Source: Halodesulfurarchaeum formicicum
GTDB lineage: Archaea > Halobacteriota > Halobacteria > Halobacteriales > Halobacteriaceae
DNA: 64,000 bases
Assembly (NCBI RefSeq): GCF_001886955.1
Contig: NZ_CP016804.1
Coordinates: 1,178,001-1,242,000 of the forward strand
Direction: 5' to 3'
A model generated the notes under the pieces. The model was not told the DNA's origin. It saw nothing but the letters and a program-made list of their open reading frames with translations, and searched no databases. Shown here in pieces: positions 1 through 64,000 of this stretch (position 1 is the stretch's first letter; each line of letters starts with the position of its first letter). The position numbers were made by a program, and so were the translations under genes.

Positions 1-144
1 ATCGAGATCTTGTAGGTGACCTGCACGAACCTGTGATTCGATAATTGCCTTCACAGCGTCTGGCCGCATTGCTAACTGCTCGGCGATGTCTCTAATCTCG
101 ATGCCGCGGTTAACGAATCCGAGTACCTCCTCGTAAACGCTCAT
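1..144 (-). CDS. FeoC-like winged-helix regulator (partial, C-terminus outside window)
   Basis: The first 48 codons run off the left edge (MSVYEEVLGFVNRG... IRDIAEQLAMRPDAVKAIIE...). The pattern is a small helix-turn-helix with a short loop like FeoC/MarR-type proteins. Its ATG overlaps the stop of the upstream membrane gene (ATGA), and GGTGAGGGG lies just before it. It is the last visible gene of the feo operon, which supports a FeoC-like role in iron transport control. The family assignment is by pattern and position only. The conserved Cys residues of enterobacterial FeoC cannot be judged because the end is missing. Confidence 0.6.
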   Translation of the reverse strand, partial: MSVYEEVLGFVNRGIEIRDIAEQLAMRPDAVKAIIESQVRAGHLQDLD

Positions 145-596
145 TTCCCCTCACCTGCTGCAGTAGGTTCAAACGCTTGCATGCGATATTTAACCACGAC
201 AAGTGCGAACAGTCCGAAGATGATCGAGGGGCTATACGGCGGGGCAAATGCGAGGGCGATCTGATCCAATTCTGCAACCCAAACATCGTGGCCACCTGGA
301 ATCGCTCCAAGGAACCGACCGAGAAGATCAGTTACGGCAACGATCCAGAGCATCGTCCCCGCAAGCACTGTTACCACCTGATTTCGGCGAGATCCGAGGC
401 CATGCGTTGAACCGTAAAGGAAAAACGCCCCGGCCGATGCGACGATGACGCCACGCCAGAGCAGGTACGTTCCGCTAACACTCAAGACGGAAATCGAAAC
501 GGAATTCCCGGAAACGCCGGCCAACAACTGGAGGCTACCGATCAACACCGAGATAATCCCTAATGCCCCGAAGTAAATCTCATCCCAGGATGGCAT
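141..596 (-). CDS. Four-helix membrane protein of the feo operon
   Basis: A 151-residue protein with about four hydrophobic segments (roughly residues 10-30, 40-62, 75-95 and 118-137) and short polar ends. It starts 2 nt after the stop of the FeoB membrane gene and its own stop overlaps the start of the FeoC-like gene, so it is translated from the same operon. No catalytic or metal-binding motif is evident. It may be an accessory subunit of the iron transporter; that is inferred from position alone. Confidence 0.7.
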   Translation of the reverse strand: MPSWDEIYFGALGIISVLIGSLQLLAGVSGNSVSISVLSVSGTYLLWRGVIVASAGAFFLYGSTHGLGSRRNQVVTVLAGTMLWIVAVTDLLGRFLGAIPGGHDVWVAELDQIALAFAPPYSPSIIFGLFALVVVKYRMQAFEPTAAGEGK

Positions 597-598
597 TT

Positions 599-1834
599 TT
601 AAGCCACCCCCATGGTCATCCCAATCAGTCGAAGCAGTCCACCCCAGAGGAACAACGTGACTCCGAGGATTGCAACGGCTCCAACCAGGGTTTTGACGAT
701 TCCGAAGCTCGATTTGCCCTCTTTAATCAACATCGCAAAGGTTGCGGCACATGGGAAGTAGATGCTAATCATGACGACCGACATGACTGTCTGGAAGGGT
801 GACAGTCCGACCCCGGTCAATTGCGCCACGGCCAGGTCTTTGCGTATGAACCCTGCAACAAGTCCCGGCACGGTCTCCTTTGGCACCCCAAACCACCCCG
901 TCAGCAACGGCTCGAGCGTCGTTGACAGCCAGTCGATCGCGCCACCCATCCAGAGGACGTTAATCAAACCGACGCCCAGCAACACGAACGGAATAGCCGA
1001 GACGAAAAAGCCCCGCATTCGAAGCCACAGTTTTGTCGACACATTCCCAATAGTGGGTTTCCTCATTGGAGGGACGTCCGTAATCAGCTTGGGTGTCTTG
1101 CCCGGGAGGAGTTTGTCAAGCACGGCTCCGACGGTGAAAAATCCAATGAGCAGGTAAAGAAGAATGTAGCCGGTGTATTGCGGAATGAGTGAGAGCATGA
1201 TACCGAGTTGTGCGCCACATGGGATGAACACCGAAAGCAGTGTCATCATCATGAAGCGCTGTTTTTTGGACTCGAGATTCCGAGTCGCTGCAACCCCCGG
1301 AACGTTACACCCAAACGAGAGAACCATGGGGATGACCGAGTAACCCTGTAATCCAATTTTCTCGAACACTGTGTCCAGCAAAACGGCGAGACGAGACATA
1401 TAGCCGGAGTCCTCCAAGACGACGAGGACGAGGTAAAGAGCGAAGATCGCTGGCAAAACGACGCCAATTGCGACGAAAAGTCCGCTGGTGAGCATCCCCC
1501 AGGAAACGACGGCTCGCTGAGCTGCTGGATCACCAATGAGTATGAAGTATACCCAACTGCCTTCCCAGGGGAAGACACTCTGAAGCCAGGGTAACCAGTA
1601 CTCATCGAACAGGGGGACGAAGTAGCCGTCGGTAAAGAATCCCGCAACAGCGCCGAAAAAGGCCCAGGCCCCGTACAGTACCGTGACCGCAAATGGAATT
1701 CCAAACCACGGGTCGACAAGCAAATCGCCCATAATGTCCGTGAACGAGTCTCTCTGTTCTCTGTACTCTACCGTGTTCGAAACGATTTGATCGACGAGCT
1801 CCCACCGTTCGGCCGACCCAAGACCTGAACTCAT
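599..1834 (-). CDS. feoB: FeoB membrane domain, separately encoded ferrous iron permease
   Basis: A 411-residue polytopic membrane protein matching the C-terminal half of FeoB. A short soluble lead (IVSNTVEYREQRDSFTDIMGDLLV) is followed by a helix with WFGIPFAV, and then two Gate-type repeats with conserved GCNVPGVAATR and PCGAQLG, and PCAATF in the last repeat. The protein would move Fe2+ across the cytoplasmic membrane with the GTPase made by the preceding gene. Its ATG lies inside the stop of that gene (ATGA), so the two are translationally coupled. In most organisms both parts are one ~650-770 residue protein. The Cys/Pro gate motifs are intact, so this is a split rather than a decayed gene. 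Confidence 0.92.
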   Translation of the reverse strand: MSSGLGSAERWELVDQIVSNTVEYREQRDSFTDIMGDLLVDPWFGIPFAVTVLYGAWAFFGAVAGFFTDGYFVPLFDEYWLPWLQSVFPWEGSWVYFILIGDPAAQRAVVSWGMLTSGLFVAIGVVLPAIFALYLVLVVLEDSGYMSRLAVLLDTVFEKIGLQGYSVIPMVLSFGCNVPGVAATRNLESKKQRFMMMTLLSVFIPCGAQLGIMLSLIPQYTGYILLYLLIGFFTVGAVLDKLLPGKTPKLITDVPPMRKPTIGNVSTKLWLRMRGFFVSAIPFVLLGVGLINVLWMGGAIDWLSTTLEPLLTGWFGVPKETVPGLVAGFIRKDLAVAQLTGVGLSPFQTVMSVVMISIYFPCAATFAMLIKEGKSSFGIVKTLVGAVAILGVTLFLWGGLLRLIGMTMGVA

Positions 1835-2457
1835 CCTTCAATCGCCTCCTTTGTGCCCTCCGTGCGTTCTTGTATTGCTGTTAGCGAGGGGGAATGGGCC
1901 GCTTCAATACTTTCAACGAGGTCTTTGAGTCCTTCACCAGTTGTTGCGACTGTGGGCACAACTGGCACATCCAAGATGTGTTCAAGGTGCGCGACGTCAA
2001 TCTGGATGTTCTGTTTGCGAGCCTCGTCGATCATATTTGCTGCGACGGTGACGTCGTACCCGTCATCGATAATTTCGAGGAGCAAATTGAGTCCCCGTTC
2101 GATCCGAGTCGCGTCGAGGACACAAACAACAACGGCGTCCGAGTGCTCCTCCAAAATCTCGACAGCCACCTCTTCGGAGGCGTTCTTGGGTGAGAGGGAG
2201 AACGTTCCTGGAACGTCAATAACGTCGATCGACTCGCCCTGATATTGAAGCTCACCGTGGGTGTAATCGACCGTCGTTCCGGGATAATTCGATTCAGTGA
2301 CATTCGATTCACCAAAATTTGGCCAGAATCCCTGTTGCGACCATTTATTTGACCTCACGTTGGAGTCGATATTTCCGGACCCAGTTAATTGGTTGAATAG
2401 AGCGCTTTTGCCGACGTTCGGATGACCAACGAGTAATATTGACGGCCTATCACTCAT
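1831..2457 (-). CDS. feoB: FeoB GTPase domain, separately encoded
   Basis: A 208-residue G protein. G1 is GHPNVGKS at 11-18, NYPGTT at 57-62 corresponds to the switch I/G2 region, G3 is DVPGT at 81-85, and NMID serves as G4. It corresponds to the N-terminal domain of FeoB and would drive or gate iron transport by the membrane protein encoded just downstream. Between G1 and G2 there are about 20-25 extra residues (polar, with NKWSQQGFW) not found in standard FeoB. The start at MSDRPSIL is chosen because it overlaps the FeoA stop by 8 nt; MSLQ at 2472 is an alternative. The end falls at the natural boundary before the membrane part. Confidence 0.9.
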   Translation of the reverse strand: MSDRPSILLVGHPNVGKSALFNQLTGSGNIDSNVRSNKWSQQGFWPNFGESNVTESNYPGTTVDYTHGELQYQGESIDVIDVPGTFSLSPKNASEEVAVEILEEHSDAVVVCVLDATRIERGLNLLLEIIDDGYDVTVAANMIDEARKQNIQIDVAHLEHILDVPVVPTVATTGEGLKDLVESIEAAHSPSLTAIQERTEGTKEAIEG

Positions 2458-2743
2458 CATCTGTAGCGACATAGATGCGGCGGGCGTGATCCTGACTCAA
2501 CGATGTCGTACTGTGACCGATCGTTATGGTGATCGGCCCATTGAACGGCTGTTTTGATTGAACGACAAGCTCTTTGCCCGATCGGATCCCCATCTCTCCG
2601 AGTTCTTCCCGAAGAGCGTCATCGATTTCTTTGATTCTGCCTCGCTTTTTCCTACCCAATTCATTGAGGCGGCGTCGCTTCCGCTTTCGCTTTCCTCGTC
2701 GAGTTTCGCCGTTTTCCTTGCCTGTTATGTTTTTCCGACCCAT
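2450..2743 (-). CDS. feoA: FeoA domain protein
   Basis: 97 residues. The C-terminal ~75 form a FeoA SH3-like domain (IKEIDDALREELGEMGIRSGKEL, then a strand pattern ending in HARRIYV). FeoA binds the FeoB GTPase domain and is required for ferrous iron uptake. The N-terminal ~25 residues are an unusual run of Arg and Lys, odd for a haloarchaeal cytosolic protein; they might contact membrane lipids or nucleic acid. The start is supported by GGTGAGG about 6 nt upstream. It is the first gene of the operon and lies directly behind the iron-box-like palindrome. Internal starts would remove the basic tail, so the exact start is less certain than the domain. Confidence 0.85.
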   Translation of the reverse strand: MGRKNITGKENGETRRGKRKRKRRRLNELGRKKRGRIKEIDDALREELGEMGIRSGKELVVQSKQPFNGPITITIGHSTTSLSQDHARRIYVATDDE

Positions 2744-2772
2744 TTAGCCTCACCTAACTTAGGCAGGCCTAA
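2744..2772 (-). promoter_or_regulatory. DtxR/SirR-like iron-box palindrome in the feo promoter
   Basis: TTAGGC-AG-GCCTAA at 2759-2772 is an inverted repeat with 6 bp arms, and a second overlapping half-site pair (TTAGCC...ACCTAA) begins at 2744. The pattern resembles the TTAGG/CCTAA operators of DtxR-family metal repressors, which haloarchaea carry as Idr/SirR. It sits at most 30 bp upstream of the FeoA start, where a bound repressor would block transcription when iron is plentiful. Confidence 0.6.
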
Positions 2773-3004
2773 TGTTTTGGAGAGGGCATGATAATCCCAG
2801 ATGTGTATTCCCATTAATTGGAAATTGTTCTCATGGATCTCCCAAGATAGTGCCATGCAAATCCCGGAAAATACTCAGGGGAATCGAAAATCCGAGAAAC
2901 CGATTTTTCTTAATTCAGTATTAAATTTCACAACTTGTGCTCATTCTTATTTGATATATTGGGTGATGTGTCCAACAATTAAGTGTTAATTTTTACAATC
3001 ATTC
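2773..3004. other. AT-rich intergenic stretch between feo and the accessory island
   Basis: No convincing reading frame. The composition drops sharply in GC here, marking the junction between the GC-rich feo operon and the island that starts with repeat copy A. Short AT tracts such as TTTGATATATT could serve as TATA elements, but no gene starts nearby in the right direction. Confidence 0.5.
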
Positions 3005-3072
3005 GCTGCTGAATTCGCGCGTTCTATTCAGCAGTGGCTAATTGCAACTACCCAAATGATAACCAAAACCAA
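3005..3072 (+). repeat. Island repeat copy A
   Basis: The copy carries the core GCGCGTTCTATTCAGCAG and the downstream GATAACCAAAACC block shared with copies B, D and E. Here the left end also forms a perfect 9 bp inverted repeat, CTGCTGAAT (3006-3014) with ATTCAGCAG (3026-3034), around an 11 nt loop. It abuts the 3' end of the minus-strand gene at 3082. Confidence 0.7.
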
Positions 3073-3081
3073 ATTACGAAC

Positions 3082-3351
3082 TTACTTTCCACCAGGATTG
3101 GTGTTCCGAAGGTTATCTCGGTACTCACGGTACGCCTCTGCCCGCTCACGTTTCTCCTGCTCGCTCAACACATCGTGTTTTTCCTCATCATAGAACGGTA
3201 GTTCCTCAACCGGGGGAATATCCATCACTACTCCTAAGCTGGCGATCTTCGGAAAGTAGTTCTCGATAACCCAATCCTCATCGTGTTTATTGACTGCCTT
3301 TCTAATATAGGGGGCAGCCTCCGGGTATTCTTCTTCCAAGTCTTCGCTCAT
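3082..3351 (-). CDS. Small acidic orphan protein
   Basis: An 89-residue protein starting MSEDLEEEYPEAAPYIRK. It is strongly acidic and rich in Tyr and Glu, with a Glu/Arg helix near the end (EQEKRERAEAYREYRDNL). The open frame extends upstream to 3510, but those residues are basic and look non-coding, so the internal ATG is preferred; GGGTAGTA precedes it. It lies downstream of another small gene on the same strand. I do not recognise a family. Confidence 0.6.
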   Translation of the reverse strand: MSEDLEEEYPEAAPYIRKAVNKHDEDWVIENYFPKIASLGVVMDIPPVEELPFYDEEKHDVLSEQEKRERAEAYREYRDNLRNTNPGGK

Positions 3352-3485
3352 TACTACCCTTTTAGAGTGGGCGAAGGATAATAATCTCCAACGGGGTGGT
3401 GTTGCAAACAATCTTTGTACCGAGCGATAAGCTGTTTGAACATTATCACGGAAGAGTTGCAAATATGGTAGGACATCCGAGGGGC

Positions 3486-3893
3486 CTATTCTGGATTTTC
3501 CTCGTTCCAATCTCTCTGGTCCCAGTTTGCAGCAACACGGATTTTCTCTTGTTCCGATTTCTCGTCGATAACATCAGAGTATTCTTCGACGCTCTCCAAC
3601 CATTGTCTGGCCTCTTTTGGAAGTTCAGATCGACTGCTTGAAATTTCCATTTCGTCTTTATCGTCAAATCGGAGAATTTCAAACGCAAGCCGTTCTTCTT
3701 GAAGTTCCTCAGGCTGACCCTCTCCTATGTCGGGGTCATACTTATCCGGTTCACAGGGGTAGTAAGCCAACTTCTCAGAACGAATTGCAGCTAGCTTACA
3801 ATTTGTACATACATACCAGGGAGCAATACCGCCAATAACAGTCACATCTTCGTGTTTATGAACAGGATCGGTGCCTGAATCAGATTTACTCAT
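3486..3893 (-). CDS. Orphan protein with a zinc-ribbon-like start
   Basis: 135 residues. The N-terminal part has WYVCTNCKLAAIR and then YYPCEPDKYD, that is CxxC plus a later Cys, suggesting a partial or three-Cys metal site. The rest is acidic and probably helical (PEELQEERLAFEILRFDD, then EARQWLESVEEY). It precedes the small gene at 3082-3351 on the same strand with a 134 nt gap and may share its transcript. A TAA triplet tract lies 20-45 bp upstream of its ATG, in the promoter zone. No function can be assigned. Confidence 0.65.
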   Translation of the reverse strand: MSKSDSGTDPVHKHEDVTVIGGIAPWYVCTNCKLAAIRSEKLAYYPCEPDKYDPDIGEGQPEELQEERLAFEILRFDDKDEMEISSSRSELPKEARQWLESVEEYSDVIDEKSEQEKIRVAANWDQRDWNEENPE

Positions 3894-3916
3894 GGATACA
3901 GGCTGATTTATTATCT

Positions 3917-3938
3917 AATAATAATAATAATAATAATT
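3917..3938. repeat. TAA trinucleotide tract
   Basis: Seven tandem TAA units lie about 24-45 bp upstream of the minus-strand start at 3893, where a haloarchaeal TATA box would lie. Read on the transcribed strand it is a TTA run, itself TATA-like. Confidence 0.85.
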
Positions 3939-4302
3939 CGGCACCTAACTCCCACTCACTGACGATGAGAAATCATCTGTATTATCCAACTGCAGGATTT
4001 GGGAATATATTCTTTCGGTAGCGAATAAGTCTCCGAGTGAAAACTGGTTTATTGGGTCGTAATTTGATCTTAACAAATATTTCCGGCCGAGAATACCCGT
4101 CAATGGAGTCGACAAAAAATTGGGACCTTAGACAGAGAGAATTAAAGTCTCGAAAAAACTGGTGCTGCAAAGATTTCCTCCCAGTTTTATCATCAATGAG
4201 CGGTGATACGTGGTTTGCCGGCCAAGAGAGGGGTCATAGAACAAATCAGTTTGGTCAGCGTAACCGGAGCCCTGGAACAAGCCAGGTCCGGGGTACAGGG
4301 AG
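3939..4302. other. Intergenic stretch, no supported gene
   Basis: An 89-codon plus-strand frame (4037-4306) exists but is rich in Arg, Cys and Trp and lacks the acidic bias of haloarchaeal proteins, so it is not called. The right end carries CAGGGAG just before the ATG at 4303, a plausible ribosome binding site. Confidence 0.5.
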
Positions 4303-4605
4303 ATGAGTGACATACCCATAATGGCCGAGAATTGGGAAGAAGGCCTTTGGGAACAACTGAGTAATAACGCCGAAGGTGCAGCTATGGAGATTGAAAACAG
4401 CAACCTTGAGGCGGTATATGAGGAATTTTACATTGGCGCGATGGTGGCCAGAATGGGTCTTAATACGGATCCTGACGACATGAAGGTGCAACGGCTCATA
4501 CTAACCGCTCAAATGGCATGGGTGATGTCGGGACTGCAACTCGGATATACTGACCGTGTCCAAGAAGACCATGAAGGAAGCAGTATATATGCAGATAATC
4601 TCTAG
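4303..4605 (+). CDS. Small acidic orphan protein
   Basis: 100 residues, MSDIPIMAENWEEGLWEQL..., acidic and mostly helical by pattern. A moderately hydrophobic stretch (LILTAQMAWVMSGLQLGY) near residue 70 could be buried or membrane-adjacent. GGGAG lies directly before the ATG. It stands alone on the plus strand between a minus-strand pair and repeat copy B. No family recognised. Confidence 0.6.
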   Translation: MSDIPIMAENWEEGLWEQLSNNAEGAAMEIENSNLEAVYEEFYIGAMVARMGLNTDPDDMKVQRLILTAQMAWVMSGLQLGYTDRVQEDHEGSSIYADNL

Positions 4606-4692
4606 GTTTCCACATTTTACATACAATCTTGATCCACACAATCATCATGAGATGAATAGTTCAAATTCTGACTTCCGAATCAGTGACTCAAT

Positions 4693-4774
4693 GGCGCGTT
4701 CTATCCAGCAAAAATCGATTGCTCCTGTTCAGATAGTAACCTAAACGGGCTGCTGAACTGAGTCTCTGTTCAGC
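4693..4774 (+). repeat. Island repeat copy B
   Basis: GGCGCGTTCTATCCAGCA, then ATTGCTCC, GATAGTAACCTAAACGGG and CTGCTGAAC, in the same order and orientation as copy D. The right end adds a hairpin, GCTGAAC (4752-4758) with GTTCAGC (4768-4774). It lies at the 3' end of the minus-strand gene that ends at 4845. Confidence 0.7.
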
Positions 4775-4844
4775 TCAGCGAATTCCGTTTCTTTCAGCTA
4801 CTCATCGAACAATCATCCACTCAATGTGTATGCTTTCTAATTAA

Positions 4845-5765
4845 CTAAAGTTCAGCTTTGATCTCGTTTTCATAATTGTATAGAATACGGTCCAACTCCC
4901 ACGGTTCAATTTCAAGATCGTCTGCAATAGACTTGAGGAACTCCTCTTGTTCCTCATAGCTGTATCCTTCGTAATCGAAACCGATCATCTCAAAGATATT
5001 TTTTATTCTGGAGTCAATCGCAATATAGTTTCGAAAGTCGGGATGATACAAATCCATCCCGATATTGCGGGCATATTTTGGGCCGATCAATTTGAATTTC
5101 TTTAAGAATTTTATTTTTTCGTTTGCACTGTCTTTCTGCCTGTACTCTTCTTTCAAACCTTTTGGATCTCCGTGGTCTTGTTTTACCAATCCAAAATTTT
5201 CGATTAGTGCTTCTGTCTTTTTATTGTGATATGAGACATTTGCATCAAGAAGAACTGGTTTGATTTTCTCATGACGATTTTCTGGACTCATCTGATCAAT
5301 AGTTTCAAACGAGACTTGTTCGTATCTCTCTTGAACGATGTTATCGTTCTCATCGATAACTAATTGAGCTCCCCGTGAACTCCCTTGTGTCGCGAGACTC
5401 AGAACCAGCTCAAACCACATAGCATCATCACGCTTCCACCGGTGCTGGCCAGTCTCTTTGAGATCTGAAAGTGTCTTTTGCACATCTTCTTTGTCACGCA
5501 CATTCTGAATAGCCTTCGTCAGAGAGTTCATCATCTTGTACTTTTTCCAATCTTCCCGGAAATATCTGTTCCCGTCTGCATCGTGTACCCAATATGAGTA
5601 CCCTTCCTTCGGCTTTGGGAGATGAAAGTCCGGCTCAGAAAACTTACTGAGAATATTGACAAAGTCATCGCTATCGGGTGGTTTCCATTCATCCTCAATG
5701 ATGACAGCGTATCCTTCATCTGGCCATAATTTGTCTAACTCATCCAGGTCTGGATAAGCCGGCAT
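4845..5765 (-). CDS. HhH-GPD DNA glycosylase-like protein
   Basis: 306 residues. Near residues 222-260 it has KKFKLIGPKYARNIGMDL followed by YIAIDSRIKNIFEMIG. This matches the helix-hairpin-helix (LxGIGxKxA) and downstream Asp (IDxRV) of the endonuclease III/OGG superfamily, which remove damaged or modified bases. The Asp is the presumed catalytic carboxylate; the hairpin lysine of bifunctional glycosylases is not obvious. The first ~180 residues have no recognised domain. Sitting in a nuclease-rich island, it may act on foreign or modified DNA rather than in housekeeping repair, which is inference. The ATG at 5765 gives an acidic start, MPAYPDLDELDKLW. Confidence 0.6.
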   Translation of the reverse strand: MPAYPDLDELDKLWPDEGYAVIIEDEWKPPDSDDFVNILSKFSEPDFHLPKPKEGYSYWVHDADGNRYFREDWKKYKMMNSLTKAIQNVRDKEDVQKTLSDLKETGQHRWKRDDAMWFELVLSLATQGSSRGAQLVIDENDNIVQERYEQVSFETIDQMSPENRHEKIKPVLLDANVSYHNKKTEALIENFGLVKQDHGDPKGLKEEYRQKDSANEKIKFLKKFKLIGPKYARNIGMDLYHPDFRNYIAIDSRIKNIFEMIGFDYEGYSYEEQEEFLKSIADDLEIEPWELDRILYNYENEIKAEL

Positions 5766-5913
5766 GTTCTGTAATCTAAGGCGAGAGAGGGAATAAATTG
5801 GGATAGTTCTATTTCTACCGACCCAATTCAGGTGGCAGATGCAAATTGGTGATCTGTATCGAATACCTTGCTACGCGGACGGAGTTTGGGTCGTGCGGTA
5901 TTCGCCCGTTGAC

Positions 5914-6045
5914 TTATTCTTCTGAATTGTCTTTTTTGTCCTGAATGGCTTTCTGCGCACCTTCTGATACAGATTTCCAGAAATCTTCCTCCATCCAACG
6001 AGCGATTTCATCAGCATCGGCATCTTTGTCAGGCTTTTCTGCCAT
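5914..6045 (-). CDS. Very small acidic protein (43 aa)
   Basis: An open frame of 43 codons reading MAEKPDKDADADEIARWMEE... and ending ...KKDNSEE. Its strong acidic bias and helical pattern are typical of genuine haloarchaeal genes. A longer overlapping frame on the same strand (5871-6053) is basic and is rejected. It sits upstream of the HhH gene on the same strand, about 150 nt away, so the two could form one cassette. No function recognised. Confidence 0.5.
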   Translation of the reverse strand: MAEKPDKDADADEIARWMEEDFWKSVSEGAQKAIQDKKDNSEE

Positions 6046-6124
6046 ATTTGCATAATTAGCCCTGTGACTACTATTATTTACTCATGGATTCGGAAGGAAA
6101 CTCCTTCAAAATTATAAATCGATT

Positions 6125-6195
6125 TGCTGCATACGCGCCATCTATTCCTCAGCCGTCAACTGTAACTGTACATATAATAATCAAAATGACGTGCT
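6125..6195 (+). repeat. Island repeat copy C (degenerate)
   Basis: TTGCTGCATACGCGCCATCTATTCCTCAG, then a variable middle and AATAATCAAAATGACGTGCT. It matches the consensus left block (TGCTGnATwCGCGCG..CTATTC) and the GATAGTAACGAAAAC block only loosely. Same orientation as the other copies. Confidence 0.5.
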
Positions 6196-6450
6196 AGATA
6201 GAGAGGATGGAGGCAGCAGATTGGATCGGTTATATTCAGTCCAGTGAGCTATAAGAGTTGTTGAGCAACCCGGCTATCTTTTGTATATTTCAGTCCCGCA
6301 GGAGTGAAGCGGCCATTCCAACTGTACTACATCTCCATTCTGTAAGAAGTACAGCAATCATGGTAGAACACAACAGTTTGGGTTGAACTAATACAGTTAT
6401 TCTCTACATGCACCCCCAGTTCTTTATGTGTTATATGATTCTACTGAATT
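6196..6450 (+). other. Intergenic stretch with a hairpin and promoter for the 6451 gene
   Basis: No gene is seen. CTGTACT (6322-6328) and AGTACAG (6348-6354) form a 7 bp inverted repeat. CTTTATGTG at about 6422-6430 lies 21-29 nt before the GTG at 6451, which fits a TATA box for a leaderless transcript. Together with repeat copy C the gene-free space is about 400 bp. Confidence 0.45.
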
Positions 6451-7632
6451 GTGACTGAGACTACATCGGAAGCACATCTCCAAGAAATTGAGGAGTTGCT
6501 TGCCGATGTTGACCGACCACCAGCAACGACATTAGATATTCTCGGGGAAGCCAAACGCGAACGATACTGGGAAGACCTTTTGGTCTACTTTCTCAATCCG
6601 AGCAATCCCCATGGGTTCAATGCAGATGTATTGGCGGCCTTCTTGCAGGCCCTCTCTGAACACGAAGGGACATCGCTTCCACCTCTACGGCATGAGCTCG
6701 AACAGGTCGAGGTTCAATCACAGGTCCCAACGGGCGATGGGCCGTTTGATATCTTCCTATGGAGTAAGGATGCGTGGTACGTCGTTATCGAGTTGAAAGT
6801 CGCTGCGGCTGAAACAGGGACCCAAACAAGACGATATGCCCAAGCACCCAAGCTTGGCGAGCTCGTGGTGAACCAACACGAAGGAGCGAGTGAGTATGTG
6901 TACCTTGCTCCTAGAAGCGCAGGCTCATCGACATCCGAGAAGTTCGTCGATGTGTCATGGGAATACCTCATCCCCTATCTTGAAGAGGTCCTGAGGACGA
7001 GTTATGGCCAATATCCGTCGAAAAGTCACGCGCAGCTTGCGGATTACCTCGACACGATAAAGCAGACACTCAACATGGACGAGTTCACCACTATCTCGGA
7101 AGAAACGAAACTATACACTGATTACGCCGACACAATCAATCGCCTCATTGAGGCCTACGAAGATGATAGAGCCAAGATCTTCAATCACCTTCAGACGGTA
7201 TTTCTGGACGAGTTAGAGAGCCCCCGAGAGGGGTGGGTCGTTAACAACAGTCCGAAGCGATACATCAACTTCGCCAAAAATGACTGGGGCAACGTGGCTG
7301 GTAGTGTGCGAATCGAATATGAACCCCATGTCCATCTCAACCGCGATCATCCAGAAATTCGCCTCCGCCTCGATATCGAAAATACAGGAAAACAGGAGAT
7401 ACGGAAGGAGTTTAATGAAAAACTGGATGAAGCAGAACGCGATGCACTAAGAAACGCTGACTGGGAATTTGTTGATGGTAGCTATGCCTATCTCACCAAA
7501 TCAGTTCCGTTGGATGTGGACCAGCCAGTGGACTCTATTCATCATGCTATTCAGAATCTCAACGAACTTCGAGCGATGGTTGAGCCCTATATTGACGAAA
7601 TCGTAGCTAAGTATCAGAACAGCGCAGACTAA
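6451..7632 (+). CDS. PD-(D/E)XK nuclease superfamily protein
   Basis: 393 residues, GTG start. Residues ~30-60 (RERYWEDLLVYFLNPSNPHGFN) and ~97-115 (DGPFDIFLWSKDAWYVVIELKV) give the D-x(n)-ExK core of PD-(D/E)XK nucleases, preceded by a conserved Trp/Tyr helix as in families that carry an N-terminal 'FLNP..PHGF' signature. The second half is an acidic helical domain of unknown role. It would cleave DNA; the target is unknown. It stands alone in its repeat-delimited unit, with no methylase or helicase next to it. A defence role is inferred from the nuclease-rich neighbourhood. Confidence 0.65.
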   Translation: MTETTSEAHLQEIEELLADVDRPPATTLDILGEAKRERYWEDLLVYFLNPSNPHGFNADVLAAFLQALSEHEGTSLPPLRHELEQVEVQSQVPTGDGPFDIFLWSKDAWYVVIELKVAAAETGTQTRRYAQAPKLGELVVNQHEGASEYVYLAPRSAGSSTSEKFVDVSWEYLIPYLEEVLRTSYGQYPSKSHAQLADYLDTIKQTLNMDEFTTISEETKLYTDYADTINRLIEAYEDDRAKIFNHLQTVFLDELESPREGWVVNNSPKRYINFAKNDWGNVAGSVRIEYEPHVHLNRDHPEIRLRLDIENTGKQEIRKEFNEKLDEAERDALRNADWEFVDGSYAYLTKSVPLDVDQPVDSIHHAIQNLNELRAMVEPYIDEIVAKYQNSAD

Positions 7633-7763
7633 GGGATTTTTCAGTTATCGTTTGCTAGATTCTCGCTACAGCCAGTTTGTCGGCCGTAACTAACAGTTCA
7701 GAGTTAAACTAGCCCAGTATCGTCCTTTGTCTATCCTGCCCTACACAGGCTCAATCGTAGAGT

Positions 7764-8108
7764 TCAGTCTGAACCGAACCTAATCTCCGCAACTGTTCCA
7801 AGACCATCAGCAGTTTCGCCTTCGGTGGGGTTGTACACCGAAACCCTGGGGTCTTTCCAAGATCGAGGAACGTCTTCTGTCGCACTCACCAACAAATAGT
7901 CAGTCGGGAGTTCATGCCGCTCAATCGTTTCTTCATCAGCTTTCATATTCACGCCGATGTAGCCATCTTCCATAACCCCGGAGTTGAGATTGCACTTCTG
8001 GCGATTGATTTCGATCACTTCTCCTCTGTATCGATCAGCCGCCACGATAATCGTAATCACCTCCCCTTGGCTGAGTTCCGTGAGTGTTTCCCCAATCTTG
8101 TCTGTCAT
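7764..8108 (-). CDS. Small beta-rich orphan protein
   Basis: A 114-residue protein starting MTDKIGETLTELSQGEVITI. The pattern of alternating hydrophobic residues (EVITIIVAADRYRGEVIEI) suggests a small beta barrel, perhaps SH3- or OB-like, which often binds nucleic acid or partner proteins. The frame extends to 8171, but that extension lacks acidic bias and the internal ATG gives a better N-terminus. It is transcribed away from repeat copy D. No family recognised. Confidence 0.55.
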   Translation of the reverse strand: MTDKIGETLTELSQGEVITIIVAADRYRGEVIEINRQKCNLNSGVMEDGYIGVNMKADEETIERHELPTDYLLVSATEDVPRSWKDPRVSVYNPTEGETADGLGTVAEIRFGSD

Positions 8109-8225
8109 AAAATTCTCTTGTAGAGAAGGCCGTTTAACGATTCGGCTGCGGAGAACCTCAGATGAGTCCATTGAACAGAAAAATTCACCAATACATTGCC
8201 CGCCATCTTCTCCGTATGCAAGATA

Positions 8226-8293
8226 TGCGCGTTCTATTCAGCAGCGGTTGATTGTACTTGCTCGGATAGTAACGAAAACGGCCTGCTGAACTT
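8226..8293 (+). repeat. Island repeat copy D (best-formed copy)
   Basis: TGCGCGTTCTATTCAGCAG, then GTTGATTGTACTTGCTCG, GATAGTAACGAAAACGGC and CTGCTGAAC. TTCAGCAG (8237-8244) and CTGCTGAA (8283-8290) are perfect inverted 8-mers 38 nt apart, so one strand can fold into a long-loop hairpin. It lies between the divergent genes at 8108 and 8390. Confidence 0.75.
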
Positions 8294-8389
8294 AGACCAT
8301 CAATCCAGCATAATCTCAGAGTTTCGTCGCCTGAATGAGTCAAATCACAGATGTATTGAGGCGACAGTAACCACGAAACACCCACCATA

Positions 8390-10579
8390 ATGATAGTTGC
8401 CGGGCTACTTGCTCCTTCTATGGGAGGTGACTGGGCTAGTGAGATGGCGAAGAAAATGGAGCAGGAGTACGGAGTGGCCCGAGACCGAGCACTGCAAATA
8501 ACTAATCGTGTTCGAAAGCTGGTCGCCAATCCTGATATCGAAGCGCTGAAAGAAACAGGATTGCTAAACGAAGAAATCACCAATGCGTCAATTCAAGATC
8601 TGATTGCGGAGCTGAACGAACAAGACAAGAGAACGATTGAGGGTCGCTGGAACGCCCTTGCGAAGGAGCGTGGGATCTATGATATCGTCGGGGCTGATGC
8701 ACTTCTCTATGACCCAGGGCAAGGCGGCCTCGATCCAGACAAAGAACTGGTTTCTGACGACGGAGAATCTCTCACAATACAAGAAGCGATGATTACCGCC
8801 TGGAGAGAAGAGATACTGATTGAAGCAATCCCACGAGGTATTCGATTAGGTAATACCGAGTTCCGGACTGAAGATAGTAGCCAGATGTCACTCTCACAGA
8901 TCGAAGATGGATTTGATCAAGAGGGATTAAGTGAGCAACTCAGCCGGGACTTGCGCAGTAGCCAGCTTGAGGTTGATGGGGACCTGCTCGCTCTAAAGGA
9001 CGTCGATTTTTCCCTTGAAGCACCACGGCAGGACCGTGTAATCGCCATTGCCGCTGCACGACGGCATATCCTTGAACACTGTGGTGCCTCCCGTGATGAT
9101 ATCCTGGAAGCGTTGGAACCCGAGAAAAATTACCCGCTCGGAATCCACGGTGCGCAGGCCAGATCTAAGGGTTTCGAATATGAATTCCGGCGCCGATGGT
9201 GGGCGGATCTCGTTGCTCCCGGGTTGCGTTCGCTACCTGATATCCGTGAACCGGCCCACGACTCTGGGATTTGGCTTTCAAATGAAGCGCTGACGGGGGG
9301 GGTTGAATCCGAAACCACGGTCGAGACCATCCTGAATGAGGGGTACGTGTTCGAGCTCACACACCAGACGGACGACGACCAGAAGACACATCTCGTCACG
9401 CATTTCGAACCGGACCGCCCGTCGATGACGCCGTTGAAGGGTCCACCAGCGTTCTGGTTCGAGACTGTCGAGAACGAAGAGCGATTCTCCGTTCGCCTCC
9501 CCGAGATTGAAGCGTTGCATCCTGTCCCGTACGAGAGTCTCGCTGACCCACTCGCGGGGGCTGCGTTCGCAGCGGTGCGAAAGCAACTCGAAGATGACGT
9601 TGCGTCGGTGGATGAGGAACTACTCCGGAAGATGCTGACTGATGTGGTGGCGGACGCGACAAGCGTGGATCGTCGTGAAGCGCTCCGCCTTGCGATGATC
9701 ACGGTGAAACATCGGGACGGCACTCGAAGGTTCGCTGTCGATGCGACGTTCGCGTTGCTGGCTGACGAGCCGTCCGCGCTTGACCGAGCGGCGCTCCAAG
9801 CACTTCATGATGCTGCAACTGATGAGCCAGCGGTGCTGAAAGAGCACGTTGGAGACCTGGCGGTCTACGCGAGTCAGGACTCGATGTGCCAGGCAGCCGC
9901 GACGCACGGCTTGATGGAGTTGGCGGAAGCTGACCCGGCGAGCGTTCTCGACGCAGTTCCCGCCTTGGAAGCAGCGGCGACCGCGGAGACGGAGGCGACA
10001 CAGAGTTACGCGGTGTACGCACTCTCCTGCGTCGCAGAAGCGTATCCTGAAGAGGCGTTCTCCGCGATTGCTGCCTTGATTGAGGTAATGCAGAGTGAGA
10101 ATGAGACGACGCAGACGAACGCGTTAGCGGCGCTCGGGAAGATTGCGTCGAACTACCCGGACGCTGCGGAACCTATCGTGGACGAGCTAGTGACGGTACT
10201 GGACGCCGACGCGAAACGCGTTCGGAATAATGCGGTCGGGTTGCTCGGTGACCTCGCACAGGCACACCCGGCAGTGGTGATCGAGTACGCTGATCGGATT
10301 GCCGCGCGGTTGGAGGATAACAATATTCAGGCGCGTGTGAACGCGTCGATTGCGCTCCAGCGGGCAGGTGAAGCGGATCCTGCTGCGATTCGAGCCCAGC
10401 AGGACCAGATAGAGGCTGCGTTGCAGGATCCGAGTCCGGAAGTCCGGGCGAACGTGTGCTCGCTTATCGGGAATGCGAACGTGAGCGTGCCTATCGAGAC
10501 GCTTGAAGAAGTGGCAGAGAACGATTTAGATGAGACAGTGCGAGACCGAGCGGCATGGGCGATCTCACGCCTAAGATGA
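8390..10579 (+). CDS. Large HEAT-repeat protein with an unknown N-terminal domain
   Basis: 729 residues. From about residue 430 to the end it consists of ~40-residue helical repeats of HEAT/ARM type (for example ALAALGKIASNYPDAAEPIVDELV, VGLLGDLAQAHPAVV, and DETVRDRAAWAISRL at the end). HEAT arrays are protein- or nucleic-acid-binding scaffolds. Residues 1-430 are soluble and acidic with no recognised motif; FEYEFRRRWWADLVAPGLRSLPD near residue 275 is a conserved-looking patch. GC content rises clearly in the HEAT half, hinting at a fusion of parts with different histories. MGGDWASEM at 8420 is an alternative start. It may be a defence or regulatory scaffold; no function is assigned. Confidence 0.7.
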   Translation: MIVAGLLAPSMGGDWASEMAKKMEQEYGVARDRALQITNRVRKLVANPDIEALKETGLLNEEITNASIQDLIAELNEQDKRTIEGRWNALAKERGIYDIVGADALLYDPGQGGLDPDKELVSDDGESLTIQEAMITAWREEILIEAIPRGIRLGNTEFRTEDSSQMSLSQIEDGFDQEGLSEQLSRDLRSSQLEVDGDLLALKDVDFSLEAPRQDRVIAIAAARRHILEHCGASRDDILEALEPEKNYPLGIHGAQARSKGFEYEFRRRWWADLVAPGLRSLPDIREPAHDSGIWLSNEALTGGVESETTVETILNEGYVFELTHQTDDDQKTHLVTHFEPDRPSMTPLKGPPAFWFETVENEERFSVRLPEIEALHPVPYESLADPLAGAAFAAVRKQLEDDVASVDEELLRKMLTDVVADATSVDRREALRLAMITVKHRDGTRRFAVDATFALLADEPSALDRAALQALHDAATDEPAVLKEHVGDLAVYASQDSMCQAAATHGLMELAEADPASVLDAVPALEAAATAETEATQSYAVYALSCVAEAYPEEAFSAIAALIEVMQSENETTQTNALAALGKIASNYPDAAEPIVDELVTVLDADAKRVRNNAVGLLGDLAQAHPAVVIEYADRIAARLEDNNIQARVNASIALQRAGEADPAAIRAQQDQIEAALQDPSPEVRANVCSLIGNANVSVPIETLEEVAENDLDETVRDRAAWAISRLR

Positions 10580-10714
10580 GACAGATATCGATTGAGTCTG
10601 AAGCCGTACCGAATTGAACGAGGGTTTTGAGAACTTTATAGCGAACGCATCAGCAAGGGTTAGAGTCTTTAGGCTCTGTTGAACCCCTCAATTGCTGATA
10701 GTTTGATGAGACTG

Positions 10715-10784
10715 TGCTGCATTCGCGCGTTGTATTCACCATTTATTGGTTGCTCCTATTTTGATGATAACGAAAACAGACTGC
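10715..10784 (+). repeat. Island repeat copy E
   Basis: GTGCTGCATTCGCGCGTTGTATTCACC, then TTGGTTGCTCC, GATGATAACGAAAACAGACTGCA. Strong match to copies A, B and D in the left core and in the TAACGAAAAC block. It precedes the gene at 10867. Confidence 0.65.
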
Positions 10785-10866
10785 AAATCGAGACCCTGAA
10801 TCCCGTCGTCGAGAGGGGGTATTTTGACCTCAATTTCTAAGGGGCTGTGAAAGGTCTCTTCGCTCA

Positions 10867-11373
10867 ATGAGGCCCGAGATCCGGAACCATGATACGTGGT
10901 CGTTCAGCGGGGGGAGAGAAATTGTAGAGAGTAAAGGTTTGAAAGAAGAGTTACCAGCAATTGCAGAATCGTATATCACCCATGGCGGAGGTAATCAGAA
11001 TCTGAGTGACCGGCGTGAACTACTTAATCCTCTGGGATGGGAGCAGGAGATCGGGGTGAAATTTGAGACGACCACAGATTACGACGTAGTCTCTCGTCGA
11101 GCGAGCTTTGATGCGTACAAAGAAGGTGTTGTAGTCGAACACGAGAGCGGTGAACAGATGCGTGCGAACTGGCATCTGATGAAAATGGAGATGGCTCACC
11201 GCGATTCGAACGTGTTCTCGATGGGCCGAACCGCTGATGCGGGTGTACTGTTGATCCCTTCGTACGTCAATTTCCCTACTCTTGGAAGAACTGAGAACGA
11301 TGTTCAGGCAGTGTTAGAGCAGTATTTTGATTTCTCTATACCGCTTTTTGTCTGGGAGTATCCTACCAAGTGA
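10867..11373 (+). CDS. BglII/BstYI-like restriction endonuclease
   Basis: 168 residues. The segment RRASFDAYKEGVVVEHES, then GEQMRANWHLMKMEM (about residues 75-105), resembles the catalytic core of BglII/BstYI enzymes. There an Asp is followed by a short strand ending in VxxE and a helix holding further residues. The rest (GVLLIPSYVNFPTLGRTENDV) fits the same fold. Such enzymes cut DNA at a short palindrome and normally travel with a methyltransferase; none is present within the window's island. It is bounded by repeat copies E and F, so it forms a one-gene unit. The call is by pattern only. Confidence 0.6.
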   Translation: MRPEIRNHDTWSFSGGREIVESKGLKEELPAIAESYITHGGGNQNLSDRRELLNPLGWEQEIGVKFETTTDYDVVSRRASFDAYKEGVVVEHESGEQMRANWHLMKMEMAHRDSNVFSMGRTADAGVLLIPSYVNFPTLGRTENDVQAVLEQYFDFSIPLFVWEYPTK

Positions 11374-11411
11374 GATACGCGCCTTGTATTTAGCACGGAA
11401 TTGCTATCAAT
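11374..11411 (+). repeat. Island repeat copy F (short, degenerate)
   Basis: GATACGCGCCTTGTATTTAGCACGG, then AATTGCTATC. It resembles the left half of the consensus and starts directly after the stop codon of the BglII-like gene. The right half is not evident, and the decayed helicase gene begins just beyond. Confidence 0.45.
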
Positions 11412-11459
11412 TACTGGAGATTTCCACAGAGCCGGCCACACAGAACCCCCCTTGATCTA

Positions 11460-13383
11460 CTATGACCTCGGGGCCCTGAGGGTCCGTGGTGTCTTGCCTC
11501 GAGGGCCTGCTATGACTCGCGTGCCCGGAACGACCTCTCGCAACTCGTCGAGGCCGAGAGGCTCGACTTGGACTCGCTTGCCACTCTGTGTGTAGAGAAT
11601 GCTGGCGGTGACCGCCTTTTCGGGGAACCACTCGTCGAGGACGTGGTGGTAGACACTGAGCTGGGTGCGATACTCGCTCTCTGCCCGTCGCGTACGGTCG
11701 GTTTTGTAGTCGATGATCTCGACCTGGTCGGCAGTCTCGTGGACGAGGTCGATCACGCCCGAGATGCTGACCCGCTTGCCATCGACCTCGATGGGCAGGG
11801 TCGCGGGCTGCTCGGCGTGAAGCTCGCCGTCGAGGCCGTCGAGGAACGCGGCGACCCGCTCCTGGTGCGGATCGGACGGGGAAACCCCTTCACCGAGTGC
11901 GTAGGCCTCGGCGAACGCGTGGAGCCGCTGGCCGAAGTCTACCCCACCCGTCGAGGCCGCTGGCTCGCCATCGCTCTCGCTGTCGGCCTCGAATACCGAC
12001 TCGTCCATGAGTGAATGTGGTGTCTCGCCGATCGGCCCCTCGGGGACCGGCACGGTGAACGGCAACTCCGCCTCGACGAGGGCCCGACCGCGACCGGCCT
12101 CGACACTCGGCTCGATGGCCTCGACGGCGACTGGTAATTCGTCGAGAAACGTGTTTGGCTCCGCGCCACCGGCAACGACGAGGTGGCTCTCTGCACGGGT
12201 GATTCCCACATACAGAAGGCGGCGCTCTTCGTCCAGATCCCGGCCGAGACACTGTCTGATGACGTCGTACCGCCAGTTGTCATAGATGTGTGGCACGCCG
12301 TCCTCGGTGGCGTAGAGTTTGCGCTGGCGAAGCCCGACGGGCTCCTGATACTGGATGACCGCCTGATTCCGGGTCCGAGGCGGGAAGCTGCCGTCGTTCA
12401 TGTTCGCCATGATGACGATCGGATACTCCAGGCCCTTCGCGGCGTGAATGGTCTGCACAGTCACCGAATCCTCGCCGGCGTTCGTGTGTACCTCGACGGT
12501 GCTTCCGGTGTCGATCCCGGCCTCGATGAGTTGGATCACGTCGCCCGGCGTGACCGTCGTCGTCTCGTAGAGTGACTGGAGAGTGTGGAGCAGGCCGTCG
12601 GCGGTCTCACCACTAATGCCGTATCGGTCGAACACTTGGCGGGCGACTGCGCCGATAGCGTCTAACCCTTCGAGGGCAGTGTGGAACTCCTGCAGGGCCT
12701 CGGGATACTGGTCAGTCGCAAGTATGTGGTCGATCTCGTCGAGGGTATAGCCGGCCTGTTCGAGGACGACCGCCCAGCCCCGGTCAGCATCAGTATCGAG
12801 AATGCGCAGCCAGGCAAGCAGGAGTTTGGCCGGATCCGTTCGATAGAGCTCGATGCCGCCGTCGTAGGCCATCGGGATGTCGTACTCCTCGGCGACGCCG
12901 AGCAACTCCCGGCCGTAGTCTCGCGTGCGCGTGAACACGGCAATATCGCCATGGGTGGGCGGTCGAGGTTGGCCGTCCTCGCCCTCGAGGGCGTACTCGG
13001 TGAGGCGACGGTAGGTCGTGTCGAGTGAACCCATCACCTCGACGATGTCGCGAGTCGTCGCGTCGACGTACGCATCGTACTCGGAAATTGCGTCGAGGGA
13101 ACCCTGGTGATCCCAGCACTGTAGAACGTTCCCGATCGTGTGGGCGACATCTCACCAGTCATGATTTGTCCGGTCGATCACCTCCAGAAAGGCGGTTCGG
13201 TCCTCGCGTGTTCGCGTCGGCCTGCGGCCAGGCGTCGTGGGGTTGTGGCGAACGTGCCAAAATGTGGGTGATCCAGACGGCGGTTGAGCGCGCTTGCGAG
13301 CGGGAAGTCGGGTCCAAGGTCGTAGTCGGTGACTGCGGGGTAGACAGCATCCAGATTGTCGGTGTGAAAATGATATAACTAGT
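11460..13383 (-). pseudogene. Decayed UvrD/AddA-like helicase-nuclease
   Basis: A 525-codon open frame (13037-11460) holds the C-terminal half of a UvrD-like helicase: TIHAAKGLEYPIV (motif V region), RRLLYVGITRAESHLVV (motif VI), and then a PD-(D/E)XK nuclease (GVIDLVHETADQVEIIDYKTDR). Upstream the same frame continues past a TGA at 13152-13154 (NHDW-stop-DVAHTIGNVLQCW). Beyond a frameshift near 13205 it continues again (YHFHTDNLDAVYPAVTDYDLG) to about 13383. The N-terminal Walker A and B motifs are missing. It is therefore a truncated, frameshifted remnant. Its C-terminal architecture parallels the intact AddA-like gene at 33461. Confidence 0.8.
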
Positions 13384-13597
13384 GTCACACAAACAAATCC
13401 AACAGTGTTCTGCTGGCTCGTGGGCATTGTACGGAGACGCTGATTCGAGAACAAGTTTATCTGAACAGTGCCCTCTATACTCCCAAAGTTCCAAGTTATC
13501 TAGTGTGTTTGAGAAATACTGACGATAGTTTCATTTGGTACCAATTCGATAATCGGATGAGGCGACAAATGATGCAACTATTCCGGTGATACAGTTC

Positions 13598-14419
13598 ATG
13601 CGAATAGAGCTAGCTCTGGACGCTCTCGCGGATGCTGCGTACGATTCTTCAGCCCACCATAAGATACGAGGTCGCATCTGGCGGGCTTTGGAGCACAAAG
13701 AAAAGTACACTAAGTTGCATAACACGAGCCACGGTGTCGGATTCGCTTTCTCGAATATCTTTCCGTGGGGGGAAATTGTCAAAGGTGATCGGAGATACAT
13801 CCGGATAGCATCCCCCCGACGTGAGGTGCTGGATGATCTAATTGATCACTTCGGGCGAAATCGAGCGTTCGAGGTGGGTCAGATGCGATTCAAAATTGCG
13901 GACATCACAGGCCACGCTCCACAGGTTGGTGAAGCGGGGTCAACTGGTCTCATGGACACTGGGACAGGCGTGTTTTGTGCGATCGGCCGGCAACTGGCCG
14001 AAGAACACGGTCTCGATACATCGGAAATCGAGGAGGGAGTGTCAGAGACCAAGATGTACTGGCGACCGAAGCACGGGATGGAGCCACTTCAAGCGGCGAT
14101 CAAACGCTCCCTCCAGCAGACACACGAACAGTTCGGCGACGACTATTACCCTGGTCCAATGGAAGTCGAAGACCCCCTGTTCACAGAATTCGAGCCGATA
14201 AAGGATGACGTCACTTACTCAATCAAGTTTCAGCCAGCCACAGCAGTCGACCGAACGGTTATCCTCTCCAAGTGGCGGCTAGGCTATCGAGTACGCGATG
14301 AAACCCATCGGTACCATCTGAACCTGGCTCTTGACGCTGGAATCGGCCAACGCCGCGAACATGGATTTGGCTTCCTCAACCTTCGTGAACAGAACCCACC
14401 ACGGGTGAACTCAACATGA
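13598..14419 (+). CDS. cas6: Cas6 pre-crRNA endonuclease
   Basis: 273 residues starting [16 protein letters not shown]; a GTG 12 nt upstream is possible but the ATG matches the typical start. Cas6 cleaves the CRISPR transcript within each repeat to give crRNAs. The Gly-rich loop [15 protein letters not shown] near the C-terminus is the family signature, and the fold is two ferredoxin-like halves. An early His ([12 protein letters not shown]) is a candidate catalytic residue. It is the first gene of the cas operon and overlaps cas8b by 4 nt. The 214 bp upstream is AT-rich and should hold the operon promoter; no clear TATA box could be fixed. Confidence 0.92.
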
Positions 14420-16563
14420 GTGACAGGCCTACTCCAGAGGACTTCCAGGACGCCCTGGACGAGTACTGGCATGATCGTCCCCCAGCGAGCCTGGAAGATG
14501 TCATGACACTCTATGGTGTGATGGCTGTCGCAGAAAGTGACGGCAAACTGTATAAAACCCCAAGCGAATTAACACCGTATATTGGCGAAGGCCGGTTGAT
14601 CACGGTATTCCTAGATATATCAGAAGATGGGGCGGAGGTTGTGGATGTCAAACAAGATACCGTTCGAGAAGAACACGTTGAAAAATTGGCGTACGCCCAC
14701 AAAACATCCGGCCAAGGATCGAAATATAGTATTACCCAGACTGGTTCAGCCGACGGTAATAAAGTTGACACGATAGTAGACACGAGATATGGTACATTGG
14801 GGAAGCTCGCTGGTTGGGCAACACAGGACTCAATACAGAAATTCATCGATGAAGGAGAGCACCCAGATACTTGGATTCTCGAAAAAATTCAATCTGTTTT
14901 AGGGAAGAAGAGTGACTCATTAGAGGAAGTCGCTAATTCAATCGAAGAGTTACTACCTGCCGATGAATCTATTCCAACTGTACTAACAGTCCGGATTCAA
15001 GCTGACGCCTCGAATTTAGATTCTGAGGATGGTGTCGAAAAACAGTGGTTGTGGCCCGGAGAAATTAATGTACTGACCGAGGCCATGGAGCGGTACGCGA
15101 CCGCAAACGCTTCGGATAAGAACATCAAGTCTGGACCCCCGTCTGTCGGATACGGGAAAGGGTATGTCTCAGGGAATAACGATCGCGTAGTCGGAACACC
15201 TGAAAGTCCCCTGGAGGTATTTTCTGTGAAGCACCCTGATGCACAGCCAGGATTGCGCAAAGAAGAGTCCTGGAGAAATTATCCGATCAGCGATGACGTA
15301 GCAATGCTGTTTGCGAAGGCTCGGAATCTTATTGACCGTTGTGTCTACCGAAATGGAGGAATGGAAACGTACGCTCTTCCATACTTTGCAGGCAAAATGA
15401 CCGGCATGAAGGCGGACGCCCTGCACCTCGCGATCGATTCGGTCGATCCAGATCGTCAAATCGGGGAATCGACTGACCCGCCGATGGCACAGGTCACGTA
15501 CAATCTCCTCGTAAACGATGACCCGGAAAAACGGAAATTGGCTGAGCAGGAGCTGCGGTTCTATACGGTTACTATGCCGATCAGCGATGACAAGAATATC
15601 ATCGCTGAAGAGCCAGCAGCTTCCGTGTATTGGCCAAACAAGCTCGCAGATGCACTTCGAGAGACGGTCGAAGGGCCCACGCTAGATCCAGCAACCGGTG
15701 GATTCACTCCTGTCGACAATTGGCCTTTGCTGAGCTGGGACTCGCCGGACAAAAAGAGTGCTCGCTGGCGAGCGTATGCCCTCGTTACGAACCATCAATT
15801 CACTGACGCGGTGTTTGGCTACCGTGACGAAGAAGGAGACGACTTCCGTCGTATCGTTGACCATCGGCTTCTCTCGGGAACGCCGGTGGAGGCGAGAACA
15901 CTATTCAAGGAATATCTCCAGAGGTACGGCGACGAATCGGAGGATGGCGACCCGCCACCTCAGCAAATTGTCGCCCAACAACTCGTTCACCTGGAAACAC
16001 TCTCACGTGCAGGATTACTCACCGGCATCGACACGCCAATCGAACTGACAAAGACTACAATGACAACCGAGACAATTGACACAAGCGATATCGCGACGAT
16101 ACGCGAACAGCGGCTTGAGTCATTCCTCAACCGCCCGCTGTTTGACGAACCGACACGGAAAGCAGCCACCCTGGCAGGCGTTCTCGTCGGCCAGATAAGC
16201 TGGCATCAGGACAATATCCGGGATGTCGGCCGTCCGCTCGACTCTGGTACAAAGGGCGACCAACTCACGAAAAATGGTCTGGAGAACGCTCTGACTGCAG
16301 CGCTAGAAAAAGCCAAAGTCTACGCACAGGATTCCGAGAAGAGTTATCACCGAGACTTGCTCTTTCCGGAGACCGTCGACCGGTTACTGGAGGAAACAGA
16401 TTCGATGCCAACAGGCTGGGACATTGACAAGTCTGAGCTCCAATTCTGTTACGTACTGGGCCACGCCCACGGGCGGCGGTCGATGCCCGTTGCGTATCAG
16501 CTCCGCGCTGAGGATAGAACCGACTCCACAGAGACCGCTGCGGCGGAGAGTACTACCAACTGA
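14416..16563 (+). CDS. cas8b: Cas8b (Csh1-type) large subunit of type I-B Cascade
   Basis: 715 residues in the usual place and of the usual length for haloarchaeal Cas8b, between cas6 and cas7. Cas8b recognises the PAM and starts target unwinding in the type I-B interference complex. The sequence itself is divergent, as is normal for this subunit. The C-terminal part is helical and would act as the small-subunit region. Its ATG overlaps the cas6 stop. Function is assigned mainly by operon position and length. Confidence 0.85.
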
Positions 16564-16586
16564 GTCCACAAAACCAATCCACACCA

Positions 16587-17612
16587 ATGACGAATCCCAA
16601 CCGCTCCGAACTGTTGTTCGTATACGACGCACAGGACTGCAACCCCAACGGCAACCCGATCGGGGACAATCGACCACGACGTGACCCAGACACTGGCCAA
16701 GGAATTATCACCGACGTCCGCCTCAAACGGTACCTTCGCGACCAGTTGCTGGACGATGGCTACGACATCTACGTGAAGACAGTCGATGGAGAATCCAAGA
16801 CCCGCACCACGCTGATTAAAGACATCCTCGATATGGTTGGCGACGCTGACGAGATTGAGGAGGTAGAAGATCTCGGATCGGACTTTCTTGAGGCTGCAAC
16901 GGACGTCCGCTACTTCGGAGCGACACTCAGCTTTGAAGCCAGTGACGTCGAGGAAGACGAAGCTTTCAGAGAAGGTTTGAACGACGTCCTGCCGAATCAC
17001 TACCAGGGCCCAGTTCAGTTCCTCCCTGCGAAATCCCTGAACGAAGTCGAAGAGAACGAGGAGTACGACTCACTCACGAGCGTCATCTCCACGGGTGAGG
17101 AGAATCGTCAAGGTGGCTTCGACCTCGACGACAAGCGCATCAAATACGGAATCTACCCCTTCTGGGGATTAGTTGACAACAACGGAGCTAAATCGACTAA
17201 CCTCTCACAAGAGGACGTCGAACGACTCGACACACTTTGTTGGCGAGCGCTGAAAAACCAGACAACCTCTCGATCTAAGCTCGGTCAAGAGCCGCGGCTG
17301 TACCTCCGTGTCGAATACAAGGAGGGGAACTACCACGTGGGCGGCCTCCACGAGATGCTTGATCTCAGCGACGAGGGTTCCGACACCCTCCGGTCGGTTA
17401 ATGACGTCGTCGTTGACGCTTCAGACCTAGTCGATGCGCTCGAAAACGCGAGTGACCGCATCAAAACGATCCACGGGGTTGGGGACGATCGGCTTACCCT
17501 CAAGGTGGATGGTGAGTCACTGTCGGGTGAGGAATTCCTCGACTACCTTGATGACGAGGGGCACACCGTCCACCGGATCGACGTCATCGAAGAACGAGAT
17601 TTGGCAGCCTAA
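16587..17612 (+). CDS. cas7: Cas7 (Csh2) Cascade backbone
   Basis: 341 residues with the Csh2 N-terminal signature LLFVYDAQDCNPNGNPIGDN, followed by TDVRLKRYLRD. Cas7 polymerises along the crRNA to form the backbone of Cascade and contacts the target strand. A central GGFDLDDKRIKYGIYPFWG is also typical. It lies 23 nt after cas8b and 9 nt before cas5 in the same operon. It is intact and of full length. Confidence 0.94.
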   Translation: MTNPNRSELLFVYDAQDCNPNGNPIGDNRPRRDPDTGQGIITDVRLKRYLRDQLLDDGYDIYVKTVDGESKTRTTLIKDILDMVGDADEIEEVEDLGSDFLEAATDVRYFGATLSFEASDVEEDEAFREGLNDVLPNHYQGPVQFLPAKSLNEVEENEEYDSLTSVISTGEENRQGGFDLDDKRIKYGIYPFWGLVDNNGAKSTNLSQEDVERLDTLCWRALKNQTTSRSKLGQEPRLYLRVEYKEGNYHVGGLHEMLDLSDEGSDTLRSVNDVVVDASDLVDALENASDRIKTIHGVGDDRLTLKVDGESLSGEEFLDYLDDEGHTVHRIDVIEERDLAA

Positions 17613-17621
17613 CCGCAAGAC

Positions 17622-18434
17622 GTGAGTCAGAAGATGTCACCACAGATTGCCGAGGACGGTGTTCCAGATCACTGTCTGTCGTTTACCGTCCAGTCTACCT
17701 GGGGCCACTTCAAGCGGGTCGGCCGAAGCGTAACCAAGCAAACCTACCGAATCCCTCCCCGGACCACGGTCGCCGGTATGTTGGCAGCCATCGTCGGTGC
17801 TGACAGAGACTCATACTACGACGTTTTTGGAGCCGACAACGCTGCTATCGCAATCACGCCAGTCTCAGACCTTCGAACGGTGAACATCCCGACAGTTGGA
17901 GTGGGAACAGACCCAGGCCAAAGCGTTGCAAAAACAGCAGGGAATCACTACAGTGAATACACACTAACCTATCAGGATACGACCGAAGCTCGGCAGCTCC
18001 ACGGATACGAAGTGCTCGCCGACCCAGCCTACCGAATTGACGTCGCCCTCGAAGATGAAGCATTCTATGACGACCTCCGGGATCATCTGAATGCGGGAAC
18101 CGCCATCTATCCACCCAGCCTGGGCAAGTCCGAGTACCTGGCGACAATCAAGGACGTGCAACTGAACCAAACACCGGTCCGTGTTGAAGCGAATAACCTC
18201 ATCGATGTCGATTCCGTCGTTCCAGGCTCACTAGCCGACGCTGTTCCTCAGGGTGGTGTTACCTACGGCGTGGAGCGGTCTCCCGCCGTGATGGAAAAGT
18301 CCGGAGGTGGACGAAAGACGACTCGGTTCGACGACTACGTGTACACACAGAAGGCGGATAACACAGTCCGAATCAATGCCAATACAGAGTTAGTTCCGGT
18401 TGAAGTCGGATCTCGAACGGTCGTGTTCCGTTGA
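17622..18434 (+). CDS. cas5: Cas5 subunit of type I-B Cascade
   Basis: 270 residues. The N-terminal half has the Cas5 pattern [20 protein letters not shown], then [18 protein letters not shown] (Gly-rich turn after the first strand). Cas5 caps the 5' handle of the crRNA in Cascade. The called start is a GTG at 17622; an ATG at 17634 (MSPQIAED) is equally plausible. It is tightly packed between cas7 and cas3. Confidence 0.9.
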
Positions 18435-18437
18435 TAC

Positions 18438-21281
18438 TTGATTATGAGTACCTTGCAAACCCCACTCATTTCACATCCGACTCGGGACGAAGCGACAAAC
18501 ACGTATGCAGCTGACCAGCTGACCGGCAACGGGGATCTTCGACTTACAGCTCACAATCGCGTCGTTTCGGATCGGGCGGTTTCCTTGTTTGGCGAGAACA
18601 GCGATGCTGTGGAGTATCTCCGAGCGGCGGCTGCTCTACACGACTTTGGAAAGGCGACCCCCCAATTTCAAGCCTACGTACGCCCAAAAGAGGACCATAG
18701 CTGTCCGAAAGAAGAGACAGCTCACGCCCGTCTCGGTGCGCTAGCGACCTGGTACGTGCTGGGAAAGCTTGGTGCGCCAGATCGAGACCGACTTGCGGGG
18801 ACGTTAGCAGTGGCACGGCACCATCAGGCACTCCCCAATGCTGCTCAGTACACCGCTGAGACACTAGCAGAGGCTTTCGAGAGGCAAGACGGCGTTATCA
18901 ACGTCCAGCTTTCAAGAATCGATGAGACGTGGCCGCGAGCCGCAGCGAAACTCTTCGAACAGACCCCATTATCGGATCCCGACTGGGACTCGTTCTATTT
19001 ATGGGCCAGTTCAGATACTGTTTCCTCGGAATTGCGGGATGTGAGTGCACGAGCAACTTTAGGAGGGACCACGCCGGATTCAAATGCCCTCCCTCGGAAG
19101 GTATACGACCGTACCCTTCGGTTCTGGTCAGCGATCACACTTGCCGACAAGAGCCATGCAATGGATATCCCCCCTGAGTGGGTGTTCGACCTGGAGACGC
19201 TGGACCGTGATGCAATCGAGAACTACATAGCGAATATCCAGAAACGCGAGCCAGAAAACGAACTTGAGGCGCATTTGAATACGGAGCGTGAACGCGCTCG
19301 TCGACAAACCATCCGCGGAGTCCACGAATGGGCAACAAATTCGAGCTCACGTATCGCAACCCTCACACTCCCCACAGGATTGGGCAAGACATTTACCGGG
19401 TTGTCAGCGGCCTTCGAGCTTCGAGACATTCTCTCCAAGCAAAGTAACTCTGAGTCGCCGAGGCCAATCGTCTACGCACTTCCATACACGAGTATCATCG
19501 AGCAAACGCGTGCAATCTTCGAAGACCCAGATCTGTGGGGCGCTAATCCCCAAAAGTCGGCTTTGACGGTCCACCACTACCTCAGCGAGACGGTCGTTCA
19601 CCACGACGAATACGACGATGCGGATACGGTCGCTACAGACGATGGCACCGCAGAGTTCCTCGGAGAGGCCTGGCGTGACGGGACAATACTCACGACCTTT
19701 GTCCAGCTATTCGAAAGTCTTGCAGGGCCGACAAACAGACAGGGGCTGAAACTATCCTCGCTGCGCTCGAGCATCGTCATTCTTGACGAACCACAGGCGC
19801 TCCCCAAAGATTGGTGGGACGGCATTGAGAGACTTCTGGACGTTCTGACTGGGGAATTCTCAGCACACATCATCGCGATGACCGCAACCCAGCCCAGTCT
19901 CGTAAGGAACCTCGATACGACATCCCTGCTGGGTGATGGTCTCAACCACACTCAGGAAGGTTGTGAATTGTGCAGCGGTGAGGATACCTACGAGACAACA
20001 CTTGAGCCCTCCCTGCAGGAAACGTATTTCAACCAAGCAGAACGGGTCCGATATTCGATCGATGAGACTGCGCTGAGCCGCCAGCTTGGCATCGAGGAAT
20101 CCCACGTTGGGTATGATACAGCCGCCGATCGGATTCTCGATGCAACTGGAGCCGATGGATCGACACTGGCGATTTGTAACACCATTCGGAGTTCACGAAC
20201 GCTCACAGAGGTTCTTGCAGATCGGCCAGGTGTCGTCCATCTCGGTAATACCATCGATGCAGTTTTCCAAGAGGAAAATATCTCTGCGATCGACCCACCC
20301 TCTACAGAGACAGTTGTTGAGAGAGTCTTGTCTCGGGCGGCACGATCAAACCCGGATGAGCACGCACGCCGTCCCAAGAACGGTTTAGCTCAAATCAACG
20401 AGGCAGACTCGTCCACGCAAACCCATCTCCTGACGCTGAATTCACGATACCGTCCCATCGACAGGGAGGTCCTGATAGCGATCGCAAATCGACTCTCGAC
20501 GAGCGACACACCATTTGTACTCATTTCCACCCAGGCCATTGAGGCGGGTGTCGATCTCAGTTTCGAAACTGTCTTTCGAGACCTCGCACCACTCGACTGC
20601 ATCGTCCAGGCAGCAGGCCGCTGTAACAGATCCTACGAGTGGGGTGAGAATGGAGGTCGAGTGATCGTCTGGCTACTCGCGGATCCCGACGAAGAAACTC
20701 CCCAGGAGCCATCGTCGAAACCACCGGCCTATTACGTATACGAGAAGGGAGCCACCGACTCTGGCATTCCCGACCATCTTCGGATCATCTCAGACGTACT
20801 TTCCGACGTGCCAGACCACCACGACGCGGCAGATGTTGCGCTCTCGAAGCACGCAGTAACGGACTACTTCGACCGGCTCACAGAAAAGTCACTGTGGAGC
20901 ACTGCTCTTCGAACGGAAATCGACGAGGCAAAGGCTAGGGACCTCAGCGAAGAGTCGCTAATTGGTGGCGTTCAAACTTTTGACGTTCTGGTTGCCGTTA
21001 CAGATGCAGACGTTGCCGAGATCGAGGCAATCTCGGATTTGCTCGCCAAAGACGACCCGAATGGGTACGATCGACTCACATACGCCTCTGGACTTCGCGT
21101 CTCACTCCCCAAGTCCGCTATTGAGGAGTCCCCACGATTGACGCGACTTGACAGACGTGAACGGGGAAGCGACGGCGTTCAAGTCTTCCAATTTCTTGGA
21201 CGAAACGATCTAGAATACGACTTTGCCGGGGGCGGTCTAGCACCAACGGCTGGCTCCGTCTCCGACCGATTCACGTTATGA
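18438..21281 (+). CDS. cas3: Cas3 HD nuclease-helicase
   Basis: 947 residues. The N-terminal HD nuclease has ALHDFGKATPQFQ (near residue 68), HARLGAL and VARHHQAL. The superfamily 2 helicase follows: Walker A LPTGLGKT near 313, a DEPQ form of motif II near 451, and MTATQPSL as motif III. ISTQAIEAGVDLSF and QAAGRCNR match the C-terminal helicase domain. Cas3 is recruited by Cascade to degrade target DNA. All key motifs are present, so interference should be active. It follows cas5 by 3 nt. Confidence 0.95.
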   Translation: MIMSTLQTPLISHPTRDEATNTYAADQLTGNGDLRLTAHNRVVSDRAVSLFGENSDAVEYLRAAAALHDFGKATPQFQAYVRPKEDHSCPKEETAHARLGALATWYVLGKLGAPDRDRLAGTLAVARHHQALPNAAQYTAETLAEAFERQDGVINVQLSRIDETWPRAAAKLFEQTPLSDPDWDSFYLWASSDTVSSELRDVSARATLGGTTPDSNALPRKVYDRTLRFWSAITLADKSHAMDIPPEWVFDLETLDRDAIENYIANIQKREPENELEAHLNTERERARRQTIRGVHEWATNSSSRIATLTLPTGLGKTFTGLSAAFELRDILSKQSNSESPRPIVYALPYTSIIEQTRAIFEDPDLWGANPQKSALTVHHYLSETVVHHDEYDDADTVATDDGTAEFLGEAWRDGTILTTFVQLFESLAGPTNRQGLKLSSLRSSIVILDEPQALPKDWWDGIERLLDVLTGEFSAHIIAMTATQPSLVRNLDTTSLLGDGLNHTQEGCELCSGEDTYETTLEPSLQETYFNQAERVRYSIDETALSRQLGIEESHVGYDTAADRILDATGADGSTLAICNTIRSSRTLTEVLADRPGVVHLGNTIDAVFQEENISAIDPPSTETVVERVLSRAARSNPDEHARRPKNGLAQINEADSSTQTHLLTLNSRYRPIDREVLIAIANRLSTSDTPFVLISTQAIEAGVDLSFETVFRDLAPLDCIVQAAGRCNRSYEWGENGGRVIVWLLADPDEETPQEPSSKPPAYYVYEKGATDSGIPDHLRIISDVLSDVPDHHDAADVALSKHAVTDYFDRLTEKSLWSTALRTEIDEAKARDLSEESLIGGVQTFDVLVAVTDADVAEIEAISDLLAKDDPNGYDRLTYASGLRVSLPKSAIEESPRLTRLDRRERGSDGVQVFQFLGRNDLEYDFAGGGLAPTAGSVSDRFTL

Positions 21282-21380
21282 TCAGGGTGGCTCTGGCCGG
21301 GGAACCATAAAGTGCCGCCCTGCGAATCCTTATTCGGATGATAAGTGACCCAATTACTTCGTATCGAGGGATTGTCTCCA

Positions 21381-21932
21381 ATGGCGACACCTAGATCGGT
21401 CGCAGAGTACGTTCGAGACGAGCGACATCCAGAGAGGGAACCAACCGTTCGGATTACCGGCCTCATGGTTCAATACTACCACGTTTGCAGACGGGAACTC
21501 TGGTTCATGTCACGGGGAATCGATATCGACCGGCAAACGACCAACATCCAGCGAGGGACTCACGTCGACAAGACCAGCTACAGTGATTCTCGCCAATCAT
21601 TCATGATTGGTAATCGAATCCAACTCGACGTACTCGACTCCGGTGACGTAATGGAGGTTAAGGTGTCGTCCACGTTGGAAACGCCTGCTCGGATGCAGTT
21701 ACTGTTCTATCTGTGGTTCCTCCAAGAAATATATGGGATCGAAAAAGATGGTGTTCTGGCGTATCCCACAGAACGAAAACGAGAGTCCGTCGAATTGACC
21801 AGCGAAACTACGGAGCGCGTCGAGTCGACAGTAGCTGGCATTCTCGGCGTAGTTTCTCAAGACGAACCGCCCCAGTTGGAAAAGAAGCCGTACTGTGAAT
21901 CCTGTCTCTATCAGGACCTCTGTTGGATGTAA
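21381..21932 (+). CDS. cas4: Cas4 adaptation exonuclease
   Basis: 183 residues from ATG (MATPRSVAEYV); an upstream GTG at 21345 would add 12 residues. It has the RecB-type nuclease core (QRGTHVDK, then VLDSGDVMEVKVSS) and QLLFYLWFL matching the QxxxY motif. The Fe-S cluster cysteines are YHVCRREL at the start and CESCLYQDLC at the end. Cas4 trims prespacers and helps choose PAM and orientation. About 100 nt separate it from cas3, and the cas1 start follows its stop within 2 nt. Confidence 0.92.
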   Translation: MATPRSVAEYVRDERHPEREPTVRITGLMVQYYHVCRRELWFMSRGIDIDRQTTNIQRGTHVDKTSYSDSRQSFMIGNRIQLDVLDSGDVMEVKVSSTLETPARMQLLFYLWFLQEIYGIEKDGVLAYPTERKRESVELTSETTERVESTVAGILGVVSQDEPPQLEKKPYCESCLYQDLCWM

Positions 21933-21933
21933 C

Positions 21934-22929
21934 ATGCCAAAACCCAACCATCACATCTTCGCCGACGGAGAACTGTCGCGGAACGAAGGTACGCTACGTA
22001 TCGATACGCTCGATGGGGATACCGAATACCTCCCAGTCGAATCGGTCGACTCACTGTATCTTCATGGTCAAATCGACTTCAACACTCGTAGCCTTGGCCT
22101 TCTGAACGAACACAACGTTCCACTGCACGTCTTCGGCTGGAAGGACTACTATCGCGGGTCATACTTGCCGAAGCGAGGTCAGGTGTCGGGGAACACGATC
22201 GTTGAACAGGTACGTGCCTATGATAATCTCGAACGTCGATTACAGATTGGCCACAAAATCATCGAGGCCAGCATCCACAATATGCGTGCGAACCTGCGGT
22301 ATTACGATGGTCGACGAGGAAATTTTTCGTCGGCCGTCAATGAACTCGAGGAGTTGAAACAGACCGTAGCATCGACAGCCTCCATTGACGATCTTCGGGC
22401 TGTCGAGGGAAACGCAAGGAAAGCGTACTATGCGTGTTTCGACGACATTCTCCGCGATCCGTTCACTCTTCAGAAACGAGAGTATAATCCTCCATCTAAC
22501 GAGGCGAACGCAGCGATTTCCTTCCTGAATAGCATGGTGTATACGACAAGTGTGTCTGCCATTCGGAAGACCGCACTCGATCCCACGGTCGGGTTCGTTC
22601 ACGAACCGGGTGAGCGACGCTTCACACTATCGCTGGACATCGCCGATATTTTCAAACCGATACTGGCCGATAGGGTACTCTTCAGATTGGTGAACCGCCA
22701 GCAACTCTCTATCAGCGATTTCGAAGACGAACTCAAGGGCAGTTTACTGACCGAGAGCGGCCGAATGACAGTTCTGGAGGCGTACGAAAAGACACTCGAC
22801 GAAACTATCGAGCACCCCCGACTGAATAGGAAGGTGAGTTTCAAGACGCTCGTTCAGACCGATGTGTACAGTTTGAAAAAGCACGTGCTGACCGGCGAAC
22901 CATATCACGCAACAGAACGGTGGTGGTAA
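21934..22929 (+). CDS. cas1: Cas1 integrase
   Basis: 331 residues from MPKPNHHIF; the frame is open upstream inside cas4, but this start follows the cas4 stop and matches the family. Catalytic metal ligands are visible: Glu in VEGNARKAYY (about 158), His in GFVHEPG (about 224) and Asp in LSLDIADIFKP (about 236). With Cas2 it inserts new spacers at the leader end of the array 3' of this operon. Full length and intact. Confidence 0.96.
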   Translation: MPKPNHHIFADGELSRNEGTLRIDTLDGDTEYLPVESVDSLYLHGQIDFNTRSLGLLNEHNVPLHVFGWKDYYRGSYLPKRGQVSGNTIVEQVRAYDNLERRLQIGHKIIEASIHNMRANLRYYDGRRGNFSSAVNELEELKQTVASTASIDDLRAVEGNARKAYYACFDDILRDPFTLQKREYNPPSNEANAAISFLNSMVYTTSVSAIRKTALDPTVGFVHEPGERRFTLSLDIADIFKPILADRVLFRLVNRQQLSISDFEDELKGSLLTESGRMTVLEAYEKTLDETIEHPRLNRKVSFKTLVQTDVYSLKKHVLTGEPYHATERWW

Positions 22930-22930
22930 G

Positions 22931-23191
22931 ATGCACGTGATCGTCGTCTACGATGTCCCCGCAGACCGAACACACGTCTATCGAAAGCTGCTTCGCCGCC
23001 GGCTCGAGCACCTCCAGCAATCGGTATTCTTCGGCGAACTCACAGAGGGGCAGGTCACGGAGATGAAAAACGAAATCAAGAACAAGCTCACACCGGATGA
23101 CGCGATAGTGGTGTTCGAATCCACGAACCCCGCACATTTTGATTATTCCCTCTTCGGCTCGAGTGACGAACCCGGCAGTCGATTCACCTAA
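22931..23191 (+). CDS. cas2: Cas2 adaptation protein
   Basis: 86 residues beginning MHVIVVYDVPADRTHVYRKL, the ferredoxin-like strand with the conserved Asp of Cas2. It forms the central dimer of the Cas1-Cas2 integrase. It starts one base after the cas1 stop and ends 119 bp before the first CRISPR repeat, so the leader begins right behind it. Confidence 0.95.
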   Translation: MHVIVVYDVPADRTHVYRKLLRRRLEHLQQSVFFGELTEGQVTEMKNEIKNKLTPDDAIVVFESTNPAHFDYSLFGSSDEPGSRFT

Positions 23192-23310
23192 TATCCGTTG
23201 GTGTAAAACGTTTCCATCGACCCCCTGGGGAAGAGCGGGAATTGCGGGTCGATGGAAATATTTTCCTACATAGCCCAAATACACGCTCTATACGGGCCAT
23301 ATCCGGGTGG
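23192..23310 (+). promoter_or_regulatory. CRISPR leader with a 13 bp inverted repeat
   Basis: 119 bp between cas2 and the first repeat. TTTCCATCGACCC (23211-23223) and GGGTCGATGGAAA (23246-23258) are perfect inverted arms separated by 22 bp. AT-rich stretches (AATATTTTCC, CTATACGGG) follow and could hold the array promoter. Position and content fit a leader that directs transcription and polarised spacer insertion. Confidence 0.8.
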
Positions 23311-25838
23311 GTTTCAGACGAACCTGTGAGGGATTGAAGCGAACGCCTCGACATGGAGATGGCTGACCACATTGAGTTTCAGACGAACCTGTGAGGGATT
23401 GAAGCGCGTTCCTCGATGCGGACGCACGCGCGAGCGAGGACGTTTCAGACGAACCTGTGAGGGATTGAAGCAGGCCCAACTGACCGAGGAGTTCCAACAG
23501 GAATTGCAGTTTCAGACGAACCTGTGAGGGATTGAAGCGTCGCCTGTGAGCGGTTCCTGGCGGCGCTGCGCGGTTTCAGACGAACCTGTGAGGGATTGAA
23601 GCTATTGTCGGACTGTCGGACAGCGCAGTATTGCCGGGTTTCAGACGAACCTGTGAGGGATTGAAGCACGGTGGGGGACCGCGGCGTAGTGTACGACCCC
23701 GTTTCAGACGAACCTGTGAGGGATTGAAGCGCCAGGTCGGTTGCCGCGCCGTCGATGGTCAACTGGTTTCAGACGAACCTGTGAGGGATTGAAGCGAGGG
23801 ATGCAAAGTCTGGGACATTGGTGGCTGTGCGTTTCAGACGAACCTGTGAGGGATTGAAGCTGGCATGGGCCCAGATAAGAGAGGTTATCTCGATAGTTTC
23901 AGACGAACCTGTGAGGGATTGAAGCACGCCGGCGAGGGCTGCAAGCGTGCCGGTCGATGCCGGTTTCAGACGAACCTGTGAGGGATTGAAGCTCGCTCAC
24001 CTCGATCATGATTAGACCTCGCCCTCGTGTTTCAGACGAACCTGTGAGGGATTGAAGCAAACCCAGCGACTTGCAGGACTGGCGGTTAGACCAGTGTTTC
24101 AGACGAACCTGTGAGGGATTGAAGCTCGCAGGTGATCAAGCACATCGAGGGAGCTTCGGTCCGCGTTTCAGACGAACCTGTGAGGGATTGAAGCGGATCG
24201 AGAAATTACCATTACCTGGACGAACAACGAGTTTCAGACGAACCTGTGAGGGATTGAAGCAGCAAGAAGCCAAGTTTGACGACATCACAACCGAAAGTTT
24301 CAGACGAACCTGTGAGGGATTGAAGCGCACGGGAAAACGTGAATCCGGTTATTACCTATGAGCGTTTCAGACGAACCTGTGAGGGATTGAAGCCTTCGAC
24401 GCCCGGGCTGAAAGGTCTTGCGTAGCACATGTTTCAGACGAACCTGTGAGGGATTGAAGCAAAGGCGACCGCGAGAACCCTCCAGAAGCCGTTGCGTTTC
24501 AGACGAACCTGTGAGGGATTGAAGCACCCGAGGACCTGCTTCGCGGAGACGCGATGAAGGCCAGTTTCAGACGAACCTGTGAGGGATTGAAGCACTTCCT
24601 CTGCATAGCACTCATAACAGAGTGGAGGAGTTTCAGACGAACCTGTGAGGGATTGAAGCTTTCCGCGCTCGAAGACGGGCCGAAGAATCCAGGTTTCAGA
24701 CGAACCTGTGAGGGATTGAAGCAATCTCGAAATCACGGTTGCCAACCCCGAGTTCCCCGAGTTTCAGACGAACCTGTGAGGGATTGAAGCGAGCAAAACG
24801 GCATCGTGACCTTCGAGCTTGATCGGGTTTCAGACGAACCTGTGAGGGATTGAAGCGAGCAAAACGGCATCGTGACCTTCGAGCTTGATCGGGTTTCAGA
24901 CGAACCTGTGAGGGATTGAAGCAAGATGCACCCCTGGCTCCCGGGGATCTCCGCCGAGTTTCAGACGAACCTGTGAGGGATTGAAGCGCTCGGACGGATG
25001 AACGATTACCTCTCGGTGATCGGTTTCAGACGAACCTGTGAGGGATTGAAGCAGACTCATGCAAGCGGTCGGTGCAGTCATGAAATAGAGTTTCAGACGA
25101 ACCTGTGAGGGATTGAAGCAGCCCGGGGAGGTAAATCGAGCGGACGAAATACCCAGTTTCAGACGAACCTGTGAGGGATTGAAGCACATTCGCGCCACAA
25201 CATGCCTTGATCGTCTCGCTCGTTTCAGACGAACCTGTGAGGGATTGAAGCGCCATCTTCGTTGATCGAGTCCAATGATGCCTGTGTTTCAGACGAACCT
25301 GTGAGGGATTGAAGCATCACCGAAGAAGAGTGGCAGGCGATGGAAGACCGAGTTTCAGACGAACCTGTGAGGGATTGAAGCCTCCACGGGAGCAGGTTGT
25401 CGATGATCGGAATGGTTTCAGACGAACCTGTGAGGGATTGAAGCCTCCAGAAAGCGTAAATGCATCTGTTAATGGATCTAGTTTCAGACGAACCTGTGAG
25501 GGATTGAAGCACTCGGTAAAGCCCTCGCGTTCGACAGCGGCCCGTGGTTTCAGACGAACCTGTGAGGGATTGAAGCGTTAATATCCGTGGGGCCAATGAT
25601 GACATGAATACGGTTTCAGACGAACCTGTGAGGGATTGAAGCTGCGGAAAAGACACCGGACAGGTAAACAATCACATGTTTCAGACGAACCTGTGAGGGA
25701 TTGAAGCTGCGGAAAAGACACCGGACAGGTAAACAATCACATGTTTCAGACGAACCTGTGAGGGATTGAAGCACCAAGCGCCAGGCCGTCGATGAGCACG
25801 GCGCGCCGGTTTCAGACGAACCTGTGAGGGATTGAAGG
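23311..25838 (+). CRISPR. Type I-B CRISPR array, 39 repeats and 38 spacers
   Basis: A 30 bp repeat begins GTTTCAGACGAACC, ends GGGATTGAAGC and recurs about every 63-69 bp, with spacers of 33-39 bp (mean about 36). The first copy is 23311-23340 and the last 25809-25838. Every repeat appears identical except the last, whose final base is G instead of C. Two spacers occur twice in tandem: 24791-24826 equals 24857-24892, and 25643-25677 equals 25708-25742. The repeat matches the haloarchaeal I-B type, in line with the adjacent cas genes; the leader is on the left. Confidence 0.98.
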
Positions 25839-25847
25839 TCCGGCTCT

Positions 25848-26150
25848 GGGCACTATTTAGATAAGCCGATTTCAGAACCAAGCGAGAGCTTGGAGCCAGT
25901 TTTCCGCGGACCCAGCTGAAGATCGGGAAATGTATTGTAGAATTGGTTCGTTCGACGTTGTATTTTTTTAAAGACTCATTCAACTGGGTTTCTCTCGCCA
26001 AAACTTTCGTGCCAAAAGTGCATGCCGAGCTCGTGCAACCGGGCTTGTAGCCAGGGCGCGCCATCCACGAGGAAATCAGCATTTTCGATTTCGTGTTTCT
26101 CGTTCAACTCGCGGAGAAACATCTTGGTAAGAGCTAGATTTCTGGTCGAA
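25848..26150 (-). mobile_element. IS6-type transposase remnant at the array's distal end
   Basis: Minus-strand codons read STRNLALTKMFLRELNEKHEIE, then ADFLVDGAPWLQARLHELGM and HFWHESFGERNPVE, the C-terminal DDE part of haloarchaeal IS6-type transposases. A TGA follows at the place of the next Arg, then VFKKIQRRTNQFYNTF. A frameshift leads to AENWLQALAWF with a second stop. GGGCACTATTTAGATAAG at 25848-25865 looks like a terminal repeat. The N-terminal half is missing. The left end lies 10 bp after the last CRISPR repeat. Confidence 0.75.
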
Positions 26151-26156
26151 TAGAAA

Positions 26157-26468
26157 GACAGGGCCGAGGAAATCGTCGGCAAACACGTCAACAGTGCGTT
26201 GGAAACTGCCAGCCTTGACGTGCAGCGAGATACCCTGAATCGCCTCAACAAGCACCAGTCGATGGTCTACCAGATTGTCTTCGAACAGGGGCCGCTGAAC
26301 CCCGGCAGCATCTTTGAGCAGTACGCCGATCGAATGGACGACCCTCGTACCCAGCGGACGGTCCGGAAGTACCTCCGGAAGCTCACCGAGTACGATTTGC
26401 TAACTGCTGAAGGAATCTCTCAAACCCGGGAATACTCGGTTGTTCCGGGTGCGCCAGAGCCCGAGTGA
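26157..26468 (+). pseudogene. C-terminal winged-helix remnant of an Orc1/Cdc6 initiator
   Basis: From 26157 the frame reads DRAEEIVGKHVNSALETASLD, then VQRDTLNRLNKHQSMVYQIV and DDPRTQRTVRKYLRKLTEYDLL. This is the end of the AAA+ lid and the winged-helix DNA-binding domain of haloarchaeal Orc1/Cdc6. The ATPase domain is missing. No ATG precedes the homologous part; a TTG at 26199 opens an 89-codon frame. It is fused to the broken end of the IS6 remnant. It may be silent, or express a free winged-helix protein; decay is more likely. Confidence 0.7.
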
Positions 26469-26489
26469 GCCAGGACCGGAAGGACCGGA

Positions 26490-26500
26490 AGGGCCCTTAT
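26490..26500 (+). promoter_or_regulatory. TATA box of the PolB2 cluster
   Basis: CTTATATTCG lies about 40 nt upstream of the ATG at 26535, which would give a start of transcription near 26520 and a leader of about 15 nt. It is the only clear TATA element ahead of this long co-directional cluster. Confidence 0.45.
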
Positions 26501-26534
26501 ATTCGTTATGTGGCCTGGAAACGTGGGTTTAGCC

Positions 26535-27206
26535 ATGCGCTCATCCCACCCGGTCCCGGAACTCCCTCGCCTATCCCCGGGCATCCAACTCCTTGAGGCC
26601 CCGGACCGAGCGATCGGCCCGCTGCAGACGCTGGTCCTAGACGCACTCATGGCGGACGGCGGCGAGGCCGTCTGGATCGACGCCCACAATCACGGCACGT
26701 CGGTCTACCTCGCCGAGGTCGCCCCCTCCCCGCGACTTCTGGAACGGGTCCACATCGCCCGCGGGTTCACGCCCTATCAGCACCAGTCGCTTGTGGGGGA
26801 TGCCGTCGAGGCCGTGACCGAGGCGACGAGCGTGATCGTCGCGCCGGCCATTGACGCCCACTATCGCGAGGCCGACGTCCGGGGGAACGAACCTTCGGAG
26901 ATGCTGCTGCAGAGTCTCTCTCAGCTCGCTGGATACGCCAGAGAGTGGAAGATTCCGGTCCTCATGACGCGAGTCGCGACGGATGGGTTCAGCGCACCGA
27001 TCGAACACGCCGCTCGTGACACCATCGAGGTCGAACAGACTGACTTTGGGCCCCGGTTCGTTGGTGCCGACTTCGAGACACTGATCTATCACTCAAACGC
27101 CCAAACGTTGCAGACCACACTCACCTACTGGACCCGGATTCTTCAGGCGCGACAGCCGCTTCATGAACAGGCGCCCTACCAGGCCGCTTCCCCCACTCAT
27201 TCCTAA
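26535..27206 (+). CDS. RecA-fold protein lacking Walker A
   Basis: 223 residues from MRSSHPVPELPRL (an ATG at 26508 is upstream of the likely transcript core). GIQLLEAPDRAIGPLQTLVLD occupies the position of the RadA/RadB P-loop strand, but the GxxxxGK(S/T) loop is absent. The following pattern (ALMADGGEAVWIDAHNHGTS, then SVIVAPAIDAHYRE) matches the RecA core with Walker B-like residues. It is probably an ATPase-dead RecA paralogue acting as a structural partner. It is 2 nt upstream of the next gene and part of the PolB2 cluster. An inactivated RecA next to PolB2 has been noted in archaea, to my knowledge. Confidence 0.6.
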   Translation: MRSSHPVPELPRLSPGIQLLEAPDRAIGPLQTLVLDALMADGGEAVWIDAHNHGTSVYLAEVAPSPRLLERVHIARGFTPYQHQSLVGDAVEAVTEATSVIVAPAIDAHYREADVRGNEPSEMLLQSLSQLAGYAREWKIPVLMTRVATDGFSAPIEHAARDTIEVEQTDFGPRFVGADFETLIYHSNAQTLQTTLTYWTRILQARQPLHEQAPYQAASPTHS

Positions 27207-27208
27207 TC

Positions 27209-27484
27209 ATGGGCCGGACCAATCCAACCTACCGGGATCGCCTGGATTCTCAGGAGCAAGCTTGGGGTGACTATCGCCGCGGGTTGCGACGGCACGAGAA
27301 AGCGCATTTCGACGCCCTCTGGGAAGCTGCCAGAACCCATGCGGATGCGAGCGGCCTCCAGAATCCCGGCGACCCGATGGACGTGATCCTCCTGTCGATC
27401 TGCCTTGAGCAGCAGAAAGCGATCAGTAGTCTCGAAGACCGGGTGACCGAGCTTCAGCCCGAGGAGTCCAATGTTCAAGATTGA
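27209..27484 (+). CDS. Small conserved protein preceding PolB2
   Basis: 91 residues, MGRTNPTYRDRLDSQEQAW..., helical and charged with a C-terminal coiled-coil-like segment (LEQQKAISSLEDRVTELQPEE). It starts 2 nt after the RecA-like gene and overlaps the polymerase gene by 14 nt, so the three are translated together. It could be a small adaptor for the polymerase. No known domain is recognised; the role is inferred from coupling. Confidence 0.75.
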   Translation: MGRTNPTYRDRLDSQEQAWGDYRRGLRRHEKAHFDALWEAARTHADASGLQNPGDPMDVILLSICLEQQKAISSLEDRVTELQPEESNVQD

Positions 27485-29588
27485 CTATCTCGACGAGGGC
27501 GGGGTCCGTCGCTGGGAGGTGACCGAGGACGGCGCCGAGGCAACCGTCGAGGCCGACTACCGCCCGACGATCTATGTGGGCGCCGAGGAGTGGGCGACCG
27601 TCGAGGCCCATCGTGATCACATCGAGGCCCACCCGCTCGTCTTCGAGACCACTGTCGTCGAGAAGCGGCCGGGGTGGCGACACGACGAGAAGCGGCTTCT
27701 CGGCGTCGAGGGACGAGACATCGAGGCCGTCGACGAGCTGGCCCCCGCTATCGCGAACATGGCCCGGCCCGGTGAACTCCGACTCTACAACGTTGACTTC
27801 TCCCGGGAGTTTCGGTATTGCCTCGAAACGAATACCTCGCCAGTTCCCAAGGGCGAGCTGAGCACGCTCGAAATCGATGTCCCGCCGGCGGAACTGAGCG
27901 GTCCTGAACCGGGCTTCACGGAAGCGACGATCGCTGACCAACAGGTCAGCGGAGACGTCGTCTCAGTTCTCGAAACCACACTCAACCGGATCGAACGGTC
28001 TGATCCCGATGTGCTCATCCTCTCCAGTGCCGAGATCATTCCCCAATTGTTCAGAGCGGGCACTGAACACGAGATCAAACCCATTTCCGTCGGTCGTCGC
28101 CCAGGCTACCAACAACTCGCTGGCCAGTCAACCTACGAGAGCTACGGGCAGGTTGGTCACTCACCGGCTCGGTACAATGTACCCGGCCGGGCGATTATCG
28201 ACAGGTCGAACACCTTCTTCTACTCGCAGACGAACCTTGAGGGCATTCTCGACCTCGTCGAGCGTTCGTACAAGCCGCTTCAGGAACTCGCCTGGGCTTC
28301 CATAGGGAATGTCCTCACTGCGATCCAGATCCGCGAGGCTCGGCGGAGAAACGTCTTGGTGCCCTGGCGGTCCTGGCGGCACGAGCAGTTCAAGACCATG
28401 CGGCAGCTCCACGCCGCCGATCGCGGTGGCTTCACGTTCTCACCCGATGTCGGGCTCCATGAGGACGTCCACGAACTCGATTTCTCCTCGATGTATCCGA
28501 ACATCATCGTCACGCGAAATATCTCTCCGGAGACGATCCGTGGTGAGTGTGACTCCTCAACGACAGTTCCCGAACTCGACTACGAGATTTGTGACAAACC
28601 GGGGTATCTGCCTGACGTGCTGGAACCGTTGATCGAGGACCGTGAGGAGATCAAGACCGAGCTTCGCGAAACTGAAGACCCTGACCGCCGAGACGAACTC
28701 AAAGGTCGGTCGGAGGCGATCAAGTGGATTCTCGTCTCCTGCTTTGGCTATCAGGGATTCTCCAATGCGAAATTCGGGCGGATCGAGGCCCACGAGGCGA
28801 TCAACGCTTACGCCCGAGATATTCTTCTGACGGCGAAAGAAGAGCTCGAAGCGGCGGGCTGGTACGTTGTTCACGGCATCGTTGATTCCATCTGGGTCAC
28901 GCCGATGGAAGGGGCCGAACAGGAATCGCTGGCACAGGTGGCCCAACGCGTTTCAGAGGAGATTGAGATCGACCTCGAATACGAGGCCGCCTACGACTGG
29001 GTCGCTTTCGTTCCGATGAAAGACTCAGAGGAAGGCGCGTTGACGAAATATTTCGGCCGGAAGGCCGACCCACCGGCTGGCGAGGACCCGTACAAGTTCC
29101 GGGGTATCGAACTCCGGCAGCGCTCCACCTGTGACTGGATTGCGAGTGTTCAGCGTGACCTCGTCGAAACTCTCGACGAATTTCGTGACTCTGAACAGGT
29201 TCTGGAGGTGCTTCGAGGCCACCTGAACACGCTATCCACGGGAAACGTCGATTCTGAGCGACTTTTGATCACGAATCGCGTCTCGAAGTCTCTGGAGGAG
29301 TACACCCAGTCCACACGGAACGTGGCTGCACTGGAGCGACGGCAGGCTCAGGACATCGACGCCCACCCCGGGCAGGATGTCGAGTACGTGGTCGTTGACG
29401 ATTCAAAATCAACACGGGAGCGTGTCCGACTCAAGAGTGAGGCCCTCGATGGCTACGATTCAGGATTCTATCGCGATCGAGCTATTCGAGCGGCCGAGTC
29501 CGTACTGTCGCCACTCGGAGTTCGGGAGGCGGAGATCAAGCAGTATCTCGCGGACTTCGAGGACACATCGATTAGCGCATGGCATTGA
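27471..29588 (+). CDS. polB2: PolB2-type family B DNA polymerase
   Basis: 705 residues, shorter than replicative PolB (~780-900). Motif A is intact (ELDFSSMYPNII, about 336-347), motif B is a variant (KWILVSCFGYQG, about 418-429). Motif C reads HGIVDSIWV (about 469-477) where active enzymes have YxDTDS, so one catalytic Asp is lost. The exonuclease region (LEIDVPP, DPDVLILSSAE) lacks the usual DxE and N/D residues, so proofreading is unlikely. This fits the archaeal PolB2 group. It may be a weak, translesion-type or structural polymerase. It heads a cluster with RecA-like and AddAB-like proteins. Confidence 0.85.
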   Translation: MFKIDYLDEGGVRRWEVTEDGAEATVEADYRPTIYVGAEEWATVEAHRDHIEAHPLVFETTVVEKRPGWRHDEKRLLGVEGRDIEAVDELAPAIANMARPGELRLYNVDFSREFRYCLETNTSPVPKGELSTLEIDVPPAELSGPEPGFTEATIADQQVSGDVVSVLETTLNRIERSDPDVLILSSAEIIPQLFRAGTEHEIKPISVGRRPGYQQLAGQSTYESYGQVGHSPARYNVPGRAIIDRSNTFFYSQTNLEGILDLVERSYKPLQELAWASIGNVLTAIQIREARRRNVLVPWRSWRHEQFKTMRQLHAADRGGFTFSPDVGLHEDVHELDFSSMYPNIIVTRNISPETIRGECDSSTTVPELDYEICDKPGYLPDVLEPLIEDREEIKTELRETEDPDRRDELKGRSEAIKWILVSCFGYQGFSNAKFGRIEAHEAINAYARDILLTAKEELEAAGWYVVHGIVDSIWVTPMEGAEQESLAQVAQRVSEEIEIDLEYEAAYDWVAFVPMKDSEEGALTKYFGRKADPPAGEDPYKFRGIELRQRSTCDWIASVQRDLVETLDEFRDSEQVLEVLRGHLNTLSTGNVDSERLLITNRVSKSLEEYTQSTRNVAALERRQAQDIDAHPGQDVEYVVVDDSKSTRERVRLKSEALDGYDSGFYRDRAIRAAESVLSPLGVREAEIKQYLADFEDTSISAWH

Positions 29589-29650
29589 GCGAAACCCATC
29601 TCGAAGTTCGCTGGACTGGAAACAGCAGCTATCTCGCAATTGTGTTCAAT

Positions 29651-29863
29651 TTATTCGGTTTCTCTCGGGTCTGTTTCGAGTTCGTACAGGCCTCGATGGA
29701 CCTTTCGGATGACACCGTGTTCAAGCAGGCGATTAAGCCTATCCCGGACGTATTGTTGGGAATAGTCCGTCTCTTCGCTGGCATATGGCGTGGTGACTCG
29801 ACCTTCGTGAAGGAGGTCCAATATCGCTTCATCAACTGGTGCGAGATCGTCGGGCCCAAGCAT
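29651..29863 (-). CDS. Small winged-helix regulator
   Basis: 70 residues from MLGPDDLAPVDEAILDLLHEG. A winged helix-turn-helix with the pattern VTTPYASEETDYSQQYVRDRLNRLLEHGVIRKVHRGLYEL is typical of short haloarchaeal PhiH1-repressor-like proteins. The frame is open upstream to 29923, but those residues are not acidic and overlap promoter-like DNA. It is convergent to the polymerase and divergent from the gene at 30076, so it may control the second half of the cluster. Confidence 0.75.
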   Translation of the reverse strand: MLGPDDLAPVDEAILDLLHEGRVTTPYASEETDYSQQYVRDRLNRLLEHGVIRKVHRGLYELETDPRETE

Positions 29864-30003
29864 ATTCTTATTCTGTATTACGGGGGCTATGGCATAATAG
29901 CTGTGGGGCAATACATCACCCACGTCCTACAATATAATACCCGCAGTATACAGCCCATTAGTTACAAGGGTTTAAGTCACCGAAAACACAATAGAAAGCT
30001 AAC

Positions 30004-30060
30004 AGCACCGGAGCGGCGTGAAGAACGTCGCCGGGTGCCCAAACACCCGCCGACGGTGCT
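30004..30060 (+). other. Strong hairpin before the second half of the PolB2 cluster
   Basis: GTCGCCGGGTG (30027-30037) pairs with CACCCGCCGAC (30044-30054) around CCCAAA, an 11 bp stem with one C-C mismatch. An outer pair AGCACCG (30004-30010) with CGGTGCT (30054-30060) overlaps it by one base. It lies 16 nt before the ATG at 30076, so it is either an RNA leader structure or a DNA operator. Confidence 0.6.
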
Positions 30061-30075
30061 GCCCTCACGAGCAGC

Positions 30076-30426
30076 ATGAACGAAAATGACCCCAGCGGCC
30101 AAATAGGCCGCGATACGACGAGCGACGGCATCGATTGCGAACTAGCCGGGAACGACTGGTTCTCTAGTCTCAACTATTCACAGTGCGTCGGGATCCTCCA
30201 CCTTGCCCAGGAAAGGGGATGGACGAGAGATTTCGTAGTGAAGAGTCAGCTCGACCTCACTGATGGCCAGCTCCGAGACTGTCTGTCGCTACTTGCCGAG
30301 GATGGGTTCATCGCCTTGGAGAGTCCGAACCACGACCAGTACATCGCACTGACCGCTCGCGGGAGCTGGGCGGCTACGACCCAAGTGGACAACACCAGGG
30401 ACGCAACTGAGGTGGCGGTCAAATGA
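30076..30426 (+). CDS. Winged-helix protein of the PolB2 cluster
   Basis: 116 residues. Residues ~35-95 form a winged helix (QCVGILHLAQERGWTRDFVV, then LTDGQLRDCLSLLAEDGFIAL), with a wing that ends in YIALTARG. It is likely a DNA-binding regulator or adaptor. It lies between the hairpin at 30004-30060 and the orphan gene at 30491, in the same direction as the AddAB-like genes. No catalytic motif. Confidence 0.65.
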   Translation: MNENDPSGQIGRDTTSDGIDCELAGNDWFSSLNYSQCVGILHLAQERGWTRDFVVKSQLDLTDGQLRDCLSLLAEDGFIALESPNHDQYIALTARGSWAATTQVDNTRDATEVAVK

Positions 30427-30490
30427 CTGGTAGCCTACTCACCGATCAGGTGACACTCAGCACCCCGGTCACAGGAGGTGTTCAGAGTCG

Positions 30491-31393
30491 ATGACTAACA
30501 CCAACACCTCCTGGCCTTTCCAACAGGTTGAGCTGAGCTACGACCAAACTGATGTCGGCCTCCCAGAACTCTGGGTGGGATTCGGGATTCAGCTGTCACC
30601 CACCGAAAAGGCCGACCGGACCGAGCGAGACAGTGCCGAGATCACGGCCTATGAACTCGGCATCTGGTTTCGACACGCCACCTCAAAGGTCGTCCACATC
30701 GGTGGCCAACCTACCTGTCGCCTGTCTACCCCTCCAGCGATCGCGATCGGCTCGCCGCTGGTCGAGGACGGTGTCCACGAGCCAGGCAGCTGCACAGACG
30801 GAGAAGCTGGCTGTGTGATTCACGATGCCTTCGGCCGTGGGCTGAACGTCAATGGCCAGATTACGGGTCACGGAACCCACGAACCCACGCAAACGAGCCT
30901 GTGGCCGGAAACTAAATCGACAGTTCGAGAAGCCTCTGCCACCACTGCGACGGATTCCTCGGAGACAATCACCATTCTCTGGCGGCTTTCAATCGAGGAG
31001 GACCTGGCCATGCTCGGACTCCTTACCGAGGGGATCGACTATCTCGACTCCCACGCCAGCGAGTACCGCGTGCGGCTGGGTTCTGCATCGACGGTCAACG
31101 CCGTTGTACGGCGAGCGCGGCTCATCAACCCACTGTACACCTCTCTGGAACGGCTCCACGCCCTCGATTCCCAGCCGCCGACTGCGGCGATGCGGCGGAA
31201 AGACGAGGAGTGGAAACACATCCTTCGTCCGGCAGGCGTCGAGGCCCTTCAAGAGCGACTCAGTGGGCCCGAGGGGCTGGATTCCGCTATCCGTTCTGGT
31301 ACTAAGGAATCAAAGGCGAGGACTCAGCCCACCGAAACCTCTCGTACTGAACATCGGCAGCCAGGCGACTGGGCGATGTCGTTCTGGGGGTAA
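30491..31393 (+). CDS. Conserved-looking orphan of the PolB2 cluster
   Basis: 300 residues. The N-terminal half looks beta-rich (LPELWVGFGIQLSPTEK, ELGIWFRHATSKVVHIGGQ) and has three Cys (PTCRLS, GSCTDGEAGCVIH). The C-terminal half is helical with Arg/Glu pairs and a low-complexity tail. AGGAGGTG lies upstream (about 30472-30479), rather far for a ribosome site. It is 5 nt before the AddB-like N-terminal gene, so it is coupled to the helicase-nuclease genes. I cannot assign a family. Confidence 0.7.
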   Translation: MTNTNTSWPFQQVELSYDQTDVGLPELWVGFGIQLSPTEKADRTERDSAEITAYELGIWFRHATSKVVHIGGQPTCRLSTPPAIAIGSPLVEDGVHEPGSCTDGEAGCVIHDAFGRGLNVNGQITGHGTHEPTQTSLWPETKSTVREASATTATDSSETITILWRLSIEEDLAMLGLLTEGIDYLDSHASEYRVRLGSASTVNAVVRRARLINPLYTSLERLHALDSQPPTAAMRRKDEEWKHILRPAGVEALQERLSGPEGLDSAIRSGTKESKARTQPTETSRTEHRQPGDWAMSFWG

Positions 31394-31398
31394 TCATC

Positions 31399-32223
31399 AT
31401 GAGACAGATACTCCCCGACGAGGGCAGCCGGAAATGGCGAAAAACGGCCTTGGACTTCCAGCGAGCGGACTTCGAAACGCTGCGTGAGCACGCAGCGATG
31501 GTCCAGCAGCCAACCGATCTCGTGATCGCTCCGGTCGAGCTTCACAAGCGACACCTCAAACAGCGTCTCTCCCAGGCCGAGGAACCGCTAACTGCCTTTG
31601 ACTTCACCGACGGCGCGACCGTTGCCAAGCGACTCCTCGACACGGCGGATCGCTCGACCCAGTCCCTGGATCGTGTTGATCGACTCCATCTCCTGGACGA
31701 GATCCTCGCTGATGAGGGCCCGCCCCGAGAGTTCTTCGAGGTCCTACTCGGCCAGGACCCAACCTCGGATCTGAAGATGGTTGAGCGGACCCGCTCGGAG
31801 ATCGAGGCGATCACCAACTACCACCCGAAGCGTGTGGAGTCCTACAAAGAGGCCGCAGAGACCCTGGCGCCGCCCATCGAGGCCGACGCTCATGACGTGC
31901 TGGACGGTGTGTTACGCGTTGAGCGTGAACTCCGCCGGCGGACGGAGGTAGCCCCGACGGATACCGAGCTGATCCGATTGGCAACCCGGGAAATTGTCGA
32001 GAGCAATGGCTCGATCTGGGAGTCGGCATACCCAGACATCGAGCGAGTGGTGGTCGTCGGGCTCTCGAACGTCTCGGCCTCGCTCATCGATCTGTTAACG
32101 GCGACCGCCCGGAACACGACCGTCGATGCCGCCATCTGGTTGCGGCCGGGCACCGAGTCCGCACTCAGCTCCCGACTACCCCTCACGGTCGTTGCGGATC
32201 CTGGCGAGGTGTATGCGCGATGA
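31399..32223 (+). CDS. AddB-like protein, N-terminal part
   Basis: 274 residues. PTDLVIAPVELHKRHLKQRL, then FDFTDGATVAKRLLDTADRS and LDRVDRLHLLDEILAD, match the start of AddB-type inactivated UvrD helicases. ERVVVVGLSNVSASLIDLL with the later LPLTVVADPG resembles the end of the first RecA-like domain. There is no Walker A. Its stop overlaps the start of the next gene (ATGA at 32220). Together the two make a ~690-residue AddB-like subunit, about half the usual AddB and without the C-terminal Fe-S nuclease. Confidence 0.6.
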   Translation: MRQILPDEGSRKWRKTALDFQRADFETLREHAAMVQQPTDLVIAPVELHKRHLKQRLSQAEEPLTAFDFTDGATVAKRLLDTADRSTQSLDRVDRLHLLDEILADEGPPREFFEVLLGQDPTSDLKMVERTRSEIEAITNYHPKRVESYKEAAETLAPPIEADAHDVLDGVLRVERELRRRTEVAPTDTELIRLATREIVESNGSIWESAYPDIERVVVVGLSNVSASLIDLLTATARNTTVDAAIWLRPGTESALSSRLPLTVVADPGEVYAR

Positions 32224-33464
32224 GCGGAACCCTCGCCCCGCCGACCCTCGATGTCGATAGTGAGATCCCGCACGTCGAACTACCGGTGTCCACGCCCAAA
32301 GACGAGGCCCGGGCGGCGTTCAGCGCCGTCGAGACACTCCTTGAGGCCGGCGTTCCCAGACGAGAGATCCTGGTAGTCGCCAGCCGGCTTCGAGAGTATG
32401 AACCCACGCTCTCTCGGGCAGCGATTCGGCTTGGACTCACCCCCACTTTCTGGACACAGTTGGATCTGAAAAACACCCAGCTGTACCAGCTTCTCTACAC
32501 CGCCTGCGAACTGCTCGACGGCGGCGAGAATCTGACGGCCCAGAACCTGCAGACGCTCCTCGCGATGGGCTGGACCCCACCCGAGCCTGAATCAGACGCC
32601 TGGCCGCTGACCAAGCAAGCGACTGGGCTCGCCTTCGAGGGCATCGAGCCAGATGCGCAGCGATCGCTCACGGAGTGGCAGGACGAGTTCGCCGATACTG
32701 AACACGACGAGCAGGTACAGGCTTTGCTCGACTGGCTCGGTCAAGATCGCCCACCAGCCCCGGAGGCCGTCGAGGGCGTTCTCCACGGCCTCGTCGAGCG
32801 ATACCGGGAACACGTCCTGCCCGTAGTGAAAGACGACGACGTCCCCGCTCTCCTCGATACGGAGACCGCAGCCCGGACCACCGTCCGGATGGAGACTCTG
32901 GCTGAGCAGGTGGCCGCGAAGTATCGAACCCGGCGAAGCGACTCGCGGATGGCGGCCTCGTGGGCAAACGTGGCCAGCCTGATCGAAGCGGTCGCCTCAC
33001 AGGCTCCTGGGAGGCGGGAACACGCGAATGCCCGGGCAATCGACGTGATGGAGCCCAACGACATCTGGCCAAAGACCGCCAAGTACGTCATCATTCTCGG
33101 GCTCGTCGAGGGCGAGTGGCCCAGTCCGACCGAGAGCCTGGTGCCGGCCGAGCTGCGACACGCCATCAACGCCGACCAGGAACTGACCGAGACACTCCTG
33201 CCCCGGCCCTCGTGGACCGGCGGCCGGGCCGTTGACCAGTTCGCCGAAGTCCTCGACGCGGCGTCTGAAGGCGTGCTACTACTTCGTCACACTCAGACCC
33301 TCGAAGGCGAGGCCAAGCCACCTTCCTCACTGCTGGAAATGGTGCCGACCTCGAGAGCCGATGTTCAGGTCCAGGAGACACTCCTTCGAGACACCTCCGC
33401 CGACCCGGACCCGCTCCTCGACGCGTTGGGTCTCAATCATTCACAGCACGGTGATCAAGAATGA
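32220..33464 (+). CDS. AddB-like protein, C-terminal part
   Basis: 414 residues. IPHVELPVSTPKDEARAAFS, then VPRREILVVASRLREYEPTL, matches the AddB/UvrD region that opens the second RecA-like domain. WPKTAKYVIILGLVEGEWPS (about residue 284-303) is the conserved 'LGLxEGxxP' segment. It would pair with the AddA-like protein encoded next, whose ATG overlaps this stop. No PD-(D/E)XK site is visible, so it is probably a scaffold or recognition subunit. The break between this gene and the previous one is a clean ATGA overlap and not an accidental frameshift, as both keep acidic haloarchaeal coding style. Confidence 0.6.
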   Translation: MSGTLAPPTLDVDSEIPHVELPVSTPKDEARAAFSAVETLLEAGVPRREILVVASRLREYEPTLSRAAIRLGLTPTFWTQLDLKNTQLYQLLYTACELLDGGENLTAQNLQTLLAMGWTPPEPESDAWPLTKQATGLAFEGIEPDAQRSLTEWQDEFADTEHDEQVQALLDWLGQDRPPAPEAVEGVLHGLVERYREHVLPVVKDDDVPALLDTETAARTTVRMETLAEQVAAKYRTRRSDSRMAASWANVASLIEAVASQAPGRREHANARAIDVMEPNDIWPKTAKYVIILGLVEGEWPSPTESLVPAELRHAINADQELTETLLPRPSWTGGRAVDQFAEVLDAASEGVLLLRHTQTLEGEAKPPSSLLEMVPTSRADVQVQETLLRDTSADPDPLLDALGLNHSQHGDQE

Positions 33465-36400
33465 GTAGCCAAACCACCGCAACAGATTCCTCGTACCTCC
33501 GACTGAACGGCGCACAGCAAACCCTCCGAGATGAATATCTCGCTCACGACTCGGGCCTGTTCGTCATGAACGCGGTGCCAGGAGCGGGCAAGTCCGTCAC
33601 CGTCGCGGACCTCGCCGCCCGAGAGATCCTGCAGGGATTCTACGCCGGGGACCCGGCCCCGGAGCAAACGGTCTCGGTACTCTCCTTCAACGCCGAGCAG
33701 GCCGACGAACTCGGCCCCAAAATCGCCGACCGACTGCGGGCCCTCGTCGAACATGAGGCCACACGTGCGGCCGCAGCGATATCCGAGGAAGAACTTGCCG
33801 CCCTCACACGCCGGATTCGACAATCCGACGCGATCGGTACGGTCGATAGCCTGCTTCGAGAGATCTTCAGCGACATTATCGGGGCCGTCGGCTTCGAGGA
33901 GATGCCGGCTGTGGGTGATGAGCTCCATCTCGACAACCTACACAGCTCCATCTACGAGGCCCTGACCGAGACCGAGGCCATCGCCGAAGAGCTGGACCAC
34001 CTTACGGAGGCCTATCCCGCCGGGGACTACGTCGATGGAGCCCCGGAGTTACTCAAACGTGGGATGAAGATCTGCCGCCAGCAACGCCTTTCCACTAACG
34101 AGTTCCGCGACCGCCTCCTGGCGACCATCGCAAGCGTCTACCCCGAGGGCCCGCCGGCGGATCCCTCGGACCTCACGAAGACGCTGCATCGAGTCCTCGA
34201 CGACGAGCCGGCCGCCGACCTCGAAGACTCACTAACTACCACCGAGACCGAGGCCGTCATCAAGGCCGACACCACCCTCTATGAGGACTGGCACACGACC
34301 ATCGAGGCCTATGCCACGATCCTCGAGGAGTACCGAGAGCGGTATCGTGAAGCGATTCGCGAGCGGTCGATTCTCTCGCATACCGACGTGGCCTCCCTGG
34401 TCGCACGCTTCCTGGACGGGAGCCATCCAGCAGCCGAGGATCACACGAGACTTCGCGATCGCGTCCTGGGCCGGTATCGACACCGATTGCAGTCACTGAT
34501 CATCGACGAGGCCCAGGATATCTCCACCATCCAGCACGATGCGCTCTCACCACTGGTCGAGAGCGATACGCGAGTCTTTCTCGCCGGTGACCTTCGCCAG
34601 TCCATCTACGTCTGGCGGGATGCCCGGCCCTCGCTGTTCGCCCAGGCCATCGAGGACGGCCAGTACTTCGGCCGGGACTGGCAAACCCACGTGACCGAGA
34701 CCACACAGACAACCTATCGGGCCCGCCCGGATATCGCACAGGCGATCGACGCGATTTGCGAGCCAGCCCTTACTGACGACCAGCGTGGCAATCTCGCGGA
34801 GTTCGAGATCGAGTACCCACGGCTCTCACCGAACCGAGAATCCATCGAGGGCCCGAACGTCCACGTCGCCGGGTTTGACTCGCCAGGCTCGCCAGGCACA
34901 CCCTGGTACGTCGATGACGATGGGAGCGGCGAGGCCCCGGCCCTCGCCGCCCAGATCGCGACCGGGCTCAGAGACGGCACCTTCGAGGCCGAAGACGAAG
35001 GCGAGCCCACCGTGCTGGTGCTGTTTCGCTGGCGGACCCACATGGATACCTATCGACAGGCCTTCGAGGACCACGGGCTCACCGTCGCCAACGCTGCCTC
35101 CTATCTCTTTGCCGCTCCCAGCACGGAGATCGTTCTTGACGTGCTCGACTGGCTCACGGCACCATTCTCGACCGAAGCTCTCCGGACACTCGTTCGAGAA
35201 TCCGCCCTCGATATCGAACACGCGGAGCCGGCCCTCGCCCAGGCGAACTGGTCGCTAGCCGACTTCGATACGAGTGCTTCGAACACCGAGGGCCTCGACG
35301 CGGACACCCGCGCCGTCCTCAGTTACCTCCAGGAGCTTCAGCGCCAGGCTCCCACGCTTCGCCAGCAACCCGTTCCGAGCGTCATCCGAACCATCATCGA
35401 CACGCTGGCACTCCGAGCCGACTCGTACGGCCTGATCAGCACCGACCCCGGCCAGCGGGTCGCCAACTGTGACGCCCTCGTTGACTACGTCCAGGAAGCC
35501 ACTAGCGACGTCGAGATAGGCCTCGACGAACTCTTTGAACGGTTGGACCGCATCCGCGAAGATCCCTACACCGGGCCCAGTCAGCCGCTGCCCGATACCG
35601 ACGCCGAGGTCGTCTTCAAGACCATCCACCAGGCCAAAGGCGAGGAGGCCGCGGTCGTCGCCCTTGCCGATCCGGCCTTCCCACTCCACAAGCACGGGCC
35701 AGCCGGCCAGCGACTGGTCGCCGCCCCCGGCGTGTTCGCCCTCGCGCCACCGGCTGATACTGCCGGTCACCTTCAGACTCAAACGGGCGAGATTTTCGAT
35801 CTGCAGCCCGAATACGGCGGGCTGTACACCCCCTCGAAAGAGCAGGATCCAAACACGTCCGGGATCTTTCCCGTCGAGGGCGGGCTTCGGTGGGTCTCCG
35901 AACGCTGGCGTGAGTCGGGATTTGTCGGTCACAATCGGCTCCAGCGAGCCGTGTCGGAGACCCGGGCCGAAAGCTGGCGGTTGCTGTATGTCGCGCTCAC
36001 TCGGGCGCGTGACCATCTCGTCCTGCCGCTTCCCTGGGCCGCCCAGACCGAGCTCCAGCCCCGGGACCGCTGGCGGGACACGCTCATCGAGGGGCTGGGC
36101 TTTGAGGCAGTCGACGGACCTGGACCGTACGCCCTTGAGGCCCCCAGTGGGTCACCCGGGCCGGATTCAGACCCCGTCGGCGTGCGCGATGCCGAGGGCC
36201 TCCAGGTGCCCCAGCCCGAGGCCCAGGCGGACTCGGCCTCGCCGATCGCCACCCGAGGGCCCGTCGCGCCCGAGACGTTGCCGACACTCTCTCCACGATT
36301 CATCCGGCCCAGCACGCTCAAGCCGCTCACAGAGGACTTCGAGGGCACCATCCTCGCTCACCTGCAGAACCGCCCACTCCACACCGAGACGGATGGGATC

Positions 36401-36958
36401 GACCCCGACCTGCCGCTCGTGATCGACGCCATGGATACCGAGGCCATCGGCAAGGTGTGTCACCGCGTCGTCACCCAGGCCATCGACGCCGGCCTCGATG
36501 GCCAGGCCCTTCGCGAGTCAGACCCCGCCGTCGAGGGCATCATCGAGACCGCCCTCGACGTCCACGGGCCACCCGCCTCGCAGGCCGAACGCGAGGGCCT
36601 CCGGGCCTTCCTCGACGAGTACGTACTCTCAGACCTGTTGGACAGCGAGCTCTGGGTAGCCGTGCAACAGGCACAGGCAGTTTACACCGAGGTCCCGGTC
36701 CGCGGCGAGTTCGCCCTCGATGGCACCCCGGTCGAGGTGGACGGCCAGGCCGACCTCGTCGTGCAGCAGCCGGACGGCTCTTGGGAGGTCCTCGACCTCA
36801 AGGTCGCGCTCACGGAGCCAAACACGACGCTCAAAGATCGGTACCGGACACAAGTGGGACTGTACGCGGACCTGATTGAACGGCTCGTTGATGGAAGCGT
36901 CGAAAGCAGAATTGAAACCCTCGGTGTCACGGGACGTAAACCGGAACGCGAAGTGTAG
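33461..36958 (+). CDS. AddA-like helicase-nuclease
   Basis: 1165 residues, the length of AddA. Walker A NAVPGAGKS (about 37-45), motif II LIIDEAQDIS (about 345), GDLRQSIYVWRDARPSLF (motif III), FKTIHQAKGEEAAVV (motif V region) and LLYVALTRARDHLVLPL (motif VI). The end holds a PD-(D/E)XK nuclease (GQADLVVQQPDGSWEVLDLKV, about 1090-1112). It should unwind and degrade or resect DNA ends. With the AddB-like pair and PolB2 it suggests a double-strand-break processing module. All helicase and nuclease motifs are intact. It is the last gene of the overlapping series. Confidence 0.85.
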   Translation: MSSQTTATDSSYLRLNGAQQTLRDEYLAHDSGLFVMNAVPGAGKSVTVADLAAREILQGFYAGDPAPEQTVSVLSFNAEQADELGPKIADRLRALVEHEATRAAAAISEEELAALTRRIRQSDAIGTVDSLLREIFSDIIGAVGFEEMPAVGDELHLDNLHSSIYEALTETEAIAEELDHLTEAYPAGDYVDGAPELLKRGMKICRQQRLSTNEFRDRLLATIASVYPEGPPADPSDLTKTLHRVLDDEPAADLEDSLTTTETEAVIKADTTLYEDWHTTIEAYATILEEYRERYREAIRERSILSHTDVASLVARFLDGSHPAAEDHTRLRDRVLGRYRHRLQSLIIDEAQDISTIQHDALSPLVESDTRVFLAGDLRQSIYVWRDARPSLFAQAIEDGQYFGRDWQTHVTETTQTTYRARPDIAQAIDAICEPALTDDQRGNLAEFEIEYPRLSPNRESIEGPNVHVAGFDSPGSPGTPWYVDDDGSGEAPALAAQIATGLRDGTFEAEDEGEPTVLVLFRWRTHMDTYRQAFEDHGLTVANAASYLFAAPSTEIVLDVLDWLTAPFSTEALRTLVRESALDIEHAEPALAQANWSLADFDTSASNTEGLDADTRAVLSYLQELQRQAPTLRQQPVPSVIRTIIDTLALRADSYGLISTDPGQRVANCDALVDYVQEATSDVEIGLDELFERLDRIREDPYTGPSQPLPDTDAEVVFKTIHQAKGEEAAVVALADPAFPLHKHGPAGQRLVAAPGVFALAPPADTAGHLQTQTGEIFDLQPEYGGLYTPSKEQDPNTSGIFPVEGGLRWVSERWRESGFVGHNRLQRAVSETRAESWRLLYVALTRARDHLVLPLPWAAQTELQPRDRWRDTLIEGLGFEAVDGPGPYALEAPSGSPGPDSDPVGVRDAEGLQVPQPEAQADSASPIATRGPVAPETLPTLSPRFIRPSTLKPLTEDFEGTILAHLQNRPLHTETDGIDPDLPLVIDAMDTEAIGKVCHRVVTQAIDAGLDGQALRESDPAVEGIIETALDVHGPPASQAEREGLRAFLDEYVLSDLLDSELWVAVQQAQAVYTEVPVRGEFALDGTPVEVDGQADLVVQQPDGSWEVLDLKVALTEPNTTLKDRYRTQVGLYADLIERLVDGSVESRIETLGVTGRKPEREV

Positions 36959-37017
36959 GAAAACCCCCCAGACTGGACATAGGGTTTATAAGTGAACTTC
37001 TAGCTAGATGGTGGTGA

Positions 37018-37587
37018 ATGTCAGATAGATCTGCAAGTTCGACAAACAAAACCTTCCAGCAAGAATTCCGGATTCCCGTAATCAAAGGGGAGCGGCCCCA
37101 GTTTCAGCTGCCAGCTCCGTTAGTCGCCGAGGTTGGGTTCAAAAGTCCAAGAACGGACCCCACTCAGAGCGCGAAAGTATGCTGGTACTACCACGAAGAC
37201 CATGACAAGGTTGTCTTAGCCCCCGATAGCATTGAATTGTCGACACTCGATTTTCTTGGGGCTTCCGCTCTTTCTGGCGTCAGCAATGACGAACTTGAGT
37301 CAGGAGATGTCAGCAGCGCGCGAGTTACGCTGATTGAGAAGGTACCGAACCACCGTTTCGATCAGCTCAAGCGGGACACAATCGTACTGAGGGTGAACTA
37401 CGTGGAAGAAAATCCAAAATTGAATGGAACCCTAATCTCCCTCTACCCTCAGAAGGAATTCGATCAAGGTGAATTGCCGAATGTCTCCTGGAGTGATGAT
37501 TTGAACGACAAGAACGACTCACGCGCAAATGACCGGGAACAAAAGGCTGGAGGATTCCACAGCCATAATAACACATTCTTCGAATAA
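37018..37587 (+). CDS. Orphan beta-rich protein
   Basis: 189 residues, MSDRSASSTNKTFQQEFRIP..., with strand-like segments (KVCWYYHEDHDKVVLAPDSIEL, RDTIVLRVNYVEE) and a polar, Asn-rich tail ending FHSHNNTFFE. GGGTTTATAAGTG about 30 nt upstream is a good TATA box, so it has its own promoter behind the AddA-like gene. Its lower GC resembles the recombinase region downstream. No family recognised. Confidence 0.65.
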   Translation: MSDRSASSTNKTFQQEFRIPVIKGERPQFQLPAPLVAEVGFKSPRTDPTQSAKVCWYYHEDHDKVVLAPDSIELSTLDFLGASALSGVSNDELESGDVSSARVTLIEKVPNHRFDQLKRDTIVLRVNYVEENPKLNGTLISLYPQKEFDQGELPNVSWSDDLNDKNDSRANDREQKAGGFHSHNNTFFE

Positions 37588-38049
37588 CTTTCTGATTCAG
37601 ACCTTTTTGCACTGGGATATTAGTTGCCCGATATATTCGCTACAATGAGCAGCTTTATGAGCGAAAGCATCAAAATATTTATTATATTATTATTTGATAT
37701 GACAAAGTTACAAACCGCGGTAAGGCAGGGCATTGCTCAGATTAGATTACTCACGGAATATTTCTCGGCGCCAAAAACAGCAGACAGTAAAGGGATTTAA
37801 TTTGTGAATTGAGTGGGGTTTGTCATGACACCCACACAGACATGTGCAATTGTATCATTAGTAAAATATGAATGTGATATGTCTACAGAAAGTTTTGAAG
37901 ATATGAGTATTCTATGAAAATGGGGCAGTCTCGCGATCAATCCCTTAAGAATTTTTTGGGAATACATCTGCACATTGTATACGAATACTGACTGCACACA
38001 TATTTGTATTCTGACAAGTCCTTTCTTACCCCCAACCCAATCCAATCAT
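37588..38049. other. AT-rich intergenic stretch before the recombinases
   Basis: About 460 bp with no supported gene. It contains long AT tracts (for example AAATATTTATTATATTATTATTTG near 37675-37700) and the direct repeat listed separately. The composition marks a boundary between the PolB2 cluster and the recombinase segment. Confidence 0.5.
37968..38014. repeat. Imperfect 23-24 bp tandem direct repeat upstream of a recombinase
   Basis: CTGCACAttgTATACGAATACTGA (37968-37991) and CTGCACAcatATTTGTATTCTGA (37992-38014) share their CTGCACA start and CTGA end and have similar AT-rich middles. They lie 36-82 bp before the recombinase start at 38050. Confidence 0.45.
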
Positions 38050-39336
38050 ATGACAAAGGAACCGAACAAGGGGTACCATGATTGGAACCACGACCTAAAT
38101 GCGCTTCAGCAGGTCGGTGAAGAAATAATTGAAGAGTGGGAACAGGAGCGGCCACAGTCCACCCGTGATTACCCACCAGTCCAATGGATGGCCGATAACG
38201 GCTACTCGCATCTCCGATGGATACTCCGGGAAAAACATGATATGGGAACGCCCGAATTTTTTATCCTGCTCACTTCAGCAGGCGGAACACAAGAATATGA
38301 ATGGAAGATCGATGACGTCGCTACCATAGAACGTGTCAAGACGTACATCAATGATCGAATCGATTGCCGTGGCTGGGGGTCTACAACAACGCGCACGCAG
38401 CGGGCACAGATCAACGAGATCCTCCACCGATTCGCTACTGAATACGGCGATGACAAACTCATCACTATTGCAAACAATCCCGAACTGCAAACAGAGGTCT
38501 ATGAATCTTTCAAAGAAGTAGTAAAACGTCTCCGAGAGGATCTAACCTCGGACAACTCAGCGCACCATTACGTGCGTGCTGGACACCGATTCTTCGAGTG
38601 GCTTGATCGATCAAATCGTATAGCCTACGATCCGATGGAGAATATTGAGGAAGAATTCCGGTGGGAATGGAAGGCCGAGCCCACCCCATTAAGTCCTGAA
38701 CAAGTTCGGAAGCTATGGATCGCCGCTGAAACGCCCGAAGAACGGATGCTCGTGGTCGGTTACTGCATCTGGGGGTTGCGAACGAAAGAACTCCCCGCCA
38801 TTCATATTGATCAAATATTCCTCGACGCCCACGATCCACACATCAAGTTCGATGAAGCTGACAGGAAAAACGGAGAGGGGCAGGTGTCCCTCATTTTCGG
38901 CCTCGATGCTTTCGCTGACCTAGTCGAAAACCGTGCAATGCAGCCAAGCTGGAATGGATACCTCTTTCCAAGTGATAATGAGAACCGTTCTGCCTTAACC
39001 GGCAAACAGATGCGTCGCCGGTTTAAGCGCCTTGCACGCAAAGCTGGTGTGAAAATTGACGGAGACGTGCCGACTCCAAAGCACGGCCGAGCCTTTTTCT
39101 ACAACATCCAAGCGGATGCCGAGTCGGTATTGCTGGAGATGGCGGGTGCAATCGCAGAAGAACAGGGAGCGAAGGATGCCAAAGCCGTCCGAGACGCCTA
39201 CTTGAGTCCTGAAAAACGAAGAAAATATCGACGCATATTCTTCAGGCGGCAGATTCGTCAGGTCCTGCCTGAAGACGCCAACACTGGGTACAGAAAACGA
39301 ATCGACTCCGACAGCTCACTTGCCGACTTTATGTGA
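38050..39336 (+). CDS. Divergent tyrosine recombinase
   Basis: 428 residues from MTKEPNKGYHDW; the frame extends upstream to 37975 but that part is not coding-like. An N-terminal SAM-like core-binding region (YVRAGHRFFEWLDRSNRIA) precedes the catalytic domain, with the first Arg in WGLRTKELPAI (about 240) and a box-II-like KHGRAFFYN (about 345). A Tyr-rich helix (AYLSPEKRRKYRRIFF) could supply the nucleophile. The HxxR spacing is unusual, so activity is uncertain. It is followed 39 nt later by a second recombinase on the same strand. Confidence 0.6.
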   Translation: MTKEPNKGYHDWNHDLNALQQVGEEIIEEWEQERPQSTRDYPPVQWMADNGYSHLRWILREKHDMGTPEFFILLTSAGGTQEYEWKIDDVATIERVKTYINDRIDCRGWGSTTTRTQRAQINEILHRFATEYGDDKLITIANNPELQTEVYESFKEVVKRLREDLTSDNSAHHYVRAGHRFFEWLDRSNRIAYDPMENIEEEFRWEWKAEPTPLSPEQVRKLWIAAETPEERMLVVGYCIWGLRTKELPAIHIDQIFLDAHDPHIKFDEADRKNGEGQVSLIFGLDAFADLVENRAMQPSWNGYLFPSDNENRSALTGKQMRRRFKRLARKAGVKIDGDVPTPKHGRAFFYNIQADAESVLLEMAGAIAEEQGAKDAKAVRDAYLSPEKRRKYRRIFFRRQIRQVLPEDANTGYRKRIDSDSSLADFM

Positions 39337-39375
39337 GACGCACCCTCCCCCGATACCTAAATAACAAACCAAAAA

Positions 39376-40557
39376 ATGACAGACAATCTTGATGACGTAG
39401 AGTTTCTCAAACAACACCTTTCGGGTGATCCCTCTGAGGAATTACTCGAACAAATTGCGTCCACTGTCGTGGACCACATAGAGGACTCCTTCCCCGAGCT
39501 ATCGCTGAAGTCCCGTTCAATGGAGGTGGTCTTCGACGAGTTCCGCCAAAAGAAATTAGATGAAGTCGAATCAACGGAACAGTACACACGGAAACTGGAC
39601 TACATCCAGACATACTTCAAGGACGTAATTCGCGTTGATTCTACCGACGACCTCACCAGTGAATATATTGAGGAGTACTATAAATGGCGGAAGTACGAGT
39701 CCTTGACCAGAGATAAACCATTAGCGGACACCACGCTCAAGGACGATATGTATCTCTTCCGGGAGTTCATTCGCTACCTGATAGAACATCGAATGGCCCC
39801 AGTCCGCTTCGAGAAAAGCGTCAGGATGCCAGAAATAGACTACGCCGGTGGCGAAGGCGTTGACGAAAAGAAACTCGACCCAAAAGTAGCGAATGCCGCT
39901 TTGAACTACCTTCGGAAATACGAGTACGCTGACATTGAGCATATCTCAATGGAATTGATGATTCAGTCAGGTCCACGAAAAGGTGGATTGATTGGGCGGG
40001 ACGTGCCCGACTTCAGTTACGATGAGCGTGTACTCAGATACGAGACCGACGAGACAACCCCGCTCAAGAACGACGAAAGCAGCGAACGGGAAATAACCCT
40101 CTACGGTGATGTTCCAGAGATCATCCAGGACTATCTCAATGATCAGCGACCGCCCGAAACTGACGAGGAAGGAAGAGAACCATTACTTACGAAAGGTAAC
40201 GGAAGAATGAGCCCGTCGACCCTTCAGAAAATTGCCTACAAGTGGACTCGACCGTGTGTTATTGGATTAGAATGTCCTGAGGATCGCGTCCCCAATGACT
40301 GCGAAGCAGCGCAGAAGAATAACTCAGCCTATAGGTGTCCCAGTAGTCGAGCCCCTCATCATATCCGCACTGGATATATCACTGATCAAAAGAATCGCGG
40401 TGCGTCAGCCGAGGGAATTGAACAGCGGTGCGATGTATCACCAAGAGTTCAAAAACTTCATTACGACCTCCCGGATGATACTGTAGAACGCGAACGATTC
40501 GAAGAAGAGTTCCGTAATATAGACGACGATCCTTCCTCCGGATTCAATCATAACTAA
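39376..40557 (+). CDS. XerC/D-type tyrosine recombinase with a Cys4 insert
   Basis: 393 residues. Catalytic residues are visible: Arg in QSGPRKGGL (about 202), HHIR (about 332-335, HxxR) and the nucleophile Tyr in KLHYDL (about 362). Before HxxR is an insert with four Cys (RPC...EC...DC...RCPSS) shared with the recombinase at 42187. The N-terminal part is a core-binding domain with an acidic lead of ~60 residues. It would cut and join DNA at a specific site, perhaps the 43 kb repeats. It lies in tandem with the gene at 38050. Confidence 0.85.
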   Translation: MTDNLDDVEFLKQHLSGDPSEELLEQIASTVVDHIEDSFPELSLKSRSMEVVFDEFRQKKLDEVESTEQYTRKLDYIQTYFKDVIRVDSTDDLTSEYIEEYYKWRKYESLTRDKPLADTTLKDDMYLFREFIRYLIEHRMAPVRFEKSVRMPEIDYAGGEGVDEKKLDPKVANAALNYLRKYEYADIEHISMELMIQSGPRKGGLIGRDVPDFSYDERVLRYETDETTPLKNDESSEREITLYGDVPEIIQDYLNDQRPPETDEEGREPLLTKGNGRMSPSTLQKIAYKWTRPCVIGLECPEDRVPNDCEAAQKNNSAYRCPSSRAPHHIRTGYITDQKNRGASAEGIEQRCDVSPRVQKLHYDLPDDTVERERFEEEFRNIDDDPSSGFNHN

Positions 40558-40772
40558 CCCCTGGATCCGCTAAGGAAGTCACGTGGATCAAAACCTGTAG
40601 TGTTGACAGAGTTCCTCTGGCGTTGGTTCAGAATGCCCATACACGGTCTTGTTTAGAAGCTGGATACGTACTCTTTTAGTTCAGTTAATGGTTCGATATA
40701 TAACGTACTCACTTGATGTGCGGTGTGGCAACCGAGAGAATTATTAATTGTTTGTGCGACTGACTATTGTCT

Positions 40773-41168
40773 ATGAGTGCCCTCCCTTCAATCCGTCTGA
40801 CCGTCACGGCTTTTGTGTATTTTACCGCAATCTCTCTCGGTGCTGGTATCTTAGTGGTAAACCCTGCACGGTTCCTTCTTATTGTACCACTTATTACCGG
40901 TGCTATTCTCCTCGGTCACGCTGTAAAATCTGCCTATCTCAACAAACTTGGATACGCAACTATGTGGTTATGGACTGGTGTGCTCGCCCTCGTCGTGATT
41001 GGAGCGGTAGCTGAGATTGTTCTTCAAGCAGATGTGCTTCCGTTGGCCGAAATCCCAGTTGCTCGCGTTCTTGGTACGTTCAGCCTCATCGCCATCGTTG
41101 TCGCAGCATACATACATGAAAAACAGAGAGCAACAATAGAAGGGGGTCAACGGTCTATTACAACCTAA
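40773..41168 (+). CDS. Four-helix membrane protein
   Basis: 131 residues from MSALPSIRLTVTAF. About four transmembrane segments (near 8-28, 33-53, 62-85 and 98-118) and a short charged tail (HEKQRATIEGGQRS). An AT-rich element AATTATTAATTG at about 40738-40749 is placed for a near-leaderless transcript. It stands alone between the recombinases and the IS5-type remnant. No family recognised. Confidence 0.6.
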   Translation: MSALPSIRLTVTAFVYFTAISLGAGILVVNPARFLLIVPLITGAILLGHAVKSAYLNKLGYATMWLWTGVLALVVIGAVAEIVLQADVLPLAEIPVARVLGTFSLIAIVVAAYIHEKQRATIEGGQRSITT

Positions 41169-41191
41169 AAACTAACATCTGGGTTGAACTG

Positions 41192-42046
41192 TTAGATAGC
41201 GACTTCAACATTTCTGACCGCCGCTTTCAAAACGAGTTCTCGGAACCGGGCCCCTAAACCACGTTCGAGCCCGAAGTGTGTCTCCATACCGCTGCTTAAG
41301 TGCAAAAAGACGGACTCCGCCACTGACCGTCGGTGATAGATGTCTTCATCATGCCAACCATTGTGAGCCACATCAAGTGGATGGAACTCTCGGTGTTTAA
41401 TTACGGGTCGGATGTCAGCCTCCCGAAGTTCTTGACGCAGATCGTCCCAGTCATACTCCTTGTCAGCGGTAACGGTCTGTAAGTGGCTAAGATTTCGTGT
41501 GAGTACCTGTCGCCCGACTTGGGTATCGTGTGGCTGCCTCGTCGAACAGTGAATACCCAAGACAATACTGGTTTCGCAGTCTACCAACGCTGTCGTCTTC
41601 ACCGATTTGAAGGTGTAATCTGTCCGGTTTGCATAGTGGTGGCCTGCTGAATGACGGTCGAAGCCAGTTGCATCGATGGCCTGCACTTCTCCGGTATCGT
41701 GAAGATCAGCGGAGAGCCGAAGAAGAACTCACCAGACAGACATCTTGAGCTGCTGTCTCCGTGCGCAGACGGTCGTGAAGTCCGGCAGCTCGCTAGGCTT
41801 GAGATTCATCTTCTTGATGATTCCGTGCATTTCGTGAAGCTCATCGAGGAGCAGTCGATACGGAAGGTCAAGGTATTCGCGGAGGCCGTGGATCGCAACG
41901 ATTACCCAGTCGTCGTAGCCGCCGCTACCCTTCTTGACTGCTGGTGAAGGCTCGTCAGAGACCCCGCGTTTTGCCAGTTTTTCGAGGCGATCTGTGAAGT
42001 GCGAGAGACGAGAAGACGTAAAACTTGGTTCTGACTCAGAGGTCAG
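41192..42046 (-). pseudogene. IS5-type transposase, inactivated
   Basis: The 285-codon frame reads TSESEPSFTSSRLSHFTDRL, then PDFTTVCARRQQLKMSVW, a TGA (41729-41731), and then VQAIDATGFDRHSAGHHYAN through TADKEYDWDDLRQELREADI. This is a DDE transposase like haloarchaeal IS5/ISH1 relatives. Besides the internal stop, the first codon is CTG where an ATG would be expected, with a stop directly upstream. Flanking CTGGGTTGAACTGTTAGA (41179-41196) and the complement of 42043-42059 may be decayed terminal repeats. It cannot make active transposase. Confidence 0.85.
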
Positions 42047-42186
42047 TTAGTTTACCGAGCTAGCTGTCCTTCAAAGCGTCTAAAAAAGGCCCGACTACTT
42101 GGTTCTCGGAGAATTGCATTCCATTTGATCTCTGCTGAGGAAGAAGATCGTTCGTACTTTTCTGCTGTGATTGTTGAGGGATCTGA

Positions 42187-43200
42187 CTAGAGGTTGTCCA
42201 GATAATCTCTCCGTTGCTCCATCTTTTCGCGCTCTGTTCGCCTGTCGTAGTGCTGTTCGATCACCCGCTGGCTTACGTTCGCGCGGTCGCTAACGACTTT
42301 GTCCGGCATGTCGCTATTGAGGCTGTGCGTGATGCTTCCACGGCGAATTGCGTGAGGACTCACGCTCGACGGACACTCGTACGCAGTGTCGCGCTCAACT
42401 GCCGAACACTCACCGATGCCGCGGTCGTGCGGACACTCACTGCTGTAGACACAGGGACGTGTCCATCGGTAGACGTAGGCGCGCAGCGTTGTCTTGCTCG
42501 TCCGTCCTTCTCGCGAAGCTAGCAATGGTTCCCTACCGTAGTCGTCTGTCACCACCGGTCGTTTGGCGTCGAGCCAGTCGTCGAGGACTTCGCAGAGCTG
42601 GTCCGAAAGGGCGACCATCCGCTCTCCGTCATTCTTGTTTTTGATCGGCGTTCCAGTATCCGGCCGATGACGAACCTTGATGTACTGTTTTCCGGGATTG
42701 TAATCCTCGATATCGAGGGCGTGGACGCCACCGACTCGCATCATCGTGTGCCACATCAGGACAATCGAGACGTGCTGGATGCTCGCGTATTCGTACTTCT
42801 TCAGATGTGCGAGTACCTTCGAAGCACTGTCACTGTCCAGCATTACGTCCCGAGAATTCTCGTCGGGGGTGACCGACGGGGACAGCACTTTCTCGCTCAG
42901 ATCTTGTTCTACGCCGTCGATTGACTCTAGCCAACGAACGAACACACGCAGCGTGTCCATCTGGGTTTTTTCGCTGACCTTGTTCAAGTCGCCATCCTCT
43001 CGCCGCCAGAGACGGTACCTGTGCAGCTGGCGTCCGGTGAGCGTATTGAGGTTCTTAATCTCCTGGACCTCGTTGCACCAGCGGACGAAATGACCGAGCC
43101 GGTACTTATGGCCCTTAAGCGAGGCCTCTGAGAGTTCGTTCTCCTTGTCTGCGAGGTACAGTTCGAGCGCGTTTTCGGCATCGATAGGTTCGAGACTCAT
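42187..43200 (-). CDS. XerC/D-type tyrosine recombinase with a Cys4 insert
   Basis: 337 residues from MSLEPIDAENALELYL; the frame runs upstream to 43302 but that extension is Arg/Trp-rich and non-coding. GGAGAAG lies about 8 nt before the chosen ATG. Catalytic Arg in TMMRVGGVHAL, HAIR as HxxR, and Tyr in IEQHYDRR near the C-terminus. The same Cys4 insert is present (RPC...EC...EC...ECPSS). It reads away from the 43 bp direct repeats located 118 bp upstream of its start, a usual place for an integrase's attachment site. Confidence 0.88.
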   Translation of the reverse strand: MSLEPIDAENALELYLADKENELSEASLKGHKYRLGHFVRWCNEVQEIKNLNTLTGRQLHRYRLWRREDGDLNKVSEKTQMDTLRVFVRWLESIDGVEQDLSEKVLSPSVTPDENSRDVMLDSDSASKVLAHLKKYEYASIQHVSIVLMWHTMMRVGGVHALDIEDYNPGKQYIKVRHRPDTGTPIKNKNDGERMVALSDQLCEVLDDWLDAKRPVVTDDYGREPLLASREGRTSKTTLRAYVYRWTRPCVYSSECPHDRGIGECSAVERDTAYECPSSVSPHAIRRGSITHSLNSDMPDKVVSDRANVSQRVIEQHYDRRTEREKMEQRRDYLDNL

Positions 43201-43317
43201 GATTAGTCTTCTCCAGCCAAGCGAACCCCACGAGTCCCGGTTACTACCCGTTCTGAACCATCGGCTACAACCCACGAAATCCCGAAAATGAAGGATTGTC
43301 ACGGCGTGTGACCAAGG

Positions 43318-43466
43318 CCTGCAACGCCCATTTTCCGACGAACGTCAGCGAGTCGTGAAAATTGTGGATTTGAACCCTGGAAGCGGAGCGACCAGCGGGA
43401 GCGATTCTTCCTCCGGTTCAAATCCTGCAACGCCCATTTTCCGACGAGTGTCAGCGAGTCGTGAAA
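43318..43466. repeat. Pair of 43 bp direct repeats with inverted T-arm-like sequences
   Basis: 43318-43360 and 43424-43466 match at 41 of 43 bases (both begin CCTGCAACGCCCATTTTCCG). Between them GGATTTGAACC (43366-43376) and GGTTCAAATCC (43415-43425) are perfect inverted 11-mers. GGTTCAAATCCTGC resembles a tRNA T-loop plus the 3' half of its stem, but no full tRNA is present. The arrangement suggests an attachment site or remnants of repeated integration next to the recombinase. The whole gene-free stretch is 43201-43580. Confidence 0.7.
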
Positions 43467-43580
43467 TTCCCTTTCGGGCGGTGGCGTATTCCAAACCGGT
43501 CTTGCCAATCGGCCAACCGAGAGTTGCTCGACCGGGCCGATCGAAGCTGTCAAACGACCACGCTCCCGTACCCACGGCTA

Positions 43581-44156
43581 ATGTGGCCCTGGGGACACCT
43601 CGCGTTCGCCTACCTGACCTATCGCGGGTGGTCGCATTTGCGGGGTCGAGCCGCAATTGCCGGCGGAACACTGGGGGTCCTAGTACTCGGTGCCCTGGCC
43701 CCCGATCTCGTCGACAAACCGCTGGCCTGGACCCTCTCGATCCTCCCGAGCGGACGCTCGCTGGCTCACTCGCTTCTCACGGCCGGGGCCCTCGGGGCCG
43801 GCAGTGTCCTGCTGCTCAGAAATCCGGGACGCCGTCGCCAGGCCGGCGTGTTCCTCTTTGGATACGTCGGCCACATCGTCGCCGATGCCGTTCCCGACCT
43901 GGTGGCTGGTGATCCCGAGGCGCTGTTCTTCTGGAACTGGCCGTTCGCTCCGCACCCGACCCTCTCGAATGACTACTCCTTCGTGGGACAACTCTTCGAA
44001 CTCGGCGATCAACTCCGACTGCTGGTGGCCGGTGAATTTTCCGCCCTCGGATGGGTGGGCATCGAATTGGTCTTTGTCCTGGTGGTCGGTCTACTCTGGC
44101 TGTTTGACGGTGCCCCCGGCTGTCGATGCCTCAAACTCGATCGTCATCGTCACTGA
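43581..44156 (+). CDS. YdjM-like (DUF457) membrane metal-dependent hydrolase
   Basis: 191 residues from MWPWGHLAFAYLTY. It has the family's membrane-embedded His/Asp pattern: HLAF at the start, LAPDLVDKPL, HSLLTAG and GHIVADAVPDL, with about four hydrophobic segments and a last helix (GIELVFVLVVGLLWLF). Such proteins resemble phospholipase C-like hydrolases, but their substrate is not known. Upstream frame to 43461 is rejected because it crosses the direct repeat. Its 3' end overlaps the convergent GIY-YIG gene by 7 nt. Confidence 0.75.
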   Translation: MWPWGHLAFAYLTYRGWSHLRGRAAIAGGTLGVLVLGALAPDLVDKPLAWTLSILPSGRSLAHSLLTAGALGAGSVLLLRNPGRRRQAGVFLFGYVGHIVADAVPDLVAGDPEALFFWNWPFAPHPTLSNDYSFVGQLFELGDQLRLLVAGEFSALGWVGIELVFVLVVGLLWLFDGAPGCRCLKLDRHRH

Positions 44157-44440
44157 ACCGCTTCGCCGACGAACAGCCCGCCGAGTGCGATTCGATCGTC
44201 CAGATCCGGAACCAGTCGCGTTTTCGCCGGCCGCGAGAGCTGTTTGATCTCGTACTCCCGAGATTGAGCGGCTGACCGAGAGCGATACGCTTCGACCCGG
44301 CGAAGGGTCAACGGGCCCCGACCCCGGGTGTATTTCGCACCCTCGCCCGCTCGATGTTCGGCTACCCGGCGCCGAACGTCGGTAGTGTACCCTGTGTAGA
44401 GTGAACCGTCACCGCAGTGCAATAGGTAGACGTAATGCAT
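44150..44440 (-). CDS. GIY-YIG domain protein
   Basis: 96 residues, essentially a single GIY-YIG nuclease domain: YVYLL (2-7), YTGYT (15-19), Arg in VRRRVAEH, and Glu in SREYEIKQL (about 64). This matches the small stand-alone UPF0213/YhbQ-type family. Members are linked to DNA repair or single-strand cleavage, but the cellular role is unclear. Convergent to the preceding membrane gene. Confidence 0.85.
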   Translation of the reverse strand: MHYVYLLHCGDGSLYTGYTTDVRRRVAEHRAGEGAKYTRGRGPLTLRRVEAYRSRSAAQSREYEIKQLSRPAKTRLVPDLDDRIALGGLFVGEAVQ

Positions 44441-44571
44441 CTCTTAGGGCGAATTCAACCCGAGCGGACAAAAACCGCTGTCGGTCGGACACGGGACCCG
44501 TAATTCGTTGGCATGCTCACAGGATGGCTCAAGATACCGAGTTCGGAGGGGCCCAGCCTGGATCAGCGGCC

Positions 44572-44597
44572 CTGTTTAATATTTAGAATATTGACAG
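44572..44597 (+). promoter_or_regulatory. Palindromic promoter element before the UbiA gene
   Basis: CTGT-TT-AATATT-TAG-AATATT-G-ACAG is a near-perfect 26 bp palindrome about 68 bp upstream of the ATG at 44665. Its AT core could act as a TATA box while the flanks form an operator. Confidence 0.45.
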
Positions 44598-44664
44598 AAC
44601 AATTATCCAACTGTCTACCGATACTGTATTCGCCGGTTCGAAACGCTCAGCCGGCTGAAACACT

Positions 44665-45609
44665 ATGTCAACCGAACATTCCCGAACGCAACCGGCTGCA
44701 GACGAGCCAGTCGGAGCGTTTGATACGGCGGTTTCCGGTCTCGCATCGGCATTCAACGACCTCTGGTCCGTGCTTCGGTACAGCTCCGGCTATCTCGCAA
44801 TCATCACGGCGGTCGAAATGGTGATGGCGACGGTCTTGCTCTCGATCCAACTGAACCTTGCTCCCCTCGTTGGGGGGCTGATCACGTTTGCCGTCTACGT
44901 GACTGACCGAATTGCTGACGCAGACGACGACGAACTTGACAAGCCCCAGCGGGTGGCATTCGTGCGCCGGCATAAACAGCTCCTGACTGTTCTTGGTGCC
45001 CTCGCTTACGGCTTTGCAGTCACGCTTTCGGTGTTTGGCGGGCCCCTGGCTTTTGGGGTCACGATGCTACCAGGAGCCGCCTGGGTGCTCTACGCAAGTG
45101 ATTTTCTCCCGTCGATCCACTCGGGAATGGGCCGACTCAAGGACTCGGTTGTGATTAACTCAGGACTCGTCGCATTCGCCTGGGCAGTCACGCTCACGTT
45201 TTTGCCCGTCGCATTCGCCGACATGGGACCGTTCAACCCCGCTGTTGGAATCATTTTCGTGTACTTCTTCTTCCGTTCCTACCTTGACGCCGAACTACCG
45301 AACATCCGCGACGTGGAAAGTGACAAGGCCGCAGGTGTTTCGACTTTGCCAGTGAAGTACGGGGTTGGCTGGACTCGACGAGCGATGTACGGAATTGACC
45401 TACTGACTGTTGGAATCATCGCCATAGCGGTCTTTGGCGACCTCGTGCCGGCACTTGGCGGACTTGCACTATTGGCTGGTGTGGCCTTCTCCATCGTCGT
45501 CAGTTCTCGGATCGACGAGTTTGACGAAAACGGCTGGGTGAGCATCGCCCCGGATATGGAATACGTTCTCAGTGGTGGCCTTTTGATCCTTATCTGGTTC
45601 TTCCGATAG
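44665..45609 (+). CDS. UbiA-family prenyltransferase
   Basis: 314 residues with about eight transmembrane segments after a ~35-residue soluble lead. The two Asp-rich motifs that bind Mg-prenyl diphosphate are present: DRIADADDDELD (about 86-97) and NIRDVESDKAAG (about 212-223). UbiA enzymes attach isoprenoid chains in the synthesis of quinones, ether lipids or other terpenoids. The exact substrate is not evident; the first motif lacks the usual leading Asn. It stands alone, so it gives no pathway hint. Confidence 0.85.
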   Translation: MSTEHSRTQPAADEPVGAFDTAVSGLASAFNDLWSVLRYSSGYLAIITAVEMVMATVLLSIQLNLAPLVGGLITFAVYVTDRIADADDDELDKPQRVAFVRRHKQLLTVLGALAYGFAVTLSVFGGPLAFGVTMLPGAAWVLYASDFLPSIHSGMGRLKDSVVINSGLVAFAWAVTLTFLPVAFADMGPFNPAVGIIFVYFFFRSYLDAELPNIRDVESDKAAGVSTLPVKYGVGWTRRAMYGIDLLTVGIIAIAVFGDLVPALGGLALLAGVAFSIVVSSRIDEFDENGWVSIAPDMEYVLSGGLLILIWFFR

Positions 45610-45671
45610 GGCACCTATTCTTCAACTTCGCGTCTGCCAATTCGCCACCAGCTACGCCATTCGGGCCTCAG

Positions 45672-45679
45672 CTATAAAT
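45672..45679 (+). promoter_or_regulatory. TATA box for the histidine kinase gene
   Basis: CTATAAAT lies 25-32 nt before the GTG at 45704, so transcription should begin at or within a few bases of the start codon (leaderless). This supports the GTG start. Confidence 0.6.
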
Positions 45680-45703
45680 GGCCTGCCGGGCTACCGATAC
45701 CCG

Positions 45704-47386
45704 GTGATACAAACCGGGGCCCTCATCGTGGTGCTTGCACTCACCGCGGGTATCGGCTTCGCGGTGGGGCTGCTCGCCTGGCAGGAGCGCCCGGAACCAG
45801 GGGCGACTTCATTGAGCGTGTTCATGGCCGGGCAGGTATGGTGGGCTGCGTTCTTGGCCTTCGAGTTCCAGGCGACCACGCTCGCCCAGCGGGTACTCTG
45901 GTCCAACGTCCAGTGGATTGGGGTCGTAGTGATTCCTGTTGCCTGGATCGCCTTTGCCTTCTCGTACACCGGCCGGGACGAGTATGTCAGGTGGCGGTAT
46001 ATCGGCGTGTTGTCGATAATCCCAGCCATCACTATTGGGCTCGCACTCACGGCACCGTATCACGATCTCTTATACACCGAAGCATCACTGCTTGAACAGA
46101 ATGGATTGGTCGTTCTCCACAAAGAGCCAGGACAGTGGATCTGGGTAATCGCAGTGTACACCTACCTGCTTGCTATCGGTGGGCTCGTCCCGATATTCGC
46201 GTTAGTGAAAAGCGAAAACCTCCCCTTCCGGGGCCAAAGCCTCGCGTTAATCCTCGGGTCGATTATTCCGTGGACGACAAGTATTCTGCACAATCTGGGG
46301 GTGACGCCTATTCCCGGATTTGACCCGACCCCGATTAGTTTCGCGATTACAGGGGTCGCGTTCCTCGGAGCGTTGTCCCGGTTTCAACTGCTCGGGACGA
46401 ACCCATCTCCAAATTTTCGGGCTCGACGCCTCGTCTTCGATCAAATGGACGAGATGGCTGTCGTTGTCGACAGGAACGATCACATCGTCAATTTGAATCG
46501 AAGCGCTGAATCGATGTTCGAAACGGACCGTGATGTTGTCCTCGGTAGCGATGCTTCCAGTGTCGTTCCGCAATACCGAGAGCTGGTTCGAGATCCCGAC
46601 GGGTCGACTGAAATATCGACCGAATTCGGTGGCACCAAACGGATCTATCAGGGCACCGTGACTCCGATCTGGGACTTTCATGACCGAAAGATCGGCCACG
46701 TGCTCACGTTCCACGACGTGACCGACTACGTCCGGCGCGAACAGCGGTATCAGGTACTAAATCGGTTGTTCAGGCACAATCTCCGGACCGAATCACAGTT
46801 GATCCTGGGCCAGGCCGAGCGACTCGCCGCGGAACACGACGCCGTCGATTCGATCAAAGCCCGAGCGAAAGCTATCGAGAACATCGGCGACAAAGCCAGA
46901 GATCTCGCGGCAATGTTCGAGCGGGACACGGACCCCGATCAGATGGTCGAGGTGGAAGCAGTCATCGAACGGAGCGTTGCGACCGTCACTTCCGAATATC
47001 CGAATGCGACGATCCACGACAGTCGTCCCGAGGAACCAGTCGAGGTCTCCTCGCTAATCGAAACAGTCCTGTGCAATGTGATAGAGAACGCAGTGGAACA
47101 CAACCCAGCCCCGGAACCCAGGGTCTGGGTCAGCGCGAACAGTACCGACGGCCGGGTGAGGATCACTGTGGCCGACGACGGACCGGGCCTCGGCGAGTAC
47201 GAGATCGAGACCCTCGAAGAGGGCTCGGAATCACAGCTGAAACACACCAGCGGGCTCGGACTCTGGTTGATCAAGTGGGGGACAGAGATCGCGGGCGGAA
47301 CGGTCTCGTTCACCGAACGTGACCCGGAAGGGTCGATCGTGACCCTGGACGTGCCCGCATCGACCAGTTCGAACGGGGATACCTGA
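45704..47386 (+). CDS. Sensor histidine kinase with 7TM and PAS domains
   Basis: 560 residues, GTG start. Residues 1-~220 hold about seven transmembrane helices of the histidine-kinase N-terminal 7TM type. A PAS domain follows (DQMDEMAVVVDRNDHIVNLN, then VGHVLTFHDVTD). The phosphoacceptor helix is LNRLFRHNLRTESQLI, with His near 357, and the ATPase has ENAVEHN (N box), ADDGPGL (G1) and GLGLWLIKWG (G2). It would sense a membrane or small-molecule cue and pass phosphate to an unknown regulator; no response regulator is adjacent. HNLR is the usual haloarchaeal H-box form. Confidence 0.9.
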   Translation: MIQTGALIVVLALTAGIGFAVGLLAWQERPEPGATSLSVFMAGQVWWAAFLAFEFQATTLAQRVLWSNVQWIGVVVIPVAWIAFAFSYTGRDEYVRWRYIGVLSIIPAITIGLALTAPYHDLLYTEASLLEQNGLVVLHKEPGQWIWVIAVYTYLLAIGGLVPIFALVKSENLPFRGQSLALILGSIIPWTTSILHNLGVTPIPGFDPTPISFAITGVAFLGALSRFQLLGTNPSPNFRARRLVFDQMDEMAVVVDRNDHIVNLNRSAESMFETDRDVVLGSDASSVVPQYRELVRDPDGSTEISTEFGGTKRIYQGTVTPIWDFHDRKIGHVLTFHDVTDYVRREQRYQVLNRLFRHNLRTESQLILGQAERLAAEHDAVDSIKARAKAIENIGDKARDLAAMFERDTDPDQMVEVEAVIERSVATVTSEYPNATIHDSRPEEPVEVSSLIETVLCNVIENAVEHNPAPEPRVWVSANSTDGRVRITVADDGPGLGEYEIETLEEGSESQLKHTSGLGLWLIKWGTEIAGGTVSFTERDPEGSIVTLDVPASTSSNGDT

Positions 47387-47437
47387 CTGCCGGCGAATCG
47401 TCACGCACTTGGCCCCCCCTTGCCAATGATCGGCTGC

Positions 47438-47511
47438 GCCGCGGTAGCTCAGCCTGGTAGAGCAGTTGATTTGTAATCAACTGGTCGAGGGTTCGAATCC
47501 CTCCCGCGGCT
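47438..47511 (+). tRNA. tRNA-Thr (anticodon UGU)
   Basis: A 74 nt cloverleaf: acceptor GCCGCGG with CCGCGGC, D arm with AGCTCAGCCTGGTAGAGC, anticodon stem GTTGA/TCAAC around loop TTTGTAA (anticodon TGT), and T arm GAGGGTTCGAATCCCTC. Discriminator base U, no encoded CCA. No intron. Confidence 0.97.
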
Positions 47512-47999
47512 CTCTTCTAAATACGGGTCGAAAACCCCAGAAAGTCACGGCTTGGGCCTGGACGGGAGACGTTGTCCCCGACCCGTACGGCTCACGACGA
47601 CGGAAACCCGGAGTCGATCCGGTCTTGCTAACTCGGGCTCTCGAACCTCACCAGCCCCGTTCAAACGAACGAGGTCGGCTCGGTTCGATGCGGTCCCGGG
47701 CTAACGAACCGGATTTTCACCGGTCGTCGTCGATTCCCGAAGTCCGCTTTCGCGTACTCCGGTACTCGGCCTTCTCATTCGACCGCCATGGCGGTCGAAA
47801 CTGGGTCGGTGTGGTTCTCCTTCGGGACCTGTGACCTCGCCGCCCTGTGACGGACGCTTTGGTTGTGGCCCCTACCGCGTTCCGTTTCGCGTTTCGATCC
47901 GGAACGTGGCGACCAGCGTACCCCCGCGACTCTCTTGGGGGATGTTATACTATGACGGTTGGGATATTAACACTTTCCGTCGATAGTTGACGTGTCAGC
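47512..47999. other. Intergenic stretch after tRNA-Thr with a 22 bp perfect palindrome
   Basis: A 122-codon frame overlapping the tRNA (47466-47834) is Arg- and Ser-rich and is rejected. The notable element is a perfect palindrome at 47778-47799 with arms TTCGACCGCC and GGCGGTCGAA around AT. The right end is AT-rich (GTTATACTATGACGG at about 47944-47958) but lies at the 3' side of the next, minus-strand gene. Confidence 0.6.
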
Positions 48000-49508
48000 T
48001 TAGTGCCGCCGGCGACTCAGGAGACCACTCACCACAAGAAGTGCCACGGCAACGAGTACAGGCGACGCTGGAGCTTTCGTCTCCGTGACGGGCGCCAGTG
48101 GTGTCGGTTCAGTAACTGAAATTTCAGTGGATTGTGACGATGGCTCCACCGTCGGATCCGGGCCTGTGGCCGTATTCTCCGCCGGGGAAGTCCGATAGGG
48201 GCTGGTGCTTTCGGGGTCCACCTGCCACGTGGCCGAGTGCTCTGTCCCGTAGGAGTCAGTCGCCGTGAGGGTGATATCGGTCACCCCAGACGCGAGTGAG
48301 AGGTTCTGCCGTACCGGGACGGTTGCGGTCGCGTTTCCGTCATACACCCGTTCATACGCACTGACCCGGCCCGAGCTATTACTCGCGGCTTCGAGGACGA
48401 CACGCTCGATCGACCCGTTATCGACACTCGCTTCGAGGTGGTACAACGTCTCGTTCACGAGCCCGGACCGGTTCTCGTGCACGGTGATCTCGGGGGCGGC
48501 ACGTTCCTCGGGCGTGACGGGGTCGTACCTGAGTTCCTTCGTGAGCGTGGTGTAGCGACCGGCGTAGTCGGTCACGTTGAAAGTCACCTCGTAGGTCCCG
48601 GCCCGGTAGAACTCGATGGGAATCGATCGGGTCACGTTCGTCCGGCCGGCCCCGAGCAACCGACTGGTGGGTTCGATGGCCGTTCGCTCTGGCTGTCCCG
48701 AGACACGGTACGTGAGCGAGCGAACGGCAATATCGTCAGTCGCCACGGCGGTGGGCCCAATGGCGCCGGCACTCGTATTCGTCGGCCAGTCACGAATCGA
48801 GACGCTCGGCGCGTCCTCGTCGATCACCCGGAGTCGGGTGAACCGCCGCACCTCGTTGCCGTATTCGTCGGTCGCACGAACGCTGAGCGTGTGGTTCCCG
48901 GGGGCGAGCGTGGTGTTGAGAGTGAAGCTGCCATCCGTGTGGTTCGTGAGTTCGATCGACTGGCCGGCGCCGCTGAGCGTCGCGGAGAAGGCAGTGACGT
49001 TCGAGGCATCCTCGACGGTTCCGGTCAGGTTAATCGCGCCGTCGGTGAGTCGGGTCTCCTCGGGAAACTGGTGTCCAGCCGCGACCGAAAACGGACTGGA
49101 AACGGCGATATCGGGCGCGATGGTGTCCTTGTAGATCTTGAACTGGTGAGTCGAGAGAGTCCCCGAGGTGTCCGTCGCGACCACCTGCACGGTGTTCCAC
49201 CGGGCCGAAAGCGGGGCCACCAGGTCAGTTTGGTAGGTTCGACCATCCGGTGTGGCCTCCACGACGTCTCGGTCGTTCACCCGAACGACGATCGATTCGA
49301 TCGTGGCGTTCGAGGCAATCCGAATCGAAAAGTCCGACTCACCGACGACGGTCCACGCTCCGTCTTCGATCGTGTTCTCGTTGACCGAAACCTGAATTTG
49401 TGGCGTGTCCGCGGCTTCAGCAACGGACACGAGAGTGGGGCTTGCGACCATTGAAACCGTGACAAGCAAGACGACGAGCCCCGTGATCGATCGCCCCTCT
49501 GGCATCAC
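48000..49508 (-). CDS. Secreted, membrane-anchored Ig-like surface protein
   Basis: 502 residues. A Sec signal peptide (ITGLVVLLVTVSMVASPTLVSVAEA) is followed by several Ig/cadherin-like repeats with DxxAPxI/V motifs (TIAPDIAVSSP, DEDAPSVSIRD) and many N-x-S/T sites for N-glycosylation. A Ser/Thr/Pro-rich linker and a C-terminal helix ending LLSRRRH follow, similar to archaeosortase-type tails but without a clear PGF. It is probably part of the cell surface. A second Met one codon in is an alternative start. It is divergent from the lipoprotein gene at 49603. Confidence 0.8.
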   Translation of the reverse strand: MMPEGRSITGLVVLLVTVSMVASPTLVSVAEAADTPQIQVSVNENTIEDGAWTVVGESDFSIRIASNATIESIVVRVNDRDVVEATPDGRTYQTDLVAPLSARWNTVQVVATDTSGTLSTHQFKIYKDTIAPDIAVSSPFSVAAGHQFPEETRLTDGAINLTGTVEDASNVTAFSATLSGAGQSIELTNHTDGSFTLNTTLAPGNHTLSVRATDEYGNEVRRFTRLRVIDEDAPSVSIRDWPTNTSAGAIGPTAVATDDIAVRSLTYRVSGQPERTAIEPTSRLLGAGRTNVTRSIPIEFYRAGTYEVTFNVTDYAGRYTTLTKELRYDPVTPEERAAPEITVHENRSGLVNETLYHLEASVDNGSIERVVLEAASNSSGRVSAYERVYDGNATATVPVRQNLSLASGVTDITLTATDSYGTEHSATWQVDPESTSPYRTSPAENTATGPDPTVEPSSQSTEISVTEPTPLAPVTETKAPASPVLVAVALLVVSGLLSRRRH

Positions 49509-49602
49509 TGCTTTCCCTGTTCCCCGACTGTCGGGTTAAAACCTCCGGGGACGGACACGGCTATTTGCCAACCCTTTTCCGGCCACCTTTGAATGTCCGG
49601 CT

Positions 49603-50079
49603 ATGGAACTTCGAACGAATCGTCGCCGTTTCCTCCAGACTGCGGGTACCGGACTCACCTTGTCGATCGCCGGCTGTAGCGCACCCGCACCCTCGAGCGG
49701 GCAGGCAGCCACGGACGAACAGGGAGACGGGTCGGCTACGGTCACCATCGCTCTTGAAATCGACCAAGAGACACTCCAGGAAAAACAGAACTCGCTCACC
49801 GAGCAGCTCCAGAACGGGTCGCTCAACCAGACCGAGGCCCGGCAGCAACTGTACGCGGCCGAGCGGGAGCTGCTGGGCGAGGCCGCAGCCACGCTCGAAG
49901 ACCGGATCGCTTCGGACGAGCGGATCAGCGTCGCCGAGAGCGCCGAAGAGATGGGCGTGTTGTTGGTAACCGGCTCCGCAGACGCGTTGATCCGCACACT
50001 TGGATATCCCGAGGTTCGGGGGCTCTTTCCCGAAACGACCTACGAAGACGCCCTCGCCCAACTCGAGGGCAGCGAGTGA
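49603..50079 (+). CDS. Tat-exported lipoprotein
   Basis: 158 residues. The N-terminus NRRRFLQTAGTGLTLSIAGC combines a twin-Arg motif with a lipobox Cys at residue 25, so the mature protein would be lipid-anchored outside the membrane. After a Ser/Ala/Gly-rich linker comes a Glu/Gln-rich helical region (QEKQNSLTEQLQNGSLNQTE) that may form a coiled coil. No known domain. It ends at the base before the stop of the convergent pilin operon. Confidence 0.8.
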   Translation: MELRTNRRRFLQTAGTGLTLSIAGCSAPAPSSGQAATDEQGDGSATVTIALEIDQETLQEKQNSLTEQLQNGSLNQTEARQQLYAAERELLGEAAATLEDRIASDERISVAESAEEMGVLLVTGSADALIRTLGYPEVRGLFPETTYEDALAQLEGSE

Positions 50080-50784
50080 TTACTCGAGGTAGACGTCGAT
50101 CGCCACCGTCCTGACATAGACCGATTCGACCCCGTCACAGGTAACGGTCCCACCAGTTGCCGTACAGTTCTCGCCGGTCTCGGATTTGAACCACCGTTCC
50201 CAGGCATCCGGATAGGAATCGTCGACGGTAACGGAGACGGTGTAGGGGCCGTCGGTGTAGGCATGCGTCGACCGAGTGGTCGCCTCGGTCCGGACGAGCA
50301 CCCGACCTGAGCCTGCGATACCGGGATCTCGCCCTCGCGTGTTGACCATCGAGATCACCATTTCATCGCCGAAGCGGAACGGTGGCCCGGTCGTGACGAG
50401 GGCACCGCCCCCCTGGACGCGGAGCACCGCGCCCCCGGTATAGGCGATCTGCCTGTCGGCACCCTGGGTATACACGAGTGGATCGATCGTGGTCTGGTTC
50501 GAGCCCACACCCTCGACGGTGACGTTCAGTGTCACTGGATCACCGAATCCGAGACGGGCGTCCGCGAGGCGAATTTCGGTGCCGCGGGATTCGACGTGTG
50601 ATTCGAGGTGATCGTCGACGTTCGCCCCCAGCACGTCAAAGACACGCTGTGCGTTCTCGAACCGCTCGGCGTCCCGGACGCTGCCCAGACTGTCATACCC
50701 CCCGACGGTCACGACCGCGACCGAACTGGTGATCAACGCGAAGATGAGGACATACCCAACCAGATCGCTGACGCCTCTATCCAT
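50080..50784 (-). CDS. Type IV pilin-like protein (last gene of pilus operon)
   Basis: 234 residues. MDRGVSDLVGYVLIFALITS is a class III-type pilin N-terminus: a short basic lead, then a long hydrophobic helix. The rest is a beta-rich extracellular domain with a Cys pair (ENCTATGGTVTCDG). It should be a minor pilin or pseudopilin of the machine encoded upstream. Its start overlaps the previous gene by 8 nt. Confidence 0.8.
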   Translation of the reverse strand: MDRGVSDLVGYVLIFALITSSVAVVTVGGYDSLGSVRDAERFENAQRVFDVLGANVDDHLESHVESRGTEIRLADARLGFGDPVTLNVTVEGVGSNQTTIDPLVYTQGADRQIAYTGGAVLRVQGGGALVTTGPPFRFGDEMVISMVNTRGRDPGIAGSGRVLVRTEATTRSTHAYTDGPYTVSVTVDDSYPDAWERWFKSETGENCTATGGTVTCDGVESVYVRTVAIDVYLE

Positions 50785-51217
50785 CGGTCACCTCCAGTCC
50801 CGTTTGATTACCATGCACGACAATTGCACCACCACTGACCACCGTTGGTTGCACAGGGGTCTCGTTCACGAGGTGGATCGTGCGAGTGATCGCTGGGTCG
50901 TTGGTCGAGACGGACACCGTGGCATTTCCCCCGGTCGAGTCGATGGCCACCCGATAGCTGTTGCCAGCGACGGCGTTCGGAAGCGACGTGCGAACTGTCA
51001 CTGATCCGTTCCCGTTTTGGACCAGGCGGTCTGCCGTCTCCAGATCGGCCGCAATTCGGTTGCCGATGACGTCCAGTTCGGCCCCCGCAGCCCGGTCCCG
51101 CTGGTCCGCGACGAGGCCGGAACCGGCGACCAGCAGCCCCGTGACGAGCAGGGTCGCGATGCCCAGGTTCAAGACATAGCCCACGGCCGTCGAAACGCCC
51201 CGGTCTACACGCGCCAT
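50777..51217 (-). CDS. Pilin-like protein
   Basis: 146 residues. DRGVSTAVGYVLNLGIATLL is a pilin-type hydrophobic N-terminal helix behind a short basic segment. The domain that follows is beta-rich with N-glycosylation sites (NGNGSVTV, NATVS). It belongs to the pilus operon, overlapping both neighbours. Likely a minor pilin that joins the fibre or primes its assembly. Confidence 0.75.
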   Translation of the reverse strand: MARVDRGVSTAVGYVLNLGIATLLVTGLLVAGSGLVADQRDRAAGAELDVIGNRIAADLETADRLVQNGNGSVTVRTSLPNAVAGNSYRVAIDSTGGNATVSVSTNDPAITRTIHLVNETPVQPTVVSGGAIVVHGNQTGLEVTDG

Positions 51218-51834
51218 ACGACCACCTCCACGCGAATGACGTTGTAAAGCGGCCCCGGGGCCGTGTCGTGGGCGAAGTACCCCGACGTCTCGGAGACTGT
51301 TCGGTCGGTCCGGGATCCATCCGCGGCCCTGAGTTGATCGTCGTCGTACAGGACGACTGTTCGAGAGGCGGTGACTGCCTGATCCGACGGGTTGCCTTGA
51401 TCGACCAGCGTTCGAACTCGCTGGTCGCCGGTGGAACTGAGATATCGGAGGTTCACGTTGTAGACCATCCCCGTCTCCCCCAGGGTCGCTACAAGTCGGT
51501 CCCCGAACGCGGTGGGCGGTGGCCCCGCGTAGGTCTCACCCGTCCCGGCGTCGTAAAAGCGAGGTGGGCTGGCACTCTCGTTCCAGTAGAGGACGGTCTC
51601 TTTGAGTTCGTCGGCTTCGTCCGCAGTCACCAGAACGCCGTTTGCGACCCCACTCCCCTGGGTCTGAAGGTGTTGACTCGCTGTACTAGCCGTCAGCGGC
51701 GTGACCGCCGTGACCTGGAGGGCGAACGTGAGACTGGCCAGCACCAGGAGGGCAGCCGCGATGCCTTCGAGGGCGTGGGCCTGCCCGCGGTCTCCGAACC
51801 GTGTGCGTGGTTCGTTCCGACTCACGGTTTCCAC
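51205..51834 (-). CDS. Pilus-operon membrane-anchored protein
   Basis: 209 residues. After a polar lead with DRGQAHALEG the helix IAAALLVLASLTFALQVTAV anchors the protein; the rest is an extracellular domain. GDRGQAHALEG resembles the 'RGQ' cleavage-type lead of haloarchaeal pilin-like proteins. It overlaps the genes on both sides (13 nt each), so it is translated with them. Probably a minor pilin. Confidence 0.75.
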   Translation of the reverse strand: METVSRNEPRTRFGDRGQAHALEGIAAALLVLASLTFALQVTAVTPLTASTASQHLQTQGSGVANGVLVTADEADELKETVLYWNESASPPRFYDAGTGETYAGPPPTAFGDRLVATLGETGMVYNVNLRYLSSTGDQRVRTLVDQGNPSDQAVTASRTVVLYDDDQLRAADGSRTDRTVSETSGYFAHDTAPGPLYNVIRVEVVVWRV

Positions 51835-52256
51835 ACCCGGAGTGTCACCGTCGCCGCCTGGCCGTCGATCGATATCACTCGGTGGGCAGCCGTCACCGCC
51901 CCTGTATCAGGTGGATCCGTGCCGACCTGTTCGACCGTCCCGGTTCGATTCGTCACAGTGACGTTGAGTCGAGCCCCGTTTCCGACACCGAGGGCCGTCG
52001 CCAGTTCAGCCTCGGTGGAGTTATTGATAACGGCCCCTACCCGTTCCCCAGTCGTAACATATGGGGATTCCCCGACTGCCAACGTCTCGCTCGTGAGTGT
52101 CGTCACTGCCCGGTCGGCGGTCACTGGATGGCCCTCCGTCCCGGTCACGAACGGATCGAGCATCCCGGGAACGAACCCGACGACCACCGTAACGGCGAGC
52201 AGGAAGAGCACGATCCCCAGCAGGAAGTCGAGGGTGGACTGGCCACGCTCGTTCAT
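51822..52256 (-). CDS. Pilin-like protein
   Basis: 144 residues from MNERGQSTLDFLLGIVLFLL, a typical pilin-type start (RGQSTLDF then hydrophobic helix). An ATG four codons upstream is rejected because this one overlaps the PilC-like stop as ATGA. The C-terminal domain is small and beta-rich. It is the first pilin-like gene behind the assembly platform. Confidence 0.78.
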   Translation of the reverse strand: MNERGQSTLDFLLGIVLFLLAVTVVVGFVPGMLDPFVTGTEGHPVTADRAVTTLTSETLAVGESPYVTTGERVGAVINNSTEAELATALGVGNGARLNVTVTNRTGTVEQVGTDPPDTGAVTAAHRVISIDGQAATVTLRVWKP

Positions 52257-54259
52257 ATGAAAGCCCACACCACGAGTGCGATGGTCGGGAGAACGATGGC
52301 GTATTTCAACCCGGCGAGCAGTCGGGCGTGACTGATGTATCCCGAAATGACCCCGGCGAGGATGCCCTGGATCGTCACCGCGTGGAAGAAGAGCAACTCC
52401 AGAAGTTCGACGTCAAGGCTGGCGCCAAAGGATGCCCCACCGACGGCACCACCGCTGGCCCCCTCGGCCGAACTGGTCAGGCCCGAGAGGACTTCCAGGA
52501 ACTGGGTCTGGAGGATCACCATCACGGCCAGAAGCGTCAGGTAGGTCATCACGATGATGACGACCTGCATGCGGGCCCGCGAGGTCCGTTCCCGCTCGAT
52601 GTCGTCCTGGTTCTCACTTGCCTGGGCCGCCGTCGAGAGGACGGCCGTGATGCGACTCGAAGCCTCCTGGGCTTTCGTGACGAGGTTGATCGTTCGGGCG
52701 AGCCGCGGAACGTGATATTTGTTGTTGAACTCCACGAGCGCACGCGAGAGAGTCATGCCGTAGGTAACCTTGGCATACATCTCGTCGAACTCGTCGGCGA
52801 GCCGACCACTCGAGGTGTCGGCGACCGTCCTGATGGACTCCAGGAGTGTGAGTCCCGTGTCGTTCGCACTCGAAAGCTTGCGGAGGTTCTCCGAAAGTTT
52901 GCCCGTGATTCGATTCCGGGTGTGCTGGTTCCACTCGTAGAACACGGCGAGTGGGACTCCGACGACGTAGAGTGGCACGTAAACGTAGATGAACGTCGAG
53001 CCGACGGGATTGTCGATTAGTCCCGAGAAAGAGAGCGGGACTAATCCGTTCGTGATCGCATGAACTAGAATGCCCGAGGCAAGTGGGAGGGTTCCAACGA
53101 GCGTGTACAGGGGATGTTCCCGAAAGTAGTAGTGAGGGTGACGGAGGAATTGTGAGAGGACGTATCTGCGCTCGCGGCTTTCGATTCGGCGTTGGAGAGC
53201 GGTTTCGGCCGGTGGGGTAGCCCCGCCGTCGCTCACCGTCCGGCTGAGTTCGTCGCCGTCCTGCACGGCTCCCAGATCGAGGTAGCCATCCCCGGGTTCG
53301 TCCTGCTTGACCGTGGAGACCATGACGAGAAAGGCGACACTCACCATCGGTAACAGCACATAGACCGTCGCGTAGAGGAGGAACTCCTGGGACTGGCCCA
53401 GCATGCTCATCACGACCAGCACGATGATGAGCAAGAGCGGGAACAGCGAGAGGGTCATGTACATCTCGCCGAACAGCTCGAGAGTCTGCAAGGTGAGCTC
53501 CTGTTGCTGTTTGGCGGTTCGCATGTGAGTCTCTTTTTTGTCTTCGAGGAACGCCGCCATGTCCCCGCCACTGTTGATGATCGAGAGCATGTCCGTGAAG
53601 AACTGCGAGAGGTCCTCACTGGGGGTCTCCATCGAGCGGCGGCGGATCGCGGTTCGATAGTCCACGTCGAAGTATTCGGTCTCCTGAACGACCGTCCGGA
53701 ACTCCAGGGCGACCTCCCCGTAGGTATCCTCGGCCTGGGCCATCGCCTCCAGGATTTCGAGTTGATTGAGCCCCCCGATCGAGAGGGCATACATGAACGA
53801 GACGGCGTCGGGGAGCAACATGTTGATCTCGCGCTTTCTCGAGGACGCCTTGTTGTAGGGCATGAGCACCAGCATCCCGAAGCCGGTGACGAATCCAATC
53901 GCCCCGAAGAAAAGGCCAGTAACGAGGACGAGCGCGGGGACTTTGAGTGCCTCGAGGAACGCCGCGATTGCCGGGTTCGAGACCGGCAGCCCGATCGACA
54001 CGTCGGTTCCAATGAGGCCCAACCCAAAGAGCGCGTACCCGAGCCCCGTTCCAAGAACCCAGAGGAACAGGCCAGCGAGAACGCCATACCCGATCGCCCG
54101 GGAGATGTACAGTTCGACGGTCTCCTCCATCCGGGCTTCGGCGAGTTTGCGTTCGAGGTCGGCGACGAATTCGGAGTCTTCGCCGAACAGCCACTCGAAG
54201 AGCGGATAGAACAGGTCGGCAAACTGCTCGGATCGGCCACCCAGACGCTCGGTACTCAT
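52253..54259 (-). CDS. pilC: PilC/TadC-type pilus assembly platform protein
   Basis: 668 residues with two GspF/TadC-like halves, each with a soluble helical region and 3-4 transmembrane helices. The second half has the typical YAKVTYGMTLSRALVEFNNK and TKAQEASSRITAVL. It forms the inner-membrane platform on which the PilB-like ATPase acts to assemble or retract pili. Its start overlaps the ATPase stop by 4 nt. The duplicated form is usual for haloarchaeal PilC. Confidence 0.9.
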   Translation of the reverse strand: MSTERLGGRSEQFADLFYPLFEWLFGEDSEFVADLERKLAEARMEETVELYISRAIGYGVLAGLFLWVLGTGLGYALFGLGLIGTDVSIGLPVSNPAIAAFLEALKVPALVLVTGLFFGAIGFVTGFGMLVLMPYNKASSRKREINMLLPDAVSFMYALSIGGLNQLEILEAMAQAEDTYGEVALEFRTVVQETEYFDVDYRTAIRRRSMETPSEDLSQFFTDMLSIINSGGDMAAFLEDKKETHMRTAKQQQELTLQTLELFGEMYMTLSLFPLLLIIVLVVMSMLGQSQEFLLYATVYVLLPMVSVAFLVMVSTVKQDEPGDGYLDLGAVQDGDELSRTVSDGGATPPAETALQRRIESRERRYVLSQFLRHPHYYFREHPLYTLVGTLPLASGILVHAITNGLVPLSFSGLIDNPVGSTFIYVYVPLYVVGVPLAVFYEWNQHTRNRITGKLSENLRKLSSANDTGLTLLESIRTVADTSSGRLADEFDEMYAKVTYGMTLSRALVEFNNKYHVPRLARTINLVTKAQEASSRITAVLSTAAQASENQDDIERERTSRARMQVVIIVMTYLTLLAVMVILQTQFLEVLSGLTSSAEGASGGAVGGASFGASLDVELLELLFFHAVTIQGILAGVISGYISHARLLAGLKYAIVLPTIALVVWAFI

Positions 54260-56859
54260 ACAGAGGAATCCTCCGAGTGATCGGGCTCGTCCGCTCGTAC
54301 TCCGTCAGTTTCGGCCGATGCCTCGATATCACCCGCCTCGGGGAGGATGTCGACGAGTTCGGCCCCCCGCTCGCCGCGATACTCGGGGAAAAGTTCCTCC
54401 TCGGCCCGGTCGAGTATTTCGCCGGTCGTTTCGAGGATGGCCTCGTCCGGTTCGGGCCGTGGCACCATCGCTTCGAGTTCGGGATCGACGTCGATCAGGA
54501 CACTTTCCAGTTCCCGAAGGTCACCGAGTGCCTCTTCGAGTTCGTCGTTCGCGATGAGGGTCAGCAACGTCTCCGGGTCGTTGATGTAGGCCTGCAGTGT
54601 CGCGGCCACCTCGCTGTACGTGTTAAGCCCCTGCTCGATGAGCGAGGCGAGGACGACCCGCCGTTCGAAGAGTTGTTGCTGTAACTCCGCCTCCGACCAG
54701 CCCCGGTCGAACTTGATTTCATCCAGCGTGGTCGACTCGGCGGTGCTGCGATAGGTGTCGGTCTCGGGGCGCCACTGGAAGACGTCGTTGACGTTGATCT
54801 CGTCGTTCTCGGCGTCGTATCGGCGGATTTCGGTAATATTTCGACTGCGTCGTACTTTCTTCCCGCGCACCCTGGTCGAGGCCTGGATCGACACCAGATC
54901 CAGGGCAGTAAAGAGGGTCTTCGAGACGTTGATCGGCTCGGTGGTGAACCGCTTGATGACCTCGCTGACGTTGTCCGCGTGGAAGGTGGTGTAGGTGGTG
55001 TGGCCCGTCGACATGACCTGGAAGAGCGTTCGCCCCTCTTCGCCCCGGACCTCACCCATGATGATGTAGTCGGGGCGCTGGCGCAGGGCCGCCTCCAGGA
55101 GGTCGAACTCGTCGATGTCGCCGGCTTCGTCCTCGCCAAACGAGGGGCGAGTAACCGACGCGATCCAGTTTCGCTGGGGCAGTTCCACCTCCCGGGTGTC
55201 CTCGATGGAGACGATCTTGGCGTTGCTGGGGACGAAAAGCGAGACGGCGTTCAGGCTGGTCGTCTTCCCAGAGGCCGTGCCGCCGGCAAAGAGCAGGGAC
55301 TTGTTGTTCTCGATACAGAGCCAGAGGAAGGCCATCTCCTCCAGCGAGAAGGTCTTCCAGTTGATGAGATCGACCGGCGTGAACGGGACGTCCTTGAACT
55401 GCCGGATGGTGTAGTTCGTCCCGTGATCGGAGACCTCGGTTCCAAGCGTCAACTGGGCCCGTGAGCCGTCCGGCAGGGTCGCATCGACCTGTGGCTGGCG
55501 CTTGCTGATCCCCTTGCCCGAGCGCTGAGCGAGTTTCACCACGAAGTCATCGAGTTGCTCGGTGCCATGAGTGACATTCGAGATGAGTTGTTCGTAATCC
55601 GTGTGATAGACGAACACCGGACTCTCGTAGCCGTCACACGAGATATCCTCGACGTTGATGTCGTGTTTGATGCCGTCGATGCGTTCGTAACCCGTGAAAT
55701 CCCGACCGAGGAAGTACCGGAGCTTCTCGACTTGATACTCGTTTAACTCCGGATCGTCCGCTTCGAGCAACGCGGGTTCGGGCCTGGCCGCGATCCCAGA
55801 GAGCGCCTCCGGGTTCGAGTCTGCCTCGGGTTCGGCTTCGGGGGCGAGCCACTTCCGGAATCGACCGACTGGCCCAGTCTCATCGCCGAGTCGGCCCAGG
55901 AGCCCATCCCGCTCACCGAAGTCGAGTCCGTCGGCAATCGTCTCCCTGAACCCACGGTCCGGCGACGTGTCGTAGAGATCATACCGGTTCAACAGCCGGT
56001 CGGTCTCACGCTCGATGACGGCCCGCCGTTCGGCGTCTGACCCGCCGATCGTGACCCCTTCCTCGGCGTATTTGATGGCTGTTCGGAGCTTTTCGGTGAG
56101 AAACTCACGGAGGTCGGCCTCGATCGGCGTGCGGTAGGGCTCGATGAGGTAGTACTTCTTCTCGTTTTCCTTCCGAGAGTGAAAGATGACCACGAAGGCG
56201 TAGGGCTTGTTCACCCAGTAGCGCTCCTCCTCGACGAAGTGAGTCTTCTTCGCCATCGGGACGGCCCGTTCGAGGTCATAGCGATTCGTGAGCGTCGTCG
56301 CCCCCGAGACTGTAGAGAAAAAGGCGTCCTCGTCGAGATCCGGCTGGACGTTGACGGTTCGCTCCTCGATGAGCTCGGCAAGGGCGTTCGCGCGCGTGTC
56401 CCCGTAGCTGAGTGCGGATTCGACGTCCTCGGGGTCGAATCCGAGATACGCTGCCTTATCGAAGGGCTCTGGCGTCCCGTCGTCGTCCCGCGGTGGGTCA
56501 CCCACCTCGTCCAGGTAGTATTCCCACTTGAAGTGAAGCCAGGAGTAGACGCCTTTCCGGACGGGGACGGTGCCCTCGATGAGATTGGTGACCGCCGTGT
56601 CGAGGTTGTCCGCGTCCGTCGCAGCCTGGCCCAGCCGAGCACGAGTGAGGGCTCCCTGGAGTTGCGCAGCGACGGTAACACCTCGCTGAATGGCTTCTCG
56701 AAGGTCGGCCGGATCGGAAACAGCTCCGCTTTCGGCCGCTTCCGCACCCGTCTCGTCCGCGAAACGTACTTCAGACTGCTTCGGTACCCCCTCCCCACCG
56801 TCCGGATCGACTGACGGGTTCGTGGCCCCGTCCTTCCCACCACCCTCCTCAGTTCCCAT
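54256..56859 (-). CDS. pilB: PilB/TadA-type pilus assembly ATPase
   Basis: 867 residues. The last ~500 form a secretion ATPase: Walker A AGGTASGKTTSL (about 520), an Asp box SIEDTREVELPQ, Walker B-like DYIIMGEVRGEEG and a His box TGHTTYTTFHADN. It powers type IV pilus assembly. The N-terminal ~300 residues are a haloarchaeal extension, and the C-terminal tail is acidic. It leads the operon with PilC and four pilin-like genes. Confidence 0.92.
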   Translation of the reverse strand: MGTEEGGGKDGATNPSVDPDGGEGVPKQSEVRFADETGAEAAESGAVSDPADLREAIQRGVTVAAQLQGALTRARLGQAATDADNLDTAVTNLIEGTVPVRKGVYSWLHFKWEYYLDEVGDPPRDDDGTPEPFDKAAYLGFDPEDVESALSYGDTRANALAELIEERTVNVQPDLDEDAFFSTVSGATTLTNRYDLERAVPMAKKTHFVEEERYWVNKPYAFVVIFHSRKENEKKYYLIEPYRTPIEADLREFLTEKLRTAIKYAEEGVTIGGSDAERRAVIERETDRLLNRYDLYDTSPDRGFRETIADGLDFGERDGLLGRLGDETGPVGRFRKWLAPEAEPEADSNPEALSGIAARPEPALLEADDPELNEYQVEKLRYFLGRDFTGYERIDGIKHDINVEDISCDGYESPVFVYHTDYEQLISNVTHGTEQLDDFVVKLAQRSGKGISKRQPQVDATLPDGSRAQLTLGTEVSDHGTNYTIRQFKDVPFTPVDLINWKTFSLEEMAFLWLCIENNKSLLFAGGTASGKTTSLNAVSLFVPSNAKIVSIEDTREVELPQRNWIASVTRPSFGEDEAGDIDEFDLLEAALRQRPDYIIMGEVRGEEGRTLFQVMSTGHTTYTTFHADNVSEVIKRFTTEPINVSKTLFTALDLVSIQASTRVRGKKVRRSRNITEIRRYDAENDEINVNDVFQWRPETDTYRSTAESTTLDEIKFDRGWSEAELQQQLFERRVVLASLIEQGLNTYSEVAATLQAYINDPETLLTLIANDELEEALGDLRELESVLIDVDPELEAMVPRPEPDEAILETTGEILDRAEEELFPEYRGERGAELVDILPEAGDIEASAETDGVRADEPDHSEDSSV

Positions 56860-56901
56860 TATGCCCCGATTAACCGACCACCCAGTTAAAGTTGTAGGAG
56901 G

Positions 56902-57762
56902 TTAGGAAGCCGTTTCGCTCGCTTCCGTCCCGCGGATTTCGACCAGGCGGTCTCGGATCGCGGTTCGGAAGCGTTTCGGATCCGAATCAGCGATCTGACC
57001 CACCGATTTGTATCGCCGCTGGGCCAGTGCAGCCCCGATCACGTCAGTGGCCGCTTCGATCCCGACCGAATCGAGGGACTGATCAGTCCCTTCGAGAAGC
57101 GACCGGGCGCTGTCCGCGGTAAGATGCGCTCGGAGCCACTCGTCGAAATCCGGGACGCCGGCCGACTCCGGAGATTCCCACGTGGTGTTCTCGAAAGGCG
57201 TTCGGGCGTGTCTGACGGCTCCGCCGTGTTTCTTCCGAAAGACGACGCCGGCGACCTGTTCGTCCGCCCACCGTGACCTCGGGAGTTCGTAGGATTCAGG
57301 CGAGAGGTCCCGTGCAGGCACTTCCCGCTCAATGGTCGGGGCCGTCCACAGGCCGATTCCCTCGAAAACACGCTCGGTCACGTCGAGAGTGGTGTACTCC
57401 CCGGCAGAACCATCCCAGATATCCACTCCCAGTGCTGGTGGGAGGCTGTCGAAATCGTACTCGATACCGATCGAGAGCGGCGCGAGCAGGTAGAAGGTGT
57501 ACGCCCCGGCGTCATCAGCGGCGTTGCGGAGCCGATCACGGTCGAGGTTCGACCGAACGGCTTCGATGGCTCGACGAAGCGACCAGGGGGGTTCCCCGGC
57601 TTCGAACTCACCCTCGGGGCCGGCGAAGGTGAGCAATCCCGACTCGTCCATCCGAACCGCAACGGCCCGCCCGAGGACGAACTCTCGAACCCAGAAGTGC
57701 CCATCCGCGAAAAACCCGTCCGGACGGTCCGCCATCGGCGTCGTCCCGCGGTAGTCCCACAT
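56902..57762 (-). CDS. RNA-ligase-like protein lacking the nucleotidyl lysine
   Basis: 286 residues from MWDYRGTTPMADRPDGFF (other ATGs at 57771 and 57735). The order of segments follows haloarchaeal RNA-ligase-family proteins as I recall them: GHFWVREFVLGRAVAVRM in place of 'Kx(D)G', IEYDFDSLPPALGVDIWDG, REVPARDLSPESYELP and VAGVVFRKKHGGAV as the motif IV/V region. The lysine that carries AMP in active ligases is missing (EFVLG instead of KxDG), so ligase activity is unlikely. It is the first minus-strand gene upstream of PilB, 42 nt away. Perhaps a nucleotide- or RNA-binding regulator. Assignment is moderate. Confidence 0.5.
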   Translation of the reverse strand: MWDYRGTTPMADRPDGFFADGHFWVREFVLGRAVAVRMDESGLLTFAGPEGEFEAGEPPWSLRRAIEAVRSNLDRDRLRNAADDAGAYTFYLLAPLSIGIEYDFDSLPPALGVDIWDGSAGEYTTLDVTERVFEGIGLWTAPTIEREVPARDLSPESYELPRSRWADEQVAGVVFRKKHGGAVRHARTPFENTTWESPESAGVPDFDEWLRAHLTADSARSLLEGTDQSLDSVGIEAATDVIGAALAQRRYKSVGQIADSDPKRFRTAIRDRLVEIRGTEASETAS

Positions 57763-57881
57763 CAGGCCCATCCAACGGGGACCGGACACATAGGGGCACC
57801 GGCCACCCCGAAAGGCTACAGTCACTGTTTGATCCTCTGGTGAAGTTTTAACCCACCGGTGAGTACAAAAGGAAAGTAGCC

Positions 57882-58499
57882 ATGTCGAGCCCGCTCACCC
57901 AGATTCGGCCGGGGGAGTCCACTGCGGCCACCGAGCCCAGAGTCGTTTCCCTGGACGGGCCGAACGTGGACGCGGTCTTCGAAGCCCTCTCTTCGGCGAC
58001 CCGTCGACAGATGCTCGAACATCTCTATGAAGACCCGGCCACGCCCTCCGAACTCGCCGACGCGACCGACACATCCCTTCAGAACGTCCACTATCACCTG
58101 GAGAAACTCGGCGAGGTCGACCTCGTCGAATCAGTCGGCACGCGGTACTCCGAGAAGGGGGCGGAGATGTCCGTTTTCGCCCCGACCAGCGATCCCCTGG
58201 TGATCGTCGAGGGCGAGGACGCTCGATCGGAAATGGAGAACAAACTCAAACGGATGATCGGCGGCTTCTCGGCGGTTTTTGCGGGCGGGGTCCTCGCACA
58301 GTTCGCCCTCGGTGAGCGGATCTCGCCCGGGGAGTCGAGTGGCGATCAAGTCATGCTCCAGACCGCGACGGACTCCGCGAACGCGACACCGGGCCTGATC
58401 GAGCAGATCGGGAATTTCCTCGTCGAGCCCGGAGTGATGGTCCTGGTCGGTGGGTTGCTCGCACTCCTCGTCCTCGAAGCTGTCTATCGACGGCAGTGA
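57882..58499 (+). CDS. ArsR-type regulator with C-terminal membrane anchors
   Basis: 205 residues. Residues ~25-95 form an ArsR-type winged helix (ALSSATRRQMLEHLYEDPATP, then NVHYHLEKLGEVDLVE). Two hydrophobic helices follow: around 128-146 (FSAVFAGGVLAQFAL) and 185-202 (VMVLVGGLLALLVLEAVY), so the regulator is membrane-bound. It could sense a membrane signal and control transcription directly. It diverges from the gene at 57762 across a short shared promoter region. The target is unknown. Confidence 0.85.
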   Translation: MSSPLTQIRPGESTAATEPRVVSLDGPNVDAVFEALSSATRRQMLEHLYEDPATPSELADATDTSLQNVHYHLEKLGEVDLVESVGTRYSEKGAEMSVFAPTSDPLVIVEGEDARSEMENKLKRMIGGFSAVFAGGVLAQFALGERISPGESSGDQVMLQTATDSANATPGLIEQIGNFLVEPGVMVLVGGLLALLVLEAVYRRQ

Positions 58500-58560
58500 C
58501 CAAATCTCGCTTTGATCGGGTGGGTTAAGGCTCCCCACGACCAGGTACGAACAGACTAGG

Positions 58561-60282
58561 ATGGCCGACTTTACCGAGAAGGACAGCGACATGCGGAGCG
58601 CGACGGTAACCGAGGGTGTCGATCGGGCCCCACACCGCTCGCTCTTCCGGGCGGCAGGACTGGACGACGAGGAGATCCATCAACCGCTCATCGGAGTGGC
58701 CAATTCATGGAACGAGATCGTGCCCGGCCACGTCCACCTCGACGAACTCGCGACCCACGTCAAAGACGGGATTCGCGAGGCCGGTGGGACCCCACTGGAG
58801 TTCAACACGATCGCAGTCGACGACGGCATCGCCATGGGTCACGAGGGCATGCGTTCGAGTCTGCCCTCCCGGGAGACGATCGCGGATTCGGTCGAGTTGA
58901 TGGTCAACGCCCACCAGTTCGACGGGCTGGTCGCGATGGCCTCGTGTGACAAGATCGTTCCGGGGATGTTGATGGCCGTGGCGCGGCTCGACATTCCGGC
59001 CATCGTCGTCACCGGCGGCCACATGGCTGCCGGGAGTTTCGACGACGAACCGGCGGACCTGGTGACAGTCTTCGAGGGCGTGAGCCAGCACCACGAGGGC
59101 GAGATGAGCGACGACGAGCTCTACGAGCTGGAGTGTTCGGCCTGTCCGGGCGAGGGGTCCTGTGCTGGCATGTTCACGGCCAACACGATGGCCTGCGTGA
59201 CCGAGGCGCTGGGCCTCTCCTGGACGGGGTGTGCGACCTCTGGAGCGACCGACACGGCGAAACAAGAGATCGCACACAAGAGCGGTCGCGAGATCCTCCG
59301 GCTGGTCGAGGAGGATATCCGGCCCTCAGATTTGCTCACCGAGGAAGCCTTCGAGGATGCCCTCCGGGTGGACCTTGCGCTGGGCGGGAGTACCAACACC
59401 ATGCTCCACGTCCCGGCAGTGGCTGCGGAGGCCGGTCTCGACATCACCCTCGAGGACTTCGAGAACCTGGCCGAGGAGACACCCCACCTGGCACACATGA
59501 GTCCGGCCGGCCCGTGGCGGATGGAACACCTCCGGGACGACGGTGGGGTGCCGGCCGTCATGGCGGAACTCGAAGCCGAGATGCATCAGGACCGGGAGAC
59601 GGTCGACGGCATCACGATTGGCGATCGGATCGAGAACGCGGACAAACGCGGCATGGTCATCCAGCCCCGGGCAGATCCCGTTCACGACGGAGGAAGTCTG
59701 GCCGTTCTCGATGGCAACCTGGCCCCGAACGGCGCGGTCGTCAAGGCCGGTGCGATGGACGAGTCGATGCATCACTTCGAGGGTCGGGCCCGGGTGTTCG
59801 AATCCCAGAATGCGGCCCTGGAAGCACTAGACGGCGGCGATATCGACCCGGGAGATGTCATCGTGATTCGCTATGAGGGGCCGCGTGGTGGGCCCGGCAT
59901 GCCAGAAATGCTGGAGCCGACATCGAAAGTCAGCGGTTCGCCCCGGCTCTCCGGAGAGGTGGCCTTGATCACCGACGGGCGGTTCTCTGGGGGCACACGG
60001 GGGGCTGCGATCGGGCACGTGAGCCCGGAAGCCGCGTCTGGCGGTCCCATCGCGCTGGTCGAGGAGGGCGATCAGATCCTGATCGACGTCGAGGCGGGCC
60101 GACTCGAACTCGACGTTCCGGCGGCGACACTCCGCTCGCGAGCCGAGTCGTGGTCGCCGCCAGAATTGGATATGTCCGGCGTGCTGGAGAAGTACGCGGC
60201 GATGGCAACGAGCGCCGCAACTGGCGGCGTGCTCGAAGCCCCGTCACTGGACGGGGTCGAGATCCAACTGCCCAGGGAGTAA
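58561..60282 (+). CDS. ilvD: Dihydroxy-acid dehydratase
   Basis: 573 residues, full length. The Fe-S cysteines are in ASCDKIVPGM, ACPGEGSCAGMFTANTM and nearby; GGSTNTMLHV and TDGRFSGGTRG are the usual substrate-site motifs. The enzyme converts 2,3-dihydroxy-3-methylvalerate and -isovalerate to the 2-oxo acids of isoleucine and valine synthesis, in the cytoplasm. It stands alone, as other ilv genes are not in view. The start MADFTEKDSDMRSATVTEGV matches the family. Confidence 0.96.
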   Translation: MADFTEKDSDMRSATVTEGVDRAPHRSLFRAAGLDDEEIHQPLIGVANSWNEIVPGHVHLDELATHVKDGIREAGGTPLEFNTIAVDDGIAMGHEGMRSSLPSRETIADSVELMVNAHQFDGLVAMASCDKIVPGMLMAVARLDIPAIVVTGGHMAAGSFDDEPADLVTVFEGVSQHHEGEMSDDELYELECSACPGEGSCAGMFTANTMACVTEALGLSWTGCATSGATDTAKQEIAHKSGREILRLVEEDIRPSDLLTEEAFEDALRVDLALGGSTNTMLHVPAVAAEAGLDITLEDFENLAEETPHLAHMSPAGPWRMEHLRDDGGVPAVMAELEAEMHQDRETVDGITIGDRIENADKRGMVIQPRADPVHDGGSLAVLDGNLAPNGAVVKAGAMDESMHHFEGRARVFESQNAALEALDGGDIDPGDVIVIRYEGPRGGPGMPEMLEPTSKVSGSPRLSGEVALITDGRFSGGTRGAAIGHVSPEAASGGPIALVEEGDQILIDVEAGRLELDVPAATLRSRAESWSPPELDMSGVLEKYAAMATSAATGGVLEAPSLDGVEIQLPRE

Positions 60283-60286
60283 CCGA

Positions 60287-60700
60287 TCAGATCGCTTCGA
60301 TATCAGAATCCGACGGGGTCCCATCGACCGGTTCGGCCCGGGCGAAGCGCGGGCCGACACTCACGACCTCGACCGTGACAACATCCCCGATCGCCGTATT
60401 CGGGACGAAAACGACGTAACCGCCCTCGACGTAGGCGATCCCGTCCCCTTCCTCACCTTTCGAATCGATCTCGACTTCGAGGGTATCCCCCTCGTCGACC
60501 GGTGGGGTCGAACGCTCGGTGGGGCTGGATTTCGACCGAGTCGGTCCCTGAGAGACCGATCCCAGGACGGCAAAGCGGTACACCGAGTCGGGGTCCAGTT
60601 CCCCCACTTCGAGTTCGCGCTCAGGGATCGAAATCACGTAATCACCGTTTGCTCGTTCGATTTCGGCGGAAAAAACTGCAAGCAGGTCGTCCATGGACAT
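60287..60700 (-). CDS. TRAM-domain protein
   Basis: 137 residues. Residues ~72-130 are a TRAM domain (DEGDTLEVEIDSKGEEGDGI, then AYVEGGYVVFVPNTAIGD), a small beta barrel that binds RNA, as in archaeal cold-shock-like RNA chaperones. The N-terminal ~45 residues form a strand-helix region. The start could be MSMDD or the Met two codons in. It is convergent to ilvD with 4 nt between. Confidence 0.85.
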   Translation of the reverse strand: MSMDDLLAVFSAEIERANGDYVISIPERELEVGELDPDSVYRFAVLGSVSQGPTRSKSSPTERSTPPVDEGDTLEVEIDSKGEEGDGIAYVEGGYVVFVPNTAIGDVVTVEVVSVGPRFARAEPVDGTPSDSDIEAI

Positions 60701-60821
60701 GACAGTATCGAAGAATCACCGGTGACCAGTATCAACGTTTTGATTCGTCCGCGGCCATCCGATTTCGGTCGTTCAGGGCTATTTTTCCAGGATGAAAACG
60801 TTCAAGATTGCATCCGGCCTA

Positions 60822-60935
60822 GTCGCTGTTACTGCGATGTCCAGCACGTGTCGACGCCGAATCACGACAGGCCGGTCGGGCGGGATGGGGAACAGCGACG
60901 GAGCCCGACCTAGTCAGGTGGTGGGCCGGAGGGTG
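60822..60935 (+). promoter_or_regulatory. Structured leader before the MetF-like gene
   Basis: Three pairings are visible: GTCGCTGTT (60822-60830) with AACAGCGAC (60891-60899); TGTCG (60849-60853) with CGACA (60865-60869); and GGTCGGGC (60874-60881) with GCCCGACC (60903-60910). The first and third interleave, so they form a pseudoknot or alternate. GGAGGG at 60928-60933 is the ribosome site, 8 nt or so before ATG. No protein gene is seen in 60701-60940. Confidence 0.5.
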
Positions 60936-60940
60936 AACCA

Positions 60941-62497
60941 ATGACCAGACAGGACTTTCGTGCGGCTGTGGAGGCCGATGACCGCTTCGCGGTGACCTGG
61001 GAGCTGATTCCCGGACGGGGCTCCCACGAACCCCAGCAGGAGGAAGTCTTCGAGGACGCGGAGACGGCGGCCTCGGGCGATGTCGTCGACGCGGTCTCGC
61101 TAACGGATAACCCAGGTGGGACACCCGCGCTCTCGGCCGATTACCTGGGGATGAAACTCAAAGAGCGGGGCATCGAACCGCTCGTCCACTTCACCACCAA
61201 GGACAAGAATCGGAACCAGATCGAAGGCCTGCTCCACGCCCTGGAGCGCGAGGATATTCACAACATCCTGATAATGAGCGGGGACCACCAGGGGCCGGCC
61301 TTCGAGGGCCAGGCGAAAGCCGTCTATGACCTCGATCCGGTCCAGACCCTGGATTTCGTCTCCGATCTCAACGACGGGTTCGAGTTCGAGGACAACTTCG
61401 GACGACACAACGAACTTGCCGAGACGGACTTCTTCCCGGGCGCAGTCGTCTCCCCGTTCAAGCGTCTGGAAGCCGAGTTGATGCCCCAGTACTGGAAACT
61501 GGAGATGAAGGTAGAGAAGGGGGCCGAGTTCATCATTCCACAGGTCGGGTTCGACGCCCGGAAGTTCCACGAACTCATCAAGTTCATCGACGAGAAAGAC
61601 CTCGACGTGCCGGTCATCGGCAACCTCTATGTCCTCGATCCCGGCTCGGCCCGGGCGATGAACGAGAACCGGATCCCCGGGGCCATCGTCACCGACGACC
61701 TCCGCGAGGAGGTCGAAGCCGAACAGGAGGGCGAGGACCCCCATCAGGCGATGCTCGAACGTGCGGCGAAGATGTACGCCTTCATGAAGGGCATGGGCTT
61801 TGCGGGGGTCCACATCGGCGGGCACGCTGCGGATTACGACGATGTCGAGTACATCGTGGAGCGCGGCGAAGAGCTCGCTCCCGACTGGGAGGAGTACGTC
61901 TCCGAGTTCGACTTCCCGATGGAGGACGGCTTTTATTACTACGAGCGGGACCCGGAGACGGGGCTCAACGCGGACGAACACGCCATCCTCCCCGAGAACC
62001 CCAGCACCGGGCTGAAGTACAAGGGCTTCAAGGTCGCCCACGAGCTGATGTTCGAGCCTGACGGCCCGCTGTTCGGCCCGATGCGCTGGTTCTCGAAGAA
62101 AGTCGACGATTCGGCCCTCGAAGAGCCCTTTACGACCTTCGAGCGGGTCACCAAGACCATCTCGAATGACTGCCAGGAGTGTGGCAACTGTGCGCTCTTC
62201 GATATGGCCTATCTCTGCCCGATGTCCCAGTGTCCGAAAAACGAACGCAACGGCCCCTGTGGCGGAAGCTACGACGGCTGGTGTGAGGTCTATCCCGGCG
62301 AGCAGGAGTGTATCTACGTCCGGGCCTATCGGAAGCTCAAGGCCGACGGCGGCCTCGAGAAAGCGCGTGAAAAACTTCGGGACACCTACATCCCGCCGCC
62401 CGACTACGACCTGGAAGGGACCTCTTCCTGGCTCAACTACTACCTGGGCCGGGATTACGCCGGCAAGCGGGTCGGAAACGAAGTAGCGGACGACTGA
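60941..62497 (+). CDS. Methylenetetrahydrofolate reductase-like protein with MetV-type C-terminal domain
   Basis: 518 residues. The first ~330 form a MetF-type barrel: SLTDNPGGTP, VHFTTKDKNRNQIEG (the conserved 'T-RD-N' stretch) and LIMSGDHQG. Residues ~405-470 hold eight Cys (CQECGNC, LCPMSQCP, GPCGG, WCEV, ECIYV), the MTHFR C-terminal domain found in MetV of acetogens. It probably reduces methylene-tetrahydrofolate, or handles a related C1 carrier, with the Cys domain passing electrons or binding metal. MetF and MetV are separate in many bacteria; here they are fused. The start is fixed by GGAGG 8 nt upstream. Confidence 0.85.
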   Translation: MTRQDFRAAVEADDRFAVTWELIPGRGSHEPQQEEVFEDAETAASGDVVDAVSLTDNPGGTPALSADYLGMKLKERGIEPLVHFTTKDKNRNQIEGLLHALEREDIHNILIMSGDHQGPAFEGQAKAVYDLDPVQTLDFVSDLNDGFEFEDNFGRHNELAETDFFPGAVVSPFKRLEAELMPQYWKLEMKVEKGAEFIIPQVGFDARKFHELIKFIDEKDLDVPVIGNLYVLDPGSARAMNENRIPGAIVTDDLREEVEAEQEGEDPHQAMLERAAKMYAFMKGMGFAGVHIGGHAADYDDVEYIVERGEELAPDWEEYVSEFDFPMEDGFYYYERDPETGLNADEHAILPENPSTGLKYKGFKVAHELMFEPDGPLFGPMRWFSKKVDDSALEEPFTTFERVTKTISNDCQECGNCALFDMAYLCPMSQCPKNERNGPCGGSYDGWCEVYPGEQECIYVRAYRKLKADGGLEKAREKLRDTYIPPPDYDLEGTSSWLNYYLGRDYAGKRVGNEVADD

Positions 62498-62526
62498 ACA
62501 GGCCTGTTCTCAAAGGGGCCTTTGAG
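62496..62526 (+). terminator. Two adjacent palindromes after the MetF-like gene
   Basis: GAACAGGCCTGTTC (62496-62509) is a perfect palindrome that includes the last bases of the stop codon. CTCAAAGG-GG-CCTTTGAG (62509-62526) follows at once. They may form a terminator or processing hairpin, though no U-tract follows. Confidence 0.4.
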
Positions 62527-62567
62527 GCTCCGAAACGGTGACGCTGCTGGGCCCCCTCGAGGCCACT

Positions 62568-63158
62568 ATGGAGTACACACGCCGGTCCACGCTTGGGGCC
62601 CTCGGTAGCGGGGTCGCCCTCTCACTTGCCGGGTGCCTCTCGGCACCTGGATCTGGCTCGGGAATTACGGAGACGGAGACAGTCCCGCTAGCGGTGCGAG
62701 GCACCCGCCCAGCCTGGCACGACGAGGGGGTCGTCGGACACGCCGTTCTCGTCGCAAGCGACGAGGATCAGGCAGCAGCCCTCGAAGCGTTCGATCTCCC
62801 GGGCGAACGGGTGGCTGCTATCGAATCGTCACTCGAGGGCCCCGACTACCAGACCGAACGGGTGTTACTCGTCGAGTCAGTCGGCCCGTCGGCCTGTTAC
62901 CGGACGGTAGAATTCGAGAACGTTCAGCTGATCGACGGCACGCTCCAGGCCACCGCCCGGGTCGTCGAGTCAGGTGACGAAGACGCCTGTGCGACGGTCA
63001 TCACTTATCCTTCGGCACTGTTGCGAGTGACCGTCGATGGAACGCCACCGGAAAACGCCGAAATCACGGTTCGTAATGGGTGGGGCGACCAGGAGACTGA
63101 CTCGGTTAGCGCGGGGGACGGGATCGACGGACTGGTCCCCGAATCGAATCAAGACTGA
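62568..63158 (+). CDS. Exported lipoprotein with Tat-like signal
   Basis: 196 residues from MEYTRRSTLGALGSG (the frame is open upstream to 62538). RRSTLGALGSGVALSLAGC gives a twin-Arg, hydrophobic helix and lipobox Cys at 23. The mature part is acidic and beta-rich with one Cys pair (SACYRTVEF, EDACATVI). No known domain. Its end overlaps the convergent universal stress gene by 10 nt. Confidence 0.8.
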   Translation: MEYTRRSTLGALGSGVALSLAGCLSAPGSGSGITETETVPLAVRGTRPAWHDEGVVGHAVLVASDEDQAAALEAFDLPGERVAAIESSLEGPDYQTERVLLVESVGPSACYRTVEFENVQLIDGTLQATARVVESGDEDACATVITYPSALLRVTVDGTPPENAEITVRNGWGDQETDSVSAGDGIDGLVPESNQD

Positions 63159-64000
63159 GAGCGCGGGACCACGAGTGTCGGCACGTCGATCGAGCGCAAC
63201 ACCGTACTCGTGACACTTCCCAGCAGTTGACGGCGGACGTTCGAACGACCGTGTGATCCCATCACGACTAGATCGACGTTCTCGGCCGCGGCGGTCTCAC
63301 AGATCGCCCCGGAGACACCTTCGAAGTCCTTCGACCGGCGGACCATCGACTCTACTGACAGGTTCGGCTCCGTCGCCTGAACCGTCTCCGCTGCCGCCTC
63401 GGTCGCCGTCTCGGCCCGACTCTCGAGGGCCTCGATAAACTCCCCGTCGAGGCCACCAGCGTTGAACACGCCACCTGCTCGCTGGAGGTCGACCACGGAG
63501 AGAACGGTGACCGACGCGTCGAACTGGCTCGCCAGCGCAGCAACGTGTGGGAGTGCGATGTCGGCGTTTTCGCTCCCGTCCGTCGGAACGAGAATCCGCG
63601 ACGGGTCGAAATCGGACTCGTCTTCCCCTGGCCCTGGATCCACCAGTACCGGTATGTCCCCACGTTCGAGGACCCCTTCAGTGACACCGCCGAGAAGCCG
63701 GCGAGACACGGACGACCGACCTTGCCGACCGAGAACGACCAACGGGTTCGTCCCGCTGTCGAGTGCGAACTCGACGATTCGATCGGCAGGCCGTCCCTCG
63801 AGCAGGGTACTCGAAATCCGGACGTCCTCGGCTTGGGTCTCGATATCGGCGAGTAACTGCTCGCGGTCCGAACGGAGTCGATCACGACCGGCCCCGGATC
63901 GCAACGCGTCGAGAATCGAGGCTTCCAACACGGTCACTACGTCGATCGGGACCGAGAGGGCCTGGGCAAGCACAAAGCCCGTCCGCGCGGCGTGGGCCGC
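63149..64000 (-). CDS. Tandem universal stress protein (partial, N-terminus outside window)
   Basis: The frame is open to the window edge, so the true start lies beyond 64000 (the edge reads AAHAARTGFVLAQALSVP). Two UspA domains are visible. Each ends in the ATP-binding loop pattern G-x2-G-x9-G: VVLGRQGRSSVSRRLLGGVTEG and VVMGSHGRSNVRRQLLGSVTST. The second domain starts SRILVPTDGSENADIALPH. USPs bind ATP and help cells survive stress. A GTG at 63973 gives a shorter frame but would cut into the first domain. Confidence 0.9.
   Translation of the reverse strand, partial: AAHAARTGFVLAQALSVPIDVVTVLEASILDALRSGAGRDRLRSDREQLLADIETQAEDVRISSTLLEGRPADRIVEFALDSGTNPLVVLGRQGRSSVSRRLLGGVTEGVLERGDIPVLVDPGPGEDESDFDPSRILVPTDGSENADIALPHVAALASQFDASVTVLSVVDLQRAGGVFNAGGLDGEFIEALESRAETATEAAAETVQATEPNLSVESMVRRSKDFEGVSGAICETAAAENVDLVVMGSHGRSNVRRQLLGSVTSTVLRSIDVPTLVVPRSQS

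What the first reader, a model, noticed from the sequence alone, without database searches (positions are those of the whole stretch)
3005..11411. Gene-cassette-like island: one ~70 bp element repeated between single-gene units
Six degenerate copies (3005, 4693, 6125, 8226, 10715, 11374) share the core GCGCGTTCTATTCAGCAG, a middle GATAGTAACGAAAACGG block and, when complete, CTGCTGAAC. All point the same way while the genes between them lie on both strands. Units are 0.65-2.5 kb and carry one or two genes each, many nuclease-like. The ends can pair (TTCAGCAG with CTGCTGAA), a layout reminiscent of integron attC sites or miniature elements. I infer a site-specific cassette system or a repeatedly used insertion hotspot. 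I do not know this element from the literature.
Basis: partly seen in the sequence, partly recalled or inferred. Interest (0 to 1): 0.75.

Follow-up and report, generated by a model that had tools for sequence, protein, structure and literature searches.

The report
Haloarchaeal gene cassettes at recombination sites
Salt-loving archaea appear to carry single genes in interchangeable cassettes, separated by paired 27-letter recombination sites and probably moved by a small, unstudied recombinase, which would be an integron-like gene-swapping system not described before in this group.

Summary
The repeat is real and more organised than described. Each junction holds two 27-bp palindromic cores in the same orientation: a G-core (spacer GCGC...), a 39-bp linker, and an A-core with another spacer (AGACCTT/AGAGGAT). 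Core-to-core distance is 66±1 bp. Gene units run from an A-core to the next G-core (median 0.8 kb). The window holds most of a seven-unit run. The G-core occurs in 136 of 392 haloarchaeal genomes (reversed control 0). The full junction occurs in 56 loci among 84,980 species, all haloarchaea. Homology between loci starts or stops at cores: 119 of 245 alignment ends lie within 30 bp of one (2-4% expected). The feo unit here is 99% identical to one in a congener, exactly from A-core to G-core, with different neighbours. A short, uncharacterised tyrosine recombinase sits beside cores in 25 of 27 loci, against 4 of 30 for SNJ2-type integrases. Many arrays lie inside IS5-type transposon ends with 8-bp target duplications. 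Likely function: site-specific cassette exchange. It is not an integron by the tests made, and is closest in logic to Acinetobacter dif modules. The enzyme assignment is inferred; this genome lacks that recombinase.

The parts
141..2743 (-). Genes of the feo unit: membrane protein 141-596, FeoB C part 599-1834, FeoB GTPase part 1831-2472, FeoA 2450-2743; the unit runs from the A-core at chr 1177568 (window -432) to the G-core at 3007-3033
   Evidence: FeoA PF04023 3.7e-17, FeoB_N PF02421 7.1e-46, FeoB_C PF07664; 98.97% identical to G002 C2:114682-118158 over 3477 bp, bounded by A-core and G-core
3007..3033 (+). G-core (TGCTGAATTCGCGCGTTCTATTCAGCA)
   Evidence: PWM 38.2; homology with G002 stops in this core
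3034..3100 (+). linker plus decayed A-core
   Evidence: alignment A1
3074..4710 (+). unit: ORFs 3082-3510(-), 3486-3893(-), 4303-4605(+), no family matches
4684..4710 (+). G-core (left arm diverged)
   Evidence: PWM 14.5; full junction 66.3 bits with model R1
4751..4777 (+). decayed A-core (TGCTGAACTGAGTCTCTGTTCAGC...)
4751..6151 (+). unit: ORF 4845-5765(-), weak N-glycosylase/DNA lyase match
   Evidence: NF002305 4.4e-4, below its cut-off
6125..6151 (+). G-core
   Evidence: PWM 27.2
6192..6218 (+). A-core, 67 bp after the G-core start
   Evidence: PWM 22.4
6192..8243 (+). unit: PD-(D/E)XK nuclease 6451-7632(+) and ORF 7764-8171(-)
   Evidence: PF14281 1.7e-12; PADLOC PDC-S26 2.6e-25
8217..8243 (+). 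G-core
   Evidence: PWM 34.9; junction 83.8 bits with R1
8284..8310 (+). A-core, 67 bp after the G-core start
   Evidence: PWM 28.5
8284..10741 (+). unit: HEAT-repeat protein 8390-10579(+)
   Evidence: PF13646 and other HEAT families
10672..10698 (+). IS5-type terminal-repeat motif GGCTCTGTTGAACCCCTCAATTGCTGA directly left of the G-core
   Evidence: G000:C1:1188672-1188698
10715..10741 (+). G-core
   Evidence: PWM 31.5
10781..11395 (+). unit: decayed A-core, ORF 10867-11373(+) of unknown family, terminal G-core
   Evidence: PWM 21.0
11416..11433 (-). inverted terminal motif GGAGATTTCCACAGAGCC closing the array; its partner is the terminal repeat GGTTCTGTTGAAAACCTC at chr 1172963 (window -5037)
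   Evidence: at fixed distance (25-30 bp) from the last G-core in seven arrays

Best explanation
The window contains part of an array of a haloarchaeal gene-cassette system. SHOWN: each unit runs from an A-core to a G-core. Both cores are 27-bp sites with two 10-bp inverted arms around a 7-bp spacer, and the spacer class differs (AGA... or GCG...). Neighbouring units are joined by G-core, 39-bp linker, A-core at a fixed 66-67 bp. Units found in different genomes match exactly from core to core. A short (about 235 aa) tyrosine recombinase with a complete set of active-site motifs and no recognised N-terminal DNA-binding domain is itself carried as a G-core...A-core module. Many arrays sit in IS5-type transposon ends with 8-bp target duplications. 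INFERRED: a tyrosine recombinase, most likely this short one, cuts inside the spacers and exchanges strands between sites with the same spacer (G with G, A with A). One such event inserts or excises a unit plus linker as a circle. Two events, one at each spacer class, swap a single gene unit. The two incompatible spacers keep all units in one orientation and in alternating order. IS5-type transposition then moves whole arrays to new replicons. In this genome, which lacks the short recombinase, the array looks orphaned and partly decayed.
For: G-to-A spacing: 45 of 47 close same-strand core pairs are G then A at 65-68 bp; 269 cores in 955 kb against 0 in a reversed control. Separate loci: 38 of 45 close pairs at exactly 66 bp. 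Breakpoints: feo unit 98.97% identical over 3477 bp from the first base of the A-core to just past the G-core, with unrelated neighbours and 4 of 27 differences inside the A-core; 119 of 245 homology ends within 30 bp of a core, 42 alignments with both ends at cores. Enzyme: short integrase beside cores in 25 of 27 loci, against 4 of 30 for SNJ2-type; module length nearly constant at 807 or 823-830 bp; active-site motifs conserved in 24 sequences. Distribution: 136 of 392 genomes, 55 of 95 genera, control 0; junction in 56 loci, haloarchaea only. Transposon frame: 8-bp duplications in L170, L172, L174, L178, L182, L189 and IS5 transposase.
Against: The short recombinase is absent from the window's genome and from Halanaeroarchaeum genomes that carry many arrays. 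It was seen in only 1 of 56 junction loci of up to 8 kb. No circular intermediate or experiment is available. Most units with both ends at cores are recombinase modules; only a few gene units are shared closely enough to map both ends. Homologous recombination between repeated junctions could also place breakpoints there. No empty site was found.
Confidence: 0.68

Rival explanations
1. The cores are only subterminal binding sites of an IS5-type transposase. Each unit is a small passenger transposon, and arrays arise by repeated insertion and end-to-end fusion, without site-specific recombination.
For: Terminal motif GGCYYTGTTGAAAYCCTC lies 38-43 bp outside the first or last core in 16 of 17 occurrences; some units are complete elements bounded by terminal repeats with 8-bp target duplications and transposase; the linker resembles the joined inner parts of the two ends (by eye).
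Against: Most junctions between units carry no terminal motif. The linker length is fixed at 66 bp core to core. The feo unit changes neighbours inside the A-core and G-core, well inside any transposon end. A tyrosine recombinase gene lies precisely between cores.
Confidence: 0.12
2. The sites are real recombination sites but are used by the host XerA/XerC-type recombinase, as in Acinetobacter dif modules. The short integrase is only a frequent passenger.
For: The core layout (10-7-10) is close to dif (11-6-11, PMC13141974); a full-length Xer-like gene is present in G000; the short integrase is missing from many array-bearing genomes.
Against: XerA is reported in most archaeal genomes (PMC8371274) but cores occur in about a third of haloarchaeal genomes here. 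The short integrase lies beside cores in 25 of 27 loci. Two spacer classes in one fixed orientation differ from dif modules.
Confidence: 0.12
3. Ordinary homologous recombination between the repeated junctions exchanges the units.
For: Junctions are repeated and about 95 bp long; breakpoints fall at repeats.
Against: Junctions are often only 60-80% identical, poor substrates for homologous recombination. Divergence begins inside single 27-bp cores. Recombinase modules in unrelated surroundings match core to core.
Confidence: 0.08

Closest known systems
dif modules (pdif modules) of Acinetobacter plasmids, XerC/XerD-dependent (PMC13141974)
   Same: Gene modules bounded by short two-armed tyrosine-recombinase sites; module types must alternate; exchange occurs between sites with the same spacer; one module can be swapped by two events.
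   Different: Here all sites point the same way, there are two fixed spacer classes, one of the two module types is a 39-bp noncoding linker (or the recombinase gene), and a dedicated short recombinase rather than XerC/D is implicated.
Integrons (IntI/attI/attC), including archaeal integrons (PMC9668308)
   Same: Arrays of single-gene cassettes separated by a conserved site with two recombinase-binding cores; many arrays lack a nearby recombinase gene; arrays may be carried on transposons.
   Different: No folded single-strand structure with covariation, no IntI-type integrase, no attI found, genes on both strands, and exchange seen at both cores.
IS5-family insertion sequences and MITEs of haloarchaea
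   Same: Terminal inverted repeats, 8-bp target duplications and DDE transposase found around many arrays.
   Different: The cores and the fixed G-linker-A junctions inside the array are not transposon ends.
Short PF00589-only archaeal tyrosine recombinase families (for example fam30-07, fam30-17, fam30-28 in PMC8371274)
   Same: Catalytic domain alone, present in archaea.
   Different: No function or site was seen assigned to them in the passages read; whether the short recombinase belongs to one of these named families was not tested.

Membership tests
Integron | IntI integrase with the IntI-specific extra domain | tested here: not met
   Short recombinase scores 21 bits with TIGR02249 (cut-off 265) and matches only its end; 234 aa with PF00589 only. 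G000 has no tyrosine recombinase next to the array.
Integron | attC sites recombined as folded single strands, structure conserved above sequence | tested here: not met
   Within-core pairing no better than shuffled (171/500), cross pairing weak (16/500); folds not more stable than shuffles in seven of eight cases and only marginally in one.
Integron | Cassette array of single genes separated by a conserved site | tested here: met
   Median unit 810 bp, junction at fixed spacing.
Xer-dependent dif modules | 28-bp site with XerC and XerD arms and 6-bp spacer, recombined by host Xer | tested here: inconclusive
   A two-armed 27-bp site is present; which enzyme acts cannot be tested by sequence. 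Arms differ from the dif sequences in PMC13141974.
Xer-dependent dif modules | Alternating inversely oriented sites | tested here: not met
   Cores of an array share one orientation; alternation is of spacer class.
Tyrosine recombinase family (enzyme) | PF00589 domain with R, K, HxxR, H/W and Y | tested here: met
   PF00589 2.4e-14; motifs conserved in 24 sequences. Activity not tested.
IS5-family transposon (outer frame) | Terminal inverted repeats, target duplication and IS5 transposase | tested here: met
   L182: both ends, 8-bp duplication CTAAAAAT, transposase NF033579 3.6e-66. For the window's own array the ends are found but no duplication and no transposase.

The most novel reading that the evidence does not exclude
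A third, independent kind of gene-cassette system alongside integrons and dif modules: a haloarchaea-wide array with two heterospecific spacer classes, run by a catalytic-domain-only tyrosine recombinase, that performs natural recombinase-mediated cassette exchange inside IS5-type transposons.
Probability: 0.5. Interest if true: 0.9.

Novelty: new variant of a known kind. Interest (0 to 1): 0.8.

Why it matters
Haloarchaea are known for extensive gene exchange, yet no cassette-capture platform was found described for them in the papers searched. The G-core occurs in about a third of the haloarchaeal genomes searched and in more than half of the genera. It gives a concrete, testable route for the turnover of accessory genes (iron uptake, nucleases, regulators, transporters) on their chromosomes and plasmids. 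Two non-matching spacers would explain how order and orientation are kept, and the recombinase could be a compact genetic tool for halophiles.

Tried and rejected
Element as a known RNA: no Rfam match in window 1-30000. Element as a folded hairpin or attC: no covariation, no excess stability. Phage origin: no match in phage records or viral contigs. SNJ2-type integrases as the partner enzyme: two lie beside A-cores in G006, but only 4 of 30 relatives lie near cores. Empty platform made of two terminal repeats around one core: 0 of 392 genomes with an exact pattern. Empty insertion site of the window's array in related genomes: the left flank is not conserved and the right flank only matches weakly elsewhere. 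Linker as a deletion remnant of the recombinase module: the terminal sequences were compared by eye and do not match, so this was dropped. IS6 family as the frame: I first guessed this from the terminal sequence; the transposase found is IS5. BglII-like identity of ORF 10867-11373: a guess by eye with no family or structure match.

Full report
OBSERVATION. The repeat is present where stated. Five strong copies lie in the window on one strand (GCGC at 3017, 4694, 6135, 8227, 10725) and a sixth consists of the core only. The core pattern is far above chance (4 hits, 0.07 expected). The window lies in a single-contig 2,085,946-bp genome at 1178001-1242000, and one more strong copy lies 499 bp upstream of the window.

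ANATOMY. Related clusters in genomes of the same genus and family show that each full copy is two 27-bp palindromic cores. The first (G-core) reads TGCTGAATWY-GCGCSNT-STATTCAGCA. The second (A-core) reads TGCTGAATAY-AGACCTT-CTATTCAGCA, or AGAGGAT in other families. Between them lies a 39-bp linker whose right half is conserved (CTGTCAGAAGCGGCG in the consensus of 50 junctions). In 955 kb of array loci, 269 cores score above threshold and none do in reversed sequence. Of 47 same-strand neighbours closer than 72 bp, 45 are G then A at 65-68 bp; the other two pairs are A-A. The matrices were refined on these same loci, so the fixed spacing was checked on named genomes found by pattern: 38 of 45 close pairs are at exactly 66 bp (that pattern itself allowed only a small range). 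Larger gaps are mostly A to G, with median 810 bp and quartiles 493 and 1439 bp. So a gene unit runs from an A-core to the next G-core, and G-linker-A joins units.

THE ARRAY HERE. From chr 1173006 to 1189395 the order is A, GLUG-repeat surface protein (PF07581), G-A, feoAB, G-(A), three small ORFs, G-(A), a possible DNA glycosylase, G-A, PD-(D/E)XK nuclease plus a small ORF, G-A, HEAT protein, G-(A), small ORF, G. Brackets mark decayed A-cores.

DISTRIBUTION. The G-core pattern occurs in 136 of 392 Halobacteriales genomes and 55 of 95 genera, with zero hits for the reversed pattern in every genome listed. The whole junction was sought in 84,980 bacterial and archaeal species. It gave 56 loci, every one haloarchaeal. 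Viral contigs and phage records gave none. A clear example is a Natrinema salinisoli plasmid with five junctions, each 66 bp core to core, and single genes between them (PAS, DoxX, ArsR, methyltransferase and others).

EXCHANGE AT THE CORES. The feo unit of the window is 98.97% identical over 3477 bp to one on another contig (170 kb) of a genome of the same genus. The match begins at the first base of the A-core and ends 24 bp past the G-core centre. To its left one genome has G-linker and the other a transposon end. The two A-cores differ at 4 of 27 positions although the unit differs at 1%. The G-cores agree through TGCTGAATTCGCGC and then differ. The same is seen in other pairs. Over all loci, 119 of 245 internal alignment ends lie within 30 bp of a core centre where about 2-4% are expected, and 42 alignments have both ends at cores. 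Most of those 42 are copies of the recombinase module described next.

THE CANDIDATE ENZYME. A 234-aa tyrosine recombinase in a congener (L075:7415-8119) is 76% identical to one in the Natrinema array. Homologues are in 86 of 392 genomes, and a subfamily of at least 63-65% identity in about 26. In that subfamily the gene usually lies between a G-core and an A-core at near-constant spacing (807 or 823-830 bp core to core), in place of the linker. A core lies within 200 bp in 25 of 27 loci, against 4 of 30 for SNJ2-type integrases from core-bearing genomes. The protein has PF00589 only, with conserved R, K, HxxR, W and Y motifs and a CxCGYC insertion. Its nearest solved relatives are XerA-type enzymes, weakly. 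The window's genome and the Halanaeroarchaeum genomes lack it, so their arrays are either old or served by another enzyme. This is the weakest step of the argument.

TRANSPOSON FRAME. The terminal motif GGCYYTGTTGAAAYCCTC is followed by a core after 38-43 bp in 16 of 17 occurrences in fetched loci. Complete elements with both ends and 8-bp target duplications were read: L172 (ACCATCTC), L174 (GATGAACT), L178 (ACTGAAAT), L170 (ACTACTTA), L182 (CTAAAAAT) and L189 (GTAATTTT). L182 holds two gene units joined by a G-linker-A junction plus an IS5 transposase. The window's array has such ends at chr 1172963 and window 11416-11433, without a recognisable duplication. An empty platform was not found.

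MECHANISM. Two incompatible spacers allow G with G and A with A exchange. A single event moves unit plus linker. A pair of events swaps one unit, as documented for dif modules in Acinetobacter, where exchange needs matching or nearly matching spacers and one module can be replaced by cointegration and resolution (PMC13141974). This accounts for the fixed order, single orientation, exact unit boundaries and genes on either strand. Strand exchange itself, the enzyme and circular intermediates are inferred.

COMPARISON. Integrons share the cassette idea. The tested integron features, IntI type and folded attC, are not met, and the paper on archaeal integrons does not mention Halobacteria or haloarchaea (PMC9668308). 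Dif modules share the logic, but site orientation and probably the enzyme differ. The review of archaeal tyrosine recombinases lists short PF00589-only families without a function in the passages read (PMC8371274). No paper describing this system was found in the open library; most subscription papers were not searchable.

CONFIDENCE. That the units are mobile cassettes exchanged at the cores: about 0.85. That the short recombinase does it: about 0.65.

Noticed in passing
window 13586-25843: Genes consistent with a type I-B cas operon (13586-22929, recognised by eye), followed by a repeat array with about 66-bp period at about 23308-25843 (self-matches) that looks like a CRISPR array; next to the end of the cassette array.
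   Followed up: no
window 11460-13037: C-terminal part only of a UvrD/PD-(D/E)XK helicase-nuclease on the - strand, apparently a truncated gene; a 1165-aa UvrD-like gene lies at 33461-36958.
   Followed up: partly
L073:11964-13902 (Halanaeroarchaeum sulfurireducens plasmid) and L031 (G002 C3 about 89156-91279): The same transposase-bearing element (95% identical over 2.1 kb) sits right beside or inside an A-core in two genera (AGACCTT or AGACCAT followed by GAGGGCACCG), suggesting an insertion sequence that targets A-cores.
   Followed up: partly
L083:3569-4771 and L073:14000-15010: Two SNJ2-type integrases (36% identical) each end about 75-100 bp before an A-core on the H. sulfurireducens plasmid; most relatives elsewhere do not.
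   Followed up: partly
L114 (Natrinema salinisoli) and L113 (Natrialba magadii): In Natrialbaceae the conservation extends about 40 bp beyond each core into the unit ends (for example A-core followed by CGACGGCTCCGTTTGTTTCACGTCGA), so units there have longer shared ends.
   Followed up: no
L182:2807-3655, L179:884-1702, L189: IS5-type insertion sequences that carry passenger genes (for example HD-domain or RDD-domain-like proteins, by eye) within their terminal repeats.
   Followed up: no
L075:7415-8119 and homologues: The short recombinase carries a conserved CxCGYC motif inserted in its catalytic domain, possibly a metal-binding site.
   Followed up: no
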